In this document: piece by piece, positions 1 through 64,000 of the stretch
Position numbering within the stretch: position 1 is the first letter of the stretch
How the letters are laid out: every line of letters starts with the position of its first letter
Position numbers and translations under genes: made by a program
Assembly (NCBI RefSeq): GCF_014396385.1
Contig: NZ_CP060716.1
Span: 248,001 to 312,000, forward strand
DNA from: Leucobacter denitrificans
GTDB lineage: Bacteria > Actinomycetota > Actinomycetes > Actinomycetales > Microbacteriaceae
Direction: 5' to 3'
Length of the DNA stretch: 64,000 nucleotides
The notes under the pieces: model-generated
What the model saw: the letters and a program-made list of their open reading frames with translations, nothing else
What the model was told of the DNA's origin: nothing
Database searches by the model: none

Positions 1-191
1 CTGTGAAATGGGCTCCCGAGATCGGCACGAACTTCTCGCTCCTCTTCATCTTGGTTGCGATGGCGATTGCAACTATTGCGAGCGTGGTGCACGCCCGCAA
101 GGATGCGAAGGCTCATGGGGAGACATTGCACCTCGGTGCCGCAAGCAATCCTGCGAAGCGTGATGAGGCGTCTGACCAAGACGAGTCATAA
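1..191 (+). CDS. C-terminal end of a TerC-like integral membrane protein (partial)
   Basis: The reading frame is open at the left edge and ends with TAA at 189-191. The visible 62 residues begin VKWAPEIGTNF, run into one hydrophobic helix (LLFILVAMAIATIASVV) and finish in a charged tail. The WAPEI-helix-charged tail pattern resembles the last transmembrane segment of TerC/Alx family proteins, which are linked to metal-ion or tellurium resistance. That is a resemblance from memory and too little sequence is present to prove it. The GTG at position 3 could be read as a start, but the lack of a ribosome binding site in view and the family resemblance favour an incomplete gene. Confidence 0.55.
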   Translation, partial: VKWAPEIGTNFSLLFILVAMAIATIASVVHARKDAKAHGETLHLGAASNPAKRDEASDQDES

Positions 192-216
192 GAGAACCTT
201 GCCGGGAATGGTTCTC
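192..216 (+). terminator. Stem-loop directly after the TerC-like gene
   Basis: GAGAACC (192-198) pairs perfectly with GGTTCTC (210-216) around an 11-nt loop, immediately after the stop codon. There is no T-run, so a Rho-independent terminator is only possible; it would separate the upstream gene from leuC. Confidence 0.35.
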
Positions 217-229
217 GGGGTCGCGGTGT

Positions 230-382
230 TAGACTGATCAATCATGTGTTCGCGGCAGATTCTTCTTCGTCGCCGCGACGGAATCTAGCCCTAGGCCACC
301 CGTCGCGGGGTTCTCGCATGGCCGATTCACCGCGCTGGTAACAGTCTTTTTGCAGCGCGAAGCAAAGGAATGAAGAGAAGTA
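230..382 (+). promoter_or_regulatory. leuC promoter and candidate attenuation leader with short peptide
   Basis: An extended -10 box (TG-T-TAGACT, hexamer 230-235) would start transcription near 242. An ATG at 244 opens a 14-codon peptide, MCSRQILLRRRDGI, ending in TAG at 286-288, with Ile-Leu-Leu codons at 259-267. Four helices each exclude the next: A 251-256/272-277 (6 bp), B 273-281/300-308 (9 bp), D 304-308/330-334 (5 bp), C 331-337/353-359 (7 bp). A leader peptide rich in the regulating amino acid followed by alternative hairpins is the layout of ribosome-mediated attenuation known for leu and ilv operons. Helix C lacks a U-run, so the off state could be Rho-dependent or translational. 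The leuC ribosome binding site (GAAGAGAAG) lies at 372-380. Confidence 0.42.
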
Positions 383-1861
383 ATGACTGAGACGAAGCCC
401 CGTACGCTGGCCGAGAAACTCTGGGACGATCACGTGGTCGTAAAGGGGGAAGAGGGAAACCCTGACCTCATTTACATCGACCTTCACCTCATTCACGAGG
501 TGACGAGCCCTCAGGCATTTGACGGGCTCCGAATGGCGGATCGCCCGCTGCGCCGTGTAGATCTCATGATCGCGACTGAGGATCACAATACTCCGACCCT
601 GAACATCACCCGCGAGATCGAAGAGCCGACGAGCCGTGTTCAGATCGAGACCCTTCGCAAGAACGTTGAAGAGTTTGGTGTCCGCGCACATCCGCTTGGC
701 GACAAGGAGCAGGGCATCGTGCACGTTGTGGGGCCGCAGCTCGGTCTCACGATGCCGGGTATCACGGTCGTGTGCGGCGACAGCCACACCTCGACGCACG
801 GCGCATTCGGTGCACTCGCGTTTGGTATCGGCACGAGCGAGGTCGAACACGTCATGGCGACTCAGACACTCCCGCTTAAGCCCTTTAAGACGATGGCCAT
901 CAATATCGATGGCGAGCTTCGCCCGGGCGTGACCGCGAAAGACATCATTCTCGCTGTCATTGCGAAGATTGGAACCGGCGGTGGCCAGGGCTACGTGCTT
1001 GAGTACCGCGGTGAGGCGATCCGCAACATGTCAATGGATGGTCGAATGACTATTTGCAACATGTCGATTGAGGCCGGTGCGCGTGCGGGCATGGTTGCAC
1101 CCGACGAGACAACGTTCGAGTATGTCAAGGGCCGCGATCACGCGCCACAGGGTGCTGACTGGGACGCAGCGGTGGAGTACTGGAAGACACTGCCAACTGA
1201 CGAAGGTGCAGTCTTTGACGCCGAGGTGAATATCGACGCTTCGCAGCTTGAGCCGTTCGTCACCTGGGGCACGAACCCGGGTCAGGGCGTACTCCTCAGC
1301 GACACGGTGCCAAACCCTGCAGACATTTCAGATCCAAATGCGCGGGTCGCGGCAGAGCGTGCGCTTGAGTACATGGATCTCGAAGCGGGTACTCCTATGA
1401 AAGACATCGCGGTTGACGCGGTATTCATGGGCTCGTGCACGAACGCCCGTCTCGATGACCTGCGCGAGTTTGCAAGCATCATCAAGGGCAAGCGTAAGGC
1501 TGAGGGGGTGCGACTAATGGTCGTGCCCGGATCGGCGAGAGTGCGTCTCGAAGCCGAAGCAGAGGGCATCGACAAGATCGTCGAAGAGTTTGGCGGCGAA
1601 TGGAGGTTCGCTGGTTGCTCAATGTGTCTCGGTATGAACCCCGACCAGTTGGCACCGGGCGAGCGTTGCGCCTCAACCTCGAACCGTAACTTTGAGGGTC
1701 GCCAGGGTAAGGGCGGGCGCACGCACCTCGTTTCGCCGCTCGTCGCTGCTGCAACCGCGATCAGGGGCACGCTCTCGAGCCCTTGGGATTTGCAAGACGA
1801 TGCTGGTAAGGGCATAACTCACGATGCAGCTGCGCACGCAGCCGAGAAAGTGGAGGCGTAA
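383..1861 (+). CDS. leuC: 3-isopropylmalate dehydratase large subunit
   Basis: A 492-residue aconitase-family protein that isomerises 2-isopropylmalate to 3-isopropylmalate in leucine synthesis, with LeuD as partner in the cytoplasm. The [4Fe-4S] ligands are visible as Cys352 (GSCTNARL) and Cys412/Cys415 (CSMCLGMNP). [29 protein letters not shown] near residues 130-158 is the substrate-binding core. Length is normal for bacterial LeuC. The ATG at 383 follows GAAGAGAAG. leuD begins 3 bases after the stop, so the two form an operon, probably controlled by the leader just upstream. Confidence 0.97.
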
Positions 1862-1864
1862 CTC

Positions 1865-2467
1865 ATGGAGAAGTTCACTACACTGACCACCACGGCTGCT
1901 CCGCTGCGCCGTTCGAATGTTGACACCGACCAGATCATTCCGGCAGTGTTTCTCAAGCGCGTGACGAAGACCGGCTTTGAAGACGCACTGTTTCACCACT
2001 GGCGACAAGATCCAGAGTTCGTGCTGAACCAGCCCCAGTATGAAGGCGCAGAGGTGCTCATCACGGGTCCTGACTTTGGCACCGGCTCGTCGCGAGAGCA
2101 CGCGGTGTGGGCGCTCCGAGATTATGGCTTTAAGGTCGTCATTTCGCCGAGGTTTGCCGACATTTTCCGGGGCAACTCGGGTAAGCAGGGTCTGGTTGCT
2201 GCGCAGGTCGAAGAAGCTGACGTCGAGCGGTTGTGGGCCGTCGTTGAGGCAGATCCAAAGACTCCAGTCACGGTCAATCTCGAAGCTCGTACAGTGACAG
2301 CTGGCGATGTGAGTGTTGAGTTTCAGATTGATGACTACACCAGGTGGCGGTTGCTTGAGGGGCTCGACGACATCGCGTTGACGCTCCGCAATGAGCAAGA
2401 CATCACAGATTTTGAGGCGCGTCGTCCGAGCTGGATGCCGACGACGTTGCCTGTACAGAATGCCTAG
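1865..2467 (+). CDS. leuD: 3-isopropylmalate dehydratase small subunit
   Basis: A 200-residue swivel-domain subunit that completes the LeuCD heterodimer. It shows the family motifs [14 protein letters not shown] near the N-terminus and [14 protein letters not shown] near residues 74-87. Length matches stand-alone LeuD. It starts 3 bases after leuC and is followed 11 bases later by murA, so leuC-leuD-murA may be co-transcribed, tying leucine synthesis to cell-wall precursor synthesis by position only. Confidence 0.96.
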
Positions 2468-2478
2468 GAGATAACTAC

Positions 2479-3900
2479 GTGAGCAACGCAGAACCTCAGG
2501 AAGCGCCGACGCAGTCGGGTACGTTGGCAGCGGAAATTCCCGCTCGCGACAACGCAAATCAGGGCGCGAGAGTTGGACTCACCTCCGATGAGATCATCAT
2601 CAACGGGGGTAGGCCGCTCAAGGGGCGAATCGAGGTTCGCGGTGCGAAGAACCTGGTGACGAAGGCGATGGTTGCTGCGCTGCTCGGTCAAACCCCGAGC
2701 GTGCTCCGCAACGTTCCGAATATTTCCGATGTTCGCGTTGTCGCAGGCCTGTTGGCGCTTCACGGCGTCCTCATCACCAAGGGCGAGAACGCCGATGAGT
2801 GGCATTTCGATCCGTCGAACGTCGAGAAGGCGCATAAGGCCGACATCGATGCGCATGCGGGTTCCTCACGAATTCCGATCCTGTTCTGCGGCCCACTGCT
2901 GCACCGACTCGGTGAGGCGTTCATCCCAGATCTTGGTGGATGCCGAATTGGTGATCGCCCAATCGATTTCCACCTCGATGCGTTGCGTGAATTTGGTGCT
3001 GTCGTGGAGAAGCTGCCGAGCGGAATTAGCCTCACTGCGCCGAACGGGTTGAAGGGCGCCAACATTGAGTTGCCGTATCCATCAGTCGGCGCGACAGAGC
3101 AGGTACTGCTCACTGCCGTTCTCGCTGAGGGGCAGACGGAGCTGCGAAACGCGGCAATCGAGCCCGAGATCGTTGATCTCATCTGCATTCTGCAAAAGAT
3201 GGGTGCGATCATCACGATCGAGCCGAATCGCGTGATTTTCATCGAGGGTGTCGAGAAACTCCGTGGCTACGACCACAAGGCCATCTTTGATCGCAACGAG
3301 GCCGCGAGCTGGGCTGCAGCCGCACTTGCCACCAAGGGTGACATCTTCGTGGGGGGCGTTCGTCAAGAAGAGATGATGACCTTCTTGAACGTCTTTCGTA
3401 AGGTCGGTGGAGATTTTGAGGTCCACGATGACGGCATGCGTTTCTGGCATCCCGGTGGCACGCTGCAGCCGGTGACCTTTGAAACCGACGTACATCCGGG
3501 CTTCATGACCGACTGGCAACAGCCACTCATCGTTGCACTGACTCAGGCCGAGGGAGTGTCAACGATTCACGAAACCGTGTACGAAGATCGATTCGGGTTT
3601 ACCGACGCACTCAACACAATGGGCGCAAACATCGTTGTGCACCCTGATGGGCTGCAAGACGAAACGCGCAGGGTTAAGCGACGTGAGTTCGAGCAGGCCG
3701 CAGTGGTTACAGGGCCGACACCTCTCACCGCAGCAGATGTAGTTGTGCCTGACCTTCGCGGTGGATTTAGTTACCTCATTGCGGCGCTCATCGCAGAGGG
3801 CGAATCTCAGGTTTCGAACATCGGCATCATTGCGCGCGGATACGAAGGTTTCATCGACAAGCTCCGGCAACTCGGCGCAGATTTCGTGTTTGAGGGATAG
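2479..3900 (+). CDS. murA: UDP-N-acetylglucosamine 1-carboxyvinyltransferase
   Basis: Transfers enolpyruvate from PEP to UDP-GlcNAc, the first committed step of peptidoglycan synthesis. The EPSP-synthase fold is recognisable from GAKNLVTK (near residues 56-63) and the active-site loop GGCRIGDRPIDFH, whose Cys155 corresponds to the fosfomycin-targeted cysteine; it is present, so no Asp-type intrinsic resistance is predicted. At 473 residues it is longer than classical MurA (about 420) because roughly 30 acidic, Ala-rich residues precede the first strand. The start is GTG at 2479, 11 bases after leuD. Confidence 0.95.
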   Translation: MSNAEPQEAPTQSGTLAAEIPARDNANQGARVGLTSDEIIINGGRPLKGRIEVRGAKNLVTKAMVAALLGQTPSVLRNVPNISDVRVVAGLLALHGVLITKGENADEWHFDPSNVEKAHKADIDAHAGSSRIPILFCGPLLHRLGEAFIPDLGGCRIGDRPIDFHLDALREFGAVVEKLPSGISLTAPNGLKGANIELPYPSVGATEQVLLTAVLAEGQTELRNAAIEPEIVDLICILQKMGAIITIEPNRVIFIEGVEKLRGYDHKAIFDRNEAASWAAAALATKGDIFVGGVRQEEMMTFLNVFRKVGGDFEVHDDGMRFWHPGGTLQPVTFETDVHPGFMTDWQQPLIVALTQAEGVSTIHETVYEDRFGFTDALNTMGANIVVHPDGLQDETRRVKRREFEQAAVVTGPTPLTAADVVVPDLRGGFSYLIAALIAEGESQVSNIGIIARGYEGFIDKLRQLGADFVFEG

Positions 3901-3946
3901 TTTTCGCCGCACGGGTATCCATGCAGCTTGGCGCCTCAGGATCCGG

Positions 3947-3958
3947 GATAATTGAGGC
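3947..3958 (+). promoter_or_regulatory. -10 box of plsC, predicted leaderless transcript
   Basis: GATAAT (3947-3952) followed by exactly six bases (TGAGGC) and the ATG of plsC at 3959. Transcription would start at or next to the A of ATG. No Shine-Dalgarno match stands in the usual position. Confidence 0.5.
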
Positions 3959-4732
3959 ATGACTGAAACGGTAAAGCTGCGCAGCCGCTCTGGGGTCGAG
4001 AAGCGCCGACCCTCGATGTTCTGGTTGCTTGCGGCCTTAATTTTGCCGTTGTGGTCGCTCATGGTGCGCTATCGCTTCACGCGTGACTCGAAGCTGCCGT
4101 CGAAGGGCCCGTTCATTTTGGCGCCGAATCACTACAGCGAGATCGATCCAATTGCGATGGGTGCTGCCGTGTGGCATCTTGGTCGCGTTCCGAGATTTAT
4201 GGCGAAGGCGAGCCTGTTTCGAGTCCCGGTGTTCGGTGCGATGCTGCGAAAGAGCGGCCAGATTCCGGTCGAGCGCGATGGTGGATCGCGATCCGCCGAC
4301 AGACAGAACCCAATGGGCGCGGCAAGCCAACTCATCACGCAAGAATCAGGGGTGATCGTCTACCCAGAAGGTTCACTCACCCGAGATCCTGACCTCTGGC
4401 CAATGCGTGGCAAGAGCGGCGCCGTGAGGCTCGCGCTCGAATCTGGAATTCCGCTTATTCCCGTCGCGCACTGGGGTACGCAGCGGCTCATGCCAAGGTA
4501 CGGAAAATCGATCAAACCGTTCCCGCGGAAGACGATCGAGGTCGCAGTTGGGGACCCGATTGATCTCAGCAAATTTGAGGGAAAGCCTCTCGACCAGAAG
4601 ACCATCAACGCGGCAACGAGCTTGCTGATGGATGAGATCACGAAGCTGCTCGCCGGTCTGCGTGGCGAAACGCCGCCTCCTGAGCGGTGGGATCCGTCAA
4701 AGCATCAGCAGAACGAAACGGGTCGCTTTTGA
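3959..4732 (+). CDS. plsC: 1-acyl-sn-glycerol-3-phosphate acyltransferase (PlsC family)
   Basis: Acylates lysophosphatidate to phosphatidate in membrane lipid synthesis. The catalytic HX4D motif is His58-Asp63 in NHYSEID; the glycerol-phosphate binding motif is YPEGSLTRDP near residue 137, and IPLIPVAHWG is the later conserved block. One hydrophobic segment near residues 20-38 would anchor it to the inner face of the membrane. Its 257 residues are typical for actinobacterial PlsC. Its stop overlaps the likely start of gpsA, whose product makes glycerol 3-phosphate, so the pair is metabolically coherent. Confidence 0.9.
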   Translation: MTETVKLRSRSGVEKRRPSMFWLLAALILPLWSLMVRYRFTRDSKLPSKGPFILAPNHYSEIDPIAMGAAVWHLGRVPRFMAKASLFRVPVFGAMLRKSGQIPVERDGGSRSADRQNPMGAASQLITQESGVIVYPEGSLTRDPDLWPMRGKSGAVRLALESGIPLIPVAHWGTQRLMPRYGKSIKPFPRKTIEVAVGDPIDLSKFEGKPLDQKTINAATSLLMDEITKLLAGLRGETPPPERWDPSKHQQNETGRF

Positions 4733-5817
4733 ACGCGCCGAGAATTCAGCAGTCGAAGGTTGCGGTTGTCGGTGCTGGAAGTTGGGGCACTACCTTTGCG
4801 AAGGTGCTCTGTGACGCTGGCTCCGATGTGACGATTTGGGCTCGCCGCGGCGAGGTCGCTGACGAGATTAGGGTGGCGAAGCGCAACAGCCAGTACTTGC
4901 CGGGGGTAAACCTTCCAAAGTCGCTCAAAGCCTCGACCGACATTGCAGAAGTGTTGAGGGGCGCACGTCTCGTATTTCTCGCGGTACCGAGTCAGACACT
5001 TCGGCAGAACCTGCTCGATATCGAACCGTATCTTGATCGGTCAAGCGTGCTCGTGAGCCTGGTGAAGGGCGTCGAGCGTTCGACCACTATGCGCATGAGC
5101 GAGGTCATGTACGACACGCTCGACCTCGATCCCGAGCGGATCGCAGTCGTGTCTGGGCCGAACATTGCAATGGAGATTGCCAAGGAGCAGCCCACCGGTG
5201 CGGTCGCTTCGTGCGCCTCGATCGAAGTCGCGCGCGAAGTAGCGCAGGCCTGCTCTGCGCCGTATTTCCGCACCTACGTCAATACAGATGTTGTGGGCAC
5301 CGAGCTCGGTGGTGTGCTCAAGAACCTCATTGCACTCGCAATCGGCATCGTCGACGGTGTCGGTTACGGTGAGAACACGAAGGCTTCAATCATCACTCGT
5401 GGGCTCGCCGAGATGACTCAGTTCGCGGTATCGCAGGGCTCAGAAGCCAGCACACTGTCGGGTCTCGCGGGTCTCGGCGATCTCATCGCTACGTGCCAGT
5501 CACCGCTTTCTCGAAACAACACTGCCGGCCGCCTTATTGGGCAGGGCTTCTCTCTTGAAGAGACTCGAGAGCAAATGCAGCAAACAGCAGAGGGCATCAC
5601 CTCCGTCGCACCAATTCTCGAGATCGCTGCGGCAAACAACATTGTTATGCCGATCGTGCAGCAGGTGCAGATGGTGCTTGAGGGCGAGATGAGTCCCGAG
5701 AACCTTGGGCCTCACCTCGCTACCGAAGACGGAATTCCGAAGCGAGAACTTGTGCTTGGCCGGGAGTCGAGATCAGTGTGGCGTCGCCTATTTGGCCGCC
5801 GGAAGGGGAGCGCGTGA
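4729..5817 (+). CDS. gpsA: NAD(P)H-dependent glycerol-3-phosphate dehydrogenase
   Basis: Reduces dihydroxyacetone phosphate to glycerol 3-phosphate for phospholipid synthesis. The N-terminal Rossmann motif is GAGSWGTT; the catalytic lysine lies in GGVLKNLIALAIG and the second conserved lysine in GYGENTKASIITRGLAEM. The start is uncertain: TTG at 4729 overlaps the plsC stop (TTGA) and puts the dinucleotide fold close to the N-terminus as in homologues, giving 362 residues; a GTG at 4687 would add 14 residues. Neither has a clear ribosome binding site, suggesting coupling to plsC. The end overlaps ddl. Confidence 0.92.
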   Translation: MNAPRIQQSKVAVVGAGSWGTTFAKVLCDAGSDVTIWARRGEVADEIRVAKRNSQYLPGVNLPKSLKASTDIAEVLRGARLVFLAVPSQTLRQNLLDIEPYLDRSSVLVSLVKGVERSTTMRMSEVMYDTLDLDPERIAVVSGPNIAMEIAKEQPTGAVASCASIEVAREVAQACSAPYFRTYVNTDVVGTELGGVLKNLIALAIGIVDGVGYGENTKASIITRGLAEMTQFAVSQGSEASTLSGLAGLGDLIATCQSPLSRNNTAGRLIGQGFSLEETREQMQQTAEGITSVAPILEIAAANNIVMPIVQQVQMVLEGEMSPENLGPHLATEDGIPKRELVLGRESRSVWRRLFGRRKGSA

Positions 5818-6932
5818 TGTCGGCAGCCGACAAGAAACGTACGATTGCGTTGGTATTTGGCGGGCGCTCGAGTGAGCACGGCATCAGCTGTGTCACCGCC
5901 GCCGGAATTCTTCGCGCGATCGATCGTGAGAAGTTTGACGTTGTGCCGGTCGGCATTACGAAACATGGCGCGACGGTGTTGCTCGGCGAAGACGACCTCG
6001 CAAACTATCGGCTCGAAGCAGGCGCCCTTCCCGAGGTTTCAGACAACGGCACGAGGGTATTGTGGCCAGCCTCAACGGAGACCCGAACGCTCACCCTGGT
6101 GTCCTCTGACGGAACGGTGGAGCCGCTCGAGCACATTGACGCAGTCATGCCTATGATGCATGGGCCGTATGGCGAAGACGGCACGATCCAAGGCATGCTC
6201 GACCTCATTGATATGCCCTACGTGGGAAGCGGAGTGTTGGGCTCTGCGCTGTGCATGGACAAGAACCTCGTGAAGACCGTGCTTCAGGGTGCTGGAATTG
6301 CGGTCGCACCGTGGCGCACCGTCACGCGTGATGAGGTGGATCGCGATCCATCGCTGGTGCATACCCTCGACGAGGGACTCACGTACCCACTGTTCGTGAA
6401 GCCTGCTCGAGCCGGGTCCTCGGTAGGAGTTACGCGCGTGACAGAGGCTTCTGAGATTCCCGCAGCACTCGATGTCGCGTTTGCTGAGGATCGGACTGTG
6501 CTCATTGAGTCTGGAGTCGTTGGCCGCGAGGTGGAGATCGCGGTGCTCGAAGGGCGGTCAGGTGAACGTCCGCGCACGAGCTCGGTGATTGGCGAGATTG
6601 TCTTTAACGGACGCGACTTCTACGACTTTGAAGCCAAGTATTTGGGTGCACCCGGTGTCGATCTCGAACTGCCCGCTCAGGTTACCGACGCCGAGTTTGA
6701 CGCGATTCGAGATGCAGCAGTACGTGCGTTCGAAGTGTCACAGTGCGCGACCCTCGCGAGAATCGACTTCTTCTTGACCGAGAGCGGCCCGGTGCTCAAC
6801 GAGATTAATACGCTCCCGGGCTTTACTCCGATCTCAATGTATCCGAGACTGTGGGAAGAGTCGGGTGTCGAATACACCGACCTGATTACTGAACTTATCG
6901 AGCTCGCGCTCGAAAAACGCCCAGCCTACTGA
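5817..6932 (+). CDS. ddl: D-alanine--D-alanine ligase
   Basis: Makes the D-Ala-D-Ala dipeptide of the peptidoglycan stem. It is an ATP-grasp enzyme: GRSSEHGIS near the N-terminus, MPMMHGPYGEDGTIQG near residue 115, YVGSGVLGSALCMDKNL, and a C-terminal metal site ARIDFF...NEINTLPGFTP. The ATG at 5817 shares its A with the TGA of gpsA and follows GGAAGGGGAG; it gives 371 residues, usual for Ddl with the actinobacterial insertion. It is the last gene of the plsC-gpsA-ddl block. Confidence 0.95.
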   Translation: MSAADKKRTIALVFGGRSSEHGISCVTAAGILRAIDREKFDVVPVGITKHGATVLLGEDDLANYRLEAGALPEVSDNGTRVLWPASTETRTLTLVSSDGTVEPLEHIDAVMPMMHGPYGEDGTIQGMLDLIDMPYVGSGVLGSALCMDKNLVKTVLQGAGIAVAPWRTVTRDEVDRDPSLVHTLDEGLTYPLFVKPARAGSSVGVTRVTEASEIPAALDVAFAEDRTVLIESGVVGREVEIAVLEGRSGERPRTSSVIGEIVFNGRDFYDFEAKYLGAPGVDLELPAQVTDAEFDAIRDAAVRAFEVSQCATLARIDFFLTESGPVLNEINTLPGFTPISMYPRLWEESGVEYTDLITELIELALEKRPAY

Positions 6933-6950
6933 CCCAAGAAAACTTCACCA

Positions 6951-7715
6951 ATGACCACTGCACCGAATAACTTCTCCGTAGCCGTCACCTATGTCGATTC
7001 CGACAATATGCCGGTTGACTACCGGTCAGAGATTATTGCGTTGCGCGATGTGGTGGTTTCGAAGCTTGGTGCTTTAGGAATTAACGTGGTGACGATCAAT
7101 GCGGCGAGTCCTGTCGAAAGCTCGAGCAGCGCACTTGAAACGGCCGACGGCGTCGTCGTGATGGGCGGAGTCGACATCGACCCGGCTTTGTATGGCCAAT
7201 CGGTCGAAAGTGACACAGTGAAGCACCTGCACCCCGAGGCTGACGAGTACGAGATCGAGATGATTCGCGGGGCATACGGGGCTGATACGCCGGTATTCGG
7301 TATTTGCCGTGGATCGCAGCTCATCAACGTCGCTTTCGGCGGCACGCTTATTCAAGATCTCGGGCCCGGGATACACGTGACGGCGGTTTCCGAAAATGAA
7401 CCGACGGAAGACGGCGACTGGAACAACCACGACATTGTGATCAGTGAGGGCACCGCACTCGCAGAAATCCTCGGTGAATCAAGAATTGATGCGCGCGTGA
7501 GTCATCACCAGGCGGTCGATGCGCTTGGTGAGGGGCTTCGTGTCTCTGCACACGCTGACGACGGTGTGATCGAGGGGATCGAGGCCACAGGCGGGTGGGT
7601 GGTCGGCGTGCAATGGCATCCAGAAGAGAAGAACTCCGATCCAGCACAACTCAATAGGTTGCTTGAGGGGTTCGTGCTCGCTATCGAAGAACGGACGAGG
7701 CAGCGGGCCGCGTAG
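6951..7715 (+). CDS. Class I glutamine amidotransferase, gamma-glutamyl-GABA hydrolase type (peptidase C26)
   Basis: The nucleophile is Cys119 in GICRGSQLINVAFGGTLIQDL, and the catalytic His223-Glu225 lie in GVQWHPEE. This layout is that of PuuD-like enzymes, which release GABA from gamma-glutamyl-GABA, and of close relatives cleaving other gamma-glutamyl amides. No synthase domain is attached (254 residues). It starts 18 bases after ddl. GABA transaminase and succinate-semialdehyde dehydrogenase genes lie 3.6 kb downstream, so a role in putrescine/GABA breakdown is plausible, but the substrate cannot be fixed from sequence. Confidence 0.8.
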   Translation: MTTAPNNFSVAVTYVDSDNMPVDYRSEIIALRDVVVSKLGALGINVVTINAASPVESSSSALETADGVVVMGGVDIDPALYGQSVESDTVKHLHPEADEYEIEMIRGAYGADTPVFGICRGSQLINVAFGGTLIQDLGPGIHVTAVSENEPTEDGDWNNHDIVISEGTALAEILGESRIDARVSHHQAVDALGEGLRVSAHADDGVIEGIEATGGWVVGVQWHPEEKNSDPAQLNRLLEGFVLAIEERTRQRAA

Positions 7716-7726
7716 CTTTCGTCTAA

Positions 7727-8299
7727 CTACTCAGCGGCTTCTTCTTCGGCAAGGCCTTCGAGAGCGGCTTGCTCATTTGGTGCGTCGCCAAACTGAGACT
7801 CATCGATGACCTCTGAAACGCTGACGCAGTGGCGCTCTTGGGGAAGCTGTTCTACCGCACCTCTGAGTTCGGAGATGACGTTGGTGCCGCTCACTTGCTC
7901 GTCTGCGTTGACAATCACCTCGAGGCCTGGCGTTCGCCCGTACGCCTCGAACCGATACAGCGGGGCACGTGATTCATCGACGATCCAGTCGATTCCGCCC
8001 ACAGTCACACAGTGATCGGTTGTTGGCCCGCTCGGTTCGATGCCGCAGTAGAGCAGCACGCTCGCAGGATCTCCCCATGCGCCGGTGGCCTGCGCGTTCG
8101 TGTTTCGTTTATCGAGACCGTCGAGTGTTGCGGGAAGGCGAACGATGACATTCGCGCACGCAGGGTCATTCGCGTCCACCGCTGGATCCATCGGCACATC
8201 GGGCGTGCACCCGGCAAGAGTAGCGGTAAGTGCACCGGCTGCGAGGAGCGCCAAACTTGCGCCCGCGACTCGATTCTTCACAGCATCAAGTTTATCCAT
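7727..8299 (-). CDS. DUF3515-family lipoprotein
   Basis: A 190-residue exported protein of unknown function. A signal sequence of about 30 residues ends in a lipobox (LAGC), so the mature protein should be lipid-anchored outside the membrane. The rest fits the actinobacterial DUF3515 family: a DPACA segment, VLLYCGIEPSGPTTD, and IDWIVDE, with cysteines that could form disulphides. The ATG at 8299 is preceded by AGGTG. It converges with the amidotransferase gene (11 bases between stops) and is divergent from thiL. Open frame upstream of 8299 is antisense to thiL and is not counted. Confidence 0.8.
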   Translation of the reverse strand: MDKLDAVKNRVAGASLALLAAGALTATLAGCTPDVPMDPAVDANDPACANVIVRLPATLDGLDKRNTNAQATGAWGDPASVLLYCGIEPSGPTTDHCVTVGGIDWIVDESRAPLYRFEAYGRTPGLEVIVNADEQVSGTNVISELRGAVEQLPQERHCVSVSEVIDESQFGDAPNEQAALEGLAEEEAAE

Positions 8300-8360
8300 C
8301 GGCACCTGGCAACCCGGTGAGGTCACTGTGCATAACGCTGTCCGCTGCGGTATCGCACGG

Positions 8361-8372
8361 TAGCGTAGGCAT
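8361..8372 (+). promoter_or_regulatory. -10 box of thiL, predicted leaderless transcript
   Basis: TAGCGT (8361-8366), then six bases (AGGCAT), then the GTG start of thiL at 8373. Same geometry as at plsC, recG, coaD, ftsY and others in this window. Confidence 0.5.
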
Positions 8373-9395
8373 GTGACTACAGTTGGAGAACTCGGCGAGA
8401 GCGGCGTGCTGAAGCGCGTGCTCGAACAGTTACGTCCTGCGGAGGCCGCATCGCTCGGGCCAGGTGATGACTGTGCGGTGCTCACCTCGACGGGTGACCT
8501 CGTGGTGACGAGCGACACAATGATCGAAGGGCCAGACTTTCGACTCGCCTGGCATTCTGGGTACGAGCTTGGGTGGAAGTTGGCGGCAACGAATCTGTCA
8601 GACGTGGCTTCAATGGGCGCTCGGGCTACTGCGTTGACCGTTTCCTTCGCGTGCCCGTCGGACACACCTGTGGAGCTGCTCGCCGAAGTCTCTCGCGGCC
8701 TCGACGCAGCTTGCGCTGAGCTCGCTCCGGGGTGTGGAGTTATCGGAGGAGATCTCAGTCGGGCCCCGATGCTATTTGCCGCTGTCACTGCGATGGGCGA
8801 CCTTGAAGGCAGAGCTCCGGTAACGCGAAGTGCTGCTCGAGCAGGAGACGTTGTTGCGTATGCCGGTGATCTCGGTCTAGCGGGACTCGGACTATCGCTT
8901 CTGTTCGCAAACTGTGCCGATGCGAATGGGGAAGCGCAAAGCGCAGGCCTCGCCGAGCTCAGGAGCCAGCACGGCGCTGCACTGAGTGCCCAGTTTGCTC
9001 CGTCTCCGCCGATCCACTTGGGGGTCGCGGCGAGCGAAGCGGGTGCGACCGCGATGATGGACGTGTCAGACGGCCTTGCCCTCGATGCCAACCGTATGGC
9101 ACGTGCGAGCAACGTCACGCTCGAGCTCTCGTCGAGCGAAATTATACGCTCGTTCGGTGCTCAGCGCGGCGTCAAAGTGCCGCTTGAGGCGATACTTGAG
9201 GGCGGCGAAGACCACGGGTTGCTTGCATGCTTTCCCAAAGATATTGAGCTCCCGACGGGGTTCCACCCGATTGGCGCAGTGCGTGAGCGGCAAGACGCAC
9301 CTGTGCAGGTTGATGGCAAATCCTATGCGCCTCGGGGTTGGGATCCGTACACTGAGTACACCCCGGGCCTCACGACCTCCAAGGAGCGCGCATGA
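8373..9395 (+). CDS. thiL: Thiamine-monophosphate kinase
   Basis: Phosphorylates thiamine monophosphate to the active cofactor thiamine diphosphate. Family motifs occur in order: GPGDDCAV near residue 29, TSDTMIEGPDF, LAATNLSDVASMGA, GGDLSRA near 126, MDVSDGLALDANRMA near 230 and GGEDHGLLACFP near 278. Length (340) is normal. The GTG start is supported by the -10 box six bases upstream. Its last four bases overlap the next gene (ATGA), so the SIMPL-domain gene is translated with it. Confidence 0.93.
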   Translation: MTTVGELGESGVLKRVLEQLRPAEAASLGPGDDCAVLTSTGDLVVTSDTMIEGPDFRLAWHSGYELGWKLAATNLSDVASMGARATALTVSFACPSDTPVELLAEVSRGLDAACAELAPGCGVIGGDLSRAPMLFAAVTAMGDLEGRAPVTRSAARAGDVVAYAGDLGLAGLGLSLLFANCADANGEAQSAGLAELRSQHGAALSAQFAPSPPIHLGVAASEAGATAMMDVSDGLALDANRMARASNVTLELSSSEIIRSFGAQRGVKVPLEAILEGGEDHGLLACFPKDIELPTGFHPIGAVRERQDAPVQVDGKSYAPRGWDPYTEYTPGLTTSKERA

Positions 9396-10012
9396 CCGAA
9401 ATCACCGTGACAGGAGCTGCCGAGACCAAGCTGTCGGCCGACCTTGTAGAGATCAGCGCGAACGTGTCACTCCGTGGCACATCGCGGTCGACGGTGCTCG
9501 AAGACGCAAATGCCGCGCATGCTCGCTTGGTGGATCGGGCGAAGTCGCTCGTCAGCGATGGAACTGCGAGTGAGTACATTGCGGCACCGGTTTCGAGTTC
9601 TTCGAACTCGTGGCGTAACGAAAACGATGAGATGGTCATCGAGCACCATGCGTATGTGAGCGTCAGGATACTTCTCACCGACCTCAATCTCGTCGGAGAG
9701 ATCGCGGCAGAACTCACAGCGAGCGGAGCCGATATTCGAGTGACCTGGGGTTTGAGTCCCGAGGTTCGCGATGAGCAGACTCGCGATCTCCGCGGTGCAG
9801 CCGTGCAGAATGCGAGGGCGGCTGCGGAAGACTATGCGGAGGCACTCAGTGCCTCATCGCTGCTCATGGTGTCGCTGCGCGATATTGCGCAGGGTGTGCC
9901 GATCGCTCCACGTGGGGCCAGAATGGCGATGGCGGTCGAATCTGCACCCGAAGTAACCGCAGGAGAAATCACGGTGAGTGTGCAAATCGAAGCGACGTTT
10001 ACTGCGCTGTAG
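9392..10012 (+). CDS. SIMPL-domain protein (DUF541)
   Basis: A 206-residue protein beginning MTEITVTGAAETKLSADLVEISANVSL, the typical opening of the SIMPL/DUF541 fold, and ending in a strand pattern (AGEITVSVQIEATF) of the same domain. Many SIMPL proteins are exported, but no signal peptide is visible here, so this member looks cytoplasmic. Function unknown. It overlaps thiL by ATGA, and its 3' end overlaps the convergent PucR-type gene by 14 bases. Confidence 0.75.
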   Translation: MTEITVTGAAETKLSADLVEISANVSLRGTSRSTVLEDANAAHARLVDRAKSLVSDGTASEYIAAPVSSSSNSWRNENDEMVIEHHAYVSVRILLTDLNLVGEIAAELTASGADIRVTWGLSPEVRDEQTRDLRGAAVQNARAAAEDYAEALSASSLLMVSLRDIAQGVPIAPRGARMAMAVESAPEVTAGEITVSVQIEATFTAL

Positions 10013-11210
10013 ACAGGGGAATGGTCGCGCCCGCGAGCCGCAGTGCGGTCCAAAGTTCGGCCCTGGTATCGGCCGAATCGATATTTCGCTGAAGCAGGCT
10101 CGCTGCCGTTTTGATCCTCGTGCGCATGGTGTGGCGGTGGATCTGCAGTTCCTCTGCCGCAGGAGTGAGCTGGCAATTGTGCCTGAGCCACACCTCGAGA
10201 CTGTGTTCGATCTCATCGTGGTGCCGCCGATCATGTTCTCTGAGTGGAGAGAGGAAGCCTGTGGCGCGTCGCTTTGCCTCAGGGCTTTCGGCGATGAGCT
10301 GGAACACGCCTGAGTGCATCGATGGACGATATGCCACGAGTTTTGGGGGCGCGTCGGTTTCGACCCACGCGGCGATCGATTGCTCGAGAGCTCGGTCAGC
10401 CTGATCAAGCAGTCTGCTGAGATCGTTCAGCGATCCACGTTCTGACAGACCCGCCGTGCGCTTCGCGATGAGCTTGCGCAGCTGCGTGACGTGAGCGGAT
10501 TCGCATATGACAATGAGTTTGCCGTCGTGCACTCCACTGGTTATGCCCTCGCCGAGGTCTTGGGGTGACAGGTCGCCGTCACCTGCTCGCAGTGCGATAA
10601 CGGCGACCTGCCCTCGAGGCAGCCTTGGATACAGTGGGGCAGCGATGGCCTCCGCATGCTCACGATCGCCGCGAATGAGCAGAGACACGATCGCTGAGCG
10701 CAGCGCTGCCTCGGCACTTGTGATTCGTGTCGCGGGAGTTCGGTCGCTACGCGTGAGCCGGTCAATGTTCTGCGCGTGCATCGCTGCTTCGATGAGGCGG
10801 GCGGCTGCTCGAGTGATCGCGATAAACGGGGTGTCGTAGGGGACGCGAATGAGTGGGAGGCCCAAATGCTCGCAGGCTTCGACGAGTGTTGGTGGAATGC
10901 GATCCCACCGCAAACCCACGCCAACTCCGAGCGCCGCGGCTCCCGCGCGTACGAGCCGTGACACATAGGCTTCAGCAGTATTTTTGCCGAGCGCAGACTT
11001 GAACTGCACGCCAGTTGTGAGCAGTACAGTGCGGGGCGTGAGGAACGGGGTGGGGTCTGGCAGATCAGACGAGTGGACCCACTGAACGGCCCGTGCCCCG
11101 GTATTGTCGTCGACTCCGGCGATCGCAACGAGACCGAGCTCGTAGTCACGCAATAGCGTGTCGAGCTCGATCCAACTCTGAATTGCCGGTTCGGCGAAAT
11201 ATTGCATCAT
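9999..11210 (-). CDS. PucR-family transcriptional regulator, probable regulator of gabT-gabD
   Basis: About 403 residues. The N-terminal part (roughly 15-140; LGVGVGLRWDRIPPTLVEACEHLGLPLIRVPYDTPF) matches the PucR ligand-sensing domain, and the C-terminus (HNCQLTPAAEELQIHRHTMRTRIKTAASLL) is the HTH_30 helix-turn-helix. It is divergent from gabT with 122 bases between starts. GABA and purine catabolic regulators of this family are often encoded beside their targets, so it probably controls gabTD, likely as activator. ATG codons at 11210 and 11207 are both possible starts. A palindrome at 11216-11226 covers its probable -10 (CATAAT on the minus strand), suggesting autoregulation. Confidence 0.85.
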   Translation of the reverse strand: MMQYFAEPAIQSWIELDTLLRDYELGLVAIAGVDDNTGARAVQWVHSSDLPDPTPFLTPRTVLLTTGVQFKSALGKNTAEAYVSRLVRAGAAALGVGVGLRWDRIPPTLVEACEHLGLPLIRVPYDTPFIAITRAAARLIEAAMHAQNIDRLTRSDRTPATRITSAEAALRSAIVSLLIRGDREHAEAIAAPLYPRLPRGQVAVIALRAGDGDLSPQDLGEGITSGVHDGKLIVICESAHVTQLRKLIAKRTAGLSERGSLNDLSRLLDQADRALEQSIAAWVETDAPPKLVAYRPSMHSGVFQLIAESPEAKRRATGFLSPLREHDRRHHDEIEHSLEVWLRHNCQLTPAAEELQIHRHTMRTRIKTAASLLQRNIDSADTRAELWTALRLAGATIPLSTAQ

Positions 11211-11215
11211 CAATC

Positions 11216-11226
11216 GCCATTATGGC
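11216..11226. promoter_or_regulatory. Palindrome over the putative PucR-gene promoter
   Basis: GCCAT-T-ATGGC, perfect 5-bp arms. Read on the minus strand it contains CATAAT, placed 8 bases before the ATG at 11210 and so a plausible -10 box. Candidate operator for autoregulation. Confidence 0.4.
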
Positions 11227-11275
11227 ATCAATTTTCATGGTGGATCGAACGTATCCTGAGAGGGTGCAAGGAGAC

Positions 11276-11297
11276 GGTACGTAGAGTACGTCGTACC
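11276..11297. promoter_or_regulatory. Nested inverted repeats in the gabT promoter region
   Basis: GGTACG (11276-11281) pairs with CGTACC (11292-11297), and within them ACGTA-GAG-TACGT (11279-11291) is a second palindrome. TAGAGT (11282-11287) inside them could be the -10 of gabT, with RNA starting near 11294. Either a regulator binding site or a short RNA hairpin upstream of the strong GGAGGA ribosome binding site (11321-11326). Confidence 0.42.
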
Positions 11298-11332
11298 GCG
11301 CATTTCGCTCACCACTTCAAGGAGGAACTTTC

Positions 11333-12667
11333 ATGTCAGTTATCGGTGGCCCCTCGCTTCCGCAGGAGCGCAAGCTTGTAACCAGCATCCCTGGCCCGAA
11401 GTCACAGGAACTCATGGCGCGCAAGAACGCTGCAGTAGCGTCTGGCGTCGGTGTCGCTCTTCCCATCGCTGTTGTTGCGGGTGGCGACGGTGTGCTCGTA
11501 GATGCTGACGGCAACTCGCTGATCGACCTTGGCTCGGGCATTGCGGTGACTGGTGTTGGCAACTCGGCTCCCCGCGTGGTCGAGGCCGTGCAGCAGCAGG
11601 TCGCACAGTTCACCCACACCTGCTTCACCGTTACCCCGTACGAGGGCTACGTTGCGGTTGCAGAGAAGCTCAACGAACTCACCCCTGGTGACCACGAGAA
11701 GCGTTCGGCGCTCTTCAACTCGGGTGCTGAAGCGGTTGAGAACGCGATCAAGATCGCGCGTCACTACACCAAGAAGAACGGCGTCGTCGTTTTCGATCAC
11801 GCTTACCACGGTCGCACCAACCTCACCATGGGTATGACGGCTAAGAACATGCCTTACAAAGACGGCTTCGGTCCGTTCGCTCCCGAGGTGACTCGCGTGC
11901 AGACCTCATACCCGTACCGTGACGGTCTCGCAGGCGCTGATGCAGCTGCCGTTGCTATCACCGAGATTGAAAAGCAGGTTGGGGCAGCAAACCTCGCTGC
12001 AATCATCATTGAGCCAATCCAGGGCGAGGGCGGCTTCATCGCTCCCGCAGAGGGCTTCCTCCCAGCAATCCAGAAGTGGGCAACCGAGAACGGCGTCGTC
12101 TTCATTCTCGATGAGGTGCAGACCGGCTTCGGTCGTACCGGCCAGATGTTTGCGGCAAACTTCGAAGGTGTTGTGCCCGATATGGTCACCACCGCAAAGG
12201 GCATCGCTGGCGGTCTTCCGCTATCGGGTGTCACCGGTCGCGCCGAGATCATGGATTCGGCTCACGCTGGTGGACTCGGCGGAACCTACGCGGGCAACCC
12301 ACTCGCGTGTGCAGCTGCTCTCGCAACGATCGAGACCTACGAGGCAGAGAACCTGCTCGAGAAGGCAACCAAGATCGGCGAGACGATCACCGAGGTCTTC
12401 AGCAACCTGCAGAAGACCGACGACCGCATTGGCGATATCCGCGGACGCGGCGCGATGATGGCGATCGAGCTTGTTGAGTCGGGCTCAAAGACCCCGAACG
12501 CAGCACTGACAGGTGCGATCGCGAAGTACGCGGCCGAGCAGGGCGTGCTCGTGCTCACCTGTGGCACCTACGGCAACGTCATCCGCTTCCTTCCAGCACT
12601 CACCATCTCTGATGAGCTGCTCCGCGAAGGCCTGCAGGTTGTCGTCGACGCGATCGCTGCCAACTAA
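11333..12667 (+). CDS. gabT: 4-aminobutyrate aminotransferase
   Basis: PLP-dependent class III aminotransferase (444 residues) converting GABA and 2-oxoglutarate to succinate semialdehyde and glutamate. The PLP lysine is Lys289 (TTAKGIAGGLPLSGV), the cofactor aspartate is in FILDEVQTGFGRTGQMFA, and FNSGAEAVENAIKIARHYT is the phosphate-binding region. A perfect GGAGGA precedes the ATG. Codon use is strongly biased to C-ending codons, suggesting high expression. gabD follows, completing the route to succinate. Confidence 0.94.
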   Translation: MSVIGGPSLPQERKLVTSIPGPKSQELMARKNAAVASGVGVALPIAVVAGGDGVLVDADGNSLIDLGSGIAVTGVGNSAPRVVEAVQQQVAQFTHTCFTVTPYEGYVAVAEKLNELTPGDHEKRSALFNSGAEAVENAIKIARHYTKKNGVVVFDHAYHGRTNLTMGMTAKNMPYKDGFGPFAPEVTRVQTSYPYRDGLAGADAAAVAITEIEKQVGAANLAAIIIEPIQGEGGFIAPAEGFLPAIQKWATENGVVFILDEVQTGFGRTGQMFAANFEGVVPDMVTTAKGIAGGLPLSGVTGRAEIMDSAHAGGLGGTYAGNPLACAAALATIETYEAENLLEKATKIGETITEVFSNLQKTDDRIGDIRGRGAMMAIELVESGSKTPNAALTGAIAKYAAEQGVLVLTCGTYGNVIRFLPALTISDELLREGLQVVVDAIAAN

Positions 12668-12694
12668 CCCATTCGCGCAGTCATACCAACTGGC

Positions 12695-12715
12695 ATCCTG
12701 CCCAAGTAGCAGGAT
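12695..12715 (+). other. Intercistronic hairpin between gabT and gabD
   Basis: ATCCTGC (12695-12701) pairs with GCAGGAT (12709-12715) around a 7-nt loop, with no T-run. It sits just before the gabD ribosome binding site (CAGGAGGA) and is more likely an RNA processing or stability element than a terminator. Confidence 0.45.
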
Positions 12716-12736
12716 CCACAACAGGAGGAATCACTC

Positions 12737-14206
12737 ATGGCACTGAAGCCAAACGAACAAGAACTGCTCGACCGCGTACAGTCAGGGCTCGCAATCGGGG
12801 GCAAGTGGGAAGCCTCGACCTCTGGCGCGACCTTCGATGTGCACGACCCCGCAACTGGTGAGGTCATCAAGACGATCGCCGACGCGACAGTCGAAGATGC
12901 GATCCGCGCACTCGATTCTGCCGTGGCAACGCAAGCAGCGTGGGCCGCAACTTCATCGCGTGAGCGCTCGAACATTCTGCGCCGTGCATTCGATCTGCTC
13001 ATGGAGCGTCGCGAAGACTTCGCGCTGCTCATGAGCATGGAGATGGGCAAGCCGATCGCCGAGGCGCGTGGCGAGGTGAACTATGGAGGCGAGTTCCTAC
13101 GCTGGTTCTCGGAAGAAGCCGTGCGCGTGCGTGGTGACTACCGCCAGAACCCAGAAGGCACCGGCAACATGGTGGTCTCGCACATTCCAGTTGGGCCTTG
13201 CTACTTTGTCACCCCGTGGAACTTCCCGCTCGCGATGGCAACCCGCAAGATTGCACCGGCACTCGCTGCTGGTTGCACCGTTGTGATCAAGCCGGCCGGC
13301 CTCACTCCGCTCACCACCATCTTCTTCGCGCAGCTGCTCGAAGAGGCTGGCGTACCAGCAGGTGTGGTGAACGTGGTGCAGACCTCGAAGTCGAGCGCAC
13401 AGTCGAGCGCACTGCTCTCCGACACACGCCTTCGTAAGCTCTCATTCACCGGCTCGACCCCGGTTGGCGTAAAGCTGCTCGAGGCTGCGGCACAGAACGT
13501 GCTGCGTACCTCGATGGAGCTCGGCGGCAACGCTCCGTTCGTTGTGTTCGAGGACGCAGATCTGGATAAGGCTGTCGAGGGCGCTATGCTCGCGAAGTTC
13601 CGCAACATTGGCCAGGCGTGCACGGCGGCGAACCGCATCATCGTGCACGAGTCGGTCGCCGACGAATTCGCCCGCCGCGTGAGCGAGAAGGTCTCGGCAA
13701 TGACCGTGGGCCGTGGCGCTGACGAGGGCTACGACATCGGCGCGCTTGTTGAGGAGAAGGCTGTTGCGAACACCGCTCGTCTCGTCGCAGACGCGGTCGA
13801 GACCGGCGCAACCGTTGTCACCGGTGGCGAGGCGATCGATGGTCCTGGTAACTTCTTCCAGCCGACCGTCATCGACAAGCTCAGCCCGCAGTCAGCAATC
13901 ATGCGCGAAGAGATCTTCGGGCCAGTGCTCGGCATTATTCGGTTCCAGACCGAAGACGAGGCTGTCGAGATTGCGAACAACACCGAGTACGGTCTCGTGA
14001 GCTATGTCTTCACCGAAGACCTCGCTCGCGGTCACCGCATGATCGAGAAGCTCGAGAGCGGCATGATGGGGCTGAACACCGGCCTCGTGTCGAACGCTGC
14101 AGCTCCTTTCGGTGGCATCAAGCAGTCGGGTATCGGTCGCGAGGGTGGTTTCGAGGGAATCCACGAGTTCCTCTCGTCGAAGTACACGCTCATCCCGCGC
14201 AGCTAA
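12737..14206 (+). CDS. gabD: Succinate-semialdehyde dehydrogenase (NAD(P)+)
   Basis: Aldehyde dehydrogenase (489 residues) oxidising succinate semialdehyde to succinate, the second step of the GABA shunt. Catalytic Glu261 (MELGGNAPFVVFEDADLDKA) and Cys295 (NIGQACTAANRI) are present, as are the PWNFPLAMATRKIAPALAAG cofactor region and the C-terminal PFGGIKQSGIGREGG. CAGGAGGA precedes the ATG. The gene is 69 bases after gabT, shares its codon bias, and is followed by a large hairpin. Confidence 0.93.
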   Translation: MALKPNEQELLDRVQSGLAIGGKWEASTSGATFDVHDPATGEVIKTIADATVEDAIRALDSAVATQAAWAATSSRERSNILRRAFDLLMERREDFALLMSMEMGKPIAEARGEVNYGGEFLRWFSEEAVRVRGDYRQNPEGTGNMVVSHIPVGPCYFVTPWNFPLAMATRKIAPALAAGCTVVIKPAGLTPLTTIFFAQLLEEAGVPAGVVNVVQTSKSSAQSSALLSDTRLRKLSFTGSTPVGVKLLEAAAQNVLRTSMELGGNAPFVVFEDADLDKAVEGAMLAKFRNIGQACTAANRIIVHESVADEFARRVSEKVSAMTVGRGADEGYDIGALVEEKAVANTARLVADAVETGATVVTGGEAIDGPGNFFQPTVIDKLSPQSAIMREEIFGPVLGIIRFQTEDEAVEIANNTEYGLVSYVFTEDLARGHRMIEKLESGMMGLNTGLVSNAAAPFGGIKQSGIGREGGFEGIHEFLSSKYTLIPRS

Positions 14207-14220
14207 TCACCGCACCAATT

Positions 14221-14277
14221 CGACCCGGCAGTTGTTGCTGTTATTTCTGAATGGAAACAGCAATGACTGCCGGGTCG
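14221..14277. terminator. Large stem-loop after gabD
   Basis: 12 perfect pairs (14221-14232 with 14266-14277), two G-T wobbles, then 8 more pairs (14235-14242 with 14256-14263) give a near-continuous 22-bp stem with a 13-nt loop. There is no real T-run. Probable transcript end of gabTD and protection against read-through into the convergent rsmD. Confidence 0.65.
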
Positions 14278-14292
14278 ATTTGGGCAAGCCAC

Positions 14293-14336
14293 AGAGTGGA
14301 GCCGTTTTCTCACGAGAGCGACTCCACTCTTTGTGT
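14293..14336 (+). terminator. Second terminator-like hairpin between gabD and rsmD
   Basis: AGAGTGGAG (14293-14301) pairs with CTCCACTCT (14322-14330), followed by TTGTGTT. The T-rich side faces the gab direction, making this a backup terminator for gabTD. It lies just past the rsmD stop. Confidence 0.55.
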
Positions 14337-14337
14337 T

Positions 14338-14934
14338 CTAGCTCGCGAGCTCAGACCACCACAGCGCAGTCTCACCGTAATTGCGCTGCTTCAATGGCGT
14401 GAGTTCTGGTGGCAGCGCGGGTTCGGGAGATCGTGTCGATCGCTCAACGAGCACCACCGATGAAGACGTGATGATGTGAGCGACCGACGCCAGGTTCGCT
14501 GCGAGTTCTTGCTCACTGAGGTCATACGGTGGATCGAGCAACACGACGTCCCATGGCGTTGCCGATCCGCAGTCAAAGCGCTCAACCTCTCGGTCGAGAA
14601 ACGCCTGTACGGACTGGGTTTCAACGTTGATTGTGGGCGCGGACTGAGATGAGCCCCAAGCGCCAAGCACCGTCTTTGCGTTTCGTGAGGCGACCTTGGC
14701 CGCCGGGGGATGTTTCTCAACGAGTGTCACTTCGCGCGCGCCGCGGCTGGCGGCCTCGAGGCCGAGCGCGCCCGATCCACCATACAAATCAAGTACACGG
14801 CACTCTTCGATCATTCCCCAAGAGTCGAGTGCAGAGAAAATTGCCTCGCGCACGCGGTCACTGGTGGGGCGGGTGCCAGCTTTCGGCACCTCGAGTCGCA
14901 GGGAGCCCGCGAGTCCCGAAATGATGCGTGTCAT
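14338..14934 (-). CDS. rsmD: 16S rRNA (guanine(966)-N(2))-methyltransferase
   Basis: A 198-residue Rossmann-fold methyltransferase. The N-terminus (MTRIISGLAGSLRLEVPKAGTRPTSDRVREAIFSAL) is characteristic of RsmD, VLDLYGGSGALGLEAASRGA is the SAM-binding motif, and VVLLDPPYDLS carries the DPPY catalytic motif for N2 methylation of guanine. It modifies the small-subunit rRNA in ribosome assembly. It is divergent from recG with 102 bases between starts and convergent with gabD. Confidence 0.92.
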   Translation of the reverse strand: MTRIISGLAGSLRLEVPKAGTRPTSDRVREAIFSALDSWGMIEECRVLDLYGGSGALGLEAASRGAREVTLVEKHPPAAKVASRNAKTVLGAWGSSQSAPTINVETQSVQAFLDREVERFDCGSATPWDVVLLDPPYDLSEQELAANLASVAHIITSSSVVLVERSTRSPEPALPPELTPLKQRNYGETALWWSELAS

Positions 14935-15024
14935 GGTTCAGACTTCCTGCTCGATGCAGGCACGGCGGCCTCAGTGGTGGATCAATACCTGTCAACTGTA
15001 CTCGGTGATGTCAGTGCTCTTCGA

Positions 15025-15036
15025 TACTCTGGAACC
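15025..15036 (+). promoter_or_regulatory. -10 box of recG, predicted leaderless transcript
   Basis: TACTCT (15025-15030), six bases (GGAACC), then ATG at 15037. This also fixes the recG start among several in-frame candidates further upstream. Confidence 0.5.
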
Positions 15037-17232
15037 ATGCCACCCACCACACTGGATTCACCGCTCGAGCGGGTAATCGGTGGGCCAAGTGCGAAAGCAC
15101 TCGGCAAGGCCTTTGGCATGGAAACCGTGCGTGATCTGATGTGGCACTTGCCCAGGCGATACTCCAAGCGCGGAGAACTCACGCCGCTCAAAGATCTTCC
15201 GTTAGGTGAGCAGATCTCGGTTGTCGCGCAGGTGCTCGACGTGCGGTCTCGCAATATGCAGCGGCGCCGCGGCCAGATTCTCGAAGCCCGAATCACCGAC
15301 GGGGTCGGCACACTCACCCTCACCTTCTTCAACCAGGGGTGGCGTGCAAAAGAGCTACGCGCGGGGCGCCAAGGCATTTTTGCCGGCAAGGTTTCTGAAT
15401 ACCGAGGGGCCTTTCAACTTCAGCACCCCGACTACGAACTTTTTGATGATGACGCCGCAGTGCCTGGTCGCACTGCACTCGAAGAAGCCGCGCTCAAAGC
15501 GTGGGCAGAATCGCCAATGCCGCTCTATCCTGCTACGGCTCAGATGCCGAGCTGGAACATCGCGAGATCAGTGCTGACAGCGCTTGATTCGCTGCAAGAT
15601 GTCGTCGATCCACTGCCCGATACGCTGTGGGAGACCCAGGGAATCTTGCCGCTCGGTGCGGCGTTTGAAGCGGCCCACCGCCCGCGTACCGACAGCGACT
15701 GGCAGCAAGCCCTGCGCAGTCTGAAGTTTCGTGAAGCGTTCGAACTCCAAGTCGCGCTGCTCTTTCGCAGGCAACAGCAGACGAGCATGCGCAGCACGCC
15801 GCGTGAGCCTGGGAGACTGCTCGAACTATTTGACGAGGCATTGCCGTTCGAACTCACCGGCGACCAGCGGCGCGTTGGGGGAGTTATCTCAGGGGAACTC
15901 GCTACACCGCACCCCATGCACCGCCTGCTGCAGGGCGAGGTTGGTTCGGGTAAGACACTCGTAGCTCTCCGCGCGATGCTGCAGGTGGCCGAGAGCGGTG
16001 GGCAGAACGCGATGCTCGCTCCCACCGAGGTGCTCGCGTCGCAACACTTTCGTTCGATCGTCGAGGCGCTGGGCCCCGATCTCGCTGCACAACTCAACCC
16101 GGTGCTCATCACCGGCCGCATGCCGGCCTCAGAACGGCGGCGGGCGCTGCTCTCGCTCGCCTCAGGCAATTCTCGTATCGCGGTGGGCACCCACGCTCTC
16201 ATGAGCGAAGGGGTAACGTTCTTCGACCTCGGGCTAGTCGTCATTGATGAACAACACCGATTTGGGGTCGAACAGCGTGAGGCACTGCGGCAAAAGGGCA
16301 CGCAGCCGCACGTGCTTGCGATGACCGCGACACCGATTCCTCGCACGGTCGCGCTTACCGCGTTTGGTGACCTCGAAACGCTCACCATTCGCGAACTCCC
16401 ACCCGGTCGGCAGGGAATTCAGACGTTTGTTGTGCCTGAGCTCGAGATGCCAAAGCGGGCAGAGCGCGTCTGGGCACGCGCCGCAGAAGACATCGCTGAG
16501 GGGCGGCAGGTATATGTAGTTTGCCCTGCTATCAGTGGCGGTGGATCGCAGAGTGTTGAAGAGGGAAGCGAACAGGCCCTCAGCGATTCTGATCTTGATT
16601 CGGGGGAGTCTTCCTCTTCTCGCCCAATGCGAAATGTCGTTGATACGGTGCAAGAGCTGCGTAGCATGCCGCAGTTCGCGGGCCTTCGCATTGAAGCGCT
16701 CAGCGGAGACATGGCTGGTCCAGAGAAAGACAGAGTGATGGGGGAGTTCGCCGCTGGTGAGATCCACATACTTGTCGCGACGACAGTCATTGAGGTTGGC
16801 GTTAACGTTCCAAACGCCAGCATCATGATCGTGCGAGATGCAGACCGGTTCGGGGTTTCCCAGCTTCATCAGCTGCGGGGTCGTGTGGGGCGCGGAGAAC
16901 ACCCGGGCCTATGCCTACTCATGAGCGAGGCGCCGCAGGGCACCACTGCCCGCGAACGCATTGAAGCGGTGGCATCGACAAGTGACGGGTTCGTACTGGC
17001 CGAGATTGATCTTGATTTGCGCCGCGAGGGCGACATACTCGGCACCGCTCAGTCTGGTGGGCGATCCACCCTCAAACTATTGCGCGTCACCCACGACGGC
17101 GAGCTTATTGCGCATGCCCGTGAGCTCGCAGCACTGCTGCTGCTCGAGGACCCAAAGCTCGACGCGTACCCAGAGCTCAAGCAGCAAGTGGCTCGCGACG
17201 AAGCGCACCTTGAAAACCTCGCAAAGTCCTGA
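15037..17232 (+). CDS. recG: ATP-dependent DNA helicase RecG
   Basis: Branch-migration helicase that reverses stalled replication forks and processes Holliday junctions. 731 residues: an N-terminal OB-fold wedge region (about 50-150), then helicase motifs I (LLQGEVGSGKT), II (VIDEQHRFG), III (MTATPIPRT), and V/VI (EVGVNVPNASIMIVRDADRFGVSQLHQLRGRVGRG). The frame stays open far upstream, but the promoter geometry and homologue length support ATG 15037. A Ser/Glu-rich insertion around residues 500-530 (EEGSEQALSDSDLDSGESSSS) is unusual and probably a surface loop. Confidence 0.94.
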   Translation: MPPTTLDSPLERVIGGPSAKALGKAFGMETVRDLMWHLPRRYSKRGELTPLKDLPLGEQISVVAQVLDVRSRNMQRRRGQILEARITDGVGTLTLTFFNQGWRAKELRAGRQGIFAGKVSEYRGAFQLQHPDYELFDDDAAVPGRTALEEAALKAWAESPMPLYPATAQMPSWNIARSVLTALDSLQDVVDPLPDTLWETQGILPLGAAFEAAHRPRTDSDWQQALRSLKFREAFELQVALLFRRQQQTSMRSTPREPGRLLELFDEALPFELTGDQRRVGGVISGELATPHPMHRLLQGEVGSGKTLVALRAMLQVAESGGQNAMLAPTEVLASQHFRSIVEALGPDLAAQLNPVLITGRMPASERRRALLSLASGNSRIAVGTHALMSEGVTFFDLGLVVIDEQHRFGVEQREALRQKGTQPHVLAMTATPIPRTVALTAFGDLETLTIRELPPGRQGIQTFVVPELEMPKRAERVWARAAEDIAEGRQVYVVCPAISGGGSQSVEEGSEQALSDSDLDSGESSSSRPMRNVVDTVQELRSMPQFAGLRIEALSGDMAGPEKDRVMGEFAAGEIHILVATTVIEVGVNVPNASIMIVRDADRFGVSQLHQLRGRVGRGEHPGLCLLMSEAPQGTTARERIEAVASTSDGFVLAEIDLDLRREGDILGTAQSGGRSTLKLLRVTHDGELIAHARELAALLLLEDPKLDAYPELKQQVARDEAHLENLAKS

Positions 17233-17286
17233 GTCGCATTCTTGCGCGCGAAACCAGCGTGGTACCCAGGTACTACTGAGTCGATA

Positions 17287-17325
17287 CTTCAGAGGGATCC
17301 CTGAGAAGCCTGAAATTTCTAGGCT
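17287..17325. promoter_or_regulatory. Palindromes in the promoter region of the ABC transporter operon
   Basis: An imperfect palindrome with CTTC/GAAG outer and AGGG/CCCT inner arms (17287-17308) is followed by AGCCT-N9-AGGCT (17307-17325). TAGGCT (17320-17325) could be a -10 box. The palindromes may be binding sites for the response regulator encoded downstream at 20565. Confidence 0.3.
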
Positions 17326-17362
17326 GTGTACAGAAGCTGAGTACACCATCTGAGGAGACACC

Positions 17363-18277
17363 ATGATTGAAGCGCGTGGCCTGACGAAGCATTACGGCCA
17401 GAAGGCTGCTGTCGACAACGTCAATTTCACGATCAAGCCGGGCCAGGTCACTGGCTTTCTCGGGCCGAACGGAGCCGGGAAGTCGACGAGCATGCGGCTC
17501 ATGGTTGGGCTTGACCGCCCGTCCTCCGGCACGGTGACGGTGAATGGTCAGCGCTATTCCGAGATGAGCGCGCCACTCGCTGAGGTCGGTGTATTGCTTG
17601 ACGCGAAGGGCGTGCATCCCGGGCGTAGCGCTCGGAGCCACCTGCGAGCGCTCGCGGCGACGCACAGGATTCCCGAGCGTCGGGTGAATGAGGTTATTGA
17701 GCTGACCGGTCTTGGCGCGGTTGCAAACAAGCGAGTTGGCGGGTTCTCACTGGGAATGGGTCAGCGACTCGGAATTGCGACGGCCCTGCTTGGCGATCCG
17801 AAGGTGATTATTCTTGACGAGCCAGTCAACGGACTCGACCCTGATGGCGTGCTCTGGGTGCGCCAACTGTTGCGACACTTTGCCAGCGAGGGGCGCACGG
17901 TTCTCCTGTCGAGCCATCTGATGAGCGAGATGGCACAAACTGCCGATCACGTGATCGTGCTGGGTCGTGGGCGAGTGGTCGCCGACGACCCAATTTCCGA
18001 ACTTATCGCCGGCGGGGAAACGAAGGTGAGGGTGCGCAGCCCCCAGGCCGCACAGCTCGCTTCCTACGTGATGAGCGGCACAGGGAACATCCAATTGCAG
18101 CCTCTCGAGGGCGGCGACGGTGAGGGCTTCACTGCAACCGGAATTGAAGTGCAGCGCATTGGCGAGATTGCTGCGACGAACGGCATCGTTCTTCACGAAC
18201 TCACACCCATTGCCACGAGCCTCGAAGACGCCTATCTTTCGCTGACTCGAAGCGAAGTCGAGTACGCGGCCGGATAG
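17363..18277 (+). CDS. ABC transporter ATP-binding protein, BcrA/drug-export type
   Basis: 304 residues with Walker A GPNGAGKS (near residue 33), a signature region in the degenerate form FSLGMGQRLGIATALL, Walker B VIILDEPVNGLDPDG and an H-loop (LLSSHLMSEM). The extra C-terminal domain after residue 215 is typical of the BcrA/NatA group, which exports antimicrobial peptides, antibiotics or ions. TGAGGAGA precedes the ATG. The permease gene follows, then a histidine kinase and response regulator, the usual layout of a cell-envelope-stress or peptide-resistance module. Confidence 0.88.
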   Translation: MIEARGLTKHYGQKAAVDNVNFTIKPGQVTGFLGPNGAGKSTSMRLMVGLDRPSSGTVTVNGQRYSEMSAPLAEVGVLLDAKGVHPGRSARSHLRALAATHRIPERRVNEVIELTGLGAVANKRVGGFSLGMGQRLGIATALLGDPKVIILDEPVNGLDPDGVLWVRQLLRHFASEGRTVLLSSHLMSEMAQTADHVIVLGRGRVVADDPISELIAGGETKVRVRSPQAAQLASYVMSGTGNIQLQPLEGGDGEGFTATGIEVQRIGEIAATNGIVLHELTPIATSLEDAYLSLTRSEVEYAAG

Positions 18278-18338
18278 GTCGTTTGGCTGACGAAGACCGA
18301 CCCCACAGATTTACCCGTTCGAAAAGGACACAAAGATT

Positions 18339-19208
18339 ATGACTACCGCAACCTACACGCCACAGGCGACCCGAAGCTCCTATGCGGGTACCGGCATGAC
18401 TCCGCGACTGAGCTTTACCGGAGTCCTCGCATCCGAACGCATCAAGCTGACGTCGTTAAGAAGTTTCCGCATCACACTGCTGCTCACGGTGCTCGGCGGG
18501 CTTGGAATGAGCTTTCTGAGCGCCCTCGCGTTCAGTAGCCAGTATGAGTACATGGGGGTTCCCGCATCGCAGATGCCCGCAGAGACTCTGCAGAATCACC
18601 TGCTGGGAGTCGCAACGTTCCCCGCGGTGTTCCTCGCGCTGATTTTTGGTGTGCTTGGGGTATTCGCGATCTCGAGCGAGTACTCGAGCGGAATGATACT
18701 TTCGAGTCTCGCGGCCGTGCCCGCGCGCACACCTCTCTATTTCGCGAAGATTGTGGTGCTCGCTTGCATCTCAGGCATTACGGCTCTCGCGCTCATGGCC
18801 GCGGGTCTCGGCATCGCGCTCGTATTCCTTCCTGAGTCAGCGGCAGAGCTCACGTCTTCCGTTGTCATTTCGGGTGTGCTTGGTTCGAGCGTTTACCTGG
18901 TGCTACTTGCGCTCCTTGGCTTCGGCGTTGCTGCAGTGCTCCGCTCGACTGCTGGTGGCATCTCCGTTGTCGTGGGGCTCACGTTCGTTCTCCCTGTCGT
19001 GATGCAGTTCCTAACGCTTACGAACTGGGAGTGGGTTATTACAGTGAGCAACTACCTTCCAATGACACTCGGAAGTATTCTCGGCTCGGGAACCGTTGAG
19101 GTTCCCGATATGCCAAGCTACTGGGTGGCATTGCTCGCGATGGCAATCTGGGCAATCGTTCCGACTGTGTTCGGACACCTGCTTTTGAAATCACGCGACG
19201 CGAAATAG
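18339..19208 (+). CDS. ABC transporter permease
   Basis: 289 residues with six hydrophobic segments, beginning after a short cytoplasmic N-terminus (SFTGVLASERIKLTSLRSFRITLLL, a pattern common in ABC-2 permeases) and ending LLKSRDAK. It pairs with the ATPase 61 bases upstream. The absence of a large extracellular domain argues against a BceB-type permease. Substrate unknown; export of a peptide or drug is the reasonable expectation. Confidence 0.82.
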   Translation: MTTATYTPQATRSSYAGTGMTPRLSFTGVLASERIKLTSLRSFRITLLLTVLGGLGMSFLSALAFSSQYEYMGVPASQMPAETLQNHLLGVATFPAVFLALIFGVLGVFAISSEYSSGMILSSLAAVPARTPLYFAKIVVLACISGITALALMAAGLGIALVFLPESAAELTSSVVISGVLGSSVYLVLLALLGFGVAAVLRSTAGGISVVVGLTFVLPVVMQFLTLTNWEWVITVSNYLPMTLGSILGSGTVEVPDMPSYWVALLAMAIWAIVPTVFGHLLLKSRDAK

Positions 19209-19245
19209 TCGCCGCTAAGGTGAACTCATAAGGGGAGGAGTGCCG

Positions 19246-20556
19246 ATGACTCAGAGTCATGTGACACAGTCGCAGGCTGAGGTCGCGGCGCTCCTTCCGA
19301 ACCCTCCGGGCGCGATACGTCGTTGGTTAAGCGCGCACCCACTGGCCGTCGATATGGCCATTCTCGTGTGTTACTTGATCGGTGCTGTCCCGCTGGCCGC
19401 GTTCGACGCCTTTACGCTCGTGACAGACCGGGCCTTTGGCAACTTCCCAATTATTTTTGGATACACGACCCTGCTCGCGATTCGACTCGGTGCCGGCGTT
19501 GTTGCACTCATTTTCCGCCGCAAGGCCCCGCTCGTCGGCCTCATAATTCTTTCGGTCGCCCTGATCGGCGATGTCGGCGCGCTCGCGGTCGCGAACGGAG
19601 TAGCACTCTGCTTCTTGCTTTATGCGGTCCCTGTCTATCGCGATGTGAGAACAGGGTGGATCGCGTACGCGATCGCTGTTGCAGGATCCGTAGTCTCGCT
19701 CGCGTTCGAACCCCTGCTTGGCGAGGTCAGTCTTTACGGCTCTACTTCGGTACGCGACGTTTGGGCGACCGCGATCATGAGTGCGATCTGGTTGCTTGTC
19801 GTCTTGCTCATTGGAATCAACCTCGGAAACCGTCGTCGCTACCTCGCTGCAATCATCGATCGGGCACACCAACTCGCGCGTGAACGCGATCAACTGGCAA
19901 TGCTTGCGGTCGCCGAGGAACGGTCGCGGCTTGCCCGCGAGATCCACGACATTGTTGCCCACTCAGTGTCGGTGATGATCGCGCTGTCCGAGGGCGGGGC
20001 ACGCGCGGTGCAGGCAGCACCGGAGGAGGCTGCAAACGCAATGCAGAGGAGTGCCGAAACCGGGCGAACCGCACTGACCGAGATGCGCAGATTGCTTGGA
20101 GCACTTCAGGCTGATGAAGTGGCCGAGCTTGCTCCGCAGCCGAGTCACACTGACATTCCATCCCTCGTGCGCGGCTTCGCTGAAGCAGGAATTCAGGTCG
20201 AACTGCACGAGAGTGCAGACATCGAACACATCGAACGTCTGCAGGGGCTTGCAATGTATCGCGTAATGCAAGAAGGCCTGACGAATGTGCTGCGGTATGC
20301 GGGCAAAGGGGCACATGCGCAGGTGCGAATCGAAGATCTCAGCGATGGGGTTGCAGTGACGGTGCGCGACTTCGGGCGTGCTGAGGGTACCTCTGGGCCG
20401 ACAACGGGCCTCGGCTCGGGTCGCGGACTCGCGGGTCTCGCCGAGCGTTTGCGCGTGTTTGGTGGCACCATTGATTCCGGCCCTGCGCCTGATGGGCAAG
20501 GCTGGCAACTCCAAGCGTTCTTCCCCAATGACCCGCAACCCGCACCGACGGAATAG
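19246..20556 (+). CDS. Sensor histidine kinase (HisKA_3 type)
   Basis: 436 residues: an N-terminal membrane region with five or six helices (about 35-195), a short linker helix, then the dimerisation/phosphoacceptor motif LAREIHDIVAHSVSVMIALSEGG (phosphorylated His) and a HATPase domain with N-box MQEGLTNVLRYA and G-box GLGSGRGLAGLAERL. There is no extracellular sensor domain, so sensing is probably within the membrane or through the transporter. ATG 19246 is chosen because GGGGAGG lies at proper spacing; a GTG two codons earlier is possible. The response regulator gene follows after 8 bases. Confidence 0.88.
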   Translation: MTQSHVTQSQAEVAALLPNPPGAIRRWLSAHPLAVDMAILVCYLIGAVPLAAFDAFTLVTDRAFGNFPIIFGYTTLLAIRLGAGVVALIFRRKAPLVGLIILSVALIGDVGALAVANGVALCFLLYAVPVYRDVRTGWIAYAIAVAGSVVSLAFEPLLGEVSLYGSTSVRDVWATAIMSAIWLLVVLLIGINLGNRRRYLAAIIDRAHQLARERDQLAMLAVAEERSRLAREIHDIVAHSVSVMIALSEGGARAVQAAPEEAANAMQRSAETGRTALTEMRRLLGALQADEVAELAPQPSHTDIPSLVRGFAEAGIQVELHESADIEHIERLQGLAMYRVMQEGLTNVLRYAGKGAHAQVRIEDLSDGVAVTVRDFGRAEGTSGPTTGLGSGRGLAGLAERLRVFGGTIDSGPAPDGQGWQLQAFFPNDPQPAPTE

Positions 20557-20564
20557 GACGAGCA

Positions 20565-21284
20565 GTGAACGATCCACACCACATACGGGTAATGCTTGTT
20601 GATGATCAAGAACTCATCCGCACGGGATTTCGTCTCGTGTTGCTCTCAGAGCCCGATATTGAAGTCGTTGCCGAAGCGGGTGAGGGAGAGATGGCTCTCG
20701 CCGAACTCGAGCAACTCGGCGAGGGCGGCTGCGATGTCGTGCTCATGGATGTACGCATGCCCGGCATGAACGGTATCGAGGCGACTGAGCGGATCGTGTC
20801 ATCGTATCCCGCTACGAAAGTGCTGGTGCTTACCACGTTCGACCTCGATGAATATGCAGTCGGCGCGGTACAGGCCGGTGCGAGCGGGTTTTTATTGAAA
20901 GACGCGAGACCAACGGAGCTAGTCGATGCGATCCGCCGCGTCGCGAGTGGGGATGCCGCGATGGCACCCGCCGTGACCGCCCGGATGCTCGCGCAAATGC
21001 GAAGTGCGCAAAGCGAGGGTGTCGGCCTGTTGGGTGGCGCACTCGGGACCGGGGGAGCAGAACCACAGAAAGATGCGGTTGACTCGGAAGCGCTCGCCGA
21101 ACTTACCGAGCGCGAACGCGATGTGTTGTCGCTGATTGCGGCGGGTAAGAACAACTCTGAGATCAGTGCAGAGCTGTTTCTCTCGGAGTCAACGGTCAAA
21201 ACGCATGTGGGGCGCATACTCTCAAAACTGCAGCTCCGAGACCGGGTGCACGCAGTAATATTCGCAAAGCAGCACGGTCTGTAA
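20565..21284 (+). CDS. Two-component response regulator, NarL/LuxR family
   Basis: 239 residues. The receiver domain (about 5-125) has VMLVDDQE, the phosphoacceptor Asp in VVLMDVRMPGMNG, a conserved Thr in VLTTFDLDEYA and Lys in FLLKDARP. The C-terminal LuxR-type HTH is LTERERDVLSLIAAGKNNSEI...STVKTHVGRILSKL. A Gly-rich linker (about 145-165) joins them. Start is GTG. Likely phosphorylated by the kinase immediately upstream and likely to regulate the ABC transporter genes of the same cluster. Confidence 0.9.
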   Translation: MNDPHHIRVMLVDDQELIRTGFRLVLLSEPDIEVVAEAGEGEMALAELEQLGEGGCDVVLMDVRMPGMNGIEATERIVSSYPATKVLVLTTFDLDEYAVGAVQAGASGFLLKDARPTELVDAIRRVASGDAAMAPAVTARMLAQMRSAQSEGVGLLGGALGTGGAEPQKDAVDSEALAELTERERDVLSLIAAGKNNSEISAELFLSESTVKTHVGRILSKLQLRDRVHAVIFAKQHGL

Positions 21285-21306
21285 TGGTTCTTGATGCGTG
21301 ACCCCG

Positions 21307-21318
21307 TAGGGTAGAGGT
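21307..21318 (+). promoter_or_regulatory. -10 box of coaD, predicted leaderless transcript
   Basis: TAGGGT (21307-21312), six bases (AGAGGT), ATG at 21319. The AGAGG could also serve weakly as a ribosome binding site. Confidence 0.45.
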
Positions 21319-21813
21319 ATGAGCAATATCGCAGTGGTACCGGGTTCCTTTGATCCGATCACGCTCGGGCATCTCGACGTGATTCGCCGAGCAGCCGCAG
21401 TTTTTGACGAGGTACACGTTCTCGTCGTGCACAACCCTGGCAAGACGGCGATGCTGCCGATCTCAGAGCGGGTAGCGCTTATCCAGCAGTCGATTGATGA
21501 GGACCCAAATACGCCGTCGAACATCACGGTTGCGTCTTGGTCTGTCGGCCTACTGGTTGATTACTGCACAGAGGTCGGCGCTTCGGTGCTCGTGAAGGGC
21601 ATTCGCTCGCAGATCGACGTCTCGTACGAAACACCAATGGTGCTCATGAATCGGAGCCTCGCAAATGTTGAGACGATCTTCATGCTGCCAGACCCCGCAC
21701 ACGCCTATGTTTCGAGTACGCTCGTGCGGCAGGTCGCTTCTCTTGGTGGAGATGTGAGCCCGTACGTCCCGCCAGCTGTCGCGCGCTTCTTAGCAAAGAC
21801 GAGGCCCGCCTGA
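21319..21813 (+). CDS. coaD: Phosphopantetheine adenylyltransferase
   Basis: Fourth step of coenzyme A synthesis. Nucleotidyltransferase fold of 164 residues (normal length) with [19 protein letters not shown] carrying the (T/H)xGH motif, the pantetheine-binding [15 protein letters not shown] region, and the C-terminal ISSTLVR-like block [22 protein letters not shown]. Its stop overlaps the start of the next gene by one base. Confidence 0.95.
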
Positions 21814-22358
21814 TGCGTAGCGTGTATGAAGAGTCTGTACGCGACCTCGTAGGTCGCCCTGGCGAGATGCGAGAGCGCGAGCTCGAGGTTGTGGTGCCCG
21901 AGGGATTCGGCGAGGCGCTCGCTACGATTCCCGAGGGTGAAAAGCTGTCGCTCGACCTGCGCCTTGAGTCTGTGCACGAGGGCATTTTGGTGTCTGCCAC
22001 GGCACGCACCACCATGCATGCGCAGTGCGGCAGGTGCCTCAAGGATTTCGAAGCACCGTTTGAAGTCGAGTTTCAGGAACTTTTCGCGTATACTTCTTCG
22101 GAGGCCGACGAGTATGAGGTTCACGGTGATCACGTGGATCTTGAACCTCCGCTCCGAGACGCGGTAGTGCTTGCACTTCCGTTTCAGCCAGTGTGTCGCC
22201 CGGACTGTCCGGGGCTCGATCCCGAGTCCGGTGAGTTGCGTGATGCTGAGGCTGTTGAGTCGCCTGACGCGATCGTAGATCCGCGGTGGGCGGCGCTGGC
22301 TGATTTTAAGGCTGTAGAATCATCAGGTTCGGGTGCGCCCGAGACTGAGAATAACTAG
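21813..22358 (+). CDS. DUF177 (YceD-like) protein, upstream partner of rpmF
   Basis: 181 residues with the DUF177 core: a Cys pair in [22 protein letters not shown] and later [10 protein letters not shown], which may bind metal. Members of this family lie next to rpmF across bacteria and have been connected to 23S rRNA processing or ribosome assembly in E. coli and plants. Overlap with coaD and 13 bases to rpmF indicate one operon. Confidence 0.85.
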
Positions 22359-22371
22359 GAAAGAGAGCATC

Positions 22372-22575
22372 ATGGCTGTTCCCAAGCGCAAGATGTCGCG
22401 TTCGAACACCCGTCACCGCCGTTCGGCGTGGAAGGCTGAGGCACCGAAGTTGGTCAAGACCGTTGAAAACGGCAAGACCGTCTACAGCCTCCCGCACCGC
22501 GCCCGCGTGGTCGAGGACTCGCAGGGCAACGCTCTGTTCCTCGAGTACAAGGGTCGTCGCGTAGCTGACGCGTAA
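22372..22575 (+). CDS. rpmF: 50S ribosomal protein L32
   Basis: 67 residues, [18 protein letters not shown] start, standard for L32. No cysteine is present, so this is the zinc-free form lacking the zinc ribbon. GGAAAGAGAG precedes the ATG at 22372; in-frame sequence further upstream belongs to the leader. The nearest terminator downstream lies inside rnc. Confidence 0.95.
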
Positions 22576-22584
22576 GACTTACTC

Positions 22585-23349
22585 GTGACCGGGAACGTGA
22601 ATTCGCTCCCGCAACACGAGCACGAAGAGCCGCCGGGCGCACCTCAGGGCGCACCCGGCGGCTTTCTTCGCGCCTTTGATGTTGCGGTCGATCCTGAGCT
22701 GCTTGAGCTCGCGCTCACGCATCGTTCATGGGCGTACGAGCACGGAGCGGCCCCGCACAACGAGCGCCTTGAGTTTCTTGGCGACTCAATCCTTGGTCAG
22801 GCGGTCACGGTAAAGCTCTATCGCGATCACCCAGACCTCACTGAGGGAGAACTTGCGAAGCGCCGTGCCTCGCTTGTGTCGACGCTGGCGCTCGCAGAAG
22901 TTGCGCGCGGGTTGTCGCTCGGTGACGAGCTAAAGCTCGGCAAGGGTGAAGAACAGACCGGTGGTCGCGACAAAGACTCGATTCTCGCCGACACGGTCGA
23001 AGCGATCATCGGCGCGGTCTTTCTCTCCACTGATCCAGTGACAGCCGCGGAGTTTGTGCTGCGGCTCATTGATCCACTGTTTGAAGACCCTGAGCGCTTT
23101 TCTGAGACGCTCGATCCGAAAACGACTCTGCAAAAGGAAGCGGCGAGGCGAGGCTTGCTCCACCCTGCCTACGTTACGGTTGGGGCCGGCCCGGACCACG
23201 CCCGCAGGTTTACGTCGTCGGTTGAACTCGACGGCATTGTCGGGCGCGGCGAAGGCACGAGCAAGAAAGTCGCTGAGCTCGAGGCTGCGCGTAGCCTCAT
23301 CGTGAAGCTCCGGGCGCGAAGCGCGAAGCGACGCCCACGAAAGCGCTAG
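22585..23349 (+). CDS. rnc: Ribonuclease III
   Basis: Cleaves double-stranded RNA in rRNA maturation and mRNA decay. The signature NERLEFLGDSILG (near residue 54) and a C-terminal double-stranded-RNA-binding domain (DPKTTLQKEAARRGL...GTSKKVAELEAARSLI) are present. The only usable in-frame starts are GTG 22585 or GTG 22597, since no ATG, GTG or TTG follows before the catalytic domain. The first 27 codons are therefore coding yet contain a terminator-like hairpin (22628-22663). It lies 9 bases after rpmF and is followed by mutM after 3 bases. Confidence 0.93.
   Translation: MTGNVNSLPQHEHEEPPGAPQGAPGGFLRAFDVAVDPELLELALTHRSWAYEHGAAPHNERLEFLGDSILGQAVTVKLYRDHPDLTEGELAKRRASLVSTLALAEVARGLSLGDELKLGKGEEQTGGRDKDSILADTVEAIIGAVFLSTDPVTAAEFVLRLIDPLFEDPERFSETLDPKTTLQKEAARRGLLHPAYVTVGAGPDHARRFTSSVELDGIVGRGEGTSKKVAELEAARSLIVKLRARSAKRRPRKR
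22628..22668 (+). terminator. Strong terminator-like hairpin inside the 5' end of rnc
   Basis: AGCCGCCGGG (22628-22637) pairs perfectly with CCCGGCGGCT (22654-22663), extended by two more pairs past one mismatch, with a loop of about 10 nt and TTTCTT after the stem. It has every mark of an intrinsic terminator, about 55 bases past the rpmF stop, but sits at codons 15-27 of rnc. It may end most rpmF transcripts and attenuate rnc, or be an RNase III target for autoregulation. Confidence 0.6.
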
Positions 23350-23352
23350 TCA

Positions 23353-24303
23353 TTGCCTGAACTGCCCGAAGTCGAGGTCGTGCGAGCCGGTCTTGCCCCC
23401 GCGGTGACCGGCGCACGTGTTGTCGCCGTTTCGGTCGTGGATCCCCGTGCGCTCAAACGTCACATGCCACTCGGAGGTGACGACGGCCTCGGTGGGCACG
23501 GCCGCACTTTGACCGCTGAGGCGGGGCTTCTGCGATCCGCTGACTTCGAACGGCGCCTGACTGGCGCTGTGCTCGCGGCACCCGAACGCCGTGGCAAGTT
23601 TATGTGGATCCCTATTGTTGCGCCGAGCCAGCAAAGTGATGTCAGGGGAGCTGCTCTTCTTGCGCATCTCGGCATGAGTGGCCAATTGCTGCTTCGTGCG
23701 AATGATGCGCCGGATGATCGTCACGTTCGGATTCGCATCTGGATCGAACACCCGGAGCACTGCGAGCTTCGCGTCGACTTTGCCGATCAGCGACTTTTTG
23801 GGTCGCTTGCGCTCGACGGGTTGGTGCCGACGCTTCCGAGTGGATCGATTCCTGCGCAGGCGGTGCACATCGCGAGGGATCCGCTCGACCCGTACTTCGA
23901 CGACGCCGAGTTTGTGCGTCGTCTGCGTTCGCGTGCCACCGGCGTGAAGAAACTGCTGCTCGATCAGGCGCTCGTGAGTGGGGTGGGAAACATCTACGCT
24001 GACGAGACGCTGTGGCGGTCGAGGATCCACCCCGAAACGCTAGGAACCTCGGTCTCGCAGCGAGGAGCGACCGCGATGCTCGGCCACATGCGTGATGTAT
24101 TTGCGCAGGCGCTTGCCGAGGGCGGTACGAGCTTTGACGCGCAGTACGTCAACGTGAATGGCCAGGCGGGTTACTTCGCGCATTCGCTCCACGCGTACGG
24201 GCGCACAGGGGAGCCGTGCCACCGCTGCGGCGGGCCGATTCGGCGCATCACCTTCGGCGGTCGCGGTTCGCACTTCTGCCCCCAGTGCCAGCGGCGGCGG
24301 TGA
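23353..24303 (+). CDS. mutM: Formamidopyrimidine-DNA glycosylase (Fpg)
   Basis: Base-excision repair enzyme removing 8-oxoguanine. The mature N-terminus PELPEVEVVRAGL with catalytic Pro and Glu is intact, which fixes TTG at 23353 as start, an unusual codon. ERRGKFMW carries the conserved lysine, LLDQALVSGVGNIYADE is the H2TH segment, and the zinc finger CHRCGG...HFCPQC closes the protein. 316 residues, slightly long because of a Gly-rich insertion near residues 38-58. It starts 3 bases after rnc. Confidence 0.94.
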   Translation: MPELPEVEVVRAGLAPAVTGARVVAVSVVDPRALKRHMPLGGDDGLGGHGRTLTAEAGLLRSADFERRLTGAVLAAPERRGKFMWIPIVAPSQQSDVRGAALLAHLGMSGQLLLRANDAPDDRHVRIRIWIEHPEHCELRVDFADQRLFGSLALDGLVPTLPSGSIPAQAVHIARDPLDPYFDDAEFVRRLRSRATGVKKLLLDQALVSGVGNIYADETLWRSRIHPETLGTSVSQRGATAMLGHMRDVFAQALAEGGTSFDAQYVNVNGQAGYFAHSLHAYGRTGEPCHRCGGPIRRITFGGRGSHFCPQCQRRR

Positions 24304-24375
24304 CAGCGACTTGCTGATGCGCAGGTGAGTGCGGCGTCTGCCACTCGCAAACGGAGCTGCAGGTGCTGTTCGCTC

Positions 24376-24427
24376 TTGACAGTTCTAGAAATTGCATTCG
24401 CACTTAAGTAAAGCCTTAAATAAGGAG
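24376..24427 (+). promoter_or_regulatory. Promoter/operator region of the ArsR-AHSA1 pair
   Basis: TTGACA (24376-24381) resembles a -35 element. It is followed by the palindromes TTCTAGAA (24383-24390), CTTAAG (24403-24408) and CCTTA-AA-TAAGG (24414-24425), in sequence richer in A+T than the surroundings. These are candidate operators for autoregulation by the ArsR-type repressor encoded next. The ribosome binding site AAGGAG is at 24422-24427. Confidence 0.45.
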
Positions 24428-24435
24428 TTTCTAAA

Positions 24436-24780
24436 ATGAACGCGGCTGACCGACTGAGCTTGGTTTTTGCTGCGCTCGCTGATGCAACTCGACGGGAGAT
24501 TCTCTCGCGGCTTGCCGAAGGGCCCGCCACTGTCGGTGAGGTAGCCGCTCCATTTGAAATGAGTGCTCCGGCGATCTCTCAACACCTGAAAGTGCTCGAA
24601 CGTGCGGGTCTCGTCACGCGCACCGTTCACGCACAGTGGCGAACACTTTCACTCCAGACAGAGCCTCTTGATGAGGCGTCGGCCTGGGTAGAGAAGCAGC
24701 GAGACGAGTGGAACCTTCGCCTTGATGCCCTTGAGGAGCACCTTGAAGGGCTGAAGAAAAATGAGGCGAAGAAACAATAA
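24436..24780 (+). CDS. ArsR-family winged-helix transcriptional regulator
   Basis: 114 residues with the ArsR-type wHTH: LADATRREILSRLAEGPATVGEVAAPFEMSAPAISQHLKVLERAGLVTR. No metal-binding cysteines are present, so it is probably not a metal sensor; this subgroup is usually encoded with an AHSA1/SRPBCC protein, as here. AAGGAG precedes the ATG. Likely autorepressor of this two-gene unit. Confidence 0.88.
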   Translation: MNAADRLSLVFAALADATRREILSRLAEGPATVGEVAAPFEMSAPAISQHLKVLERAGLVTRTVHAQWRTLSLQTEPLDEASAWVEKQRDEWNLRLDALEEHLEGLKKNEAKKQ

Positions 24781-24798
24781 TTCGAAGGAGAAAGCACA

Positions 24799-25272
24799 AT
24801 GAATACGATCAGCCCGTCAGCGACGTCGGGCCCAGAATTCTCAATCACCCGAATACTTGAGGTGCCACGTGAACTCGTCTGGCGGGCCTGGACCGAAGAG
24901 TCAGAACTGGCCCAGTGGCTTCGACCATTCGGGGTCAGCACCGATTCTGTCTCGTTTGATGTTCGGGTGGGCGGCCACTACTCATACACGATGACGAACG
25001 ACGAGACCGGCGAGAAGTTTCCCACCGGTGGGGTCTTTCTTGAGGTTGAACCGATAGAGCGCCTCGTCTTCACATGGGGTGAACCCGATGCTCCCATCGA
25101 GAGCGCGCCGGTCATCACGCTCACGCTTATTGCGCAAGATCCTCAGCGAACTGAGCTGGTTTTTCACCTGCGCGGGTTCGAGGGTAAACCCGGTGATGGT
25201 TTTGTGTATGACGGTTGGGACGAAGCGCTAGTGAACTTCAGTCGTCATCTTGCCGGTGAACGACTGGGCTAA
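24799..25272 (+). CDS. SRPBCC / AHSA1-domain protein
   Basis: 157 residues of the AHSA1 (activator of Hsp90 ATPase homologue 1-like, START-superfamily) fold: ITRILEVPRELVWRAWTEESELAQWL at the start, GGHYSYTM, and a C-terminal helix (GWDEALVNFSRHL). These domains bind hydrophobic ligands; no catalytic activity can be assigned. 18 bases after the ArsR gene with GAAGGAGA as ribosome binding site; it is the regulated partner of that repressor. Confidence 0.85.
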   Translation: MNTISPSATSGPEFSITRILEVPRELVWRAWTEESELAQWLRPFGVSTDSVSFDVRVGGHYSYTMTNDETGEKFPTGGVFLEVEPIERLVFTWGEPDAPIESAPVITLTLIAQDPQRTELVFHLRGFEGKPGDGFVYDGWDEALVNFSRHLAGERLG

Positions 25273-25819
25273 CGCGCGGGATTCGGAGAAGAAAGCGGCG
25301 AACCAGAACAATTCGATTTTGACGCTTTCATCGCAGCGAAAATCGTGAGCTGCTACTGGTTTCGGTGAGACTACTTTTTGTGGGCCGTGATTATGGTGTG
25401 ACTGTGCGCATTGATCGTGATCACGAAAGATTCACAGTCTACGTACCAGTTCTTACCCCGCCGATTGACGCGCGACTCATCCACACTATGGGTGCGTATT
25501 GCGTTCTTGCACCAAGCGACAACATCATGAATCTCCAGTGAGAGGTTTCGCCGGAGTCGCTCTGCGCCTAGCTGTGTCGTATGTAAATCATCGATTCATA
25601 TGTTCATCGAGACTCTGTGCCCAGCACTCTAGACAGTTCTGAATTTGCTACGCAAGTACGCAAGTGAAGTGAGATTGGGGTCTGCAAGCAATGAGGGAGG
25701 CTCGATTTCAAAGGACGCCTTTCCTGATCGGATTTTCCCCCTAGTGTTGTTCGCAACTATATCCGACTGCTTCTTGCTGAGTGACTCGAGCGCTCAGGAT
25801 TCTGTTGGGGTGCGACCTA
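25273..25819. other. A+T-richer gene-poor stretch with one doubtful small ORF
   Basis: About 550 bases without a convincing gene, visibly richer in A+T than neighbouring genes. A 58-codon frame from GTG 25365 to TGA 25541 (VRLLFVGRDYGVTVRIDRDH...) has no recognised homology and may be a gene remnant. Tandem ACGCAAGT-like repeats occur near 25653-25670. Possibly a scar of past insertion or deletion beside the accessory region. Confidence 0.4.
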
Positions 25820-25831
25820 TAGCGTGGCCTC
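25820..25831 (+). promoter_or_regulatory. -10 box of the vanZ-like gene, predicted leaderless transcript
   Basis: TAGCGT (25820-25825; TATAGC overlaps it), six bases (GGCCTC), ATG at 25832. Confidence 0.45.
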
Positions 25832-26377
25832 ATGCGTATAGAACCCACCAACTCATATAAGGCAGGCAATACTCGCAAAACAACTGCCTGGGTAGTTCTC
25901 GCGCTGTACCTGGCATTTCTCTGCTGGATTCTCTTGCTCAAGATGCACGTTACTGACTTTGGGGATCTTGCAGGTCGACGGTCGCTCAACTTGGTTCCAT
26001 TCGGTGCAAGTGGTGAAATGGGCGGGCTCGGATCCCGGGAGATCCTTCTCAATGTGTTAGCTTTCGTTCCGCTTGGAATGCTCGTGTACCTTGTTGCGGC
26101 TCGACGCGGAGTTTGGCTATGGGTACCGCTTATCGGTACAGCAGTTGCGTTTGAAGTCACGCAGTTCGTCTTTGGAATTGGCGCGTCAGATATCACGGAT
26201 GTCATCACGAATACGGCTGGGGGACTGCTCGGCCTCGGCGCCGGATGGTTGGGTGTTCGCTTGCTTGGCGCGCGGGCGGTGCGGTGGATCCCCATCGGCC
26301 TGTGCGTGCTGCTAGCACTGTTCATCGGTGGTTTCTACACCTGGATGCTCGCGACAGGCGTACGTTTTCGGCTGTAA
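25832..26377 (+). CDS. VanZ-family membrane protein
   Basis: 181 residues with four or five hydrophobic helices and the VanZ-like layout: first helix with WILLLKMHVTDFG, then NLVPFGASGE, an ILLNVLAFVPLGMLVYLV helix and VAFEVTQFVFGIGASDITDVITNTAGGLLG. VanZ proteins are linked to low-level teicoplanin resistance, but most chromosomal members have no proven role. No neighbouring van genes are present. Confidence 0.85.
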   Translation: MRIEPTNSYKAGNTRKTTAWVVLALYLAFLCWILLLKMHVTDFGDLAGRRSLNLVPFGASGEMGGLGSREILLNVLAFVPLGMLVYLVAARRGVWLWVPLIGTAVAFEVTQFVFGIGASDITDVITNTAGGLLGLGAGWLGVRLLGARAVRWIPIGLCVLLALFIGGFYTWMLATGVRFRL

Positions 26378-26464
26378 GTGACCTGCGTTACACGCAAGAT
26401 TTGTTGTGCTCGTTCCACACACCCAGCCCACTCCCTCCTCGCCCTGGGGTGCTGCAGGGCCAGC

Positions 26465-26546
26465 GAGCGTCAGGCGAAGATGGAGTGTTATGCGCATCAA
26501 ATCGGCACCGAGGCTTCGCATGGCGCTAGAATTTCGCCTGACGCTC
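26465..26546. repeat. 14-bp inverted repeat, 54 bases apart
   Basis: GAGCGTCAGGCGAA (26465-26478) and its exact reverse complement TTCGCCTGACGCTC (26533-26546), in non-coding DNA. Could be a small non-autonomous mobile element, an RNA hairpin or a protein-binding loop. No target duplication was recognised. A smaller hairpin (GCCCTG/CAGGGC) lies just upstream, possibly ending vanZ transcription. Confidence 0.5.
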
Positions 26547-26667
26547 AATCGCAGAGCGGTCGCCAGTGGTGGATCGGCGAATGCGCCCGACGCGACCGAC
26601 TTGACTGCGGCGACACGCCGATAAACAGGCCTGTGACCAGGCTATTTGAAATTACTTCAACTTCCGT

Positions 26668-26724
26668 TTGCATTCTGGTAATACCAGATCTACACTCTTG
26701 GTAGTACCAAGCTGGTAATACCAG
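26668..26724 (+). promoter_or_regulatory. Promoter of the amidohydrolase-Rieske operon with three TGGTANTACCA operators
   Basis: TTGCAT (26668-26673) and TACACT (26691-26696) are spaced by exactly 17 bp. Three perfect palindromes overlap it: CTGGTAATACCAG (26675-26687) in the spacer, TTGGTAGTACCAA (26698-26710) over the predicted start site and CTGGTAATACCAG (26712-26724) just after it. TGGT-N3-ACCA is the recognition core of FadR/PdhR/LldR-type GntR regulators, and one such regulator is encoded at 32622-33374. The positions predict repression relieved by a ligand. Confidence 0.75.
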
Positions 26725-26775
26725 ATTGGATACTCCAGAAAACTGGCGCATTACCGAAAACAACGGAGTTATCTC

Positions 26776-27888
26776 ATGCAACTCACCGAACAGGCACCCC
26801 AACTGGTCGATCAGGCGGAACAGGCAGCCGCCAATGCAGCAGTCGTTGACTGCGATGTACACCCCATCCTGGAGTCATCTGAGCAGCTCATGCCGTACCT
26901 TGACGAGTACTGGCAGGATCAGCTCACAGGACAAAACTTTCCTTCGATGGAGCCGAACTTTCACCCGATCGCTTCGCCGATCGCTGAGCGTCCCGGCCTT
27001 GCCAAGGGGCCGACAGGTCGCGCGGCAACCCGCGTCGAAGACCTCGTGGCTGACGTCTTCGCTGATGGTAAGACCGACTACGCGATCCTCAACCCGCTCT
27101 ACAGCATTCAGCAGATGCATCAACCGCGTCGTGAGCAGGCACACGCTCGCGCATTGAACACGTGGATTCAGCGCGAGTGGCTCGACAAAGACGACCGTCT
27201 TCGCGCCTCGATCGTGATTCCTCTTGGCAGCGGTGAAGCTGCGGCTGAAGAGATCGAATACTGGGCAAACACCGACAAGCGTTTCGTTCAGGTTCTTGTA
27301 CTTGGCCAGACCGAGCTCCTCCTCGGTCGCCGCCACTATTGGGCAATTTGGGAGGCTGCAGCGAAGCACAACCTCCCGGTTGCGATCCACATCGGCGGCG
27401 TGTTCCGCCAGGCTCCAACGTCGGTGGGCTGGCCGGTAACGCACCTCGAGTGGTACGTCGGTCAGCAAGCAAACTTCGAGGCCCAGATACTCTCGATCGT
27501 CTCTGAGGGCATCCTCCAGAAGTTCCCGAACACCAAGGTTGTGCTCACCGAAACTGGTTTCAAGTGGATGGCACCGTTCCTCTGGAAGTTCGACAAGCTG
27601 TGGAAGACCTACCGTCCAGACGTGCCGTGGCTCGATAGCCGCCCGTCAGACATGGTGCGTAAGCACTTCAAGGTGACCACTGCACCCTCCGATGGTGCTG
27701 AAATCAGGGGCAAGCTCGACCAGGCGGTTGACCGCCTCGGGTCGGAAGACATGCTCGTCTACTCGAGCGATTACCCTCACCAGCACCACTCGCAACCGCG
27801 CGATATCGAGGCGGGCACTGAATCTGCAGAGCTCGTCGAGAAGATCAATCGATTCAACGCATTCGAACTGTACGGCCTCACGAAGTAG
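26776..27888 (+). CDS. Amidohydrolase-superfamily protein (COG2159 type), first of a pair
   Basis: 370 residues, TIM-barrel metal-dependent fold. The first strand ends VVDCDVHP with Asp27-x-His29 where classical members have HxH; later metal or catalytic positions are VAIHIGGVF (His), LTETGFKWM, and YSSDYPHQHH (Asp). This group includes decarboxylases such as ACMSD and LigW and also hydrolases. It is first of an operon with a second paralogue, a Rieske protein and a flavin reductase, which suggests a redox role rather than simple hydrolysis. GGAG precedes the ATG. Substrate unknown, probably an aromatic or cyclic acid. Confidence 0.8.
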   Translation: MQLTEQAPQLVDQAEQAAANAAVVDCDVHPILESSEQLMPYLDEYWQDQLTGQNFPSMEPNFHPIASPIAERPGLAKGPTGRAATRVEDLVADVFADGKTDYAILNPLYSIQQMHQPRREQAHARALNTWIQREWLDKDDRLRASIVIPLGSGEAAAEEIEYWANTDKRFVQVLVLGQTELLLGRRHYWAIWEAAAKHNLPVAIHIGGVFRQAPTSVGWPVTHLEWYVGQQANFEAQILSIVSEGILQKFPNTKVVLTETGFKWMAPFLWKFDKLWKTYRPDVPWLDSRPSDMVRKHFKVTTAPSDGAEIRGKLDQAVDRLGSEDMLVYSSDYPHQHHSQPRDIEAGTESAELVEKINRFNAFELYGLTK

Positions 27889-27917
27889 CCGAGTTCAGAG
27901 ACTTACGAGGATTCATC

Positions 27918-29060
27918 ATGACTATCACCCAGACCTACGATCCGATTACCGACACTAAGTCGAGTGGCGTTGACCCCGTCAAGGTAACTACCGGCATTAT
28001 TGATGTCGACATTCACCCGCTACCCGCACCCGGCAAGCTCGATCCATACCTCCCTGAGAAGTGGAAGAGCTACATGGAGCGCTTCGGCGTTCGCACCACG
28101 CATGGCCTCTCACACGTCTCGGAGTACCCGCAGATGTTCGGCAACGCGATGCGCGGCGACAGCTGGCCCGAAGAGGGTATGCCGGGCAGCGACCTGAAGC
28201 TTCTGCAGGAGCAGCACCTCGACAAGTACAACGTCGAGCTCGGCACGCTGCAGTGCCTGTCGCCCGGCGGAAAGACGCTGTCGCCTGCGAACCAGGCGCT
28301 GAATCAGGACCTCGGCGCCGCGCTCTGCACGGCAGTGAACGACTGGCAGCTCCACGACATGGTGGCTGCCGATCCCCGCCTGCGACTCGCGATGGCGTCG
28401 ATGTGGGAAGCACCTGACCTCGCGGCTCAGGAAATCTACCGTATTGGTCAGGACAACGGCGTAGTTTCGGTGCTCGGCCTCGCGAAGACGCTTGAGCCCC
28501 TCGGTTCGAGAAAGTACTGGCCAATCTTCCAAGCGGCAGTCGATGTGGATCTTCCACTCCAGATCCACCTCTCACAGGGCGGCGGCCACCCAAACACCGG
28601 AACCGGCTGGACCTCGTACCACACCGAGTACCACACGGGCATGGTGCAGAGCTTCCAGAACCAGATCGTGAGCCTGATTCTCTCGGGCACATTTGATCGC
28701 TACCCAGACCTACGTGTGCTGTTTGTAGAGGGCAACGTGGCTCACTTCGCTCCACTCATCGAGCGACTCGATTACCACTGGGAAGTCATGCGCGACGAGG
28801 TGCCAGACCTCAAGCGCAAGCCGAGTGAGTACATCAGGGACCACATTTGGCTCTCAACTCAGCCGCTCGACGAGCCTGACAACCCGCAGCACCTGTTCGA
28901 AATGATCGAGGAGTACTGCGCGGAGAACATTCTTTACGCGAGTGACTACCCGCACTTCGACTTCGATTCTCCAGACTCCTCGTTCCCAGCAAGCATGCCG
29001 CAGCAGATGAAGGAAGACATTCTGCTCAATAACGGCAAGCGCTTCTTCAAGCTCGACTAA
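27918..29060 (+). CDS. Amidohydrolase-superfamily protein (COG2159 type), second of a pair
   Basis: 380 residues, same fold as the preceding gene product. It has IIDVDIHP with Asp31-x-His33, LQIHLSQGGGHPN (His), VEGNVAHFAPLIERLDYHW and YASDYPHFDFDSP (Asp). The two proteins are only distantly similar outside these motifs, so they look like subunits of one complex or successive enzymes rather than a recent duplication. It starts 29 bases after its partner and is followed by the Rieske gene after 28 bases. Confidence 0.8.
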   Translation: MTITQTYDPITDTKSSGVDPVKVTTGIIDVDIHPLPAPGKLDPYLPEKWKSYMERFGVRTTHGLSHVSEYPQMFGNAMRGDSWPEEGMPGSDLKLLQEQHLDKYNVELGTLQCLSPGGKTLSPANQALNQDLGAALCTAVNDWQLHDMVAADPRLRLAMASMWEAPDLAAQEIYRIGQDNGVVSVLGLAKTLEPLGSRKYWPIFQAAVDVDLPLQIHLSQGGGHPNTGTGWTSYHTEYHTGMVQSFQNQIVSLILSGTFDRYPDLRVLFVEGNVAHFAPLIERLDYHWEVMRDEVPDLKRKPSEYIRDHIWLSTQPLDEPDNPQHLFEMIEEYCAENILYASDYPHFDFDSPDSSFPASMPQQMKEDILLNNGKRFFKLD

Positions 29061-29088
29061 GCCACCGGCAGACAAAGGAGTATCAGTC

Positions 29089-29610
29089 ATGGCGAAATAC
29101 ACAGTTGCAAACGTCGGCGATCTTCAGCCGGGTGAGCGCATCGTTGTTGAACTTGAAGGTCGCTCTGTGGGCGTGTTCAATGTCGACGGCGAGTTCTTCG
29201 CACTGCTCGACCAGTGCCCGCACGCCGGTGCCGCGCTCTGCAGCTTCGGCAAAGTGTTTGGCAAGTCCGAGGCAGTGGCGCCCGATGCAGAGATTACCTA
29301 TGAGCGCTCGCGCTCGATCCGCTGCCCGTGGCACCAGTGGGAGTTCGACATTCGCACCGGCGAATCGTTCTACGACCCCGCCAATGCCCGCGTACGCAAG
29401 TACAACGTCGAGGTAGTCGAGGGTTGCCCCGAAGACGTCATCGACCTTGAAGCGCAGGGGATTCAGAAGGGCCCGCACATTCTCGAGGGCTATCACGTGA
29501 GTGTCGAGGAAGACATGGTCGTGGTAGACACGAGCCGCGTACGTCGCGGCACCCAATCACGGCGCGCCACGCGCGTCACACAACTTCCATCGACGGGAGC
29601 ACGACCATGA
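29089..29610 (+). CDS. Rieske [2Fe-2S] protein (electron carrier)
   Basis: 173 residues. The cluster ligands are Cys43-x-His45 (DQCPHAG) and Cys79-x2-His82 (CPWHQWEFD). The gap between the two halves, about 33 residues, is longer than in standard Rieske ferredoxins (about 15-17), so there is a loop insertion (residues about 50-75). No catalytic oxygenase domain and no signal peptide are present; it is a soluble electron donor or a small subunit. It overlaps the reductase gene by four bases (ATGA), indicating tight coupling. Confidence 0.86.
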   Translation: MAKYTVANVGDLQPGERIVVELEGRSVGVFNVDGEFFALLDQCPHAGAALCSFGKVFGKSEAVAPDAEITYERSRSIRCPWHQWEFDIRTGESFYDPANARVRKYNVEVVEGCPEDVIDLEAQGIQKGPHILEGYHVSVEEDMVVVDTSRVRRGTQSRRATRVTQLPSTGARP

Positions 29611-30608
29611 GTACCGCAGTCAAAGAGGCGATCTTCTTTCCAGAAGCAAGCGCGACGCAGGGAACCTTCCCGGTGACCGTTGTCTCAGCAGTCGAAGCCG
29701 CAGACGGCATTCGCGCACTGACGCTCACGAGGCCCGGGGGAGAACCACTCCCAGAGTGGGGTCCCGGCGCGCACATTGACGTGCATATCTCTCCAGAGAT
29801 CATTCGTCAGTACTCGCTCAGCGGCAGTCCAGCGAACCGCGAGGCGTGGCGCATCGGCATTCTGCGCGAGCCTGAGAGCCGCGGTGGATCGGAGGCGATC
29901 CACGATCGCCTCGAAGCTGGCGACACCATCTGGGTGAGCGAGCCGAAGAACAACTTCAATTTCGGCCCGGCGAAGCAGTACCTGTTTATCGCGGGCGGGA
30001 TCGGAATTACCCCGCTCATTCCGATGATCAAGGCGTGCCACGAGGCCGGTGCCGACTGGCGCCTCGTCTACGGTGGCAGGTCGCTCAGCTCGATGGCGTT
30101 CACCGACGAACTGCTCGCACTCGGCGACCGCGTCACGCTGTGGCCGCAAGACACCAACGGGCACATCGATCTCGCTGGGCTGCTCGACGCGCCCGACGCC
30201 GAGACCGAGGTGTACTGCTGCGGCCCCGGCCCACTACTTCAGGCGGTTGAGGGCAAGTTCGATGCGCTCGATCCCGGACTGAAGTGTGCATTGCACATTG
30301 AACACTTCAAGCCCAAGGAGCTCCCGAAGGGTGCCATCAACCTTCCGTTCACGGTGATCTGTGATTACTCGGACGTTGAGGTTGAGGTCGGTGCCGACGA
30401 GAGCATTCTCGACGCAGTGCAGCGTGCTGGCATTCAGTTGCCTTCTTCGTGCCGCGAAGGCACCTGCGGCACGTGCGAAACCGTGGTGCTCGAAGGAATT
30501 CCGGAGCACAGGGACTCATTCCTCACAAAGGATGAGCAGGCCTCGAACGAGGTCATGACGCCCTGCTGCTCACGGTCAAAGACTCCAGTACTCGTGCTGG
30601 ATTTGTGA
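29607..30608 (+). CDS. Ferredoxin-NAD(P)H reductase with C-terminal [2Fe-2S] domain (PDR/VanB type)
   Basis: 333 residues: an N-terminal flavin-binding barrel (RQYSLSGSP), an NAD-binding domain (FIAGGIGITPLIPM) and a plant-type ferredoxin domain with Cys282, Cys287, Cys290 (CREGTCGTC) and Cys320. This is the class IA oxygenase reductase layout, as in phthalate dioxygenase reductase and VanB. It would pass electrons from NAD(P)H to the Rieske protein encoded just upstream. A terminator follows. Confidence 0.88.
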   Translation: MSTAVKEAIFFPEASATQGTFPVTVVSAVEAADGIRALTLTRPGGEPLPEWGPGAHIDVHISPEIIRQYSLSGSPANREAWRIGILREPESRGGSEAIHDRLEAGDTIWVSEPKNNFNFGPAKQYLFIAGGIGITPLIPMIKACHEAGADWRLVYGGRSLSSMAFTDELLALGDRVTLWPQDTNGHIDLAGLLDAPDAETEVYCCGPGPLLQAVEGKFDALDPGLKCALHIEHFKPKELPKGAINLPFTVICDYSDVEVEVGADESILDAVQRAGIQLPSSCREGTCGTCETVVLEGIPEHRDSFLTKDEQASNEVMTPCCSRSKTPVLVLDL

Positions 30609-30623
30609 TCCGCGAGGGTCACT

Positions 30624-30660
30624 AATGCCCCTTCGCATGAGGCGGAGGGGCATTTCATTT
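30624..30660 (+). terminator. Terminator after the reductase gene
   Basis: AATGCCCCT (30624-30632) pairs with AGGGGCATT (30646-30654), extended by four further pairs including one wobble, with a 5-nt loop and TTCATTT after it. It separates the four redox genes from the TRAP-type gene, or reduces expression of the latter. Confidence 0.75.
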
Positions 30661-30683
30661 CAAGAGATTCTCGAGGAGGAGAA

Positions 30684-31700
30684 TTGAAGAAACTCACCAT
30701 TGTGCCCATTGCTGTCGCATTCCTACTCGGAGTGTCGGCGTGCAGTGGCACTGCGCAGGCAGACACACAGGCCGGCGACGACGCGACATACAACTTCGAC
30801 ATGTCGGTCACCACGAGCGAAACTTCAACCTGGTTCAAGGGAGCCGAGAAGTTTGCAGAGCTTGTTGCCGAAGAAAGTGACGGTCGGATCAACATCAGCG
30901 TGTTCGCAAATGACTCGCTCTCAGCTGGCGATGCAATTGCGGGCATTGAGCAGGTGATGAACGGTGACAAAGCGCTGAGCTACAACTCTGCGATCCAGCT
31001 TTCCGGCATCGATGATCGCTTTAGCGCAATCGCCGCTCCGTTCACCTTCAGCAACTATGAAGAGGTGGATTCGGTGCTCGAATCGCCTGAGGCACAGGAT
31101 GCATACGCCGGTCTTGCTGAAGAGCACGGCGTGAAGATGCTCGGATTCGGCGAGAACGGCATGCGCCAGATCAGCAACAATACGCATGAGATTGACGGGC
31201 CTGAAGACCTGAAGGGGTTGAAGGTACGCGTGGCAGGTTCGAAGCTGTTTATGGACATGTACCAGACCTTGGGTGCTGATCCACTGGTCATGAGCTTCTC
31301 AGAGCTGTTCACGTCGCTCCAGACCGGTACGGTCGACGGGCAAGAAAACGCGGTGGATCTCTTCTACGCGAACGGTCTCGTAGAGGTGCAGGACTACCTC
31401 ACGATCATGAACTACGTGTACGACCCACTGCTGCTCATGATGAACCAAGAGATGTTCGACAGCATGAGCGACGCTGACCAGCAGATCATGCTCGATGCAG
31501 CGGCAGAGGCGAACGCGTACCAGATCGCAATGATCCGTGAGCTCGAGCAGGAACAGCTCAAGGACATCAAGGATCAGATGCAGGTCAAGGAACTCTCGGC
31601 AGCAGAAATTGCCGAGTTCCGTGAGGCGCTTGAGCCGGTTTACGAGGAATGGATTCCGACCTGGACTCCAGAGCTCTACGAAGTCATTCAGCCGAAGTAA
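30684..31700 (+). CDS. TRAP-type (DctP family) substrate-binding lipoprotein, orphan
   Basis: 338 residues. The signal sequence ends in a lipobox (VSACSG) so the protein should be lipid-anchored at the outer face of the membrane. The mature part is a DctP-type fold: the segment MRQISNNTHEIDGPEDLKGLKVRV and FTSLQTGTVDGQENAVDLFYANGLVEVQ are typical, the arginine of KVRV being the usual carboxylate-binding position. It starts with TTG after GAGGAGGAG. No DctQ or DctM membrane gene lies in the window, so its transport partner is missing or distant. Likely brings an organic acid to this catabolic cluster. Confidence 0.85.
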   Translation: MKKLTIVPIAVAFLLGVSACSGTAQADTQAGDDATYNFDMSVTTSETSTWFKGAEKFAELVAEESDGRINISVFANDSLSAGDAIAGIEQVMNGDKALSYNSAIQLSGIDDRFSAIAAPFTFSNYEEVDSVLESPEAQDAYAGLAEEHGVKMLGFGENGMRQISNNTHEIDGPEDLKGLKVRVAGSKLFMDMYQTLGADPLVMSFSELFTSLQTGTVDGQENAVDLFYANGLVEVQDYLTIMNYVYDPLLLMMNQEMFDSMSDADQQIMLDAAAEANAYQIAMIRELEQEQLKDIKDQMQVKELSAAEIAEFREALEPVYEEWIPTWTPELYEVIQPK

Positions 31701-31729
31701 CGCTCATTTAATACAAGACAAGGAACGAA

Positions 31730-32554
31730 ATGTTCACCCTGGAGAATCAAGTAGCCCTCGTGTTTGGCGGAGGCTCGATAGGTGGCGAGACCAATAACGG
31801 GCTCGCTGCGTGCCTTGCGTTTGCTCAGGCCGGAGCCAAAGTGGCCCTGGTTGACGCGAACCCCGATGCAGTTGCGGGCGCGCTTGATCGCTTTGAACAA
31901 GAACTCGGCGATCAGGCGAAGGGCAACGTGATCGGCCTCCAGGCCAACGTCACGAATCCCGACGAGGTGAAGGCCGCGGTCGACGCTACGATCGAGACCT
32001 TCGGCAAGATCGATATTCTGCACAACAATGTAGGTATCGCCCGTATGGGTGGTCCCATTGAGATGGATCTCGACGAATGGAACCTCGTCGTCAACGTGAA
32101 CCTTACGAGTGCGTTTCTCACGAGCAAGTATGTGTTGCCGCACATGCTTGCGCAGGGGAAAGGTTCGATCACGAACGTCGCTTCCGTCGGAGGCATGCGG
32201 TACATCGGATACAACTATCCGAGCTACACCGCGACGAAAGCTGCGCTTATTGGGTTCACACAGAACCTTGCGGTTGAATACGCCTCGCAGGGAATTCGTG
32301 CGAACTCTATTTCTCCCGGGTACATTGAAACTCCGATGATCTACCGCCAGATAAGCGGTGCCTATGACTCCGTTGAAGAGATGGTGGCGGCGAGGAATGC
32401 GCTGAGCCCCACCGGAAAGATGGGGGAGTCGAACGACGTCGCAGCTGCAGCGGTCTATCTTGCCAGTGATGCCGCGAAGTATGTCAACGGGATATGCCTT
32501 CCGGTTGACGGTGGCCTGATTCAGCGCGCTACGGTTCCCGTAGCAGATCACTAG
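31730..32554 (+). CDS. Short-chain dehydrogenase/reductase
   Basis: 274 residues. The cofactor motif is VFGGGSIGGETNNGLA, a glycine-rich form slightly unlike the usual TGxxxGxG, followed by VALVDANPDA (an Asp that favours NAD). NNVG, the catalytic Ser in VASVGGM and Tyr-x3-Lys in YPSYTATKAAL are present. GGLI at the C-terminus is typical. It starts 29 bases after the TRAP gene with AAGGAA, and is probably the oxidising or reducing step on an alcohol or ketone intermediate of the pathway. Confidence 0.86.
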   Translation: MFTLENQVALVFGGGSIGGETNNGLAACLAFAQAGAKVALVDANPDAVAGALDRFEQELGDQAKGNVIGLQANVTNPDEVKAAVDATIETFGKIDILHNNVGIARMGGPIEMDLDEWNLVVNVNLTSAFLTSKYVLPHMLAQGKGSITNVASVGGMRYIGYNYPSYTATKAALIGFTQNLAVEYASQGIRANSISPGYIETPMIYRQISGAYDSVEEMVAARNALSPTGKMGESNDVAAAAVYLASDAAKYVNGICLPVDGGLIQRATVPVADH

Positions 32555-32593
32555 ATCAGGCGCGGCTTAAAATAGCCGCAGTCGATTCGACAC

Positions 32594-32634
32594 AAGGGGT
32601 TCTGGGCGCCGATTAAGGTGCTCAGAACCCTTTT
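32594..32634. terminator. Bidirectional terminator between the SDR and FadR-type genes
   Basis: GGGTTCTG (32597-32604) pairs with CAGAACCC (32623-32630), extended by A-T and G-T pairs at the base, with TTTT after the stem and AA before it. It serves the convergent genes on both sides and overlaps the stop of the regulator gene. Confidence 0.65.
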
Positions 32635-33374
32635 CGTTGGAGCAGCTCGATGAGCCAAGTGAAGTGTGCGTCAGCCTTCTCGATCGCCCGCGGGAGGTCG
32701 CGATCTCGGAGCGCTGCGTAGTAATCATCGTGTTTGTGGATGAACTTCTCGATGTCGTGCTCGTAATCGAGGCTGTCGTGCGTGACCTTGAACACCTGGT
32801 CGAGCGCACGCCAGAAGAACATGAGACCATCAAGGCCTGCGGCTTCAAGTATGCCGAGGTGGAACTCGGAGTCACCCTGCACAATGTCATCTCCGGACTC
32901 TGCCTTCGTGAGCAGGTCGAGGCCGGCCTTGGCTCGCGAGAGATCTGCGTCTTCGAGCTGTGTGGTGAGAATGATCACAGCCTGCATCTCCAGCGACTTA
33001 CGGAGTGACACCAGCGAGTAGATGTCAAAGTTTACGCTGAGTAGGCCAAGCAACAGTACGTCGCTCAGGGCGTCGGGGTGAACGCCAGAGAACACCGACT
33101 TTTCGCGCTCACGCTTCGTGATGATTCCGAGCGATGACAGTCTGCCGATGCGATCGCGAAGCGCAGTGCGGCTGATGCCGAGTCGTTCTGCAAGATCGCG
33201 CTCACCAGGCAGTGCGGTGCCGACATCGAGCGTTAAGAGCTGAGCCATGACACGACCGAGCGTCGGGTCCTTGAAAAACGACGTGAGAAACTCTTCGTTC
33301 TGAAAACGGTCGAGTCCCGCTTCAGGGAGAGTCGAAGTGTTCGTTTCGCTTGGTGTCATGGGGAGTGTTCGCAT
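32622..33374 (-). CDS. FadR-subfamily GntR transcriptional regulator
   Basis: 250 residues. The winged helix (about 35-100; ALPGERDLAERLGISRTALRDRIGRLSSLGIITKRE) is GntR type and the C-terminal FCD domain (SLVSLRKSLEMQAVI...SEFHLGILEA...HKHDDYYAAL...ADAHFTWL) carries the His/Asp positions that bind metal and organic acids. It very likely binds the three TGGTANTACCA palindromes at 26675-26724 and so controls the catabolic operon. Start could be the ATG at 33374 or one five codons later (33359). Confidence 0.87.
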   Translation of the reverse strand: MRTLPMTPSETNTSTLPEAGLDRFQNEEFLTSFFKDPTLGRVMAQLLTLDVGTALPGERDLAERLGISRTALRDRIGRLSSLGIITKREREKSVFSGVHPDALSDVLLLGLLSVNFDIYSLVSLRKSLEMQAVIILTTQLEDADLSRAKAGLDLLTKAESGDDIVQGDSEFHLGILEAAGLDGLMFFWRALDQVFKVTHDSLDYEHDIEKFIHKHDDYYAALRDRDLPRAIEKADAHFTWLIELLQRKGF

Positions 33375-33427
33375 ACCTTTACTGGCCGTCTCTCCATCCT
33401 ATGGCGAAACGATGCGTCAGCTTGGCG

Positions 33428-33898
33428 TTACTCGCCGGTTCGAGGAGTCAGAGCCGGAGTGCGCGGCGTGGAGTGGTTGGAGCATAAGGCCGCTCTTTCA
33501 ACGGTGGCAACGACTTCGTGGCAAAGATCCAAATCTTGCTCACTCATGTTGCTCTGGCTGTTCCAGAGAGCAAACATGCAGCGCCTGTCTGACTCACGGA
33601 TCGGCACGACAACCACATTATTCATTGAGCACTGAACTTCACAAACAGGTATGAATAGGGGAGTGGTGATCGAGTCGTCGCCTGCATGAAGTGAATGCCA
33701 GGTTCGAGCGGGCACCCATGCGGCTTCACCCTCGAGCAGGGTGACTGTCTTCTCGCCATATACGAGATCAGCTTGGCCGCGTGTTTGCCATAGAAGAATA
33801 TGTTCGAGCGTGTGCACTCGCTCGGTGAGTTCAGCGCCAGAGATGGCTGGAACAACTTCGGGAGTCACTGTGGCCCCAAGGTCGTCGTTCATCCGCAT
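33428..33898 (-). CDS. AraC-type N-terminal cupin sensor domain without DNA-binding domain
   Basis: 156 residues resembling the arabinose-binding-like cupin half of actinobacterial AraC regulators: VHTLEHILLWQTRGQADLVYGEKTVTLLEGEAAWVPARTWHSLHAGDDS and a following helical part. The usual C-terminal pair of AraC helix-turn-helix motifs is absent; the frame stops and only 53 bases separate it from the FadR-type gene. It is a truncated regulator or a stand-alone ligand-binding protein. GGAG precedes the ATG. Confidence 0.6.
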   Translation of the reverse strand: MRMNDDLGATVTPEVVPAISGAELTERVHTLEHILLWQTRGQADLVYGEKTVTLLEGEAAWVPARTWHSLHAGDDSITTPLFIPVCEVQCSMNNVVVVPIRESDRRCMFALWNSQSNMSEQDLDLCHEVVATVERAALCSNHSTPRTPALTPRTGE

Positions 33899-34033
33899 GT
33901 GTGAAGCTCCATCTCAAACAATCATCTGATGAAGGTAAGTATATGCGAAGTATGCACCATTTCGCGAGGATTTTTGTGGAATTGAGCTTCGCAAAACGGG
34001 GGAAGATCAATATCTGCACCACACCCGCAGGGC
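33899..34033. other. Divergent intergenic region, A+T-rich, with long-range inverted repeat
   Basis: Non-coding DNA between the AraC-type sensor gene (minus) and the TDT gene (plus). It is A+T-rich and contains GAAGCTC near 33902 and its complement GAGCTTC near 33984. No clear operator pair was identified. Confidence 0.3.
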
Positions 34034-34046
34034 TAACGTAGAGGTT
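34034..34046 (+). promoter_or_regulatory. -10 box of the TDT transporter gene, near-leaderless
   Basis: TAACGT (34034-34039), seven bases, ATG at 34047. Confidence 0.4.
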
Positions 34047-35129
34047 ATGGACACTCAATCGCCTACTGGGCAGACCTCCATGGGGGCGCGAAGTGAGTTC
34101 TCGCAGGCGATTGAGAACCTCGCTCCCGGGTACTTTGCGCTCGTCATGGGCACGGGAATCATCTCGGTTGGGTTGAGCATGGTCGGTTTTCAGGCCGCTT
34201 CTGCTGTGCTGCTGGGGATCGCCGCCTGCTGCTACGTAGTGCTGTGGGTCCTGTACGTTTGGCGCGCGATCCACTTTCGTGAAGCTATGCTGCACGATCT
34301 CAGGGACCCAGAGAAAGCGTTCGCATACTTCACGATCGTTGCGGGCTCGGGCGTGCTTGCCGTCGCGCTGATCCGCCACGGGATCATCGGTCCCGCTGTG
34401 GTGCTCATCGCATTCGCTGCACTGCTGTGGTTTGTATTTGGGTATCTCTTGCCCTGGCAGGTCTTCATGACGCGTGACGGAAAACCGATTCTTGCCCGCA
34501 CCAATGGCACCTGGTTCATTTGGGCGGTTGCGAGCCAGTCGGTGGTCGTTTGTATGGCGCAAATCGAGCCGCACGTCACCGCGGGGCGGCACTGGGTCGG
34601 AATTTTGGCGGTGCTCTCATGGTCGGTAGGGGTAGCGCTCTACGCAGGTGTCGCAATTTTGGTGTTGCTGCGCATCATCCACTACGGAATCACTGCAGCT
34701 GAATTCGAGCCCCCGTACTGGGTAGCGATGGGCGCCCTTGCGATCGCAGTGGTTGCGGGAACCAACATCATCGATATGCAGTCGACGCCAATGGTCGATG
34801 CGACGCGAACGATCATTGCTGGCACCGTCGTCATTTTCTGGAGTTTCTGCGTGTGGTTGATTCCGATGCTCGTTGGCGCCGGGTTCTGGCGCCATATCGG
34901 CCATCGTGTTCCGCTCAAGTACATGCCAACGCTCTGGTCGATGGTGTTTCCCATCGGCATGTTCGCCGTTGCGTCGGTGAACATCGGGCGTGTGGATCGT
35001 CTTCCCGTCGCCGAGGCCATCGGCCACGTGATGATGGTCGTTGCCGTGCTCGTGTGGCTCACGGTGTTTATCGGAATGCTGATCCGCATTACACGGGTAC
35101 TTGCGCGCTCACTTGGCATCCGCGCATAA
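34047..35129 (+). CDS. TDT (tellurite-resistance/dicarboxylate transporter, SLAC1-like) family protein
   Basis: 360 residues with about ten membrane helices; the first, ENLAPGYFALVMGTGIISVGLSMVGF, is the conserved opening of the TDT family, which includes TehA, Mae1 and SLAC1-type channels. Members move C4-dicarboxylates, sulfite or anions. Its position beside a catabolic operon with a TRAP binding protein suggests organic-acid export, but that is inference. Confidence 0.8.
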   Translation: MDTQSPTGQTSMGARSEFSQAIENLAPGYFALVMGTGIISVGLSMVGFQAASAVLLGIAACCYVVLWVLYVWRAIHFREAMLHDLRDPEKAFAYFTIVAGSGVLAVALIRHGIIGPAVVLIAFAALLWFVFGYLLPWQVFMTRDGKPILARTNGTWFIWAVASQSVVVCMAQIEPHVTAGRHWVGILAVLSWSVGVALYAGVAILVLLRIIHYGITAAEFEPPYWVAMGALAIAVVAGTNIIDMQSTPMVDATRTIIAGTVVIFWSFCVWLIPMLVGAGFWRHIGHRVPLKYMPTLWSMVFPIGMFAVASVNIGRVDRLPVAEAIGHVMMVVAVLVWLTVFIGMLIRITRVLARSLGIRA

Positions 35130-35146
35130 ACCAACGACCCACTGAG

Positions 35147-35908
35147 TTACGCTGAATCACCGTACAGACGCACGGTGTTGCCCCACGGGTCGTTCACGGT
35201 AAGCACGCTCTCGCTCATTGTGTGCTCGATGTTCTGGGCGGCGAGCCGATCCGCAATGCTCGCGAGAGCCTCGTTATCGCCGAGGTGGATCGCGAAGCCA
35301 CCTAGCCCCGACGCATCTGCGCCGCGCACACCTGCCCCCGCACTCTGCCAGGTGTTGGTTGCGAGGTGGTGATGGTAGCCGCCAGCCGAGTAGAAGACAG
35401 CGCCCTCTGATTCTGCGGTGATATCGAAGCCGAGCGTATCGGCATAGAACTCGCGCGCATCATCGAGGTCGCCAACCTTCAGGTGCACGTGGCCCATGAC
35501 AGTGTCTTCTTCGCTCGGAGTACTTCCCATGTGCTCCTGAATGAAGGCGTTGGGGTCGAGCGGGGCCGAGCCCATCGTGACGTGCCCGTCCTTATTCCAC
35601 TCCCACGTGTCTTCCGGGGTGTCGGTGTACAGCTCTAGCCCGTTACCGTCGGGATCCATGAAATAGAACGCAAGGCTCACGGCGTGGTCGGCGCTGCCGC
35701 CGTAGCTCGCGGGTGCAACTGTTGCGATGTTGTAGAGCACACCGGCCAATGCGGGCGCATCGGGGTAGAGGATCGCCGAGTGATAGAGGCCAGCGTCAGT
35801 ATGCACGACCGGCGCGCTCTCTGCGACCTCGGAGATCAGGAGTAGTGGGTTCTCGTCTAGCCCGAGCGTCACCGAGGTCTCGGTCTCGTCAAGAACCTCG
35901 AGTCCCAC
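35147..35908 (-). CDS. VOC-family (glyoxalase/catechol-2,3-dioxygenase-like) protein, 5'-truncated
   Basis: 253 residues. Two VOC modules: the first lacks its opening strand, the second (GHVHLKVGDLDDAREFYADTLGF...) is complete with His and Glu positions. Full-length CatE-like relatives start about 30 residues earlier with a HVHL-type metal-ligand strand. Upstream in frame one reads GSYVDAVGLEVLDE, the expected continuation of FYxDVLGLEV, but a TAG lies 16 codons before the GTG at 35908, so the first strand is gone. Either a decayed gene or one restarted at GTG 35908. Confidence 0.6.
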   Translation of the reverse strand: MGLEVLDETETSVTLGLDENPLLLISEVAESAPVVHTDAGLYHSAILYPDAPALAGVLYNIATVAPASYGGSADHAVSLAFYFMDPDGNGLELYTDTPEDTWEWNKDGHVTMGSAPLDPNAFIQEHMGSTPSEEDTVMGHVHLKVGDLDDAREFYADTLGFDITAESEGAVFYSAGGYHHHLATNTWQSAGAGVRGADASGLGGFAIHLGDNEALASIADRLAAQNIEHTMSESVLTVNDPWGNTVRLYGDSA

Positions 35909-35942
35909 CGCGTCGACGTAACTCCCTGAAACGCACCCCTGG

Positions 35943-36386
35943 ATGAGCTATTCGCGGTGGGGAATGGCATGGCGGGCCTGGCTCGGTGTGCTGGTGGTGT
36001 CGATGCTCGGGAGTGTTGCAGCTTCACTCGTGATTTCGGGTGGACCCAATCCAATGCTGATGTACGGAATCACTCTCGTGGGAATTCTCCCCATAATCTG
36101 TGCCGCGCTCGCCGCAGTTCTCGGTCCGTGGCTCAGGCGCTTCTATCCGTTCTCACAATCGTTGCTGTTTGGTGGGATCACAAGTGCAACGGTGTGCCTC
36201 ATTTTCGCAATCATCTCGCTGGTCGAGTGGATCGGCCGTGGTCCATGCCCGCCAGATACGTACTGCTCAGGCCCATTCGATGGTGTTCTTTGGGGAATCT
36301 GGTTGTTCGGACTTCCGATCTTTCTGTTCCCGTGCATCGGATTTGGCTTGTCGATCTGGGCACAAACGCGAAAGGGCCAGAAATAG
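35943..36386 (+). CDS. Hypothetical membrane protein ended by an in-frame amber codon
   Basis: 147 residues with four hydrophobic helices and a loop holding two cysteines (GRGPCPPDTYCSGPF). No known family recognised. The stop is TAG at 36384-36386. Reading on in the same frame to TGA at 36468 gives 27 more residues, FWPIAAGAIVIFGTFLLFAL..., a clear transmembrane helix followed by a short tail. The natural protein probably had 175 residues and five helices, cut short by a point mutation; a sequencing error or read-through is also possible. Confidence 0.6.
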   Translation: MSYSRWGMAWRAWLGVLVVSMLGSVAASLVISGGPNPMLMYGITLVGILPIICAALAAVLGPWLRRFYPFSQSLLFGGITSATVCLIFAIISLVEWIGRGPCPPDTYCSGPFDGVLWGIWLFGLPIFLFPCIGFGLSIWAQTRKGQK

Positions 36387-36470
36387 TTCTGGCCAATCGC
36401 AGCGGGTGCGATCGTGATTTTCGGAACGTTCCTCTTGTTCGCACTGATCCGCCCTAGCGCCGGGATATGA
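36387..36470 (+). pseudogene. Detached C-terminal transmembrane segment behind the amber codon
   Basis: 27 codons in frame with the preceding gene, strongly hydrophobic, ending in TGA at 36468-36470, with no start codon or ribosome binding site of its own. Confidence 0.45.
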
Positions 36471-36480
36471 TCAACCCGTT

Positions 36481-37758
36481 ATGCAGTCAGTTATCACTGA
36501 ATTCGGGGCACTAGTCACAGACGCCGGTCGCACCCTGCTGCGATTCGTCGTCGGCGCGGCGCGGGCACTCTGGATGCACTGGCCTCAGCTCATCGGCCTA
36601 TTTCTCGCGGGGTGGATCGGTCGAATGGGGTTTCTCTGGCTCGCGACCGTAACGTCGAACTGGAGCCCGACGGTTGCCGTGCTTATCCTGCCGCTCGCCC
36701 CGTTCTGCACGCTGCTCTCATTCGTGCTCATGCTGCGCGCGATGGCTCCGACGCTCCCTGCGTTCTCGGGAATGTTCGTCGAAACCACGGCGAAGCAGCG
36801 GTGGCGCGACGACTTCGCTGTCGCTGGCAAGGTACTTATCCCGTTTCTCGCGGTGTACGCCTCCGCCGGTCTACTCAAACAGGACGCGGCTGTGTTCCTC
36901 GTCGACACGACCGCCGATGAGAGCCTGAACACTGCTTTCCAAGACATCGACTGGGGTCGCACGAATTATGCGCCGGGCCTCGCGATCGTTGCGTTCGTGC
37001 TCGTCGCACTCATCGCCCGTAAGGTGATCTCGATGCTCGGCCTCGTCGAGCGCAACCTCGCCTGGGCGGGCCTGGCCGCGTACATTGAGATCCTCTGGGT
37101 CATGACGCTCGTGAATGTGTTCAACTCGCAGATCGAGTCACTCACGAGCTGGATCGCGACCCGCCGCATCACCGCACCCGTCATTGACTGGTGGGAGCGC
37201 ACGTTCGAGGCCATCAGGGAATGGAGTGCGCTGGTCGGAGGTGCAATCGACGCTGTGTCGGCGGTGCTTGGGAACCTCGGTGCGGTTGTCGTTGTTCCTG
37301 TGGCATGGCTCGCGATCGGGGCCGCAGTCTATGGGCATCAGCTGCGGTCAGTGGATCTCTATGTGCCAGGGCACGAGGAGACGACGAAGCGGCTGCAGCG
37401 GATCCCGAACCCGGTACGACGGGTTGCTGCGCAGGTGACGGAGCCGGTCGTCACACCGGTGCGGAGCGCGTTCAGCGCGATCCGCAAGATCGCAGTGGCG
37501 GGCGTACTGCCAATGGTGATGTTCTGCATCGTGTTCCTCATATCGGGTGCGGTGCAGAGCGGCGCCACACTTCTGCTGCATGAGGCATTCGGGCCCGGCC
37601 CGGCACTGCGCCAGTTTGCGCTCGAACCCTTCGCGCTGCTCGCCGAGCGAGGAGTCTACTTTGTGCTCACACTCTCGTTGCTTGCTGCGGCGGTAAACGC
37701 GGTCGTCATGGCGCAGAAGGAATCGGATCGCGTCCTGGCTACTCAGTCGGTGGGGTGA
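36481..37758 (+). CDS. Large hypothetical membrane protein
   Basis: 425 residues with about seven hydrophobic segments (for example HWPQLIGLFLAGWIGRMGFLWLA, AVLILPLAPFCTLLSFVLML and VLPMVMFCIVFLISGAVQSG) and cytoplasmic-looking Arg-rich stretches (QRIPNPVRRVAAQVTEPVV). No family recognised. TATGAT at 36466-36471 is a possible -10 box nine bases before the ATG. Its 3' end overlaps the convergent gene by 20 bases. The three genes beyond it encode membrane-anchored proteins, so all four may form a conserved envelope system, but that is speculation. Confidence 0.7.
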   Translation: MQSVITEFGALVTDAGRTLLRFVVGAARALWMHWPQLIGLFLAGWIGRMGFLWLATVTSNWSPTVAVLILPLAPFCTLLSFVLMLRAMAPTLPAFSGMFVETTAKQRWRDDFAVAGKVLIPFLAVYASAGLLKQDAAVFLVDTTADESLNTAFQDIDWGRTNYAPGLAIVAFVLVALIARKVISMLGLVERNLAWAGLAAYIEILWVMTLVNVFNSQIESLTSWIATRRITAPVIDWWERTFEAIREWSALVGGAIDAVSAVLGNLGAVVVVPVAWLAIGAAVYGHQLRSVDLYVPGHEETTKRLQRIPNPVRRVAAQVTEPVVTPVRSAFSAIRKIAVAGVLPMVMFCIVFLISGAVQSGATLLLHEAFGPGPALRQFALEPFALLAERGVYFVLTLSLLAAAVNAVVMAQKESDRVLATQSVG

Positions 37759-38452
37759 GCACCAGGTAGACGGGTTCGTGCCAGGCGACGCGCACCTCGG
37801 TCGGCGTCACTCCGGTGGGAAGAGCGAAGAGGAACTCACGTGTCCAAGTGCGCGGGCGTTCGATAGGGGACTCGATTACCTCGTCCGAGAACGGGGCCAC
37901 GGTAGGTCCCGGTGCGTCTTCGGGCACGCATCGGAGCACGACCGGGGCTAGATATAAATCGTCGGCGTTCGCGGATTCTATTCCGCTTCGGAAATCGTAG
38001 CGGTTGCCTTCGGCGTCGCCGAGTCCGACCTCGCAGGCGTCGAGGAACTGGTCGGGTGATGCCTCGAACTCAAGGTTCACGGCCCAGAGCATCGCCCCTT
38101 TGACGGCGACGAAGTCGTCTGTAGTCTCACGCGGCTCGAGCGAGATCAATCGGACCGTTACTTCGCGATCCCACTTCACCCCGTCGAGCTCGAGATAACG
38201 CTGTGTGAGAGTGCCCTCAGATGCCCCGGCGACAATCGGAGCCGACCACTGCCACGGGAGGTAGAGCGTAAAGAGCCGGAACGATGACGCGATGAGTGCG
38301 AGCGCGAGCAGAGGCAGCAGCAGCGCGAGCCAGAGTCGGTTGCGCCTCCACCAGCCGATGCGTCCGGGGGCCGCTCTGTTCGCAGGTTCGGTGTTGAGTG
38401 CCTCATTCGGTTCCAGAGCCTCATCAGTGGGCATTGCAGTACCGTCGCTCAT
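37739..38452 (-). CDS. Membrane-anchored protein of unknown function, third of three
   Basis: 237 residues: a short Ala/Glu-rich cytoplasmic N-terminus, one helix (LWLALLLPLLALALIASSF, about 37-56) and an extracellular beta-rich domain (about 60-235) with two cysteines (DACEVGLG and LRCVPED) that could be disulphide-bonded. It overlaps the preceding gene by ATGA. Similar size and organisation to its two neighbours suggests one complex. Confidence 0.7.
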   Translation of the reverse strand: MSDGTAMPTDEALEPNEALNTEPANRAAPGRIGWWRRNRLWLALLLPLLALALIASSFRLFTLYLPWQWSAPIVAGASEGTLTQRYLELDGVKWDREVTVRLISLEPRETTDDFVAVKGAMLWAVNLEFEASPDQFLDACEVGLGDAEGNRYDFRSGIESANADDLYLAPVVLRCVPEDAPGPTVAPFSDEVIESPIERPRTWTREFLFALPTGVTPTEVRVAWHEPVYLVLTPPTE

Positions 38453-39036
38453 GGCAACTCCGTCGTCGTTCGGCGCAGCACGATGCGTGTATCTGGTTCC
38501 GCAAGTTCTTCCGCCAGCGCCTTGTCGATACCGAGATTGAAATCGGCGACGTCATCGCTTTCCTCTGTCGACGCTCCAGCAGGGATGAGCAGGTGCGCGC
38601 CCTCGAGGGCGTCGGGGGAGACCTCAATCGGGATCTGGCACGAGACGGGCAACCCGGGCTGCGTCGGCCCGCAACTGTTCGTGACCGGCTGAGTGTCGCC
38701 GAAGGTTCGGCCGTCGGCGGCGCGTAGCACCACGGCGCGGTTAGGTAGCAAACCCGGCTCTGCGACGGGGGACCAGACGATGTCGAACACGATCCACACG
38801 CCCGAAGTGCCCGCGACCCGGCCAAGCGTCTCAACTTCGGAGGCCGACTGCACCCCCGTGACCGACACCTCGGCCGTGCGCATCGCGACCGTATCGCCAA
38901 GTCTTGCCTGCTGAATAAAAGGGCGCTCGCTCATGACACGATCTGATGCCGGCAACCGCTCGGCGATGAACGACCCGATGAAAAGGGCAGCCACGACGAG
39001 CACAGCGGTGAGAAGGCCAGTGCGGGAGAATTTCAC
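38449..39036 (-). CDS. Membrane-anchored protein of unknown function, second of three
   Basis: 195 residues with an N-terminal signal anchor (LLTAVLVVAALFIGSFIA) and an extracellular beta-sandwich-like domain (GVWIVFDIVWSPVAEPGL...NRAVVLRAADGRTF) recalling DUF4352-type antigen-like domains; the family assignment is not firm. Two cysteines (NSCGPTQPGLPVSCQIPI) could form a disulphide. It overlaps both neighbours by ATGA. Confidence 0.7.
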   Translation of the reverse strand: MKFSRTGLLTAVLVVAALFIGSFIAERLPASDRVMSERPFIQQARLGDTVAMRTAEVSVTGVQSASEVETLGRVAGTSGVWIVFDIVWSPVAEPGLLPNRAVVLRAADGRTFGDTQPVTNSCGPTQPGLPVSCQIPIEVSPDALEGAHLLIPAGASTEESDDVADFNLGIDKALAEELAEPDTRIVLRRTTTELP

Positions 39037-39698
39037 GACTCATCCTCGGATTCCAACGGTTCGACCGGTAGCGTAACTCGCGCGGCGGGTACCGGGTCGC
39101 GCCACCCGAGGCTGTCGTCGAGGGTGGATCGGCGCCAGATATTCCCAGAGAACACTATGGTTGCGTCGTCTGGGATCGCGGCAGAAACTTCCTGCTGCCA
39201 CCCGATCACGACGTTCGTCGTGAGCCCCGGCTGGAACGTGTACTGCGTCAGCCCGTCGATTCCTCTGAGAATGGTGGGTCGCGCCTGCTTCGGTCCGTCT
39301 TCGAGTTCGATTGTGCGCACACCGTGAACGTCGAGCGAGATGCTCTCGGAGAGCGTGTACGCCGGAACCGGTCGATCGGAAGTGTTCGTGACGTCGACCA
39401 AAAGTGCGATGTAGCGATACCCGTCTTCTGCGTAGAATGCACCCGCGAGTTCATCGAACACTCTTGCCCGCTGGGTCGAGACCTCGAACGGAGTTGCAAC
39501 GAACTCCGCCCCCGACCCGTATGTGGGGACCTCGTCGTCAGCGTCGGATACCGCGTCCCAACCTCCGAAGATGCCGACCGCTCCGAGCGCCAATGCTCCA
39601 GCTACCAGCGCGAGTCGCTGGGGAGTGAGGATGTCGGAGACGGCGCCGTACCATGCGGTCGCGCGGCGAAGACGCGAGGGCGGTCGATCCGGGGTCAC
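39033..39698 (-). CDS. Membrane-anchored protein of unknown function, first of three
   Basis: 221 residues from GTG 39698: a basic N-terminus, one helix (RLALVAGALALGAVGIFGG) and an extracellular beta-rich domain (YIALLVDVTNTSDRPVPAYTL..., a pattern like DUF4352-type domains). The frame runs further upstream, but a -10 box (TATGCT on the minus strand) lies exactly six bases before this GTG. Divergent from smc. Confidence 0.7.
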   Translation of the reverse strand: MTPDRPPSRLRRATAWYGAVSDILTPQRLALVAGALALGAVGIFGGWDAVSDADDEVPTYGSGAEFVATPFEVSTQRARVFDELAGAFYAEDGYRYIALLVDVTNTSDRPVPAYTLSESISLDVHGVRTIELEDGPKQARPTILRGIDGLTQYTFQPGLTTNVVIGWQQEVSAAIPDDATIVFSGNIWRRSTLDDSLGWRDPVPAARVTLPVEPLESEDES

Positions 39699-39710
39699 GT
39701 GCCAAGCATA
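39699..39710 (-). promoter_or_regulatory. -10 box of the three-gene membrane-protein operon, leaderless
   Basis: On the minus strand TATGCT (39710-39705), six bases, then GTG at 39698. Confidence 0.45.
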
Positions 39711-39806
39711 TACAGTGCTTCGGGCGTTGCTTCGCGGTGCCGATCCACTCGCCAGGTATTGTGTGACAAGGAATCTCGACCAGGAGACCCGCGGAAGGGA
39801 GACGGC

Positions 39807-42800
39807 GTGCACCTGAAGAGTCTGACGCTCAGGGGCTTTAAGTCCTTTGCTCAGCCGACGACCTTTCAGTTCGAGCCCGGCGTTACGGCGATTGTCGGTC
39901 CGAACGGCTCTGGCAAGTCGAACGTCGTTGACGCTCTCGCCTGGGTGATGGGTGAGCAGGGGGCAAAGACCCTCCGCGGCGGCAAGATGGAGGATGTCAT
40001 CTTCGCCGGCACCTCGACGCGCGGACCCCTCGGTCGCGCCGAGGTGAAACTCACCATCGACAATTCCGATGGCGCGCTCCCCATCGAGTACTCCGAGGTG
40101 ACGATCAGTCGAATCCTTTTCCGTAATGGATCGAGCGAGTACGCGATTAACGGCGAGGCGTGCAGGCTCTTAGACGTTCAAGAGTTGCTCAGCGACTCAG
40201 GTCTTGGCCGCGAAATGCACGTGATCGTGGGCCAAGGGCAGCTTGACGCGGTGTTACGTGCGACTCCCGAGGACCGGCGCGGGTTCATCGAAGAGGCCGC
40301 AGGTATTCTCAAACACCGTCGTCGTAAAGAGCGAACCGCGCGCAAGCTCGAGGCGATGGAGACGAATCTTACGAGATTGAGTGACCTGGCGGGGGAGATC
40401 CGCCGCCAACTCAAACCGCTCGGGAAGCAGGCGGAAGTCGCGAAGCAAGCGCAGGGAATTGCCGCTGAGGTGCGAGATGCGCGCGCAAGACTGCTTGCTG
40501 ACGATGTCTCGCGGCTACGCGTTGAACTCGAGGGCCTGTCCAAAATTGAGTCCGAGCGGCACTCCGAACGAATCGTGCTGCAGGAAAAGCTCGAGCAGAA
40601 ACAACTCCGCGTTGCGCGCCTAGAGCAGGAACAGCAGGGTGACGAACTCGATTCAGCACGCAGGGTGACATTCGCGCTCGAATCGGCCCAATCAAAGCTT
40701 CGTGGGCTGTTCGCGCAGACGCAGCAAAGACTCACGTTTCTCGCCACGCAGGCAGAGACACCAGAACAGCTCAACCACACGACGCGTGCTGCGGTCGACG
40801 AGGCGCGCGAAGAGGCTCTTGCGCTCGCTGAGGCTGTTCCTTCCCGTGAGGAAGCCTGGAACCAGGCCGCTCAGGCGACGCAACAGGCGAGACAGGCTCT
40901 TGACGCAATCGATGAGCATATCCAGGAGCAAAGCGAGTTAGTTTCTCGACACGATCTCGAACTCTCGGCCTTGCGCGGGCGAGTTGAAGCGGCCGAGCAG
41001 AAACAGCAGGCGGTTGCTGAGGAAGTTGCTCGACGCACACAGGCGCTCGAGCAAGCTGAAGAGCGCGCAGAAGCCGCGAAGAACGAACTTGAAGCGTTCG
41101 AGACGGCCAACGGATCAGTCGAGCTGCCAGAGGGCGGGCTCGATGCTGCCTACCGCGAGGCGCAGGCGAAGGAGGCAGACGCCGAGTCTCTCGTAAACGA
41201 GTATCGGGATCGCTTGCACGCACTTGAGCAGGAGCTCGCCGGCGTCGAAGCTCAAGTGAGCGCTCTCGCACGGTCACTGGAGCAGCGGGACGCAACGGCG
41301 GCGGTTCTCGAGGAACAATACAGCGGAATCCGAGGCCGGGTGGCTGACCACGTTCGGGTCGCTGAGGGCTATGAAGCCGCAGTGGGCGCAGCACTTGGTG
41401 TATTCGGTGACGCGCTGCTCGCCGACGATGCGCGTGTTGCTGGCGACGCCGTTGAACACGCACGCAGCGAAGACCTCGGGAGGTTGCGGGCAGTCCTCGC
41501 GCAGGGAACAAAGGGAGACATCGCGACTTTCGCCGATATCCCGGGTCTGACAGCCATCGCGAGCGTACTTATTGACGCACCAGATGGGGTTCGAGGGCTG
41601 CTTTCTCGCAGTTACGTTGCCGAGGATGTAGCTGCCGCGATCCACGGGTCAGCGATGCTTCGCGAGCGTCTTGAGGGCGGCAATTACACCGTCGTCACCG
41701 CCTCTGGCGACGTGCTGACCGAGCACACGCTCTCTGGTGGATCGGGGAGTGCCCCGAGCCGCATCGAGATCACCGCCGAACTCACTGAGGCGCGCGAGCG
41801 GCGCACCGCACTCGACGCGGAGATCGCAGACGCAGAAGCTCAACTTCAAGACCAACGCGAGCTTGTGGCGCGGTTGAAGACGCGAACGCGTGAGGTGTAC
41901 ACAGAACTGCGTGAGGCAGATGCAAAACTTGCAGAGCACGCACGTAGGCGTCAGCAGCTCGTGGTGCGCGCTGAGGCTACTCAGGCAGAAGCGCAGCGCG
42001 CAGCGACCGCACTCGAGGGTGTCACGGGCGCTTCGGCGGAGTCTGAGGCCGCGGCGCAACAGGCTGCGCGGGCATACTCTGAAGCAGAGGCAAAGCCGCG
42101 CCCCATGCTCGACGCTACGCAGCGAGAAGGCGTGCTTCTTGAACTCGAACAGGCACGGCAGCGCGAGGTTGAGGCGCGGCTCGCGTTTGAGACTGCGAAA
42201 GAGCGCGTGCGGGCCTCGGAAGAGCGCAGCCGGGCGATCGCGGAGCAGTTCGAAGCAGAACGGCTCGCCGCGGAAGACGCTGCACGCAGGTCAGTGCTCC
42301 GCGCACGACAGGTTGAGCGGGCGGATCGTGTCGCGGCCGCACTCCCGAACATCCTTGATGCGTGCGATCGCTCGCTCTCTGAAGCGAGAACCGCTCAGCA
42401 GGCAGCTGAGCAAGAGCGTGCAAAGAACAGTCAGGAACTCACACTGTTGCGTTCTGAAGAAGTGGAGTTGCGCAGTCGTCTGCAGCAGCTCACCGAGAGC
42501 GTACACGGCGCCGAGTTGAAGAGTTATGAGCGCAAACTACAGTTATCCTCACTCCTCGAGCGGGCCGGAAGCGAGCTCGGCCTGGTGGAGGACGTATTGA
42601 TCGCCGAATACGGCCCCGAAGTTGGTGTTCCGGTTACAGAGACCGAGACGAGTGAAGAATCCAGCGACGAACGCGAACCTCAGTTCATTCCGTTCGATCG
42701 CGGTGAGCAGGAACGGCGGCTCGCGCGCGCTGAGAAGCGGTTCGCAGAACTCGGTCGTATTAACCCGCTCGCGCTCGAAGAGTTTGCTGCGCTTGAACAG

Positions 42801-43352
42801 CGGCACCAATTTCTGGTTGAGCAGCTCAGTGACCTCACGAAAACCAGGGCCGATCTTACGCAGATCATCGAAGAGCTCGACGAGAAGATGCAGGGCATCT
42901 TTGCCGCAGCCTTCGAAGACACCAAGGCGGCATTCTCAGAAGTGTTCCCCATCTTGTTCCCCGGTGGATCGGGCGAGATCGCGCTCTCGAATCCGGACGA
43001 TTTGCTGACCACTGGTATCGATATTGCGGTCAGACCGGCCGGTAAAAAGGTTGAGCGACTGTCACTGCTCTCTGGCGGTGAGCGGTCTCTTGCAGCAGTC
43101 GCCTGGCTGATCGCAATATTCCAGGCCCGACCGAGCCCGTTCTACATCGTGGACGAGGTCGAGGCAGCTCTCGATGACGCAAACCTTGGTCGACTCCTGC
43201 AGGTGTTCGAGCGGTTGCGCGAAAACTCGCAGCTCATCATCATTACGCATCAAAAACGAACGATGGAGATCGCCGACGCTCTCTACGGTGTCTCGATGCG
43301 AAAAGACGGAATTTCTGCGGTTGTTGGACAGCGACTGGCGGAATCCGCCTGA
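39807..43352 (+). CDS. smc: Chromosome segregation protein SMC
   Basis: 1181 residues, normal for bacterial SMC. The N-terminal ATPase head has MHLKSLTLRGFKSFA and Walker A GPNGSGKSNVVDAL; long coiled coils (about 165-505 and 660-1030) flank a hinge (about 510-650); the C-terminal head has signature LSGGERSLAAVAWL (near 1088) and Walker B FYIVDEVEAALDD (near 1111). Organises and segregates the chromosome with ScpA/ScpB. GTG 39807 with GGAAGGGA is chosen; open frame upstream is antisense to the membrane-protein gene. Confidence 0.96.
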   Translation: MHLKSLTLRGFKSFAQPTTFQFEPGVTAIVGPNGSGKSNVVDALAWVMGEQGAKTLRGGKMEDVIFAGTSTRGPLGRAEVKLTIDNSDGALPIEYSEVTISRILFRNGSSEYAINGEACRLLDVQELLSDSGLGREMHVIVGQGQLDAVLRATPEDRRGFIEEAAGILKHRRRKERTARKLEAMETNLTRLSDLAGEIRRQLKPLGKQAEVAKQAQGIAAEVRDARARLLADDVSRLRVELEGLSKIESERHSERIVLQEKLEQKQLRVARLEQEQQGDELDSARRVTFALESAQSKLRGLFAQTQQRLTFLATQAETPEQLNHTTRAAVDEAREEALALAEAVPSREEAWNQAAQATQQARQALDAIDEHIQEQSELVSRHDLELSALRGRVEAAEQKQQAVAEEVARRTQALEQAEERAEAAKNELEAFETANGSVELPEGGLDAAYREAQAKEADAESLVNEYRDRLHALEQELAGVEAQVSALARSLEQRDATAAVLEEQYSGIRGRVADHVRVAEGYEAAVGAALGVFGDALLADDARVAGDAVEHARSEDLGRLRAVLAQGTKGDIATFADIPGLTAIASVLIDAPDGVRGLLSRSYVAEDVAAAIHGSAMLRERLEGGNYTVVTASGDVLTEHTLSGGSGSAPSRIEITAELTEARERRTALDAEIADAEAQLQDQRELVARLKTRTREVYTELREADAKLAEHARRRQQLVVRAEATQAEAQRAATALEGVTGASAESEAAAQQAARAYSEAEAKPRPMLDATQREGVLLELEQARQREVEARLAFETAKERVRASEERSRAIAEQFEAERLAAEDAARRSVLRARQVERADRVAAALPNILDACDRSLSEARTAQQAAEQERAKNSQELTLLRSEEVELRSRLQQLTESVHGAELKSYERKLQLSSLLERAGSELGLVEDVLIAEYGPEVGVPVTETETSEESSDEREPQFIPFDRGEQERRLARAEKRFAELGRINPLALEEFAALEQRHQFLVEQLSDLTKTRADLTQIIEELDEKMQGIFAAAFEDTKAAFSEVFPILFPGGSGEIALSNPDDLLTTGIDIAVRPAGKKVERLSLLSGGERSLAAVAWLIAIFQARPSPFYIVDEVEAALDDANLGRLLQVFERLRENSQLIIITHQKRTMEIADALYGVSMRKDGISAVVGQRLAESA

Positions 43353-43407
43353 GAATCGTTTCGAGATTCTAACGAATCTGTCTCAGCCCCACATTCGGTG
43401 CGACCCA

Positions 43408-43441
43408 TGCCACATGGCACCACTACGCTACTGAGAGTAGC
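43408..43441. promoter_or_regulatory. Palindromes upstream of the branched-chain amino acid binding protein gene
   Basis: TGCCA-CA-TGGCA (43408-43419) and GCTACT-GAG-AGTAGC (43427-43441), both perfect, lie 45-80 bases before the ATG, with possible -10 boxes such as TACGCT (43424-43429). Candidate operators for nitrogen or amino-acid regulation. Confidence 0.4.
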
Positions 43442-43486
43442 TTCCCAACGGTGGGGAGACTCACGTAAGAATGAAAGGCGTAGCCA

Positions 43487-44746
43487 ATGAAGGTTTACTC
43501 CAGGAAAGCGGCAGGAGCGATTGCTCTCATCGCTGGAGCAGCTCTCGCGCTATCCGGGTGCACAAGCACCGGCGGCGACAATTCATCAGATACCGGTGAG
43601 ACAGAGGCGGGTCCACTTCGGATCGGCACTCTTCTGCCACAGACCGGCACACTCGAGCACCTTATCTACGGACCTCGTGCCGCAGTGACGCTCGCACTTA
43701 CAGACATCAACGAGGCTGGCGGCGTGCTCGGCCAAGACGTTGAACTCGTAGTAGAGGCCAATGAGCACGACGCATCTGATCCAACGATCATGAGCAAGAG
43801 CGTCGATGACATCATTAAGGCAGAGCCAGCCTTCGTTCTCGGCGCCATGGGCACCGGTAACACGAACGCTGCAATGCCGAGGATTACCGAGGCCGGAATC
43901 CTCATGGGATCGCCATCGAACACGGGTATCGCGCTCGCGGGCATCAACGACCTGTACTTCCGCACCATTGCTTCTGACATCATTCAGGGTCGCGCTCTTG
44001 GCAACTTGATTCTGCAGAACGCTCCGTCAACGGTTGCAGTGCTTGCCCAGAACAATGACTACGGCAATGGCCTGCGCGATAACCTGCAGGAGACGCTTGA
44101 AGCTGCCGGTGCAGAGGTGACCTACGGCGCGAACGGCGCTGGCGAGGAGTTCCCCGAGGGGCAGACGACCTTCACCTCTGAGGTGACCGCAGCTCTCGCG
44201 ACGAACCCAGACGCGATCGCGATCATCAGCTACGAAGAGGCGAAGCAGATCATTCCTGAGCTTCAGGCACAGGGCTTCGATCTTTCGAAGATCTACCTCG
44301 TTGACGGCAACACGGTTCCTTACCCTGAGTTCGATGCGGGTATCCTCGAGGGCGCTCAGGGCACCACGCCTGGCCGCGCTACCGTCGGTGAGTTCCGTGA
44401 CGCACTGATTGCTGCCGATGAGTCGGCAAGCAAGAGCCTTGCCTTCGCGCCTGAGACGTACGATGCAGTGGTTCTCGTTGCACTCGCGGCTGAGCGCGGT
44501 GGAGCAACGGACACGCAGACGATTGTCGACAACCTGCACGCTGTTTCAGGTGCAGATGGCGGCGAGACCTGCGATAACTACGCTGACTGCCTCGCCCTGC
44601 TCCAGGACGGACAGGACATTCACTACCAGGGTCAGGCCGGTGGCGGACCACTGAATGAAGATAACGAGCCGTCTTCGGCACTCATCGGCATCTACCAGTA
44701 CGACGCCGAGAACACCCCGAATGCGGTGGGTGAGATCGAGGGCTAA
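43487..44746 (+). CDS. Branched-chain amino acid type ABC transporter substrate-binding lipoprotein
   Basis: 419 residues. A signal peptide ends in a lipobox (LSGCTS). The mature part is a periplasmic-binding-protein type I fold of the LivJ/AmiC kind: LRIGTLLPQTGTLEHLIYGPRAAVTLALTDINEAGG, AMGTGNTNAAMPRITEAGI and VAVLAQNNDYGNGL. Tags like FAPETYDAVVLVALAAERG fit the group. It is convergent with the livF-G-M-H genes downstream, its evident partners. Codon bias is strong, consistent with the abundance of a binding protein. Confidence 0.9.
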   Translation: MKVYSRKAAGAIALIAGAALALSGCTSTGGDNSSDTGETEAGPLRIGTLLPQTGTLEHLIYGPRAAVTLALTDINEAGGVLGQDVELVVEANEHDASDPTIMSKSVDDIIKAEPAFVLGAMGTGNTNAAMPRITEAGILMGSPSNTGIALAGINDLYFRTIASDIIQGRALGNLILQNAPSTVAVLAQNNDYGNGLRDNLQETLEAAGAEVTYGANGAGEEFPEGQTTFTSEVTAALATNPDAIAIISYEEAKQIIPELQAQGFDLSKIYLVDGNTVPYPEFDAGILEGAQGTTPGRATVGEFRDALIAADESASKSLAFAPETYDAVVLVALAAERGGATDTQTIVDNLHAVSGADGGETCDNYADCLALLQDGQDIHYQGQAGGGPLNEDNEPSSALIGIYQYDAENTPNAVGEIEG

Positions 44747-44770
44747 CCCTCGAGACACACCTCACGAGCA

Positions 44771-44805
44771 GAGGCCCGGATCTGTATGGATCCGGGCCTC
44801 GCTTT
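44771..44805. terminator. Bidirectional terminator between the binding-protein gene and livF
   Basis: GAGGCCCGGATC (44771-44782) pairs perfectly with GATCCGGGCCTC (44789-44800) around a 6-nt loop, followed by GCTTT. It serves the two convergent transcripts. Confidence 0.85.
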
Positions 44806-44837
44806 ATGAGTGGTGCATTTGTCGAGAGGCTACGACG

Positions 44838-45608
44838 CTAGTGCTTCGACTTGGCTTCCACGTCAGCGGCCAGTGTGCCGAGGTACAGCTCGATGACCTT
44901 AGGGTCGTTCGCAAGTTCGCGGCCAGTACCCTCGTGGGCGTTCGTGCCCTGGTCGAGCACGTAGGCCCGGTCACAGATCTGCAGGCAGCGCCTGGCGTTC
45001 TGTTCGACCATGATGATCGTGACGCCGGTCTGGTTAATCTGCCTCGTGCGAATGAATGTCTCATCCTGTCGCACGGGGGAGAGGCCTGCGCTTGGCTCGT
45101 CGAGCAGCAGAACACTCGGCTCCATCATGAGGGCGCGGGCCATCGCCACTGATTGTCGTTCGCCACCGGATAGCGAACCCGCGAGTTGCTTCCTGCGATC
45201 CGCCAGCATCGGGAACAGGTCCCAGATTTCTTGAGAACGGCTCGCAAATTCCTTGGGCTTCAAGAACATGCCCATCTGCAAGTTCTCCTCGATCGAGAGT
45301 GCCTGGAACACATTGTTCGTCTGCGGTACAAAGCCAACGCCCTTGCGCACCAGTTGGTTCGTCTTCATGCCGGTGACGTCTTCGCCATTCAGCGTGACCG
45401 AGCCGTCGCGAATATCGACGAGACCGAACAGTGACTTGAGCAGTGTGGATTTACCCGATCCGTTCGGCCCAATAATGCCAACGAGTTCTCCCTTGCGTGC
45501 CTCGATTGTGCACCCGTTGAGAATGTTGATGCCGGGAAGGTAGCCCGCGTGAAGCTCATTTGCGCGCATAACGACTTCGGTGGATGTGGATGCAACTGAC
45601 GTGTTCAT
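44838..45608 (-). CDS. livF: Branched-chain amino acid type ABC transporter ATP-binding protein LivF
   Basis: 256 residues with Walker A GPNGSGKSTLL, signature SLSGGERQSVAMARAL and Walker B LLLDEPSAGLSP. The Y-loop region and LivF-type C-terminus (VIELYLGTL) mark it as the LivF rather than LivG subunit. Its start overlaps the livG stop by one base. Drives uptake together with LivG, LivH and LivM. Confidence 0.92.
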   Translation of the reverse strand: MNTSVASTSTEVVMRANELHAGYLPGINILNGCTIEARKGELVGIIGPNGSGKSTLLKSLFGLVDIRDGSVTLNGEDVTGMKTNQLVRKGVGFVPQTNNVFQALSIEENLQMGMFLKPKEFASRSQEIWDLFPMLADRRKQLAGSLSGGERQSVAMARALMMEPSVLLLDEPSAGLSPVRQDETFIRTRQINQTGVTIIMVEQNARRCLQICDRAYVLDQGTNAHEGTGRELANDPKVIELYLGTLAADVEAKSKH

Positions 45609-46564
45609 CAGGCCTCCTCCTTCGCTTCCTCTTCGACCGCAGCTTCAATGGTGCGAATCATAGCTGTGTTCATGACATCGTCGTCACCGAGATCTCGATC
45701 GTGGTGAGCGCCAAGGTACGCATCGACGACAGCAGGGCTGGTCATCACGTCTTCTGGGAGACCCTCGGCGATGATCCGCCCCTGTGCCATAACAACGACC
45801 CAGTCAGAAATGTGGCGAACCATGTGCATATCGTGTTCGACGAACAACACGGTCGTTCCCTCGTCGCGCAGCTGCTCGATGTGCTCGAGCAAGCTCTGCG
45901 TCAGTGCGGGGTTCACGCCCGCCATTGGCTCGTCGAGCATGATCATCGAGGGCTCGGACATGAGCGCGCGCGCCATTTCGAGCAGCTTCTTCTGGCCGCC
46001 CGAGAGGCCACCGGCCATGTCGTCACGTTTTGCGTCGAGTTTGAATCGCTTGAGAAGCTCTTCGGCTCGTTCGATATTCTCTCGTTCCCGCTTTGCCCAC
46101 AGCGGCTTGACCAGCCCCACGAAAAGATTCTCACCGGGCTGATTTGCAGCCCCAATGAGCATGTTCTCAAGCACTGTCATTTTCGTGAGTGCTTTGGTGA
46201 GCTGAAATGTGCGGATCATGCCAGAACGAGCGACCTTGGTCGCACTCGGGCGGCTGAATGTCTGACCGTTGAACGACCAGCTCGCTGCGGGGGAGCCCGA
46301 TCCACCATTTGGGCGGTCGAAACCCGTCACCAGGTTGAAGAACGTGGTCTTGCCAGCCCCGTTCGGGCCAATGAGCGCGGTGATAGCCCCGCGCTGCACC
46401 TCGAGGTGGTCGACGTCTACAGCGGTCATGCCACCAAAGCGGCGCACAACATTGTCGGCCGTGAGAATTGGGTCGGGCTTTGCAACGCCGGGAACCTGGT
46501 CGAGGCTCGCGAGCTCTTTCTTCAAGAGGTCGCGGTCATAGGGGTAGTCGTGTGCGCTAGACAT
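45608..46564 (-). CDS. livG: Branched-chain amino acid type ABC transporter ATP-binding protein LivG
   Basis: 318 residues with Walker A GPNGAGKTTFFNLVTGFDRP, signature GLSGGQKKLLEMARAL and Walker B IMLDEPMAGVNP. It is longer than typical LivG (about 255) owing to a charged N-terminal extension (about 1-35; LLKKELASLDQVPGVAKP) and an acidic, Ala-rich C-terminal tail. Overlaps livM by 8 bases. Confidence 0.92.
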   Translation of the reverse strand: MSSAHDYPYDRDLLKKELASLDQVPGVAKPDPILTADNVVRRFGGMTAVDVDHLEVQRGAITALIGPNGAGKTTFFNLVTGFDRPNGGSGSPAASWSFNGQTFSRPSATKVARSGMIRTFQLTKALTKMTVLENMLIGAANQPGENLFVGLVKPLWAKRERENIERAEELLKRFKLDAKRDDMAGGLSGGQKKLLEMARALMSEPSMIMLDEPMAGVNPALTQSLLEHIEQLRDEGTTVLFVEHDMHMVRHISDWVVVMAQGRIIAEGLPEDVMTSPAVVDAYLGAHHDRDLGDDDVMNTAMIRTIEAAVEEEAKEEA

Positions 46565-47543
46565 TGAACGCCAACTCCTTCTTGTTGCCCAAGATGCCTT
46601 GAGGCCGGAATATCACGAGCAGCATGAGCATGAGTCCGATGAGGATCCACGCGAGAATCTCTGCCTGCTGTGCGCTGAGAATGTGCCCCGGGATGTACTC
46701 GGAGGCGACGCTCGTAATTACGAGTCGCAGTACGAAGAACAGGATCGAACCGAGGAGCGGGCCGAGAATGGTTGCCGCACCTCCGAGCAACATGATCATC
46801 CAGAGGTTGAACGTGGTTGCGCGCCCCATGCCATCGGGGTTGATCGCTGCGGGGAGTGACATGAGGATGCCGCCAAAGCCACCCATAACGCCGCCAATGA
46901 TGAGGGCCTGGAGCTTGTATGAGAACGGACTCTTTCCAAGGCTTCGCACCGCTTCCTCGTCTTCGCGAATTCCCTTGAGCACGCGACCCCACGGACTGCG
47001 AATGAGCAGCCAGGTGAACACCAAGAAGATCGCGACGAGGCCCCAGGCAAGAATGCGGGTCCACCAGTCATCAACGCCGGTATTCACATATTCGAGCCCG
47101 AGAAAACTCGTGCGGCCCTCCGGGAGAGGTGACAGCGCATTCAACTGCTCCCGAAATTTCGGGCTTTGAATGCCGCTCGGGCCGCCAGTGAACGGCGTCA
47201 GGTTTGCAAGCCTTGCAGTCATCCGAAGAATTTCTGCTGCGCCGATGGTGACGATCGCGAGGTAATCGCCCCGTAGCTTCACTGTTGGTATTCCGAGAAG
47301 CAGGGCAAACGCGGCCGAAGCAAGCACCGAAATGAGCAGTGCGAGGAAGAGCGGAACCCCGTTCATCACTGAGATGACAAAGCCATAACCGCCGACCAGC
47401 ATAAAGCCGGCCTGGCCAATGTTCATGAGGCCAGTGAATCCGAAGTGAATGTTCAGGCCGATGGCCGCGATCACAAAGGCAGCGGTGATCGGTGAGAGCG
47501 CGGTCTGCAGGATTGCCTGCAGCATATCTATCCAGAATTCCAT
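46557..47543 (-). CDS. livM: Branched-chain amino acid type ABC transporter permease LivM
   Basis: 328 residues with eight or nine hydrophobic helices, including GLNIHFGFTGLMNIGQAGFMLVGGYG, the LivM-type motif, and the cytoplasmic coupling loop SPWGRVLKGIREDEEAVRSLGKSPFSYKL that contacts the ATPases. Starts 4 bases after livH. Confidence 0.92.
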   Translation of the reverse strand: MEFWIDMLQAILQTALSPITAAFVIAAIGLNIHFGFTGLMNIGQAGFMLVGGYGFVISVMNGVPLFLALLISVLASAAFALLLGIPTVKLRGDYLAIVTIGAAEILRMTARLANLTPFTGGPSGIQSPKFREQLNALSPLPEGRTSFLGLEYVNTGVDDWWTRILAWGLVAIFLVFTWLLIRSPWGRVLKGIREDEEAVRSLGKSPFSYKLQALIIGGVMGGFGGILMSLPAAINPDGMGRATTFNLWMIMLLGGAATILGPLLGSILFFVLRLVITSVASEYIPGHILSAQQAEILAWILIGLMLMLLVIFRPQGILGNKKELAFNV

Positions 47544-47547
47544 GTGC

Positions 47548-48942
47548 CTAACCGATCCGTTCCTTGCGCCCGAAGAGTCCCTGCGGTCTCACGAGCAACA
47601 CAACGATGAGTATGAAGAGGGCTGCGGCGTGCTTGAGGTCGCCCGGGAGCCAGATGTTTGCCATTTCAACGATGATTCCGATGATCATCGAGCCCACAAT
47701 CGCTCCGAGCGTTGTTCCAATGCCGCCAAGAATGACCGCCGCGAAGAGTAGGAGAAGGTAGTGCCAGCCGGTATTCCAGGCGATGCCGTTGAGTACAAGG
47801 CCAAGGAGCATGCCCGAGAGGCCCGCAAACGCGACGCCGACGGTCCACACGAGTCTGATCACCCGATCCACATCTATGCCGGAGGCCTCAGCGAGTGCGC
47901 GGTTATCGGCAACTGCGCGAGTTGCGCGTCCGAACCTCGTGTATTTCATCGCGAGCGCAACCGCGATGATTGCGACGAGTGAAATGCCCATCGCGATGTA
48001 CGACTGCACAGTGAGAGTTACGCCAAGCAACGTCACAGTTTTTGGAGACGATGGGTCGATGCGCAGAATGCTTGCTCCGAAGAAGAACTGGAAGATGTTC
48101 TGAAGCACGATCGAGAGGCCGATCGACACGATCATCATTTGCATGAGACTGAGTTGTCGCTTTCGCAACGGCCTCCACAGCACTGCGTCTTGGAACCAAC
48201 CCACAACTGCCATCAGAATGACGACAATGAGGCCGGTGAGCCAGATGTTGCCGGTGAGCTGCATGAAGAGAAACGCCAGGATGCCGCCCATCGAGAGCAT
48301 TTCGGCGTGGGCAAAGTTCGAGAGCCCGGTAGTACCAAAGACGAGTGAGAGGCCAACTGCACCGAGCGCGAGCAGCAGGCCGATGCGAATGCCCGAGGCG
48401 CCCTGCTGCCAGAACCTGGGCCAGAAGTTGCTTTCGGCGCTCGTGCGGGGTGCGTCGGCAGTCTCGGTAGTTTCCTCGGCCGCATCCGTCTCCTGCGCAT
48501 CTTCGGCGGGCTCCGGCTCACTCACGGCGGCGGGATCATCGGTGAGCGGGAAGAGTGCGCTCACCGACTCAAACAGTGCGACCTGAACCGTGCGGCTGTC
48601 GGCTGACTTGAAGTACTGGCCGGCGGGAAGCGTCGACTGATCCACCGTGACGGTGTACTCACCCGCCCGTGTCACGGTGAATACCCAACGCCCGTCTGCG
48701 TCGGTTGCGGCGGTTTCGTTCGCACCCGACCCCGTGAGCGCGAGTTCAATGTCAGCAGCAGGCTCGCCAGTGCTTGTCTTGATGAGGCCCTGAATGCAGC
48801 CCGTTTGTGCGTCGGGCACACAATCAGCGGCGTGAGCGGGTAATGATTGGAATGTGAGCGCAAAGAAGCTCGCGAGGAGCGCAATGAGCGCAAGCAGAGT
48901 CGCGTGTTTCACCGCGGGTCTCCGCATTTGAACGTGGTTCAC
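47548..48942 (-). CDS. livH: LivH-type permease fused to an exported N-terminal domain
   Basis: 464 residues from GTG 48942, preceded by a perfect GGAGGT. Residues 1-37 are a signal peptide (LLALIALLASFFALTFQSLPAHA); 41-125 form a carboxypeptidase-regulatory-like beta-sandwich (GCIQGLIKTSTGEPAADIELAL...DADGRWVFTVTRAGEYTVTVD); 135-170 is an acidic linker; from about 183 on is an ordinary LivH permease (GLSLVFGTTGLSNFAHAEMLSMGG, ADNRALAEASGIDVDRV). Ordinary LivH is about 290 residues and has no such domain. The added part may shape capture of substrate or binding protein at the outer face. Confidence 0.88.
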   Translation of the reverse strand: MNHVQMRRPAVKHATLLALIALLASFFALTFQSLPAHAADCVPDAQTGCIQGLIKTSTGEPAADIELALTGSGANETAATDADGRWVFTVTRAGEYTVTVDQSTLPAGQYFKSADSRTVQVALFESVSALFPLTDDPAAVSEPEPAEDAQETDAAEETTETADAPRTSAESNFWPRFWQQGASGIRIGLLLALGAVGLSLVFGTTGLSNFAHAEMLSMGGILAFLFMQLTGNIWLTGLIVVILMAVVGWFQDAVLWRPLRKRQLSLMQMMIVSIGLSIVLQNIFQFFFGASILRIDPSSPKTVTLLGVTLTVQSYIAMGISLVAIIAVALAMKYTRFGRATRAVADNRALAEASGIDVDRVIRLVWTVGVAFAGLSGMLLGLVLNGIAWNTGWHYLLLLFAAVILGGIGTTLGAIVGSMIIGIIVEMANIWLPGDLKHAAALFILIVVLLVRPQGLFGRKERIG

Positions 48943-49107
48943 TTGACCTCCATTGGTCCGCGCTGCTTCGCGCGTCGACGTTCGGGCAATGACTGCCCAC
49001 CACAATATCGTCGGTTTCGTGGTGATTTGGCCAACTCGCCCGTTCGCGGCGTCATTGTTGCCGATACGAAACATCGGGTTGCAGATTTCGTCACTCTGAG
49101 TTGTCGG
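48943..49107. other. Divergent livH-ftsY intergenic region
   Basis: Contains the livH ribosome binding site (48945-48950, minus strand), a small hairpin CGCGC-N6-GCGCG (48959-48974) in its leader, and the upstream part of the ftsY promoter. No further gene seen. Confidence 0.4.
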
Positions 49108-49119
49108 TAGTCTTGAATC
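49108..49119 (+). promoter_or_regulatory. -10 box of ftsY, predicted leaderless transcript
   Basis: TAGTCT (49108-49113), six bases (TGAATC), ATG at 49120. Confidence 0.5.
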
Positions 49120-49998
49120 ATGGCAGAAAAGGCATGGTCGTTTGGTCGGGCATTTCGCAACGTATTTGGCGGTGGATCGGAGCCGATCACCGAAGATACT
49201 TGGGACGACATTGAGACAGCCCTCATTTCTGCAGACTTCGGCCCAGAGATCACCGATGCGGTGCTCGAGGTCGTTCGGTCAGAAGTGGATCGCCACCGTG
49301 TGACCGATGTGGTCGACCTCAAGCGAATCCTTCGCGAAACGGTGGAAACAAGGCTCGATGCATTCGACCCGACGCTTCGCCTGTCCGAGCGTCCCGCCGT
49401 CATTCTGGTTGTTGGGGTGAATGGTGTCGGAAAGACCACGACTATTGGAAAGCTCGCGAACTACCTCACTCGCTTCGATAAGAAGATCATCGTGGGGGCG
49501 GCTGACACGTTTCGTGCGGCGGCGGTCGAGCAACTCGCGACCTGGGCAGACCGCGCAGGTGTCGAAATAGTGAAACCGCAGCAGCAGGGTCAAGACCCGG
49601 CCTCGGTCGCGTTTCAAACAGTGCAACGCGCAATCGACGAGCAGTTCGATATTGCAATCATCGATACAGCGGGTCGCCTGCAAACAAAGGGCGGGCTCAT
49701 GGATGAGCTCGGCAAGATTCGCAGAGTGATCGAAAAACTCGCTCCCGTTTCCGAAGTGTTGTTAGTGCTTGATGCCACGACCGGTCAGAACGGGCTTGCC
49801 CAGGCCCAGGCATTTATCGAGCATGCCGGTGTGACCGGTCTGGTGCTCACCAAGCTGGATGGTTCGGCTAAGGGCGGATTCGTGCTCGCGGTGCAGGAAT
49901 CAACCGAATTGCCGATCAAGCTTGTCGGTCAGGGCGAGGGGATCGGGGATCTCACAGGTTTCACGCCGCACGTCTTTGCCGCGCAACTTATTGGCTAA
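49120..49998 (+). CDS. ftsY: Signal recognition particle receptor FtsY
   Basis: 292 residues: the NG domain only, with GTPase motifs GVNGVGKTTTIGKLA, ADTFRAAAVEQL, DTAGR and TKLDGSAKGG. The acidic A domain of E. coli FtsY is absent, common in Gram-positives; the N-terminal amphipathic start would bind membrane. Receives SRP-ribosome complexes and passes them to SecYEG. In many Actinobacteria it directly follows smc; here the liv cluster lies between. Confidence 0.96.
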   Translation: MAEKAWSFGRAFRNVFGGGSEPITEDTWDDIETALISADFGPEITDAVLEVVRSEVDRHRVTDVVDLKRILRETVETRLDAFDPTLRLSERPAVILVVGVNGVGKTTTIGKLANYLTRFDKKIIVGAADTFRAAAVEQLATWADRAGVEIVKPQQQGQDPASVAFQTVQRAIDEQFDIAIIDTAGRLQTKGGLMDELGKIRRVIEKLAPVSEVLLVLDATTGQNGLAQAQAFIEHAGVTGLVLTKLDGSAKGGFVLAVQESTELPIKLVGQGEGIGDLTGFTPHVFAAQLIG

Positions 49999-50056
49999 TG
50001 AAACTGGGCGACGCGTTCTGGTCAGTATGAGCAGTTCAGTGACGTTGCGAGGCCGG

Positions 50057-50062
50057 TAGACT
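50057..50062 (+). promoter_or_regulatory. -10 box of ffh
   Basis: TAGACT (50057-50062), nine bases before the ATG at 50072; the transcript would have a leader of only about 3 bases. Confidence 0.4.
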
Positions 50063-50071
50063 AGGAACACT

Positions 50072-51631
50072 ATGGCTACTTTCGGAAACCTCTCGACTCG
50101 GCTGACAGACACCTTCAAGAACCTGCGTTCGAAGGGCAAGCTGTCAGCGTCTGACGTTGACGGTACAGTACGCGAAATTCGCCGAGCGCTGCTCGAAGCA
50201 GACGTGTCGCTCGACGTCGTCAAAGACTTCACCGGAAAGATTCGTGAGCGCGCGCTCGGAGACGAAGTGAATCGTGCGCTGAACCCTGCGCAGCAAGTTG
50301 TGCAGATCGTGAACGAGGAACTCGTTGAGGTGTTGGGTGGCGACCAGCGCCGTCTTCAGTTCGCGAAGAACCCACCGACGGTCATCATGCTTGCGGGCCT
50401 GCAGGGTGCAGGTAAGACGACGCTCGCTGGCAAGCTTGCGAAGTGGCTTAAGGATCAGGGGCACACACCAATGCTGGTTGCGTGTGACCTGCAGCGCCCG
50501 AACGCTGTGACCCAGTTGGGGGTTGTGGCAGAGCAGGCCGGAGTTGCAATTTTCGCACCAGAGCCGGGTAACGGTGTCGGTAACCCCGTCAAGGTTGCGA
50601 AGAACGGTGTCGCTGAGGCGAAACGCACTCAGCATGACTTCGTCATCGTTGACACCGCGGGGCGACTGGGTGTTGATGCCGAGCTTATGAAGCAGGCGAG
50701 CGACATTCGCAAGGCGATTGATCCAGACGAAGTGCTGTTCGTCATCGACGCGATGATCGGTCAAGATGCGGTCGCGACTGCTCAGGCGTTCCAAGAAGGC
50801 GTCGACTTCACAGGGGTTGTGCTTACCAAGCTCGACGGCGACGCACGCGGTGGTGCGGCACTCTCGATTCGTGGGGTCACTGGCCGCCCTATTCTTTTCG
50901 CGTCAACGGGTGAGGGTCTTGGTGACTTCGAACCGTTCTATCCCGACCGCATGGCGAGCCGAATCCTTGACCTTGGCGATATTCTCACGCTCATTGAACA
51001 GGCACAGCAGGCCTTCGACGAAGAAGAAGCGCAAAAGGTTGCCGAGAAGTTCGCGAAAGATCAGTTCACGCTTGATGACTTCCTCCAGCAGATGCAACAA
51101 CTGCGCGGTGCGGGGTCCATCAAGAAGATGATGGGCATGCTTCCCGGCATGGGCAAGATGAAGGATCAGCTCGAGAACTTCGACGAGCGCGAGATTGTTC
51201 GCACTGAGGCCATCATTCAGTCAATGACCAAAGATGAGCGTACGAATCCAAAAATTCTGAATGGTTCTCGTCGCCTGCGCATCGCAAAGGGTTCGGGCAT
51301 GACCGTCACCGACGTCAACTCGCTTGTGCAACGGTTTGAACAGGCTTCGAAGATGATGAAGACTGTCGCCCGCGGTGGTGTGCCGCAGATTCCAGGAATG
51401 GGCCCCATGCCGGGAATGGGTGGCCACGGCGGCAAAAAGAAGCAGCAGCAAAAGGGCAAGGGCGCAAAACGTTCGGGTAACCCGGCGAAGCGCGCACAAC
51501 AGCAAGCTGGCCTCCCGGCGCAGCCAGCGCAGGGGAGCGGCTTCGGCCTTGGCGCTGCTGGCGGAGCTTCGGCGCCCAGCGCCGACGAGCTGGCAAAGCT
51601 TCAAAAGATGCTCGGTGGGAGCAAGCGCTAG
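50072..51631 (+). CDS. ffh: Signal recognition particle protein Ffh
   Basis: 519 residues. N-domain (1-95), G-domain with GLQGAGKTTLAGKLAKWL, CDLQRPNAV, DTAGRLG and TKLDGDARGG, then a methionine-rich M domain (about 330-430; MMGMLPGMGKMK and RRLRIAKGSG for RNA binding) that holds signal sequences. The C-terminal 80 residues are Gly/Lys/Gln-rich and probably disordered. Works with 4.5S RNA (not in this window) and FtsY. Confidence 0.96.
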   Translation: MATFGNLSTRLTDTFKNLRSKGKLSASDVDGTVREIRRALLEADVSLDVVKDFTGKIRERALGDEVNRALNPAQQVVQIVNEELVEVLGGDQRRLQFAKNPPTVIMLAGLQGAGKTTLAGKLAKWLKDQGHTPMLVACDLQRPNAVTQLGVVAEQAGVAIFAPEPGNGVGNPVKVAKNGVAEAKRTQHDFVIVDTAGRLGVDAELMKQASDIRKAIDPDEVLFVIDAMIGQDAVATAQAFQEGVDFTGVVLTKLDGDARGGAALSIRGVTGRPILFASTGEGLGDFEPFYPDRMASRILDLGDILTLIEQAQQAFDEEEAQKVAEKFAKDQFTLDDFLQQMQQLRGAGSIKKMMGMLPGMGKMKDQLENFDEREIVRTEAIIQSMTKDERTNPKILNGSRRLRIAKGSGMTVTDVNSLVQRFEQASKMMKTVARGGVPQIPGMGPMPGMGGHGGKKKQQQKGKGAKRSGNPAKRAQQQAGLPAQPAQGSGFGLGAAGGASAPSADELAKLQKMLGGSKR

Positions 51632-51678
51632 CTAGTTATCGCGCCAGATCATCGGCTTCGTCACACGAAGGAGACAGC

Positions 51679-52989
51679 ATGACTCGAATGAGTTCGGTGT
51701 ACCCGATCGGAACTGACATCGTAGCGAGAGACGTGTGGACGAAAGTTCCACTGGACTGGGCGAACCCTGGCGGGGAGACAATCGATGTCTACGCCCGTGA
51801 GCTCGTTGCTGCCGAGAAACGTTACGAGGAATTGCCGCTGCTGGTGTATTTGCAGGGTGGCCCAGGTGGTAAGTCGCCGAGGCCGCTCGGTCGTGACAAC
51901 TGGCTCAGCGATGCGCTAAAGAGATTCCGAGTCGTGCTGCCAGATCAGCGGGGGACCGGCCGATCCACACCACTCTCGGGAAACGAGGTCGGAGAGTTAG
52001 CCGCTGGCGAAGCGGCGAAGCTTTTGTCTCACTTTCGTGCGGACTCGATCGTGCGTGACCTCGAAGCCGTACGCGCTCAGCACTACGACGGCAAACAGTG
52101 GTGGACACTCGGGCAAAGCTACGGCGGGTTCCTAACGCTGCACTATCTGTCAATTGCGCCGGAGGCAATCGTCGCCTCGGCAGTCACCGGTGGTCTTCCC
52201 TCGATCGACCCTGACCCGGCCGAAGTTTATCGACTCACCCTTCCGCGAGTGCGAGAAAAGAACCGGTTGTTCCGCGAGCGCTTCCCGCACCTGACAGATC
52301 GCGTGTCGCGGGTGGCTGATTTGCTTTCGGCAAGCGATGTTCGTCTGCCAGACGGCGATACGCTCACGGTGAGGCGCCTGCAGACGCTTGGGTTTGAATT
52401 CGGCATGTCCGTCGGGGCGGATCGAGTGCATTGGATCTTCGACGAGGCCTTTTCCGATGCTGCAGAAACGCGGCTCAGTGACACGTTTATTCATGCGGTG
52501 TACGACGCGACCTCGTTTGCGACGAACCCGCTGTATGCCGCACTGCAAGAGAATATCTATGGAGCAGGTCCGAGCAATTGGGCGGCCCACGAAGAGCTCA
52601 CCAAGCATGCCGATTTCGCAGAGTCAGCGAGGCCACTTCAGTTCACTGGCGAAATGGTGTTCCCATGGATGTTTGAGGAGATCCGGGCACTTCGAGGCTT
52701 TCATGCGGGAGTCGAATTGCTCGCCACACAGTCTTGGGAAATCGATCTGTACGATACCGAACGGCTCGCTACCAACGAAGTGCCGGTTGAAGCGGCAGTT
52801 TATTACGACGACATGTACGTCGATGCGGCATTGTCCCTCGACACTACTGCTCGTGTCGGCGCTCTCAACTCGTGGGTAACAAACGAATTTGAACACGATG
52901 GGTTGCGCATGGGGGATGTAGTCGATCGCCTTTTCGCAAAACTCGAGGTACGCGTGGGTGGGACTTTGAGCGCCACTCAAAACCCCTGA
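51679..52989 (+). CDS. Proline iminopeptidase-like alpha/beta hydrolase (peptidase S33)
   Basis: 436 residues. GGPGGKSPRP is the oxyanion-hole loop typical of prolyl iminopeptidases, DQRGTGRSTPL the second marker, and the nucleophile Ser lies in LGQSYGGFLTLHYL. The cap domain (about 190-310) is helical. No signal peptide, so it is cytoplasmic. Would release N-terminal proline from peptides. Lies between ffh and the rpsP operon with 47 bases upstream and GAAGGAGA as ribosome binding site. Confidence 0.88.
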   Translation: MTRMSSVYPIGTDIVARDVWTKVPLDWANPGGETIDVYARELVAAEKRYEELPLLVYLQGGPGGKSPRPLGRDNWLSDALKRFRVVLPDQRGTGRSTPLSGNEVGELAAGEAAKLLSHFRADSIVRDLEAVRAQHYDGKQWWTLGQSYGGFLTLHYLSIAPEAIVASAVTGGLPSIDPDPAEVYRLTLPRVREKNRLFRERFPHLTDRVSRVADLLSASDVRLPDGDTLTVRRLQTLGFEFGMSVGADRVHWIFDEAFSDAAETRLSDTFIHAVYDATSFATNPLYAALQENIYGAGPSNWAAHEELTKHADFAESARPLQFTGEMVFPWMFEEIRALRGFHAGVELLATQSWEIDLYDTERLATNEVPVEAAVYYDDMYVDAALSLDTTARVGALNSWVTNEFEHDGLRMGDVVDRLFAKLEVRVGGTLSATQNP

Positions 52990-53001
52990 TCCCAGCAAAA
53001 A

Positions 53002-53139
53002 TTGCAATGATGCCGTTCGTGTGGCACAATTATCAAGTTCGCTTTTGCGTACCGTGCTTCCGCGCCCTCGGGTTCGACTCGCTTCGTCCCAATTCATTGC
53101 GCGGTGTCATTTTTCTCACAATTTCTAAGGAGCCATCAC
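53002..53139 (+). promoter_or_regulatory. Promoter and leader of the rpsP operon
   Basis: TTGCAA (53002-53007) and CACAAT (53025-53030) are spaced by exactly 17 bp, giving a leader of about 100 nt before rpsP. No strong regulatory hairpin was seen in the leader; AAGGAG stands at its end. This is one of the few promoters here with a good -35 element. Confidence 0.55.
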
Positions 53140-53586
53140 ATGGCAGTAAAGATTCGCCTCAAGCGTCTCGGCAAGATCCGTGCACCGTACTACCGCATCG
53201 TCGTAGCCGATTCGCGCACCAAGCGTGACGGTCGCGTGATCGAGGAGATCGGCAAGTACGATCCCACCCAGAACCCTTCGTTCATCGAGGTTTCTTCAGA
53301 GCGTGCCCAGTACTGGCTGAGCGTGGGTGCACAGCCCACCGAGCAGGTTGCGGCACTCCTCAAGCTCACCGGTGACTGGGGCAAGCACACCGGCGAGGGT
53401 TCGACCGAGTCGCAGGTGAAGGCCCCTGAGGCCAAGGAAGTGTTCGAGGCTGACACCAAGAAGAAGTCGGTGCTTCGCCCGAAGGCTGAGAAGCCAGCAG
53501 AGGCTCCTGCCGAAGAAGCAACCGAGGCTCCGGCTGAGGCAGAGGCGCCAGCTGAAGAGGCTGCCGCTGAGAACACCGAGGCGTAA
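53140..53586 (+). CDS. rpsP: 30S ribosomal protein S16
   Basis: 148 residues. The first 80 match S16 ([42 protein letters not shown]). The C-terminus is a long low-complexity Ala/Glu/Pro tail ([22 protein letters not shown]), common in Actinobacteria. AAGGAG precedes the ATG at 53140. First gene of the rpsP-KH-rimM-trmD operon. Confidence 0.96.
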
Positions 53587-53591
53587 GGCTT

Positions 53592-53852
53592 TTGGCTGAG
53601 ATGGTGCTCTCAGAGGCATTGGAGCACCTCGTCAGAGGGATCGTGGATCACCCAGACGAGGTGCGCATCGATGCCCGCAGCGGTAACCGCGGTGAGACAC
53701 TCGAGATTCGAGTGCATCCCGACGATCTTGGTCGCGTCATTGGTCGCAGCGGGCGCACCGCTCAGGCACTTCGTGCTCTGATCTCCGCGCTTGCATCGGG
53801 CGACCGCGTGCGCGTCGATGTCGTTGATACCGATGCACCAGAGGCTGGCTAA
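53592..53852 (+). CDS. KH-domain RNA-binding protein (KhpA/YlqC type)
   Basis: 86 residues, KH fold with the GxxG loop in HPDDLGRVIGRSGRTAQALRALISA. Binds RNA and is conserved between rpsP and rimM in Gram-positives. The start is probably TTG at 53592, 5 bases after rpsP; ATG 53601 would shorten it by three residues. It overlaps rimM by one base. Confidence 0.92.
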   Translation: MAEMVLSEALEHLVRGIVDHPDEVRIDARSGNRGETLEIRVHPDDLGRVIGRSGRTAQALRALISALASGDRVRVDVVDTDAPEAG

Positions 53853-54445
53853 TGGCTGACGCCCCAAAGCGTGCACATGCTCCCCGTCCCGCTAGCGGGG
53901 CGGGGAGTTTGCGTGTCGGTCGCCTATCGAAGCCACACGGGCTCAAGGGTGGCCTCAAGCTCGAGATGTATACCGACAATCCAGAGCTGCGTTTCGTGCC
54001 TGGCGCACAGTTCCATCTGCAGGTGCCCGAAGATTCGCCGTGGTTTGGCCGAACGATCGAGCTGAGAGAGCTCCGATGGTTTAATTCTGTTCCTGTTGGC
54101 TTCTTTGTCGAGGTTCCCGATCGCACTGCGGCAGAGAGCATCGTGCGCGCAATTCTGTGGATCGACGAGCAAACGGTTGCAGCGGGTGCTGAGGAGAACG
54201 CATGGTATGATCACGAACTCGTTGGACTTGATGTCGTTGAGCTCGACGATGCTGGCAATCAGGTGAAGCTCGGAGTTGTTGCCGAGGTGCAGCACTTTCC
54301 GGCACAAGATCTGCTCGCGGTAACCACCGACGGTGGCACGGTACTTGTGCCGTTCGTTGAGGCAATCGTTCCAAACGTTGACCTTGAGTCGGGTGTTGTC
54401 ACGCTCACACCGCCCTCGGGGCTCTTTGGTGGGGGTGCCGAGTGA
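53852..54445 (+). CDS. rimM: 16S rRNA processing protein RimM
   Basis: 197 residues. The N-terminal barrel ([21 protein letters not shown]) and C-terminal PRC-barrel ([56 protein letters not shown]) are both present. Helps mature the 30S head with S19. Overlaps trmD by GTGA. Confidence 0.94.
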
Positions 54446-55137
54446 GGATCGATGTCGTCACGATCTTTCCTGGCTACTTCGATGCCCTCGAACTCTCCCT
54501 CATGGGCAAGGCCCGCGATCGTGGCTTCATCGATTTGCGAGTTCATGACCTGCGTGATTCGGCGCATGACAAGCACCGCACGGTAGACGACACGCCCACG
54601 GGCGGCGGTGCCGGAATGGTGATGAAGCCCGAGCCGTGGAGTGTCGCGCTCGACGGAATCCTCGGTGACGCTCAAGCTGATGCCGATCCGCTGATAATTT
54701 TTCCGTCGCCCGCGGGCGAGGTATTTACTCAGTCAATGGCACGCGAGCTCTCGAGCGAATCTCACCTCATCTTCGGATGCGGAAGGTACGAGGGCATCGA
54801 TCAGAGAGTGTTCGACGAGTACTCAGAGCGTGGTCGTGTTCGACTTGTGAGCATTGGCGACTACGTGCTGAATGGGGGAGAAGTCGCGTCGATTGCCATG
54901 ATCGAAGCAATCGGGCGCCTGATCCCTGGTGTGGTCGGCAACCCTGAGAGCCTGGTCGAGGAATCTCACGAAGATGGGTTACTCGAGTATCCGAGCTATA
55001 CGAAGCCCGCAGAATGGCGGGGTCGCCGCGTACCCGATGTATTGCTGAGTGGCAACCACGCGGCGATCAGTGCCTGGCGACATGAGCAGAGCGTTGAGCG
55101 AACCAGGCGTGTCAGACCGGAACTGCTGGGCGACTAG
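54442..55137 (+). CDS. trmD: tRNA (guanine(37)-N(1))-methyltransferase
   Basis: 231 residues, SPOUT fold with trefoil knot: [14 protein letters not shown] at the start, [25 protein letters not shown] and [20 protein letters not shown]. Methylates G37 next to the anticodon and prevents frameshifting. Start GTG overlaps the rimM stop. Last gene of the operon; the murT promoter overlaps its stop codon. Confidence 0.96.
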
Positions 55138-55146
55138 TCTTGGTTT
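55135..55146 (+). promoter_or_regulatory. -10 box of murT, predicted leaderless transcript
   Basis: TAGTCT (55135-55140, containing the trmD stop), six bases (TGGTTT), ATG at 55147. Confidence 0.5.
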
Positions 55147-56466
55147 ATGCGTGATTTTCTCTCGGCCGTAGTCGGAAAAGCGGTGCGGGTGCTCGCGAGA
55201 CTGCGTGGCGGCGGATCGGCGCTGCCAGGGCTCGTAGTTGAACGAATTGACCCGGGTTTTATAGCTAGGGCGCTCAGCACCTTGCCTCTCGGTGTTGTCG
55301 CAGTGAGCGGCACAAACGGCAAGACAACGACGACCAAGATGATCGTTGAAATGCTTGAAGACCAGGGGTTAAAGGTTTTCACGAACCGAACGGGTTCAAA
55401 CTTCTCGCGTGGCGTGGTTGCTGCGATTGTCGGAGAATGCTCGCTATCGGGCAAGTTGCATGCAGATGTGGCGGTGCTCGAACTCGATGAGGCCCATGCG
55501 ATGTACTTCATCGATCGAGTACAGCCAAGGTTCACGTTGCTGCTCAATGTGCTGCGTGATCAGCTCGATCGTTTCGGCGAAATCGATACGACAGCAAACT
55601 ACTTGCAGCGCATCGCCGACGCGACAAGCGACGAGGTCATCGTGAACCGTGAAGACAGACACATCGCGACCATTGGTGAACGAACCAGACAGCGCGCCGA
55701 ACCCACGGGTGCACCGAGGGTGCGCGAGTTCGGGCTTGTGAATGACTTGCTCAGCACGTTCCCTGGTGACGATGATTTTTATGCTGGATCGGCGGATCCA
55801 GCACCGTCTGATTCCGAGCGGCCCGATGTTGATGTTGTGCTCACTGCGCTGGGTAAGCGCACAGCGACGTTTCGAATTGCGGGTGAAGCCTACGAGACTC
55901 CGCTTCTGCTCGAAGGGCTCTATAACACTTACAATGCAGCTGCAGCCCTCTCTACAGTGCGGGCGGTGTTTGATGCTGCAGCCGATACGTACCGTGCGCC
56001 GACGACAGAACAACTGCTAGATTCACTCGCTCAGGTGCGTCCCGCGTTTGGGCGCGGTGAGCGCCTCGAGCTTGACGGCCAGCCCCTTGAACTTGTGCTG
56101 GTAAAAAACCCGGCTGGCTTCAAACTCGGGCTTGCATCGTTCGATGCTGCCGATACCGGTGTCATGATTGCGATCAATGACCAGTATGCCGACGGACGTG
56201 ACATGTCGTGGCTCTGGGATGTAGAGTTCGACTCGCTTCGCGAGGGCGGCGTCGCGGTCGTCACCGGCACTCGGGCTTGGGACATGGCGCTGCGACTCGA
56301 GCACGATGACGTCGAGTTTGGCGTAGTAGAAGAGGATCTCTCGCGTGCGCTTGCAGCTTTCCGAGCCAGCACTCACGGGCAACCGCGAAGGATCTACTGC
56401 ACGTACACTGCCATGCTCGGGTTGAGAAAGCGGCTGAGCGAGCTCACGAATGTTGAGGAGATCTAA
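55147..56466 (+). CDS. murT: Lipid II isoglutaminyl synthase, MurT subunit
   Basis: 439 residues. Mur-ligase fold with ATP site GTNGKTTTTKMIVEML (near residue 57), central VLELDEAHAMYFI, and the C-terminal MurT domain (KNPAGFKLGLASF...SWLWDVEFD). With GatD it amidates glutamate in lipid II to isoglutamine. The Cys4 zinc ribbon normally inserted in the middle domain is not seen: the equivalent region (about 195-225; FPGDDDFYAGSADPAPSDSE) has no cysteine. gatD overlaps its stop by one base. Confidence 0.92.
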   Translation: MRDFLSAVVGKAVRVLARLRGGGSALPGLVVERIDPGFIARALSTLPLGVVAVSGTNGKTTTTKMIVEMLEDQGLKVFTNRTGSNFSRGVVAAIVGECSLSGKLHADVAVLELDEAHAMYFIDRVQPRFTLLLNVLRDQLDRFGEIDTTANYLQRIADATSDEVIVNREDRHIATIGERTRQRAEPTGAPRVREFGLVNDLLSTFPGDDDFYAGSADPAPSDSERPDVDVVLTALGKRTATFRIAGEAYETPLLLEGLYNTYNAAAALSTVRAVFDAAADTYRAPTTEQLLDSLAQVRPAFGRGERLELDGQPLELVLVKNPAGFKLGLASFDAADTGVMIAINDQYADGRDMSWLWDVEFDSLREGGVAVVTGTRAWDMALRLEHDDVEFGVVEEDLSRALAAFRASTHGQPRRIYCTYTAMLGLRKRLSELTNVEEI

Positions 56467-57179
56467 TGGAATTGAAGATCGTCTCGCTGTACCCACGCGA
56501 CATGAATATCTATGGCGATCGTGGCAACTTGCTCTCGCTCGTTCGTCGCGCTCGTGCGCACGGAATCACTCCCGAAGTCGTTGAGGTCAATGTTGGGGAT
56601 CCGCTGCCTGACGACGTCGACATCATTATCGGTGGTGGGGGCCAAGACTCGGGCCAAGAGCGTGTTGCCCGTGACCTCCTGGGTCGCGGTGCAGAACTCC
56701 GTGGGCTCGCAGAAGAGGGGCTCCCAATGCTGCTTATCTGTGGACTGTACCAACTTTTTGGTCATCGGTTCGTCACCGGTTCAAGCTCAGAAATTCCAGG
56801 CATTGGTGTGTTCGACATTGAAACTCGCGCGGGGAGCGAGCGCATGATCGGCAACGTAGTGGTTGATTCCGAGGAGTTCGGTCAGATCATTGGGTACGAG
56901 AACCACAGTGGCAATACGGTGCTTGGCGACGAATCAGTTCCCCTTGGAAAAGTCTTGCAAGGCTCGGGCAACAATACGGTAGACGGTACAGAGGGTGCGA
57001 GAACCCGCAACGCCATCGGTAGTTACCTGCATGGTTCGCTCCTGCCGAAGAATCCGGCGATCAGTGACTTCCTCATCCGCGTCGCGATGGAGCGCAAGTA
57101 TGGGGCTTTCACCCCGCGAGAAATCGACGACACGGTTGCGCTGCGCGCGCGAGCGAGCGCGAAAAAGCGACCAAGATAA
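56466..57179 (+). CDS. gatD: Lipid II isoglutaminyl synthase, glutaminase subunit GatD
   Basis: 237 residues, class I glutamine amidotransferase-like. NIYGDRGNLLSLVRRA is the family opening, Cys92 (LLICGLYQLFG) the nucleophile and His189 (SYLHGSLLPKNP) its partner. It supplies ammonia to MurT. The nucleophile elbow is CGLYQ rather than the usual CGGYQ. Confidence 0.94.
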   Translation: MELKIVSLYPRDMNIYGDRGNLLSLVRRARAHGITPEVVEVNVGDPLPDDVDIIIGGGGQDSGQERVARDLLGRGAELRGLAEEGLPMLLICGLYQLFGHRFVTGSSSEIPGIGVFDIETRAGSERMIGNVVVDSEEFGQIIGYENHSGNTVLGDESVPLGKVLQGSGNNTVDGTEGARTRNAIGSYLHGSLLPKNPAISDFLIRVAMERKYGAFTPREIDDTVALRARASAKKRPR

Positions 57180-57238
57180 TCGCTTAAGAAGATTCTTTTG
57201 CAATTCGGGAATACATGCGGGTGCATGAAAGTTGTACC

Positions 57239-57275
57239 CCTTGTCATCGCATGTGACGAAACGTATGCGACAAGG
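57239..57275 (+). promoter_or_regulatory. Promoter/hairpin region upstream of the YceI gene
   Basis: TTGTCA (57241-57246) and TATGCG (57264-57269) are 17 bp apart. The same stretch forms an imperfect palindrome (CCTTGTC 57239-57245 with GACAAGG 57269-57275; CGCAT 57248-57252 with ATGCG 57265-57269), and CATGC-GGGT-GCATG (57214-57227) lies upstream. Candidate regulator sites. Confidence 0.4.
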
Positions 57276-57309
57276 TCGCACCTACACGAATAACCCGAAA
57301 GGTACACAC

Positions 57310-57867
57310 ATGAGCATCACCGCTGAGAGCATCCCCGGTTACCGCGCAGGCACTTGGGTAATCGACCCAACCCACTCGGAAATTGGCTTTTCAGTTCGTC
57401 ACCTCGCTATTAGCAAGGTAAAGGGCAAGTTCGAGGAGTTCGAGGCAACTTTCGTGACCGGCGAGAACCCGCTTGACTCGAATGTGACCGCTAAGGCAGT
57501 TGTTGCCTCGGTGAACACTAACCAGAAGGATCGCGACGGACACCTCCGCACGGGTGACTTCTTTGCTGCTGAAGAGCACCCAGAGCTCACCTTCGTATCC
57601 ACCGGCGCACGCTTTGAAGACGGTGACTTCAAGGTTGACGGCGAACTGACCATGCGCGGCGTAACGAAGCCTGTCACCTTTGACTTCGAGTTCGGTGGCT
57701 TCGGTGAGGACCCATACGGCAACTACAAGGCTGGCTTCACCGCAACCTCGGTCGTGAAGCGTGAAGACTTCGGTCTCACCTGGAACGCACCTCTCGAAAA
57801 GGGTGGTCTGATGCTCGGTAACGACGTCACGATCACGCTCGACGTGCAGGCAGCACTCCAGCAGTAA
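57310..57867 (+). CDS. YceI-family lipid-binding protein
   Basis: 185 residues with the YceI lipocalin-like barrel: GTWVIDPTHSEIGFSVRHLAISKVKGKFEEF, then HPELTFVSTGA and FDFEFGGFGEDPYGNYKAGFTAT. No signal peptide, so cytoplasmic, unlike the periplasmic E. coli protein. These proteins bind polyisoprenoids or similar lipids. Strong codon bias suggests abundance. ATG 57310 is preferred over upstream in-frame codons because the domain begins there. Confidence 0.88.
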   Translation: MSITAESIPGYRAGTWVIDPTHSEIGFSVRHLAISKVKGKFEEFEATFVTGENPLDSNVTAKAVVASVNTNQKDRDGHLRTGDFFAAEEHPELTFVSTGARFEDGDFKVDGELTMRGVTKPVTFDFEFGGFGEDPYGNYKAGFTATSVVKREDFGLTWNAPLEKGGLMLGNDVTITLDVQAALQQ

Positions 57868-57876
57868 TCGAATACC

Positions 57877-58941
57877 CTATTCGAGCTCGCCGGTAATCCT
57901 TCCGCGAACGCGGCGGAGATCTTCCATCAGTGAGCCGATAAGCACCCAGTGCTGCGGATGCGGCCTCGGAATCGTATACGGCGCGGTAAGCGCCGGTTCG
58001 GCCGGGGCCGCTTCTGTGTCTTCGGCAACGTGCACGAGAAGTTCAAGGTCGTGGGACGCGCGCCGGATCTCCTCGACCATCCCCACTACCGATGGATCGG
58101 TGACAAGGTCGGAATCGTACAGGTCGTACAGCGCGCGGGACATGCCAATAACTTGCGTGACGATGGGCTGCAACCGCTGAAACAGCGCGTCGTCTTCGAG
58201 GAGCTGCTGGCGGTGACGACGACCACGAGGGTTTAGGCGAAGGCTCTCACGTGCACTTCGAAGTGACGCATGAACCGTAGAACGCTCGTTTTGCAACTTC
58301 CGTGCCTCAACGAGCATGTTTTCAAGCCAGGCCTCGTCTCGGGGCGCTGCGAGCGCATCGGCGAGCCGGTCGAGAGCGTGAGAGGCATTCAGCGCCAGAT
58401 CCACAATTTCAGCGTGCGTCGTTGTTCGAACTGGAGCGACAACGATTGCATTGATTGCCACACCGAGTGCCGCACCAATAGCGGTCTCGACGAGACGCTC
58501 GACGCCGTAGCCGAACTCTGATCCGCCGAGGGCAATCATAAGTAGCGCGGTAATGGCGATCTGGTTCGTTGATGTTGAGCTCATGCGCAGGAGCCAACCG
58601 ACGCCCATCGCGACAAGAATCGCTGCGACGAATAGCCACGAACGCGGCCCGAAAACAGCACCCGCGCCGAGAGCTACGGAAACCCCAAGTAGCACCCCGA
58701 CAACACGCTCGAGACCCTTCGTAAGCGACTGATCCACACTCTCTTGAACAACGATGAGAGCAGCGATTGCGGCAAATAGAGGGAGAGTTCCGGGAAAGAT
58801 GAGTGAACACACGAACCACGCGAGAATCGCCGCACCGGCAGCCTTGAAAAGCTGGAGAGCAGACGGGCGCGCAGATACCGTGAAGCGCCTGGCCCACTTT
58901 GGGTCCGCGCTCTTCCACCAGCGGTCGCGATTCGGGCTCAT
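57877..58941 (-). CDS. FUSC-family (aromatic acid exporter type) membrane protein
   Basis: 354 residues. Five or six helices in the first half (AAGAAILAWFVCSLIFPGTLPLFAAIAALIVVQESVDQSLTKGLERVVGVLLGV is the FUSC signature) and a long cytoplasmic helical second half. Relatives export aromatic carboxylates or are of unknown role. Start overlaps the App1 stop by ATGA, so both are one operon. Confidence 0.85.
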   Translation of the reverse strand: MSPNRDRWWKSADPKWARRFTVSARPSALQLFKAAGAAILAWFVCSLIFPGTLPLFAAIAALIVVQESVDQSLTKGLERVVGVLLGVSVALGAGAVFGPRSWLFVAAILVAMGVGWLLRMSSTSTNQIAITALLMIALGGSEFGYGVERLVETAIGAALGVAINAIVVAPVRTTTHAEIVDLALNASHALDRLADALAAPRDEAWLENMLVEARKLQNERSTVHASLRSARESLRLNPRGRRHRQQLLEDDALFQRLQPIVTQVIGMSRALYDLYDSDLVTDPSVVGMVEEIRRASHDLELLVHVAEDTEAAPAEPALTAPYTIPRPHPQHWVLIGSLMEDLRRVRGRITGELE

Positions 58942-59990
58942 AAGAGGTCGTGTTTGCTGAGTTCTTCGGCGAGCGTCGCACCATCGGGCCCGTAGACCCA
59001 GGGCACTCCGCTCGCGTCGCGGTGCAATCGTGCTTTTGAGCGGCCGCCTGCGAGCACCGCCTGACTCACCGAGAGTTGGCGGATCGCCACTGCCGCAACA
59101 TTGTTCGGGTGTGCCTTCGCGAACTCGTGATAAAGCGACTCGTCGTGCTGACCGTCATCTCCGATGAGGATCCACTTGACGTCTGGGAATTCTCTCGCGA
59201 GCCTCTTCAGCTCGCGTTGCTTGTGCTCGCGACCACTGCGGAACCAACGATCGTGCGTTGGGCCCCAGTCAGTGAGCAAGAGCGGTCCCATCGGGTAAAG
59301 ATTGCGTGCAAGGAATCGGCTGAGCGCGGGCGCGGCATTCCACGCGCCAGTGGAGAGGTAGATGAATGGAGTACCGGTGTGCTTTTTCGAGAGACGCTCG
59401 TACAGCACGGGCATGCCTGAGGTCGCTCTGCGCGCGTTCTCATCGAGCACGAAACTGTTCCACGCCGCGACGAACGGTTTGGGTAGTGCAGTAATGAGAA
59501 CGGTGTCGTCGACGTCAGAGAGCACGCCAACTTTCGCGTGTGGATCCATCACCTTGACCGGTGCGTGACTCACTTCAGCGCCCTCGACACGAAGGGTGAC
59601 TGTATGCCAGCCAGGGTTGAGCGCAACGCGCACGATCGAATCGATGACGCCGCCGCGGTCTGCGACAACCTCAGCCACGGGCTCGTCATCAACGAGCACA
59701 GCCACCTTCTGGTAGGGAACATACAGGCTCGTAAAAGTGCGCCAGCCGCGCACACGAGACACTTCTTCGACGTCTGGCCTGAAACGCGAGTGCTCGCTCG
59801 TGTCGGGCCGCAGATAGAGCACGCGCCCGAGTACGCGGATCCACTCAGTCGTGCCATAACCAATGTAGGGAATGACCCACGGTGATTTGCCTCGCTTGAT
59901 GGCGCGCTTCGCACGAGATCGGTGGATGCGATCCTCGAACCGGGCCGCGAATCGCGGTCGGCTGTCGGGCAGGTCGTCGGGCGAAGTCAC
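58938..59990 (-). CDS. App1-family phosphatidate phosphatase (DUF2183)
   Basis: 350 residues from GTG 59990. The C-terminal half carries the HAD-like catalytic signature VLSDVDDTVLITALPK, FIYLSTGAWN and KWILIGDDGQHDESLY. The N-terminal half is a beta-rich region seen in other bacterial App1 homologues. Probably dephosphorylates phosphatidate or a related lipid. The start is supported by TACACT six bases upstream on the minus strand. Confidence 0.88.
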   Translation of the reverse strand: MTSPDDLPDSRPRFAARFEDRIHRSRAKRAIKRGKSPWVIPYIGYGTTEWIRVLGRVLYLRPDTSEHSRFRPDVEEVSRVRGWRTFTSLYVPYQKVAVLVDDEPVAEVVADRGGVIDSIVRVALNPGWHTVTLRVEGAEVSHAPVKVMDPHAKVGVLSDVDDTVLITALPKPFVAAWNSFVLDENARRATSGMPVLYERLSKKHTGTPFIYLSTGAWNAAPALSRFLARNLYPMGPLLLTDWGPTHDRWFRSGREHKQRELKRLAREFPDVKWILIGDDGQHDESLYHEFAKAHPNNVAAVAIRQLSVSQAVLAGGRSKARLHRDASGVPWVYGPDGATLAEELSKHDLL

Positions 59991-60002
59991 CAAGCCAGTG
60001 TA
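59991..60002 (-). promoter_or_regulatory. -10 box of the App1-FUSC operon, leaderless
   Basis: On the minus strand TACACT (60002-59997), six bases (GGCTTG), GTG at 59990. It lies within 20 bases of the pabC stop. Confidence 0.5.
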
Positions 60003-60009
60003 TGACGTA

Positions 60010-60780
60010 TTAGAACACGATGCCCGCCACCTTTTCCCAGGTGCGATCGAGCGCGGCGCGATAGCCGGCCAGTCGAAGTGGATCGGGTGCCGCAAGCGGC
60101 CGACCGTCAAGCATCGTCGCCGTTCGCAACCCGTGCAGAGCATTTACTGCCCAAACTTCACACTCGACGAGCGCGTCAGCGGTGATGTGCGTGGGCGTGA
60201 GCTGTTCGCTCCTGTTTTCGGCAATCTCGCAAATCAGTGCTTCAGTCACCGATGCCACGCGGCGTGTTGAAGCAGAAATGAACCCATCTGATCCGATCCA
60301 CCAGATGAGTGCGGTTGTTGTGCCCTCAGCGACTGCATCTGCGTTCGTGAGTATTGCCTCAGCACCGAGCTCCCGGTTGAGTGCCGAGAACACGCCGATG
60401 TTTCGCCCTTTGCGTTCGGGGTGCCAGAGCACTGGATCGTCCGTTCCGATGCTTCGCAGCTCAATCGACTCGCTGAGTTCGGGGAGTGGCCTGAGCGATA
60501 GGCGTAGTTCTGGCGTCTGATTTACGCCGCCCCAAAGCTCGAGGCGGGGATTCCCCTCCCCGTATTTCTCAATCTGAGTGAGTGAGTCGCGGAGAAAATG
60601 CTCGAAGTCTGCCTCGCGAAACGGCATGTTCAGGTCGGTGCACGCCGATCTCACTGAGGTCGTAAAGCGGGCGATGTGCCTGCTGAGACCACGTGCCTCG
60701 GCGGTTCCGCGCGAGACGCAGACCCGAAACGAGTCGGCGACGTATAGTTCATCATTGGGTCGCCCCACTGCTTCACTCAT
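60010..60780 (-). CDS. pabC: Aminotransferase class IV, probable 4-amino-4-deoxychorismate lyase
   Basis: 256 residues of the class IV PLP fold; the PLP lysine is in HPERKGRNIGVFSALNREL and the cofactor region continues GAEAILTNADAVAEGTTTALIWWIG. Divergence from pabB by 34 bases supports the PabC assignment, which completes 4-aminobenzoate for folate; a branched-chain or D-amino acid aminotransferase is the alternative. Confidence 0.8.
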   Translation of the reverse strand: MSEAVGRPNDELYVADSFRVCVSRGTAEARGLSRHIARFTTSVRSACTDLNMPFREADFEHFLRDSLTQIEKYGEGNPRLELWGGVNQTPELRLSLRPLPELSESIELRSIGTDDPVLWHPERKGRNIGVFSALNRELGAEAILTNADAVAEGTTTALIWWIGSDGFISASTRRVASVTEALICEIAENRSEQLTPTHITADALVECEVWAVNALHGLRTATMLDGRPLAAPDPLRLAGYRAALDRTWEKVAGIVF

Positions 60781-60814
60781 GCCGCGAGCGTAGCAGGATC
60801 GCTACGCTGTGATC
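60781..60814. promoter_or_regulatory. Back-to-back leaderless promoters of pabC and pabB
   Basis: Within 34 bases: on the minus strand TACGCT (60792-60787) six bases before the pabC ATG, and on the plus strand TACGCT (60803-60808) six bases before the pabB ATG at 60815. The -10 boxes are identical and 10 bases apart, so polymerases cannot occupy both at once. Confidence 0.55.
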
Positions 60815-62080
60815 ATGCCCAATGAGAACAACGCACTGCATTTCGCACGAGCGTTGGCCGACGCGCCAAACTGGTTTTGGTTCGACGGAGCGGCGGCCCC
60901 GAGCGGCGAGCGGCGCACGAGTTACCTCGGCAAAGGTGACGAGGTGCTCATCGCACAGCCGGGCCGCGAACAAGAGTTTCTCGACACACTGCGAAGCCGA
61001 CAGGTGCCTTCCCGAGCAGTAAATGGAGCGCCACACGAGTTTCGATCAGGCTGGGTTGTCGCGTTCAGCTATGAATTCGGCGTGAACCTCATGGGTGCCT
61101 CCCCAGATACTTCGTTAGCTCCGCATGCGGGCGGACCATTAGCGATTGCCATGCGCGTGAATAGCGTAAGGTCACTGGATTCGCGAGATGCCGGTGTGGA
61201 TCCACCGAGCGCAGCAGGACGCCACCGGTCGCCAGTTCCGTACTCGTGGCGGAGCAGTGAGAAGGAATACGAACAGCAGGTGGAGGCCTGTAAGGCCGCG
61301 ATCCACCGTGGTGATGCGTACGTGCTGTGCCTGACCGACACCGCAGAATCGACCGTGGAGGGGCCGTACCGACCGCTCAGCCTCTACGAGCGACTGCGCG
61401 CGAGCAGCCACGCGACTCGCGGAGGCATCATCGTCGCGGGTGGCGACGCTCTCGTGAGTGCGAGCCCAGAGCGCTTTTTGAGTGTGCGCGGAAGCACGGT
61501 CTCGACGCACCCAATCAAGGGAACGAGGCCGAGGGGTGAGACTCCGGAGTCTGACAGGGCGCTTGCCACTGACCTCGCGAACGACGAGAAAGAACGTGCG
61601 GAGAACCTCATGATCGTGGACCTCATGCGTAATGATCTCAGTAGGGTGTGCGAGGTTGGAAGCGTGAGGGTCGACCGATTTCTCGACGTCGAAACGCACG
61701 CGCGAGTGCACCAGCTCGTGAGCACTGTTTCGGGTGAACTCGCCCCAGGTCGTGATGTGTTCGACGCGCTTGTTGCTTGCTTTCCCGGTGGATCGATGAC
61801 CGGCGCGCCAAAGCTCAGCGCCGTCACGATTCTCAGCGAACTCGAACAGGGGCCTCGCGGACTCTACTCAGGCTGTTTTGGGTGGATCGACGATTCGGGC
61901 GATGCGGAGCTCGCCATGACGATTCGTGGGGTTCAGTTGCGCTCACTCTCAGACAGAAATTTTGCCGGAAACGTGCACGCGCTTGTGGGGGCGGGTGGTG
62001 GAATTACCGCAGATTCTGTTGCGCAGCGGGAGCGCGAAGAGCGCGACCTGAAGGCAGCCGCGGTTCTGGCCGCGATTTGA
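60815..62080 (+). CDS. pabB: Aminodeoxychorismate synthase component I
   Basis: 421 residues, chorismate-binding fold: IKGTRPRGETPESDRALATDL, NLMIVDLMRNDLSRVCEVGSV, HQLVSTVSGEL and PGGSMTGAPKLSAVTIL. No fused PabA or PabC domain; a separate glutaminase subunit must be encoded elsewhere. ATG 60815 is preferred because its -10 box is six bases upstream; GTG 60809 is the alternative. Anthranilate synthase is less likely given the partner pabC. Confidence 0.88.
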   Translation: MPNENNALHFARALADAPNWFWFDGAAAPSGERRTSYLGKGDEVLIAQPGREQEFLDTLRSRQVPSRAVNGAPHEFRSGWVVAFSYEFGVNLMGASPDTSLAPHAGGPLAIAMRVNSVRSLDSRDAGVDPPSAAGRHRSPVPYSWRSSEKEYEQQVEACKAAIHRGDAYVLCLTDTAESTVEGPYRPLSLYERLRASSHATRGGIIVAGGDALVSASPERFLSVRGSTVSTHPIKGTRPRGETPESDRALATDLANDEKERAENLMIVDLMRNDLSRVCEVGSVRVDRFLDVETHARVHQLVSTVSGELAPGRDVFDALVACFPGGSMTGAPKLSAVTILSELEQGPRGLYSGCFGWIDDSGDAELAMTIRGVQLRSLSDRNFAGNVHALVGAGGGITADSVAQREREERDLKAAAVLAAI

Positions 62081-62155
62081 AGCTGAGCGCGATAAACTGG
62101 GTGGATGTGTGCGGCCTAGGTGGGCCGAGTTTGTTCAATAGATTTTGAGGTGCGC

Positions 62156-64000
62156 GTGAGCGAGCAGCAGGAAACCGAGCAGAGCTACGACTTCAGGGCG
62201 ATCCAAGACCGTTGGCTTCCGGTATGGGAAGAGCTCAAGCCGTTCGAGGTGCCGCAAGACGCGAGTGTGCAGTCGGCCAAGCCAACGAAGTACGTGCTCG
62301 ATATGTTTCCGTACCCCTCGGGCGATCTGCACATGGGGCACGCTGAGGCGTTCTGCTTTGGTGACATCCTTGCGCGCTACTGGCGCGGCCAGGGGTACGA
62401 CGTGCTGCACCCCATCGGGTGGGATTCGTTCGGGCTTCCTGCCGAAAATGCCGCGATTAAGCGAGGCGTAGATCCACGCGAATGGACCTACGCGAATATT
62501 GCCCAGCAGAAGGCTTCGTTCCGCATCTATGCTCCGTCATTTGACTGGAGCCGCGTGCTTCACACGAGCGACCCCGAGTACTACAAGTGGAATCAGTGGA
62601 TCTTCCTGAAGATGTACGAGAAGGGTCTTGCGTATCGCAAGGCGAGCTGGGTCAACTGGGACCCGGTAGACCAGACTGTGCTTGCAAATGAGCAGGTACT
62701 CGCCGACGGCACCTCCGAGCGCTCCGGCGCAATGGTCGTGAAGAAGAAGCTGACCCAGTGGTACTTCAGAATCACCGACTATGCAGATCGTCTGCTTGAA
62801 GACCTCGATCAACTTGAGGGCAAATGGCCGACCAAGGTGCTGAACATGCAGCGAAACTGGATCGGCCGCTCTGGCGGCGCCGAGGTCGAGTTTGAGATCG
62901 AGGGCCGGGCCGAGAAAGTACCCGTATTCACCACACGACCCGATACGTTGCACGGCGCAACCTTTATGGTGGTTGCCCCCGATTCAGATCTCGCGGCAGA
63001 GCTTGCTGCCGGCGCCTCGCCAGAGGTGCGTATGCAATTCCAGGCGTACCTTGACGCTACTCAGAAGCAGAGCGAAATCGAGCGGCAGAACACCGACCGC
63101 GAGAAGACCGGCGTCTTCCTTGATCACTTCGCGGTGAACCCGGTGAACGGTGAGCGCATTCCGGTGTGGGCGTCAGACTATGTGCTTGCCGATTATGGTC
63201 ACGGCGCAATCATGGCGGTGCCCGCTCACGACCAGCGTGACCTCGATTTCGCGCTGAAGTTTGAGCTCCCGGTGCGCGTGGTGGTAAACGTGCTCGACGA
63301 AGACGGCACGCCAATGCCGGATCCGGCTGAGAGTGGCATCGCTACTGCGGGCGAGGGTGTGCTCGTCAACTCCGCCGAACTTGACGGCCTGAGCAAGAAC
63401 GACGCCATTGCGAAGGCAATCGAGGTACTCGAAGAGCGCGGCACCGGCCGCGCCGCAACTACGTATCGACTTCGTGACTGGCTCATCTCGAGGCAGCGGT
63501 ACTGGGGCACCCCAATTCCAATTCTGCACGCCGAAGACGGTTCGATGCGACCGGTTGCCGAGGCAGAACTTCCCGTCAAACTTCCCGAGGCAGCGGGTCT
63601 CGACCTGAAGCCGAAGGGCTCGTCGCCGCTTGGTGCGGCAACTGAATGGGTCAATGTGACTGATCCAGAAACTGGCGAGACGCTCACCCGAGACCCCGAC
63701 ACAATGGACACGTTCGTCGATAGCTCGTGGTACTTCTTCCGGTTCCTGTCATCGAACGATGCGACTCAGGCATTCGACCCGGCCGAGGCAAAGAAGTGGG
63801 CGCCAGTCGATCAGTACGTCGGCGGCGTTGAACACGCAATCTTGCACCTGCTGTACTCCAGGTTCATAACCAAGGTGATGTTCGATCTCGGGTACATCGA
63901 CTTTGAGGAGCCGTTCCTCGACATGCTGAACCAAGGCATGGTGTTGCTCGACGGCGCGAAGATGTCGAAGTCGAAGGGCAACCTCGTCGAGTTCGCCTCT
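62156..64000 (+). CDS. leuS: Leucyl-tRNA synthetase (5' part, runs off the window)
   Basis: 615 codons are visible with no stop. GTG 62156 follows GAGG. The HIGH-type motif is HMGH in [34 protein letters not shown] is LeuS specific, the CP1 editing domain occupies about 230-430, and KMSKSKGN lies at the right edge. Charges tRNA-Leu with leucine and hydrolyses mischarged products. The remaining C-terminal part of a protein of about 850 residues lies outside. Confidence 0.96.

Follow-up and report, generated by a model that had tools for sequence, protein, structure and literature searches.

Within the 64,000-nucleotide stretch of the Leucobacter denitrificans chromosome analysed here (the window), a compact four-gene operon is, as judged from its sequence, a close relative of AibH1H2-AibG-AibF, a three-component monooxygenase kind already described, and it very probably encodes a monooxygenase with the same predicted mechanism. 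This reading follows from near-full-length homology, retention of all metal ligands, the gene set and its order, and the lack of any Rieske-oxygenase match in the genome. All four genes lie on the + strand and encode an AibH1-like amidohydrolase-fold subunit (H1, 26776..27888, 370 aa), an AibH2-like amidohydrolase-fold catalytic subunit with a predicted dinuclear Mn/Fe or Fe2 site (H2, 27918..29060, 380 aa), an AibG-like small Rieske [2Fe-2S] ferredoxin (29089..29610, 173 aa) and an AibF-like flavin/[2Fe-2S] ferredoxin reductase (29607..30608, 333 aa). Both barrel proteins matched Amidohydro_2 in Pfam (E 2.3e-31 and 1.7e-32) and carry an Asp-x-His motif (D27-V-H29 in H1, D31-I-H33 in H2); neither was assigned to an NCBIfam family, and they gave the only two PF04909 matches in the 2.4-Mb genome (profile search, E up to 0.001). 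The Rieske protein (PF00355, E 1.5e-16) contains C-x-H...C-x2-H, as CPH and CPWH in the translation, and its gene overlaps that of the reductase via ATGA. The reductase has Fer2 and NAD_binding_1 domains, its PDB matches include a P450 fusion reductase (6laa, E 4e-72) and phthalate dioxygenase reductase (2pia, E 7e-45), and it is by sequence of the phthalate dioxygenase reductase type, its FMN cofactor and use of NADH being predicted only. The open reading frames and Pfam matches thus bear out the gene content given in an earlier note on this DNA.

That note proposed that the barrel pair might be an amidohydrolase-fold oxygenase supplied with electrons by the reductase and Rieske protein, and rated it a candidate for an undescribed system. 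The first proposal is supported by homology to AibH1H2 and by the conserved ligands. The claim of novelty does not hold: Hibi et al. (2021, PMC7782822) had already reported the four-gene set from the soil bacterium Rhodococcus wratislaviensis C31-06, where it encodes a three-component α-aminoisobutyrate (Aib) hydroxylase; the Mn/Fe cofactor of AibH1H2 followed in 2023 (Powell et al., PMC10401708), and in 2024 the family was named amidohydrolase-related dinuclear oxygenases (AROs), further members being found by the pattern of a small Rieske gene beside a PF04909 gene (Liu et al., PMC10811679). AibH1H2 is an amidohydrolase-fold monooxygenase shown experimentally, receiving NADH electrons via the flavin reductase and then the Rieske ferredoxin, and no product was seen with those incomplete sets of the four Aib proteins that were tried (PMC7782822). 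The R. wratislaviensis genes occur in the same order, H1-H2-G-F, and encode proteins of 373, 378, 169 and 322 aa; our sequence comparison with the Aib system covered the two barrels, while AibG and AibF were compared by size and gene order.

H1 shares 67% identity with AibH1 of R. wratislaviensis (PDB 6m2i_A/8ful_A/6m1w_A, E about 5e-163) and H2 shares 65% with AibH2 (6m1w_B, E 2.9e-175); the pair matches the crystal structures 6m1w, 6m2i and 8ful-8fuo. With ligand lists and residue numbering taken from PMC7782822, H2 keeps D31, H33, H217, E271, D343 and H346 plus the second-shell D348 (AibH2 D25, H27, H211, E265, D337, H340 and D342), and H1 keeps D27, H29, H205, E259 and D332 (AibH1 D24, H26, H201, E255 and D328) as well as H335. 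The H1 position aligned with AibH2 Asp342 is a His, i.e., without an acidic residue. The alignment drew on fetched loci (25 in the case of H2, 17 in that of H1), each protein being read from its tblastn match out to the flanking stops and trimmed to 30 residues ahead of the match, with approximate N-termini. In AibH1H2 only AibH2 holds the dinuclear catalytic site, AibH1 being mononuclear and non-catalytic; the two barrels, suggested earlier to be the two subunits of an oxygenase, are therefore unequal.

Both barrels belong to PF04909, and decarboxylases are among their weaker PDB matches, as would be expected of simple hydrolases or ACMSD/resorcylate-type decarboxylases, with the Rieske protein and reductase supplying a different oxygenase. 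We regard this as very unlikely. For both proteins the top PDB matches comprise AibH1 or AibH2 plus four other AROs, none weaker than E 1e-36, whereas the best decarboxylases reach E 5e-9 for H1 and 3e-12 for H2, and an ordinary decarboxylase identity was rejected on these grounds; the second-shell D348 of the dinuclear site is likewise present. Two other kinds of oxygenase that the redox pair might serve were also rejected. A profile search of the genome for the Rieske-oxygenase alpha subunit (Ring_hydroxyl_A, PF00848) gave no match, in agreement with the earlier note, while being positive in 4 of 14 control genomes, and a Rieske oxygenase elsewhere as the partner was rejected. Cytochrome P450 is present at two places (1.43 and 2.13 Mb), both at least 0.5 Mb from the operon (0.275 Mb) even on a circular chromosome, and a link to a P450 was rejected accordingly. 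Three-component Rieske non-heme oxygenases are likewise fed by a reductase and a Rieske ferredoxin; the operon differs from them in that no PF00848 alpha subunit was found.

The more distant AROs, SfbO and three crystallised relatives (PDB 8sm6-8sm9), share the PF04909 fold, the kind of dinuclear ligand set and an adjacent small Rieske protein, but match H2 much more weakly (E 1e-65 to 1e-38 vs. 2.9e-175 for AibH2). PtmU3, the diiron hydroxylase of platensimycin biosynthesis (PDB 6omp) to which the earlier note had pointed, has the amidohydrolase fold and a dinuclear oxygenase site in common with the operon proteins; the link is real but distant (E 2e-8 for H1, 2e-13 for H2), and PtmU3 has a far larger pocket, which accommodates CoA-ligated substrates (PMC7782822).

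By analogy with AibH1H2, from which the quaternary structure, metals, electron path and chemistry are all carried over, H1 and H2 would form the hydroxylase, probably an α2α′2 heterotetramer as in the solved relative, in which H2 would carry the O2-activating dinuclear site and H1 would be a partner with one metal. The reductase would take two electrons from NADH and pass them to the Rieske ferredoxin and on to the dinuclear site. The reduced site would then bind O2 and hydroxylate a C-H bond, which in AibH1H2 belongs to one methyl group of Aib.

Conservation of the gene set was examined in a sample of 62 genome loci, seeded by two AibH2 peptide patterns (221 stretches, 62 of them confirmed). 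A Rieske homologue lay within 1.5 kb of the barrel gene in 60 of the 62, an adjacency that further argues against simple hydrolases with unrelated redox neighbours. Two adjacent barrel genes, as found here, were detected in 13 (11 from the neighbour-merging count plus L007 and L008, where tblastn found both barrels), and a reductase of the operon's type occurred within 5 kb in nine. In all 12 loci whose H2 is 60–66% identical to ours by tblastn, H1, H2 and G occur together, the Rieske protein being 58–72% identical to its counterparts, and the reductase is present in 9 of the 12. Presence and absence were scored by tblastn; frame length by itself proved an unreliable guide to genes in high-G+C DNA, and weighting the calls by codon-position G+C still let a shadow frame displace H2 in L007 and L017 and set some starts too far upstream. 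The co-occurrence that the earlier note had proposed to look for is thus seen in the close loci, for all four genes in 9 of the 12, but is not universal: L081, on a Neorhizobium plasmid, carries two barrel genes, yet its 17 kb gave no Rieske match, and L070 and L071, two 36% relatives from within the same bacterial family as the window, likewise gave none within about 1.5 kb of flank on each side. Among plasmid records, 86 had a match and six were examined. As to a true oxygenase gene always lying nearby, the alternative that the note had set against its proposal, the 12 close loci gave no match to a Rieske-oxygenase alpha subunit when searched with six query proteins (six of seven fetched regions were usable; L129 gave none), in addition to the negative result for the genome itself. 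Rieske oxygenases do occur elsewhere in 9 of 10 genomes holding close loci, at 55 places in all, a count that covered 11 of the 12 loci (L009 and L013 share a genome).

The region flanking the operon bears on its regulation and on its substrate. Upstream of H1 are three exact copies of the palindrome TGGTANTACCA (26676-26686, 26699-26709 and 26713-26723), putative operators that fit the FadR-subfamily operator TNGTNNNACNA as quoted in PMC2230225. With up to one mismatch the window holds four matches, three of them exact, whereas 100 shuffled versions averaged 0.30 and never exceeded 2; genome-wide the exact sequence occurs at four places, three of them at the operon, and a reversed-pattern control at six. 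The palindromes are likely operator sites for a GntR regulator of the FCD/FadR type, and an FCD-domain GntR-family gene downstream (32622..33374, - strand; PF07729 E 9.4e-15, PF00392 E 1.6e-7) is a candidate regulator of the operon. No shared operator was found upstream of H1 in the 12 close loci among perfect palindromes containing GGT or TGT.

The stretch singled out earlier ends at the reductase gene; a dctP and a short-chain dehydrogenase (SDR) gene continue on the + strand (30684-32554). The former (30684..31700; PF03480 E 6.3e-80) starts 75 bp past the reductase gene and encodes a TRAP-type solute-binding protein; no DctQ or DctM lies beside it, the genome's DctM places being elsewhere. 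The SDR (31730..32554, + strand; PF13561 E 5.2e-61) is a candidate for the next step on the hydroxylated product. Both genes may be co-transcribed with the four-gene operon; a terminator-like match at 30584-30601 speaks against this for dctP, but such matches are at chance level in the region (five vs. 5.2 in shuffled sequence), as promoter-like matches nearly are (three vs. 1.8). The DctP encoded at G000:C1:915.9 kb shares 55% identity with this one, and the SDR and GntR regulator are 65% and 36% identical to those of a related cluster, L102. A 2-oxoacid-dehydrogenase-type cluster elsewhere in the same genome has related DctP, SDR and GntR proteins.

The operon was not found in sampled genomes of the genus, and this, a DctP without adjoining membrane subunits and the long branch of the barrel pair could indicate an acquired island that has decayed or lost function. 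Such an outcome is extremely improbable: none of the four reading frames is interrupted or shortened, the ligands are conserved, codon-position G+C shows a coding pattern (GC3 0.71–0.77 vs. GC2 0.38–0.47), and three exact operator-like palindromes stand in front.

Turning to the substrate of what we take to be a working monooxygenase, the simplest proposal is that it hydroxylates Aib as in R. wratislaviensis, with later steps performed by general enzymes elsewhere in the genome. We consider this doubtful, though it has points in its favor. Besides the 65–67% identity and the complete ligand sets, the barrel pair falls inside the AibH1H2 clade with support of 100. Matches to a PF03446 dehydrogenase (3-hydroxyisobutyrate dehydrogenase family) and to an aldehyde dehydrogenase lie at 1.556–1.559 Mb, separated by about 1.2 kb, and could replace AibD1 and AibE; a further aldehyde dehydrogenase is encoded within the window, 12.6 kb upstream of the operon (12737-14206). 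Against it stands the setting. The R. wratislaviensis cluster reads aibR-D1-E-H1-H2-G-F-T-C-A, whereas DctP, SDR and FCD-GntR genes stand here instead, with a TRAP binding protein where an amino-acid permease would be expected. None of the AibD1-, AibE-, AibT-, AibC- or AibR-like families was found among the genes Pfam-scanned at 25832-35908, nor was a LysR regulator, D-MeSer dehydrogenase, Amms dehydrogenase, any aldehyde dehydrogenase family, amino-acid permease, Amma decarboxylase or alanine dehydrogenase. Only one SHMT (the AibC family) was found in the genome, presumably the housekeeping GlyA (592 bits vs. the 335-bit NCBIfam cut-off); an Amma decarboxylase could still come from another family.

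The tree also separates the operon pair from the characterized enzyme. R. wratislaviensis AibH1H2 pairs with Streptomyces L014 (support 100) and is not sister to our pair, which has the longest tip branch of its clade and whose placement within it is weakly supported (node 59, neighbouring nodes 45 and 47). H2 departs at 16 of the 171 columns common to 13 other clade members, each of which departs at 0–4. Where SfbO has its sulfate-binding Arg235, the aligned pocket residue is Met in H2 and His in AibH2; our mapping of the SfbO sulfate contacts recovered the published N67, R232, R235 and W341, but position 280 came out as D rather than Y, a column we do not trust. Aib is somewhat doubtful even as the reference substrate, because purified AibH1H2 has a very weak apparent affinity for it (KM above 100 mM; PMC10401708).

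Given this differing setting (missing Aib genes, a single SHMT, the DctP, SDR and GntR neighbours, and the long branch), the enzyme may well act on a small carboxylate distinct from Aib. We are evenly divided on the fuller version, in which the substrate is possibly α-branched, is taken up with DctP and oxidized after hydroxylation by the SDR, and the GntR regulator acts at the three palindromes. The operon would be a further AibH1H2GF-type system, perhaps with a different substrate, leaving the picture of the enzyme class unchanged. As a divergent relative that retains the full active site and brings its own redox partners in different genomic surroundings, it offers a handle on substrate range. 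With the threshold set at 35% identity, none of the 12 close loci yielded a counterpart of dctP, the SDR gene or the GntR gene, and the proposed pathway therefore draws on one genome; our search of the open-access literature found no work on a TRAP-linked version of an AibH1H2-type system. It is about an even call whether AibH1H2GF is an exchangeable actinomycete cassette for C-H hydroxylation, recruited to several catabolic routes and used here on a small carboxylate with uptake aided by the TRAP binding protein, in a pathway related to the 2-oxoacid-dehydrogenase-type cluster. The contexts at the 12 close loci are varied (Aib-like, ketol-acid reductoisomerase, thiolase with acyl-CoA synthetase, and nitrile hydratase), which suggests several substrates for one enzyme type.

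Four open reading frames of 370, 380, 173, and 333 aa at 26776–30608 on the forward strand encode, in gene order, two barrels (H1 and H2, both Amidohydro_2), a small Rieske ferredoxin (Rieske), and a flavin/[2Fe-2S] reductase (Fer2 plus NAD_binding_1), the last two overlapping by ATGA. This bears out the four-gene arrangement described in an earlier note, as well as its reading of Asp-x-His in both barrels, which are the only PF04909 matches (E up to 0.001) in the whole 2.4-Mb genome. In phmmer searches against PDB sequences, H1 best matched AibH1 (6m2i_A, 8ful_A, and 6m1w_A; E about 5e-163) and H2 best matched AibH2 (6m1w_B; E 2.9e-175), the barrels of the alpha-aminoisobutyrate (Aib) monooxygenase of Rhodococcus wratislaviensis, with identities of 66.9 and 65.1%, respectively. 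For both, the other Aib subunit and the crystallised related dinuclear oxygenases (AROs; 8sm6–8sm9) ranked second, all at E about 1e-29 or better, and DitZ, PtmU3, and decarboxylases ranked far lower. The AibH2 ligands D25, H27, H211, E265, D337, and H340 and second-shell D342 correspond to D31, H33, H217, E271, D343, H346, and D348 of H2, and AibH1 D24, H26, H201, E255, and D328 (plus H331) to D27, H29, H205, E259, and D332 (plus H335) of H1. Within the subset of loci chosen for comparison, these sets were invariant in 27 of 27 H2 and 19 of 19 H1 sequences.

AibH1H2 with AibG and AibF has been described as a three-component monooxygenase converting alpha-aminoisobutyrate to alpha-methyl-D-serine, with the dinuclear site located in AibH2 and no product reported from incomplete sets (Hibi et al., 2021, PMC7782822). 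Its active cofactor is reported to be Mn/Fe, with one O atom from O2 entering the product, and a small Rieske gene to co-occur at 90% with 555 further AibH2-like proteins (Powell et al., 2023, PMC10401708); the Rieske/barrel gene pattern served to find further enzymes, named AROs (Liu et al., 2024, PMC10811679). Judged by sequence, the window proteins would be an AibH1H2-type monooxygenase, showing every defining feature of that type that could be checked. The oxygenase in an amidohydrolase fold that the earlier note proposed is thus most likely correct as a mechanism but not new, being known from AibH1H2 (2021), its Mn/Fe cofactor (2023), and the AROs (2024).

A scan of one genome per species (84,980 species), seeded with two AibH2 peptides, yielded 62 loci, from which 11 at 60–66% H2 identity plus one plasmid locus formed a close set of 12. 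H1, H2, and the Rieske gene were grouped in all 12, and the reductase was present in nine, none being found nearby in L007, L008, and L011. Across the scan, a Rieske homologue lay within 1.5 kb of a barrel in 60 of 62 loci, the exceptions being L067 and L068, the latter without a detected barrel at 1e-6. The 17 kb of plasmid locus L081 contain a pair of barrels without any Rieske match, and two 36% relatives in Microbacteriaceae have none within the roughly 1.5-kb flanks examined; these three count against a strict rule of co-occurrence.

Ring_hydroxyl_A had no match in the Leucobacter genome, and its two P450 places (1.43 and 2.13 Mb) lie at least 0.5 Mb from the operon at 0.275 Mb. When the window and the set of 12 close loci were searched with six Rieske-oxygenase queries, matches, if any, were confined to the small Rieske gene with or without the end of the preceding gene. 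Rieske oxygenases occur elsewhere in nine of the 10 genomes with close loci, so genome-wide absence applies to the Leucobacter genome and G414 (a close-locus genome) only. The genes therefore do recur together, and a true oxygenase is not always nearby, so that these two of the refuting conditions named in the earlier note do not apply.

Only three of 398 Microbacteriaceae genomes matched at E 1e-60, this one and the two with the 36% relative; nine listed same-genus genomes had no match at that threshold. Six same-genus regions, each starting at mutM and covering about 19 kb, gave no match at 1e-8 to any of the seven genes from H1 to GntR; the two that extended as far as smc had mutM–smc distances of about 11 and 17 kb, without the operon. 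In the window, the mutM–smc interval spans 15 kb (24303–39324) and holds the operon, which is thus accessory and was probably acquired.

In a 19-taxon tree of joined H1 and H2, the window pair falls within the Aib clade (support 100) on its longest tip branch, its position there weakly supported (59; neighboring nodes 45 and 47), and R. wratislaviensis AibH1H2 pairs with Streptomyces L014 (support 100). At 171 H2 columns common to the 13 other clade members, window H2 deviates at 16 and each of those members at 0–4. The column aligned with the SfbO sulfate contact Arg235 holds Met in window H2, His in AibH2 and eight relatives, and Gln in the L009, L015, L016, and L017 group; the Met is a lead on specificity rather than proof.

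Gene neighborhoods of the close loci varied. L014 has dehydrogenases, LysR, and an amino-acid permease as in the aib cluster, and L010, L012, and L013 have the dehydrogenases (3-hydroxyisobutyrate-type and aldehyde dehydrogenase) and LysR plus ketol-acid reductoisomerase and an enoyl-CoA hydratase-like gene. A thiolase-like protein and an acyl-CoA synthetase occur in L009, L015, L016, L017, and L078, the first four of which also have an SDR. L007, L008, and L011, where no reductase was matched within the 21 kb examined, have an MFS carrier and thiolase and SDR genes, with acyl-CoA synthetase in L008 and L011; within 10 kb of AibH1-H2-G they also have nitrile hydratase and, in L007 and L008, amidase genes, a setting that suggests a nitrile-derived acid as substrate. 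Pseudonocardia parietis holds two modules, L009 and L013, on one contig in different catabolic settings, with IS21-type transposition genes immediately upstream of L009.

The window has none of these settings. Here, dctP begins 75 bp beyond the reductase gene and precedes an SDR gene, toward which an FCD-GntR gene is oriented convergently, and none of the three products has a counterpart at ≥35% identity in any close locus. At its end, the reductase gene contains a terminator-like match (30584–30601), which argues against a common transcript with dctP and the SDR gene, though such matches occur in the region at chance frequency. The genome's one SHMT is presumably GlyA, leaving no obvious AibC, and the dedicated Aib catabolic genes that could be looked for were absent among the genes scanned at 25832–35908.

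Relatives of the window DctP, SDR, and GntR (55, 65, and 36% identity, respectively) are grouped in a second cluster elsewhere in the genome, L102 (G000:C1:906000-925000), with DctQ, DctM, a second SDR, an AEC carrier, a PCC-domain protein, and 2-oxoacid dehydrogenase genes (E1 alpha, E1 beta, and a short E2-like acyltransferase protein). L102 looks like an acetoin/2-oxoacid-type catabolic cluster. None of the genome's DctM places lies beside the window DctP, which may borrow membrane subunits from L102, and both clusters may act on related small acids or ketols. Another DctM gene (G000:C1:1847763-1849069) matched as two separate profile pieces (2–182 and 196–412), as if interrupted.

Three exact TGGTANTACCA palindromes, candidate operators, lie 53–100 bp upstream of the H1 start; TNGTNNNACNA is reported to be bound by FadR-subfamily regulators (PMC2230225; PMC4494728). 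L102 has four TGGT-N3-ACCA sites, one of which is TGGTTCTACCA about 50 bp upstream of its GntR gene; its dctP is preceded at a similar distance (about 50 bp) by the identical sequence on the coding strand. The only further exact match to TGGTANTACCA genome-wide (G000:C1:382131; L006 1501–1511) precedes by about 70 bp a carrier gene of apparent AEC type (26% identity over 220 residues to the L102 carrier); this site may be due to chance, as a reversed control pattern occurs at six places. Elsewhere in the window (9999–14206), a PucR-type regulator gene is divergent from class-III aminotransferase and aldehyde dehydrogenase genes, a gene set that may serve amine- or GABA-type catabolism.
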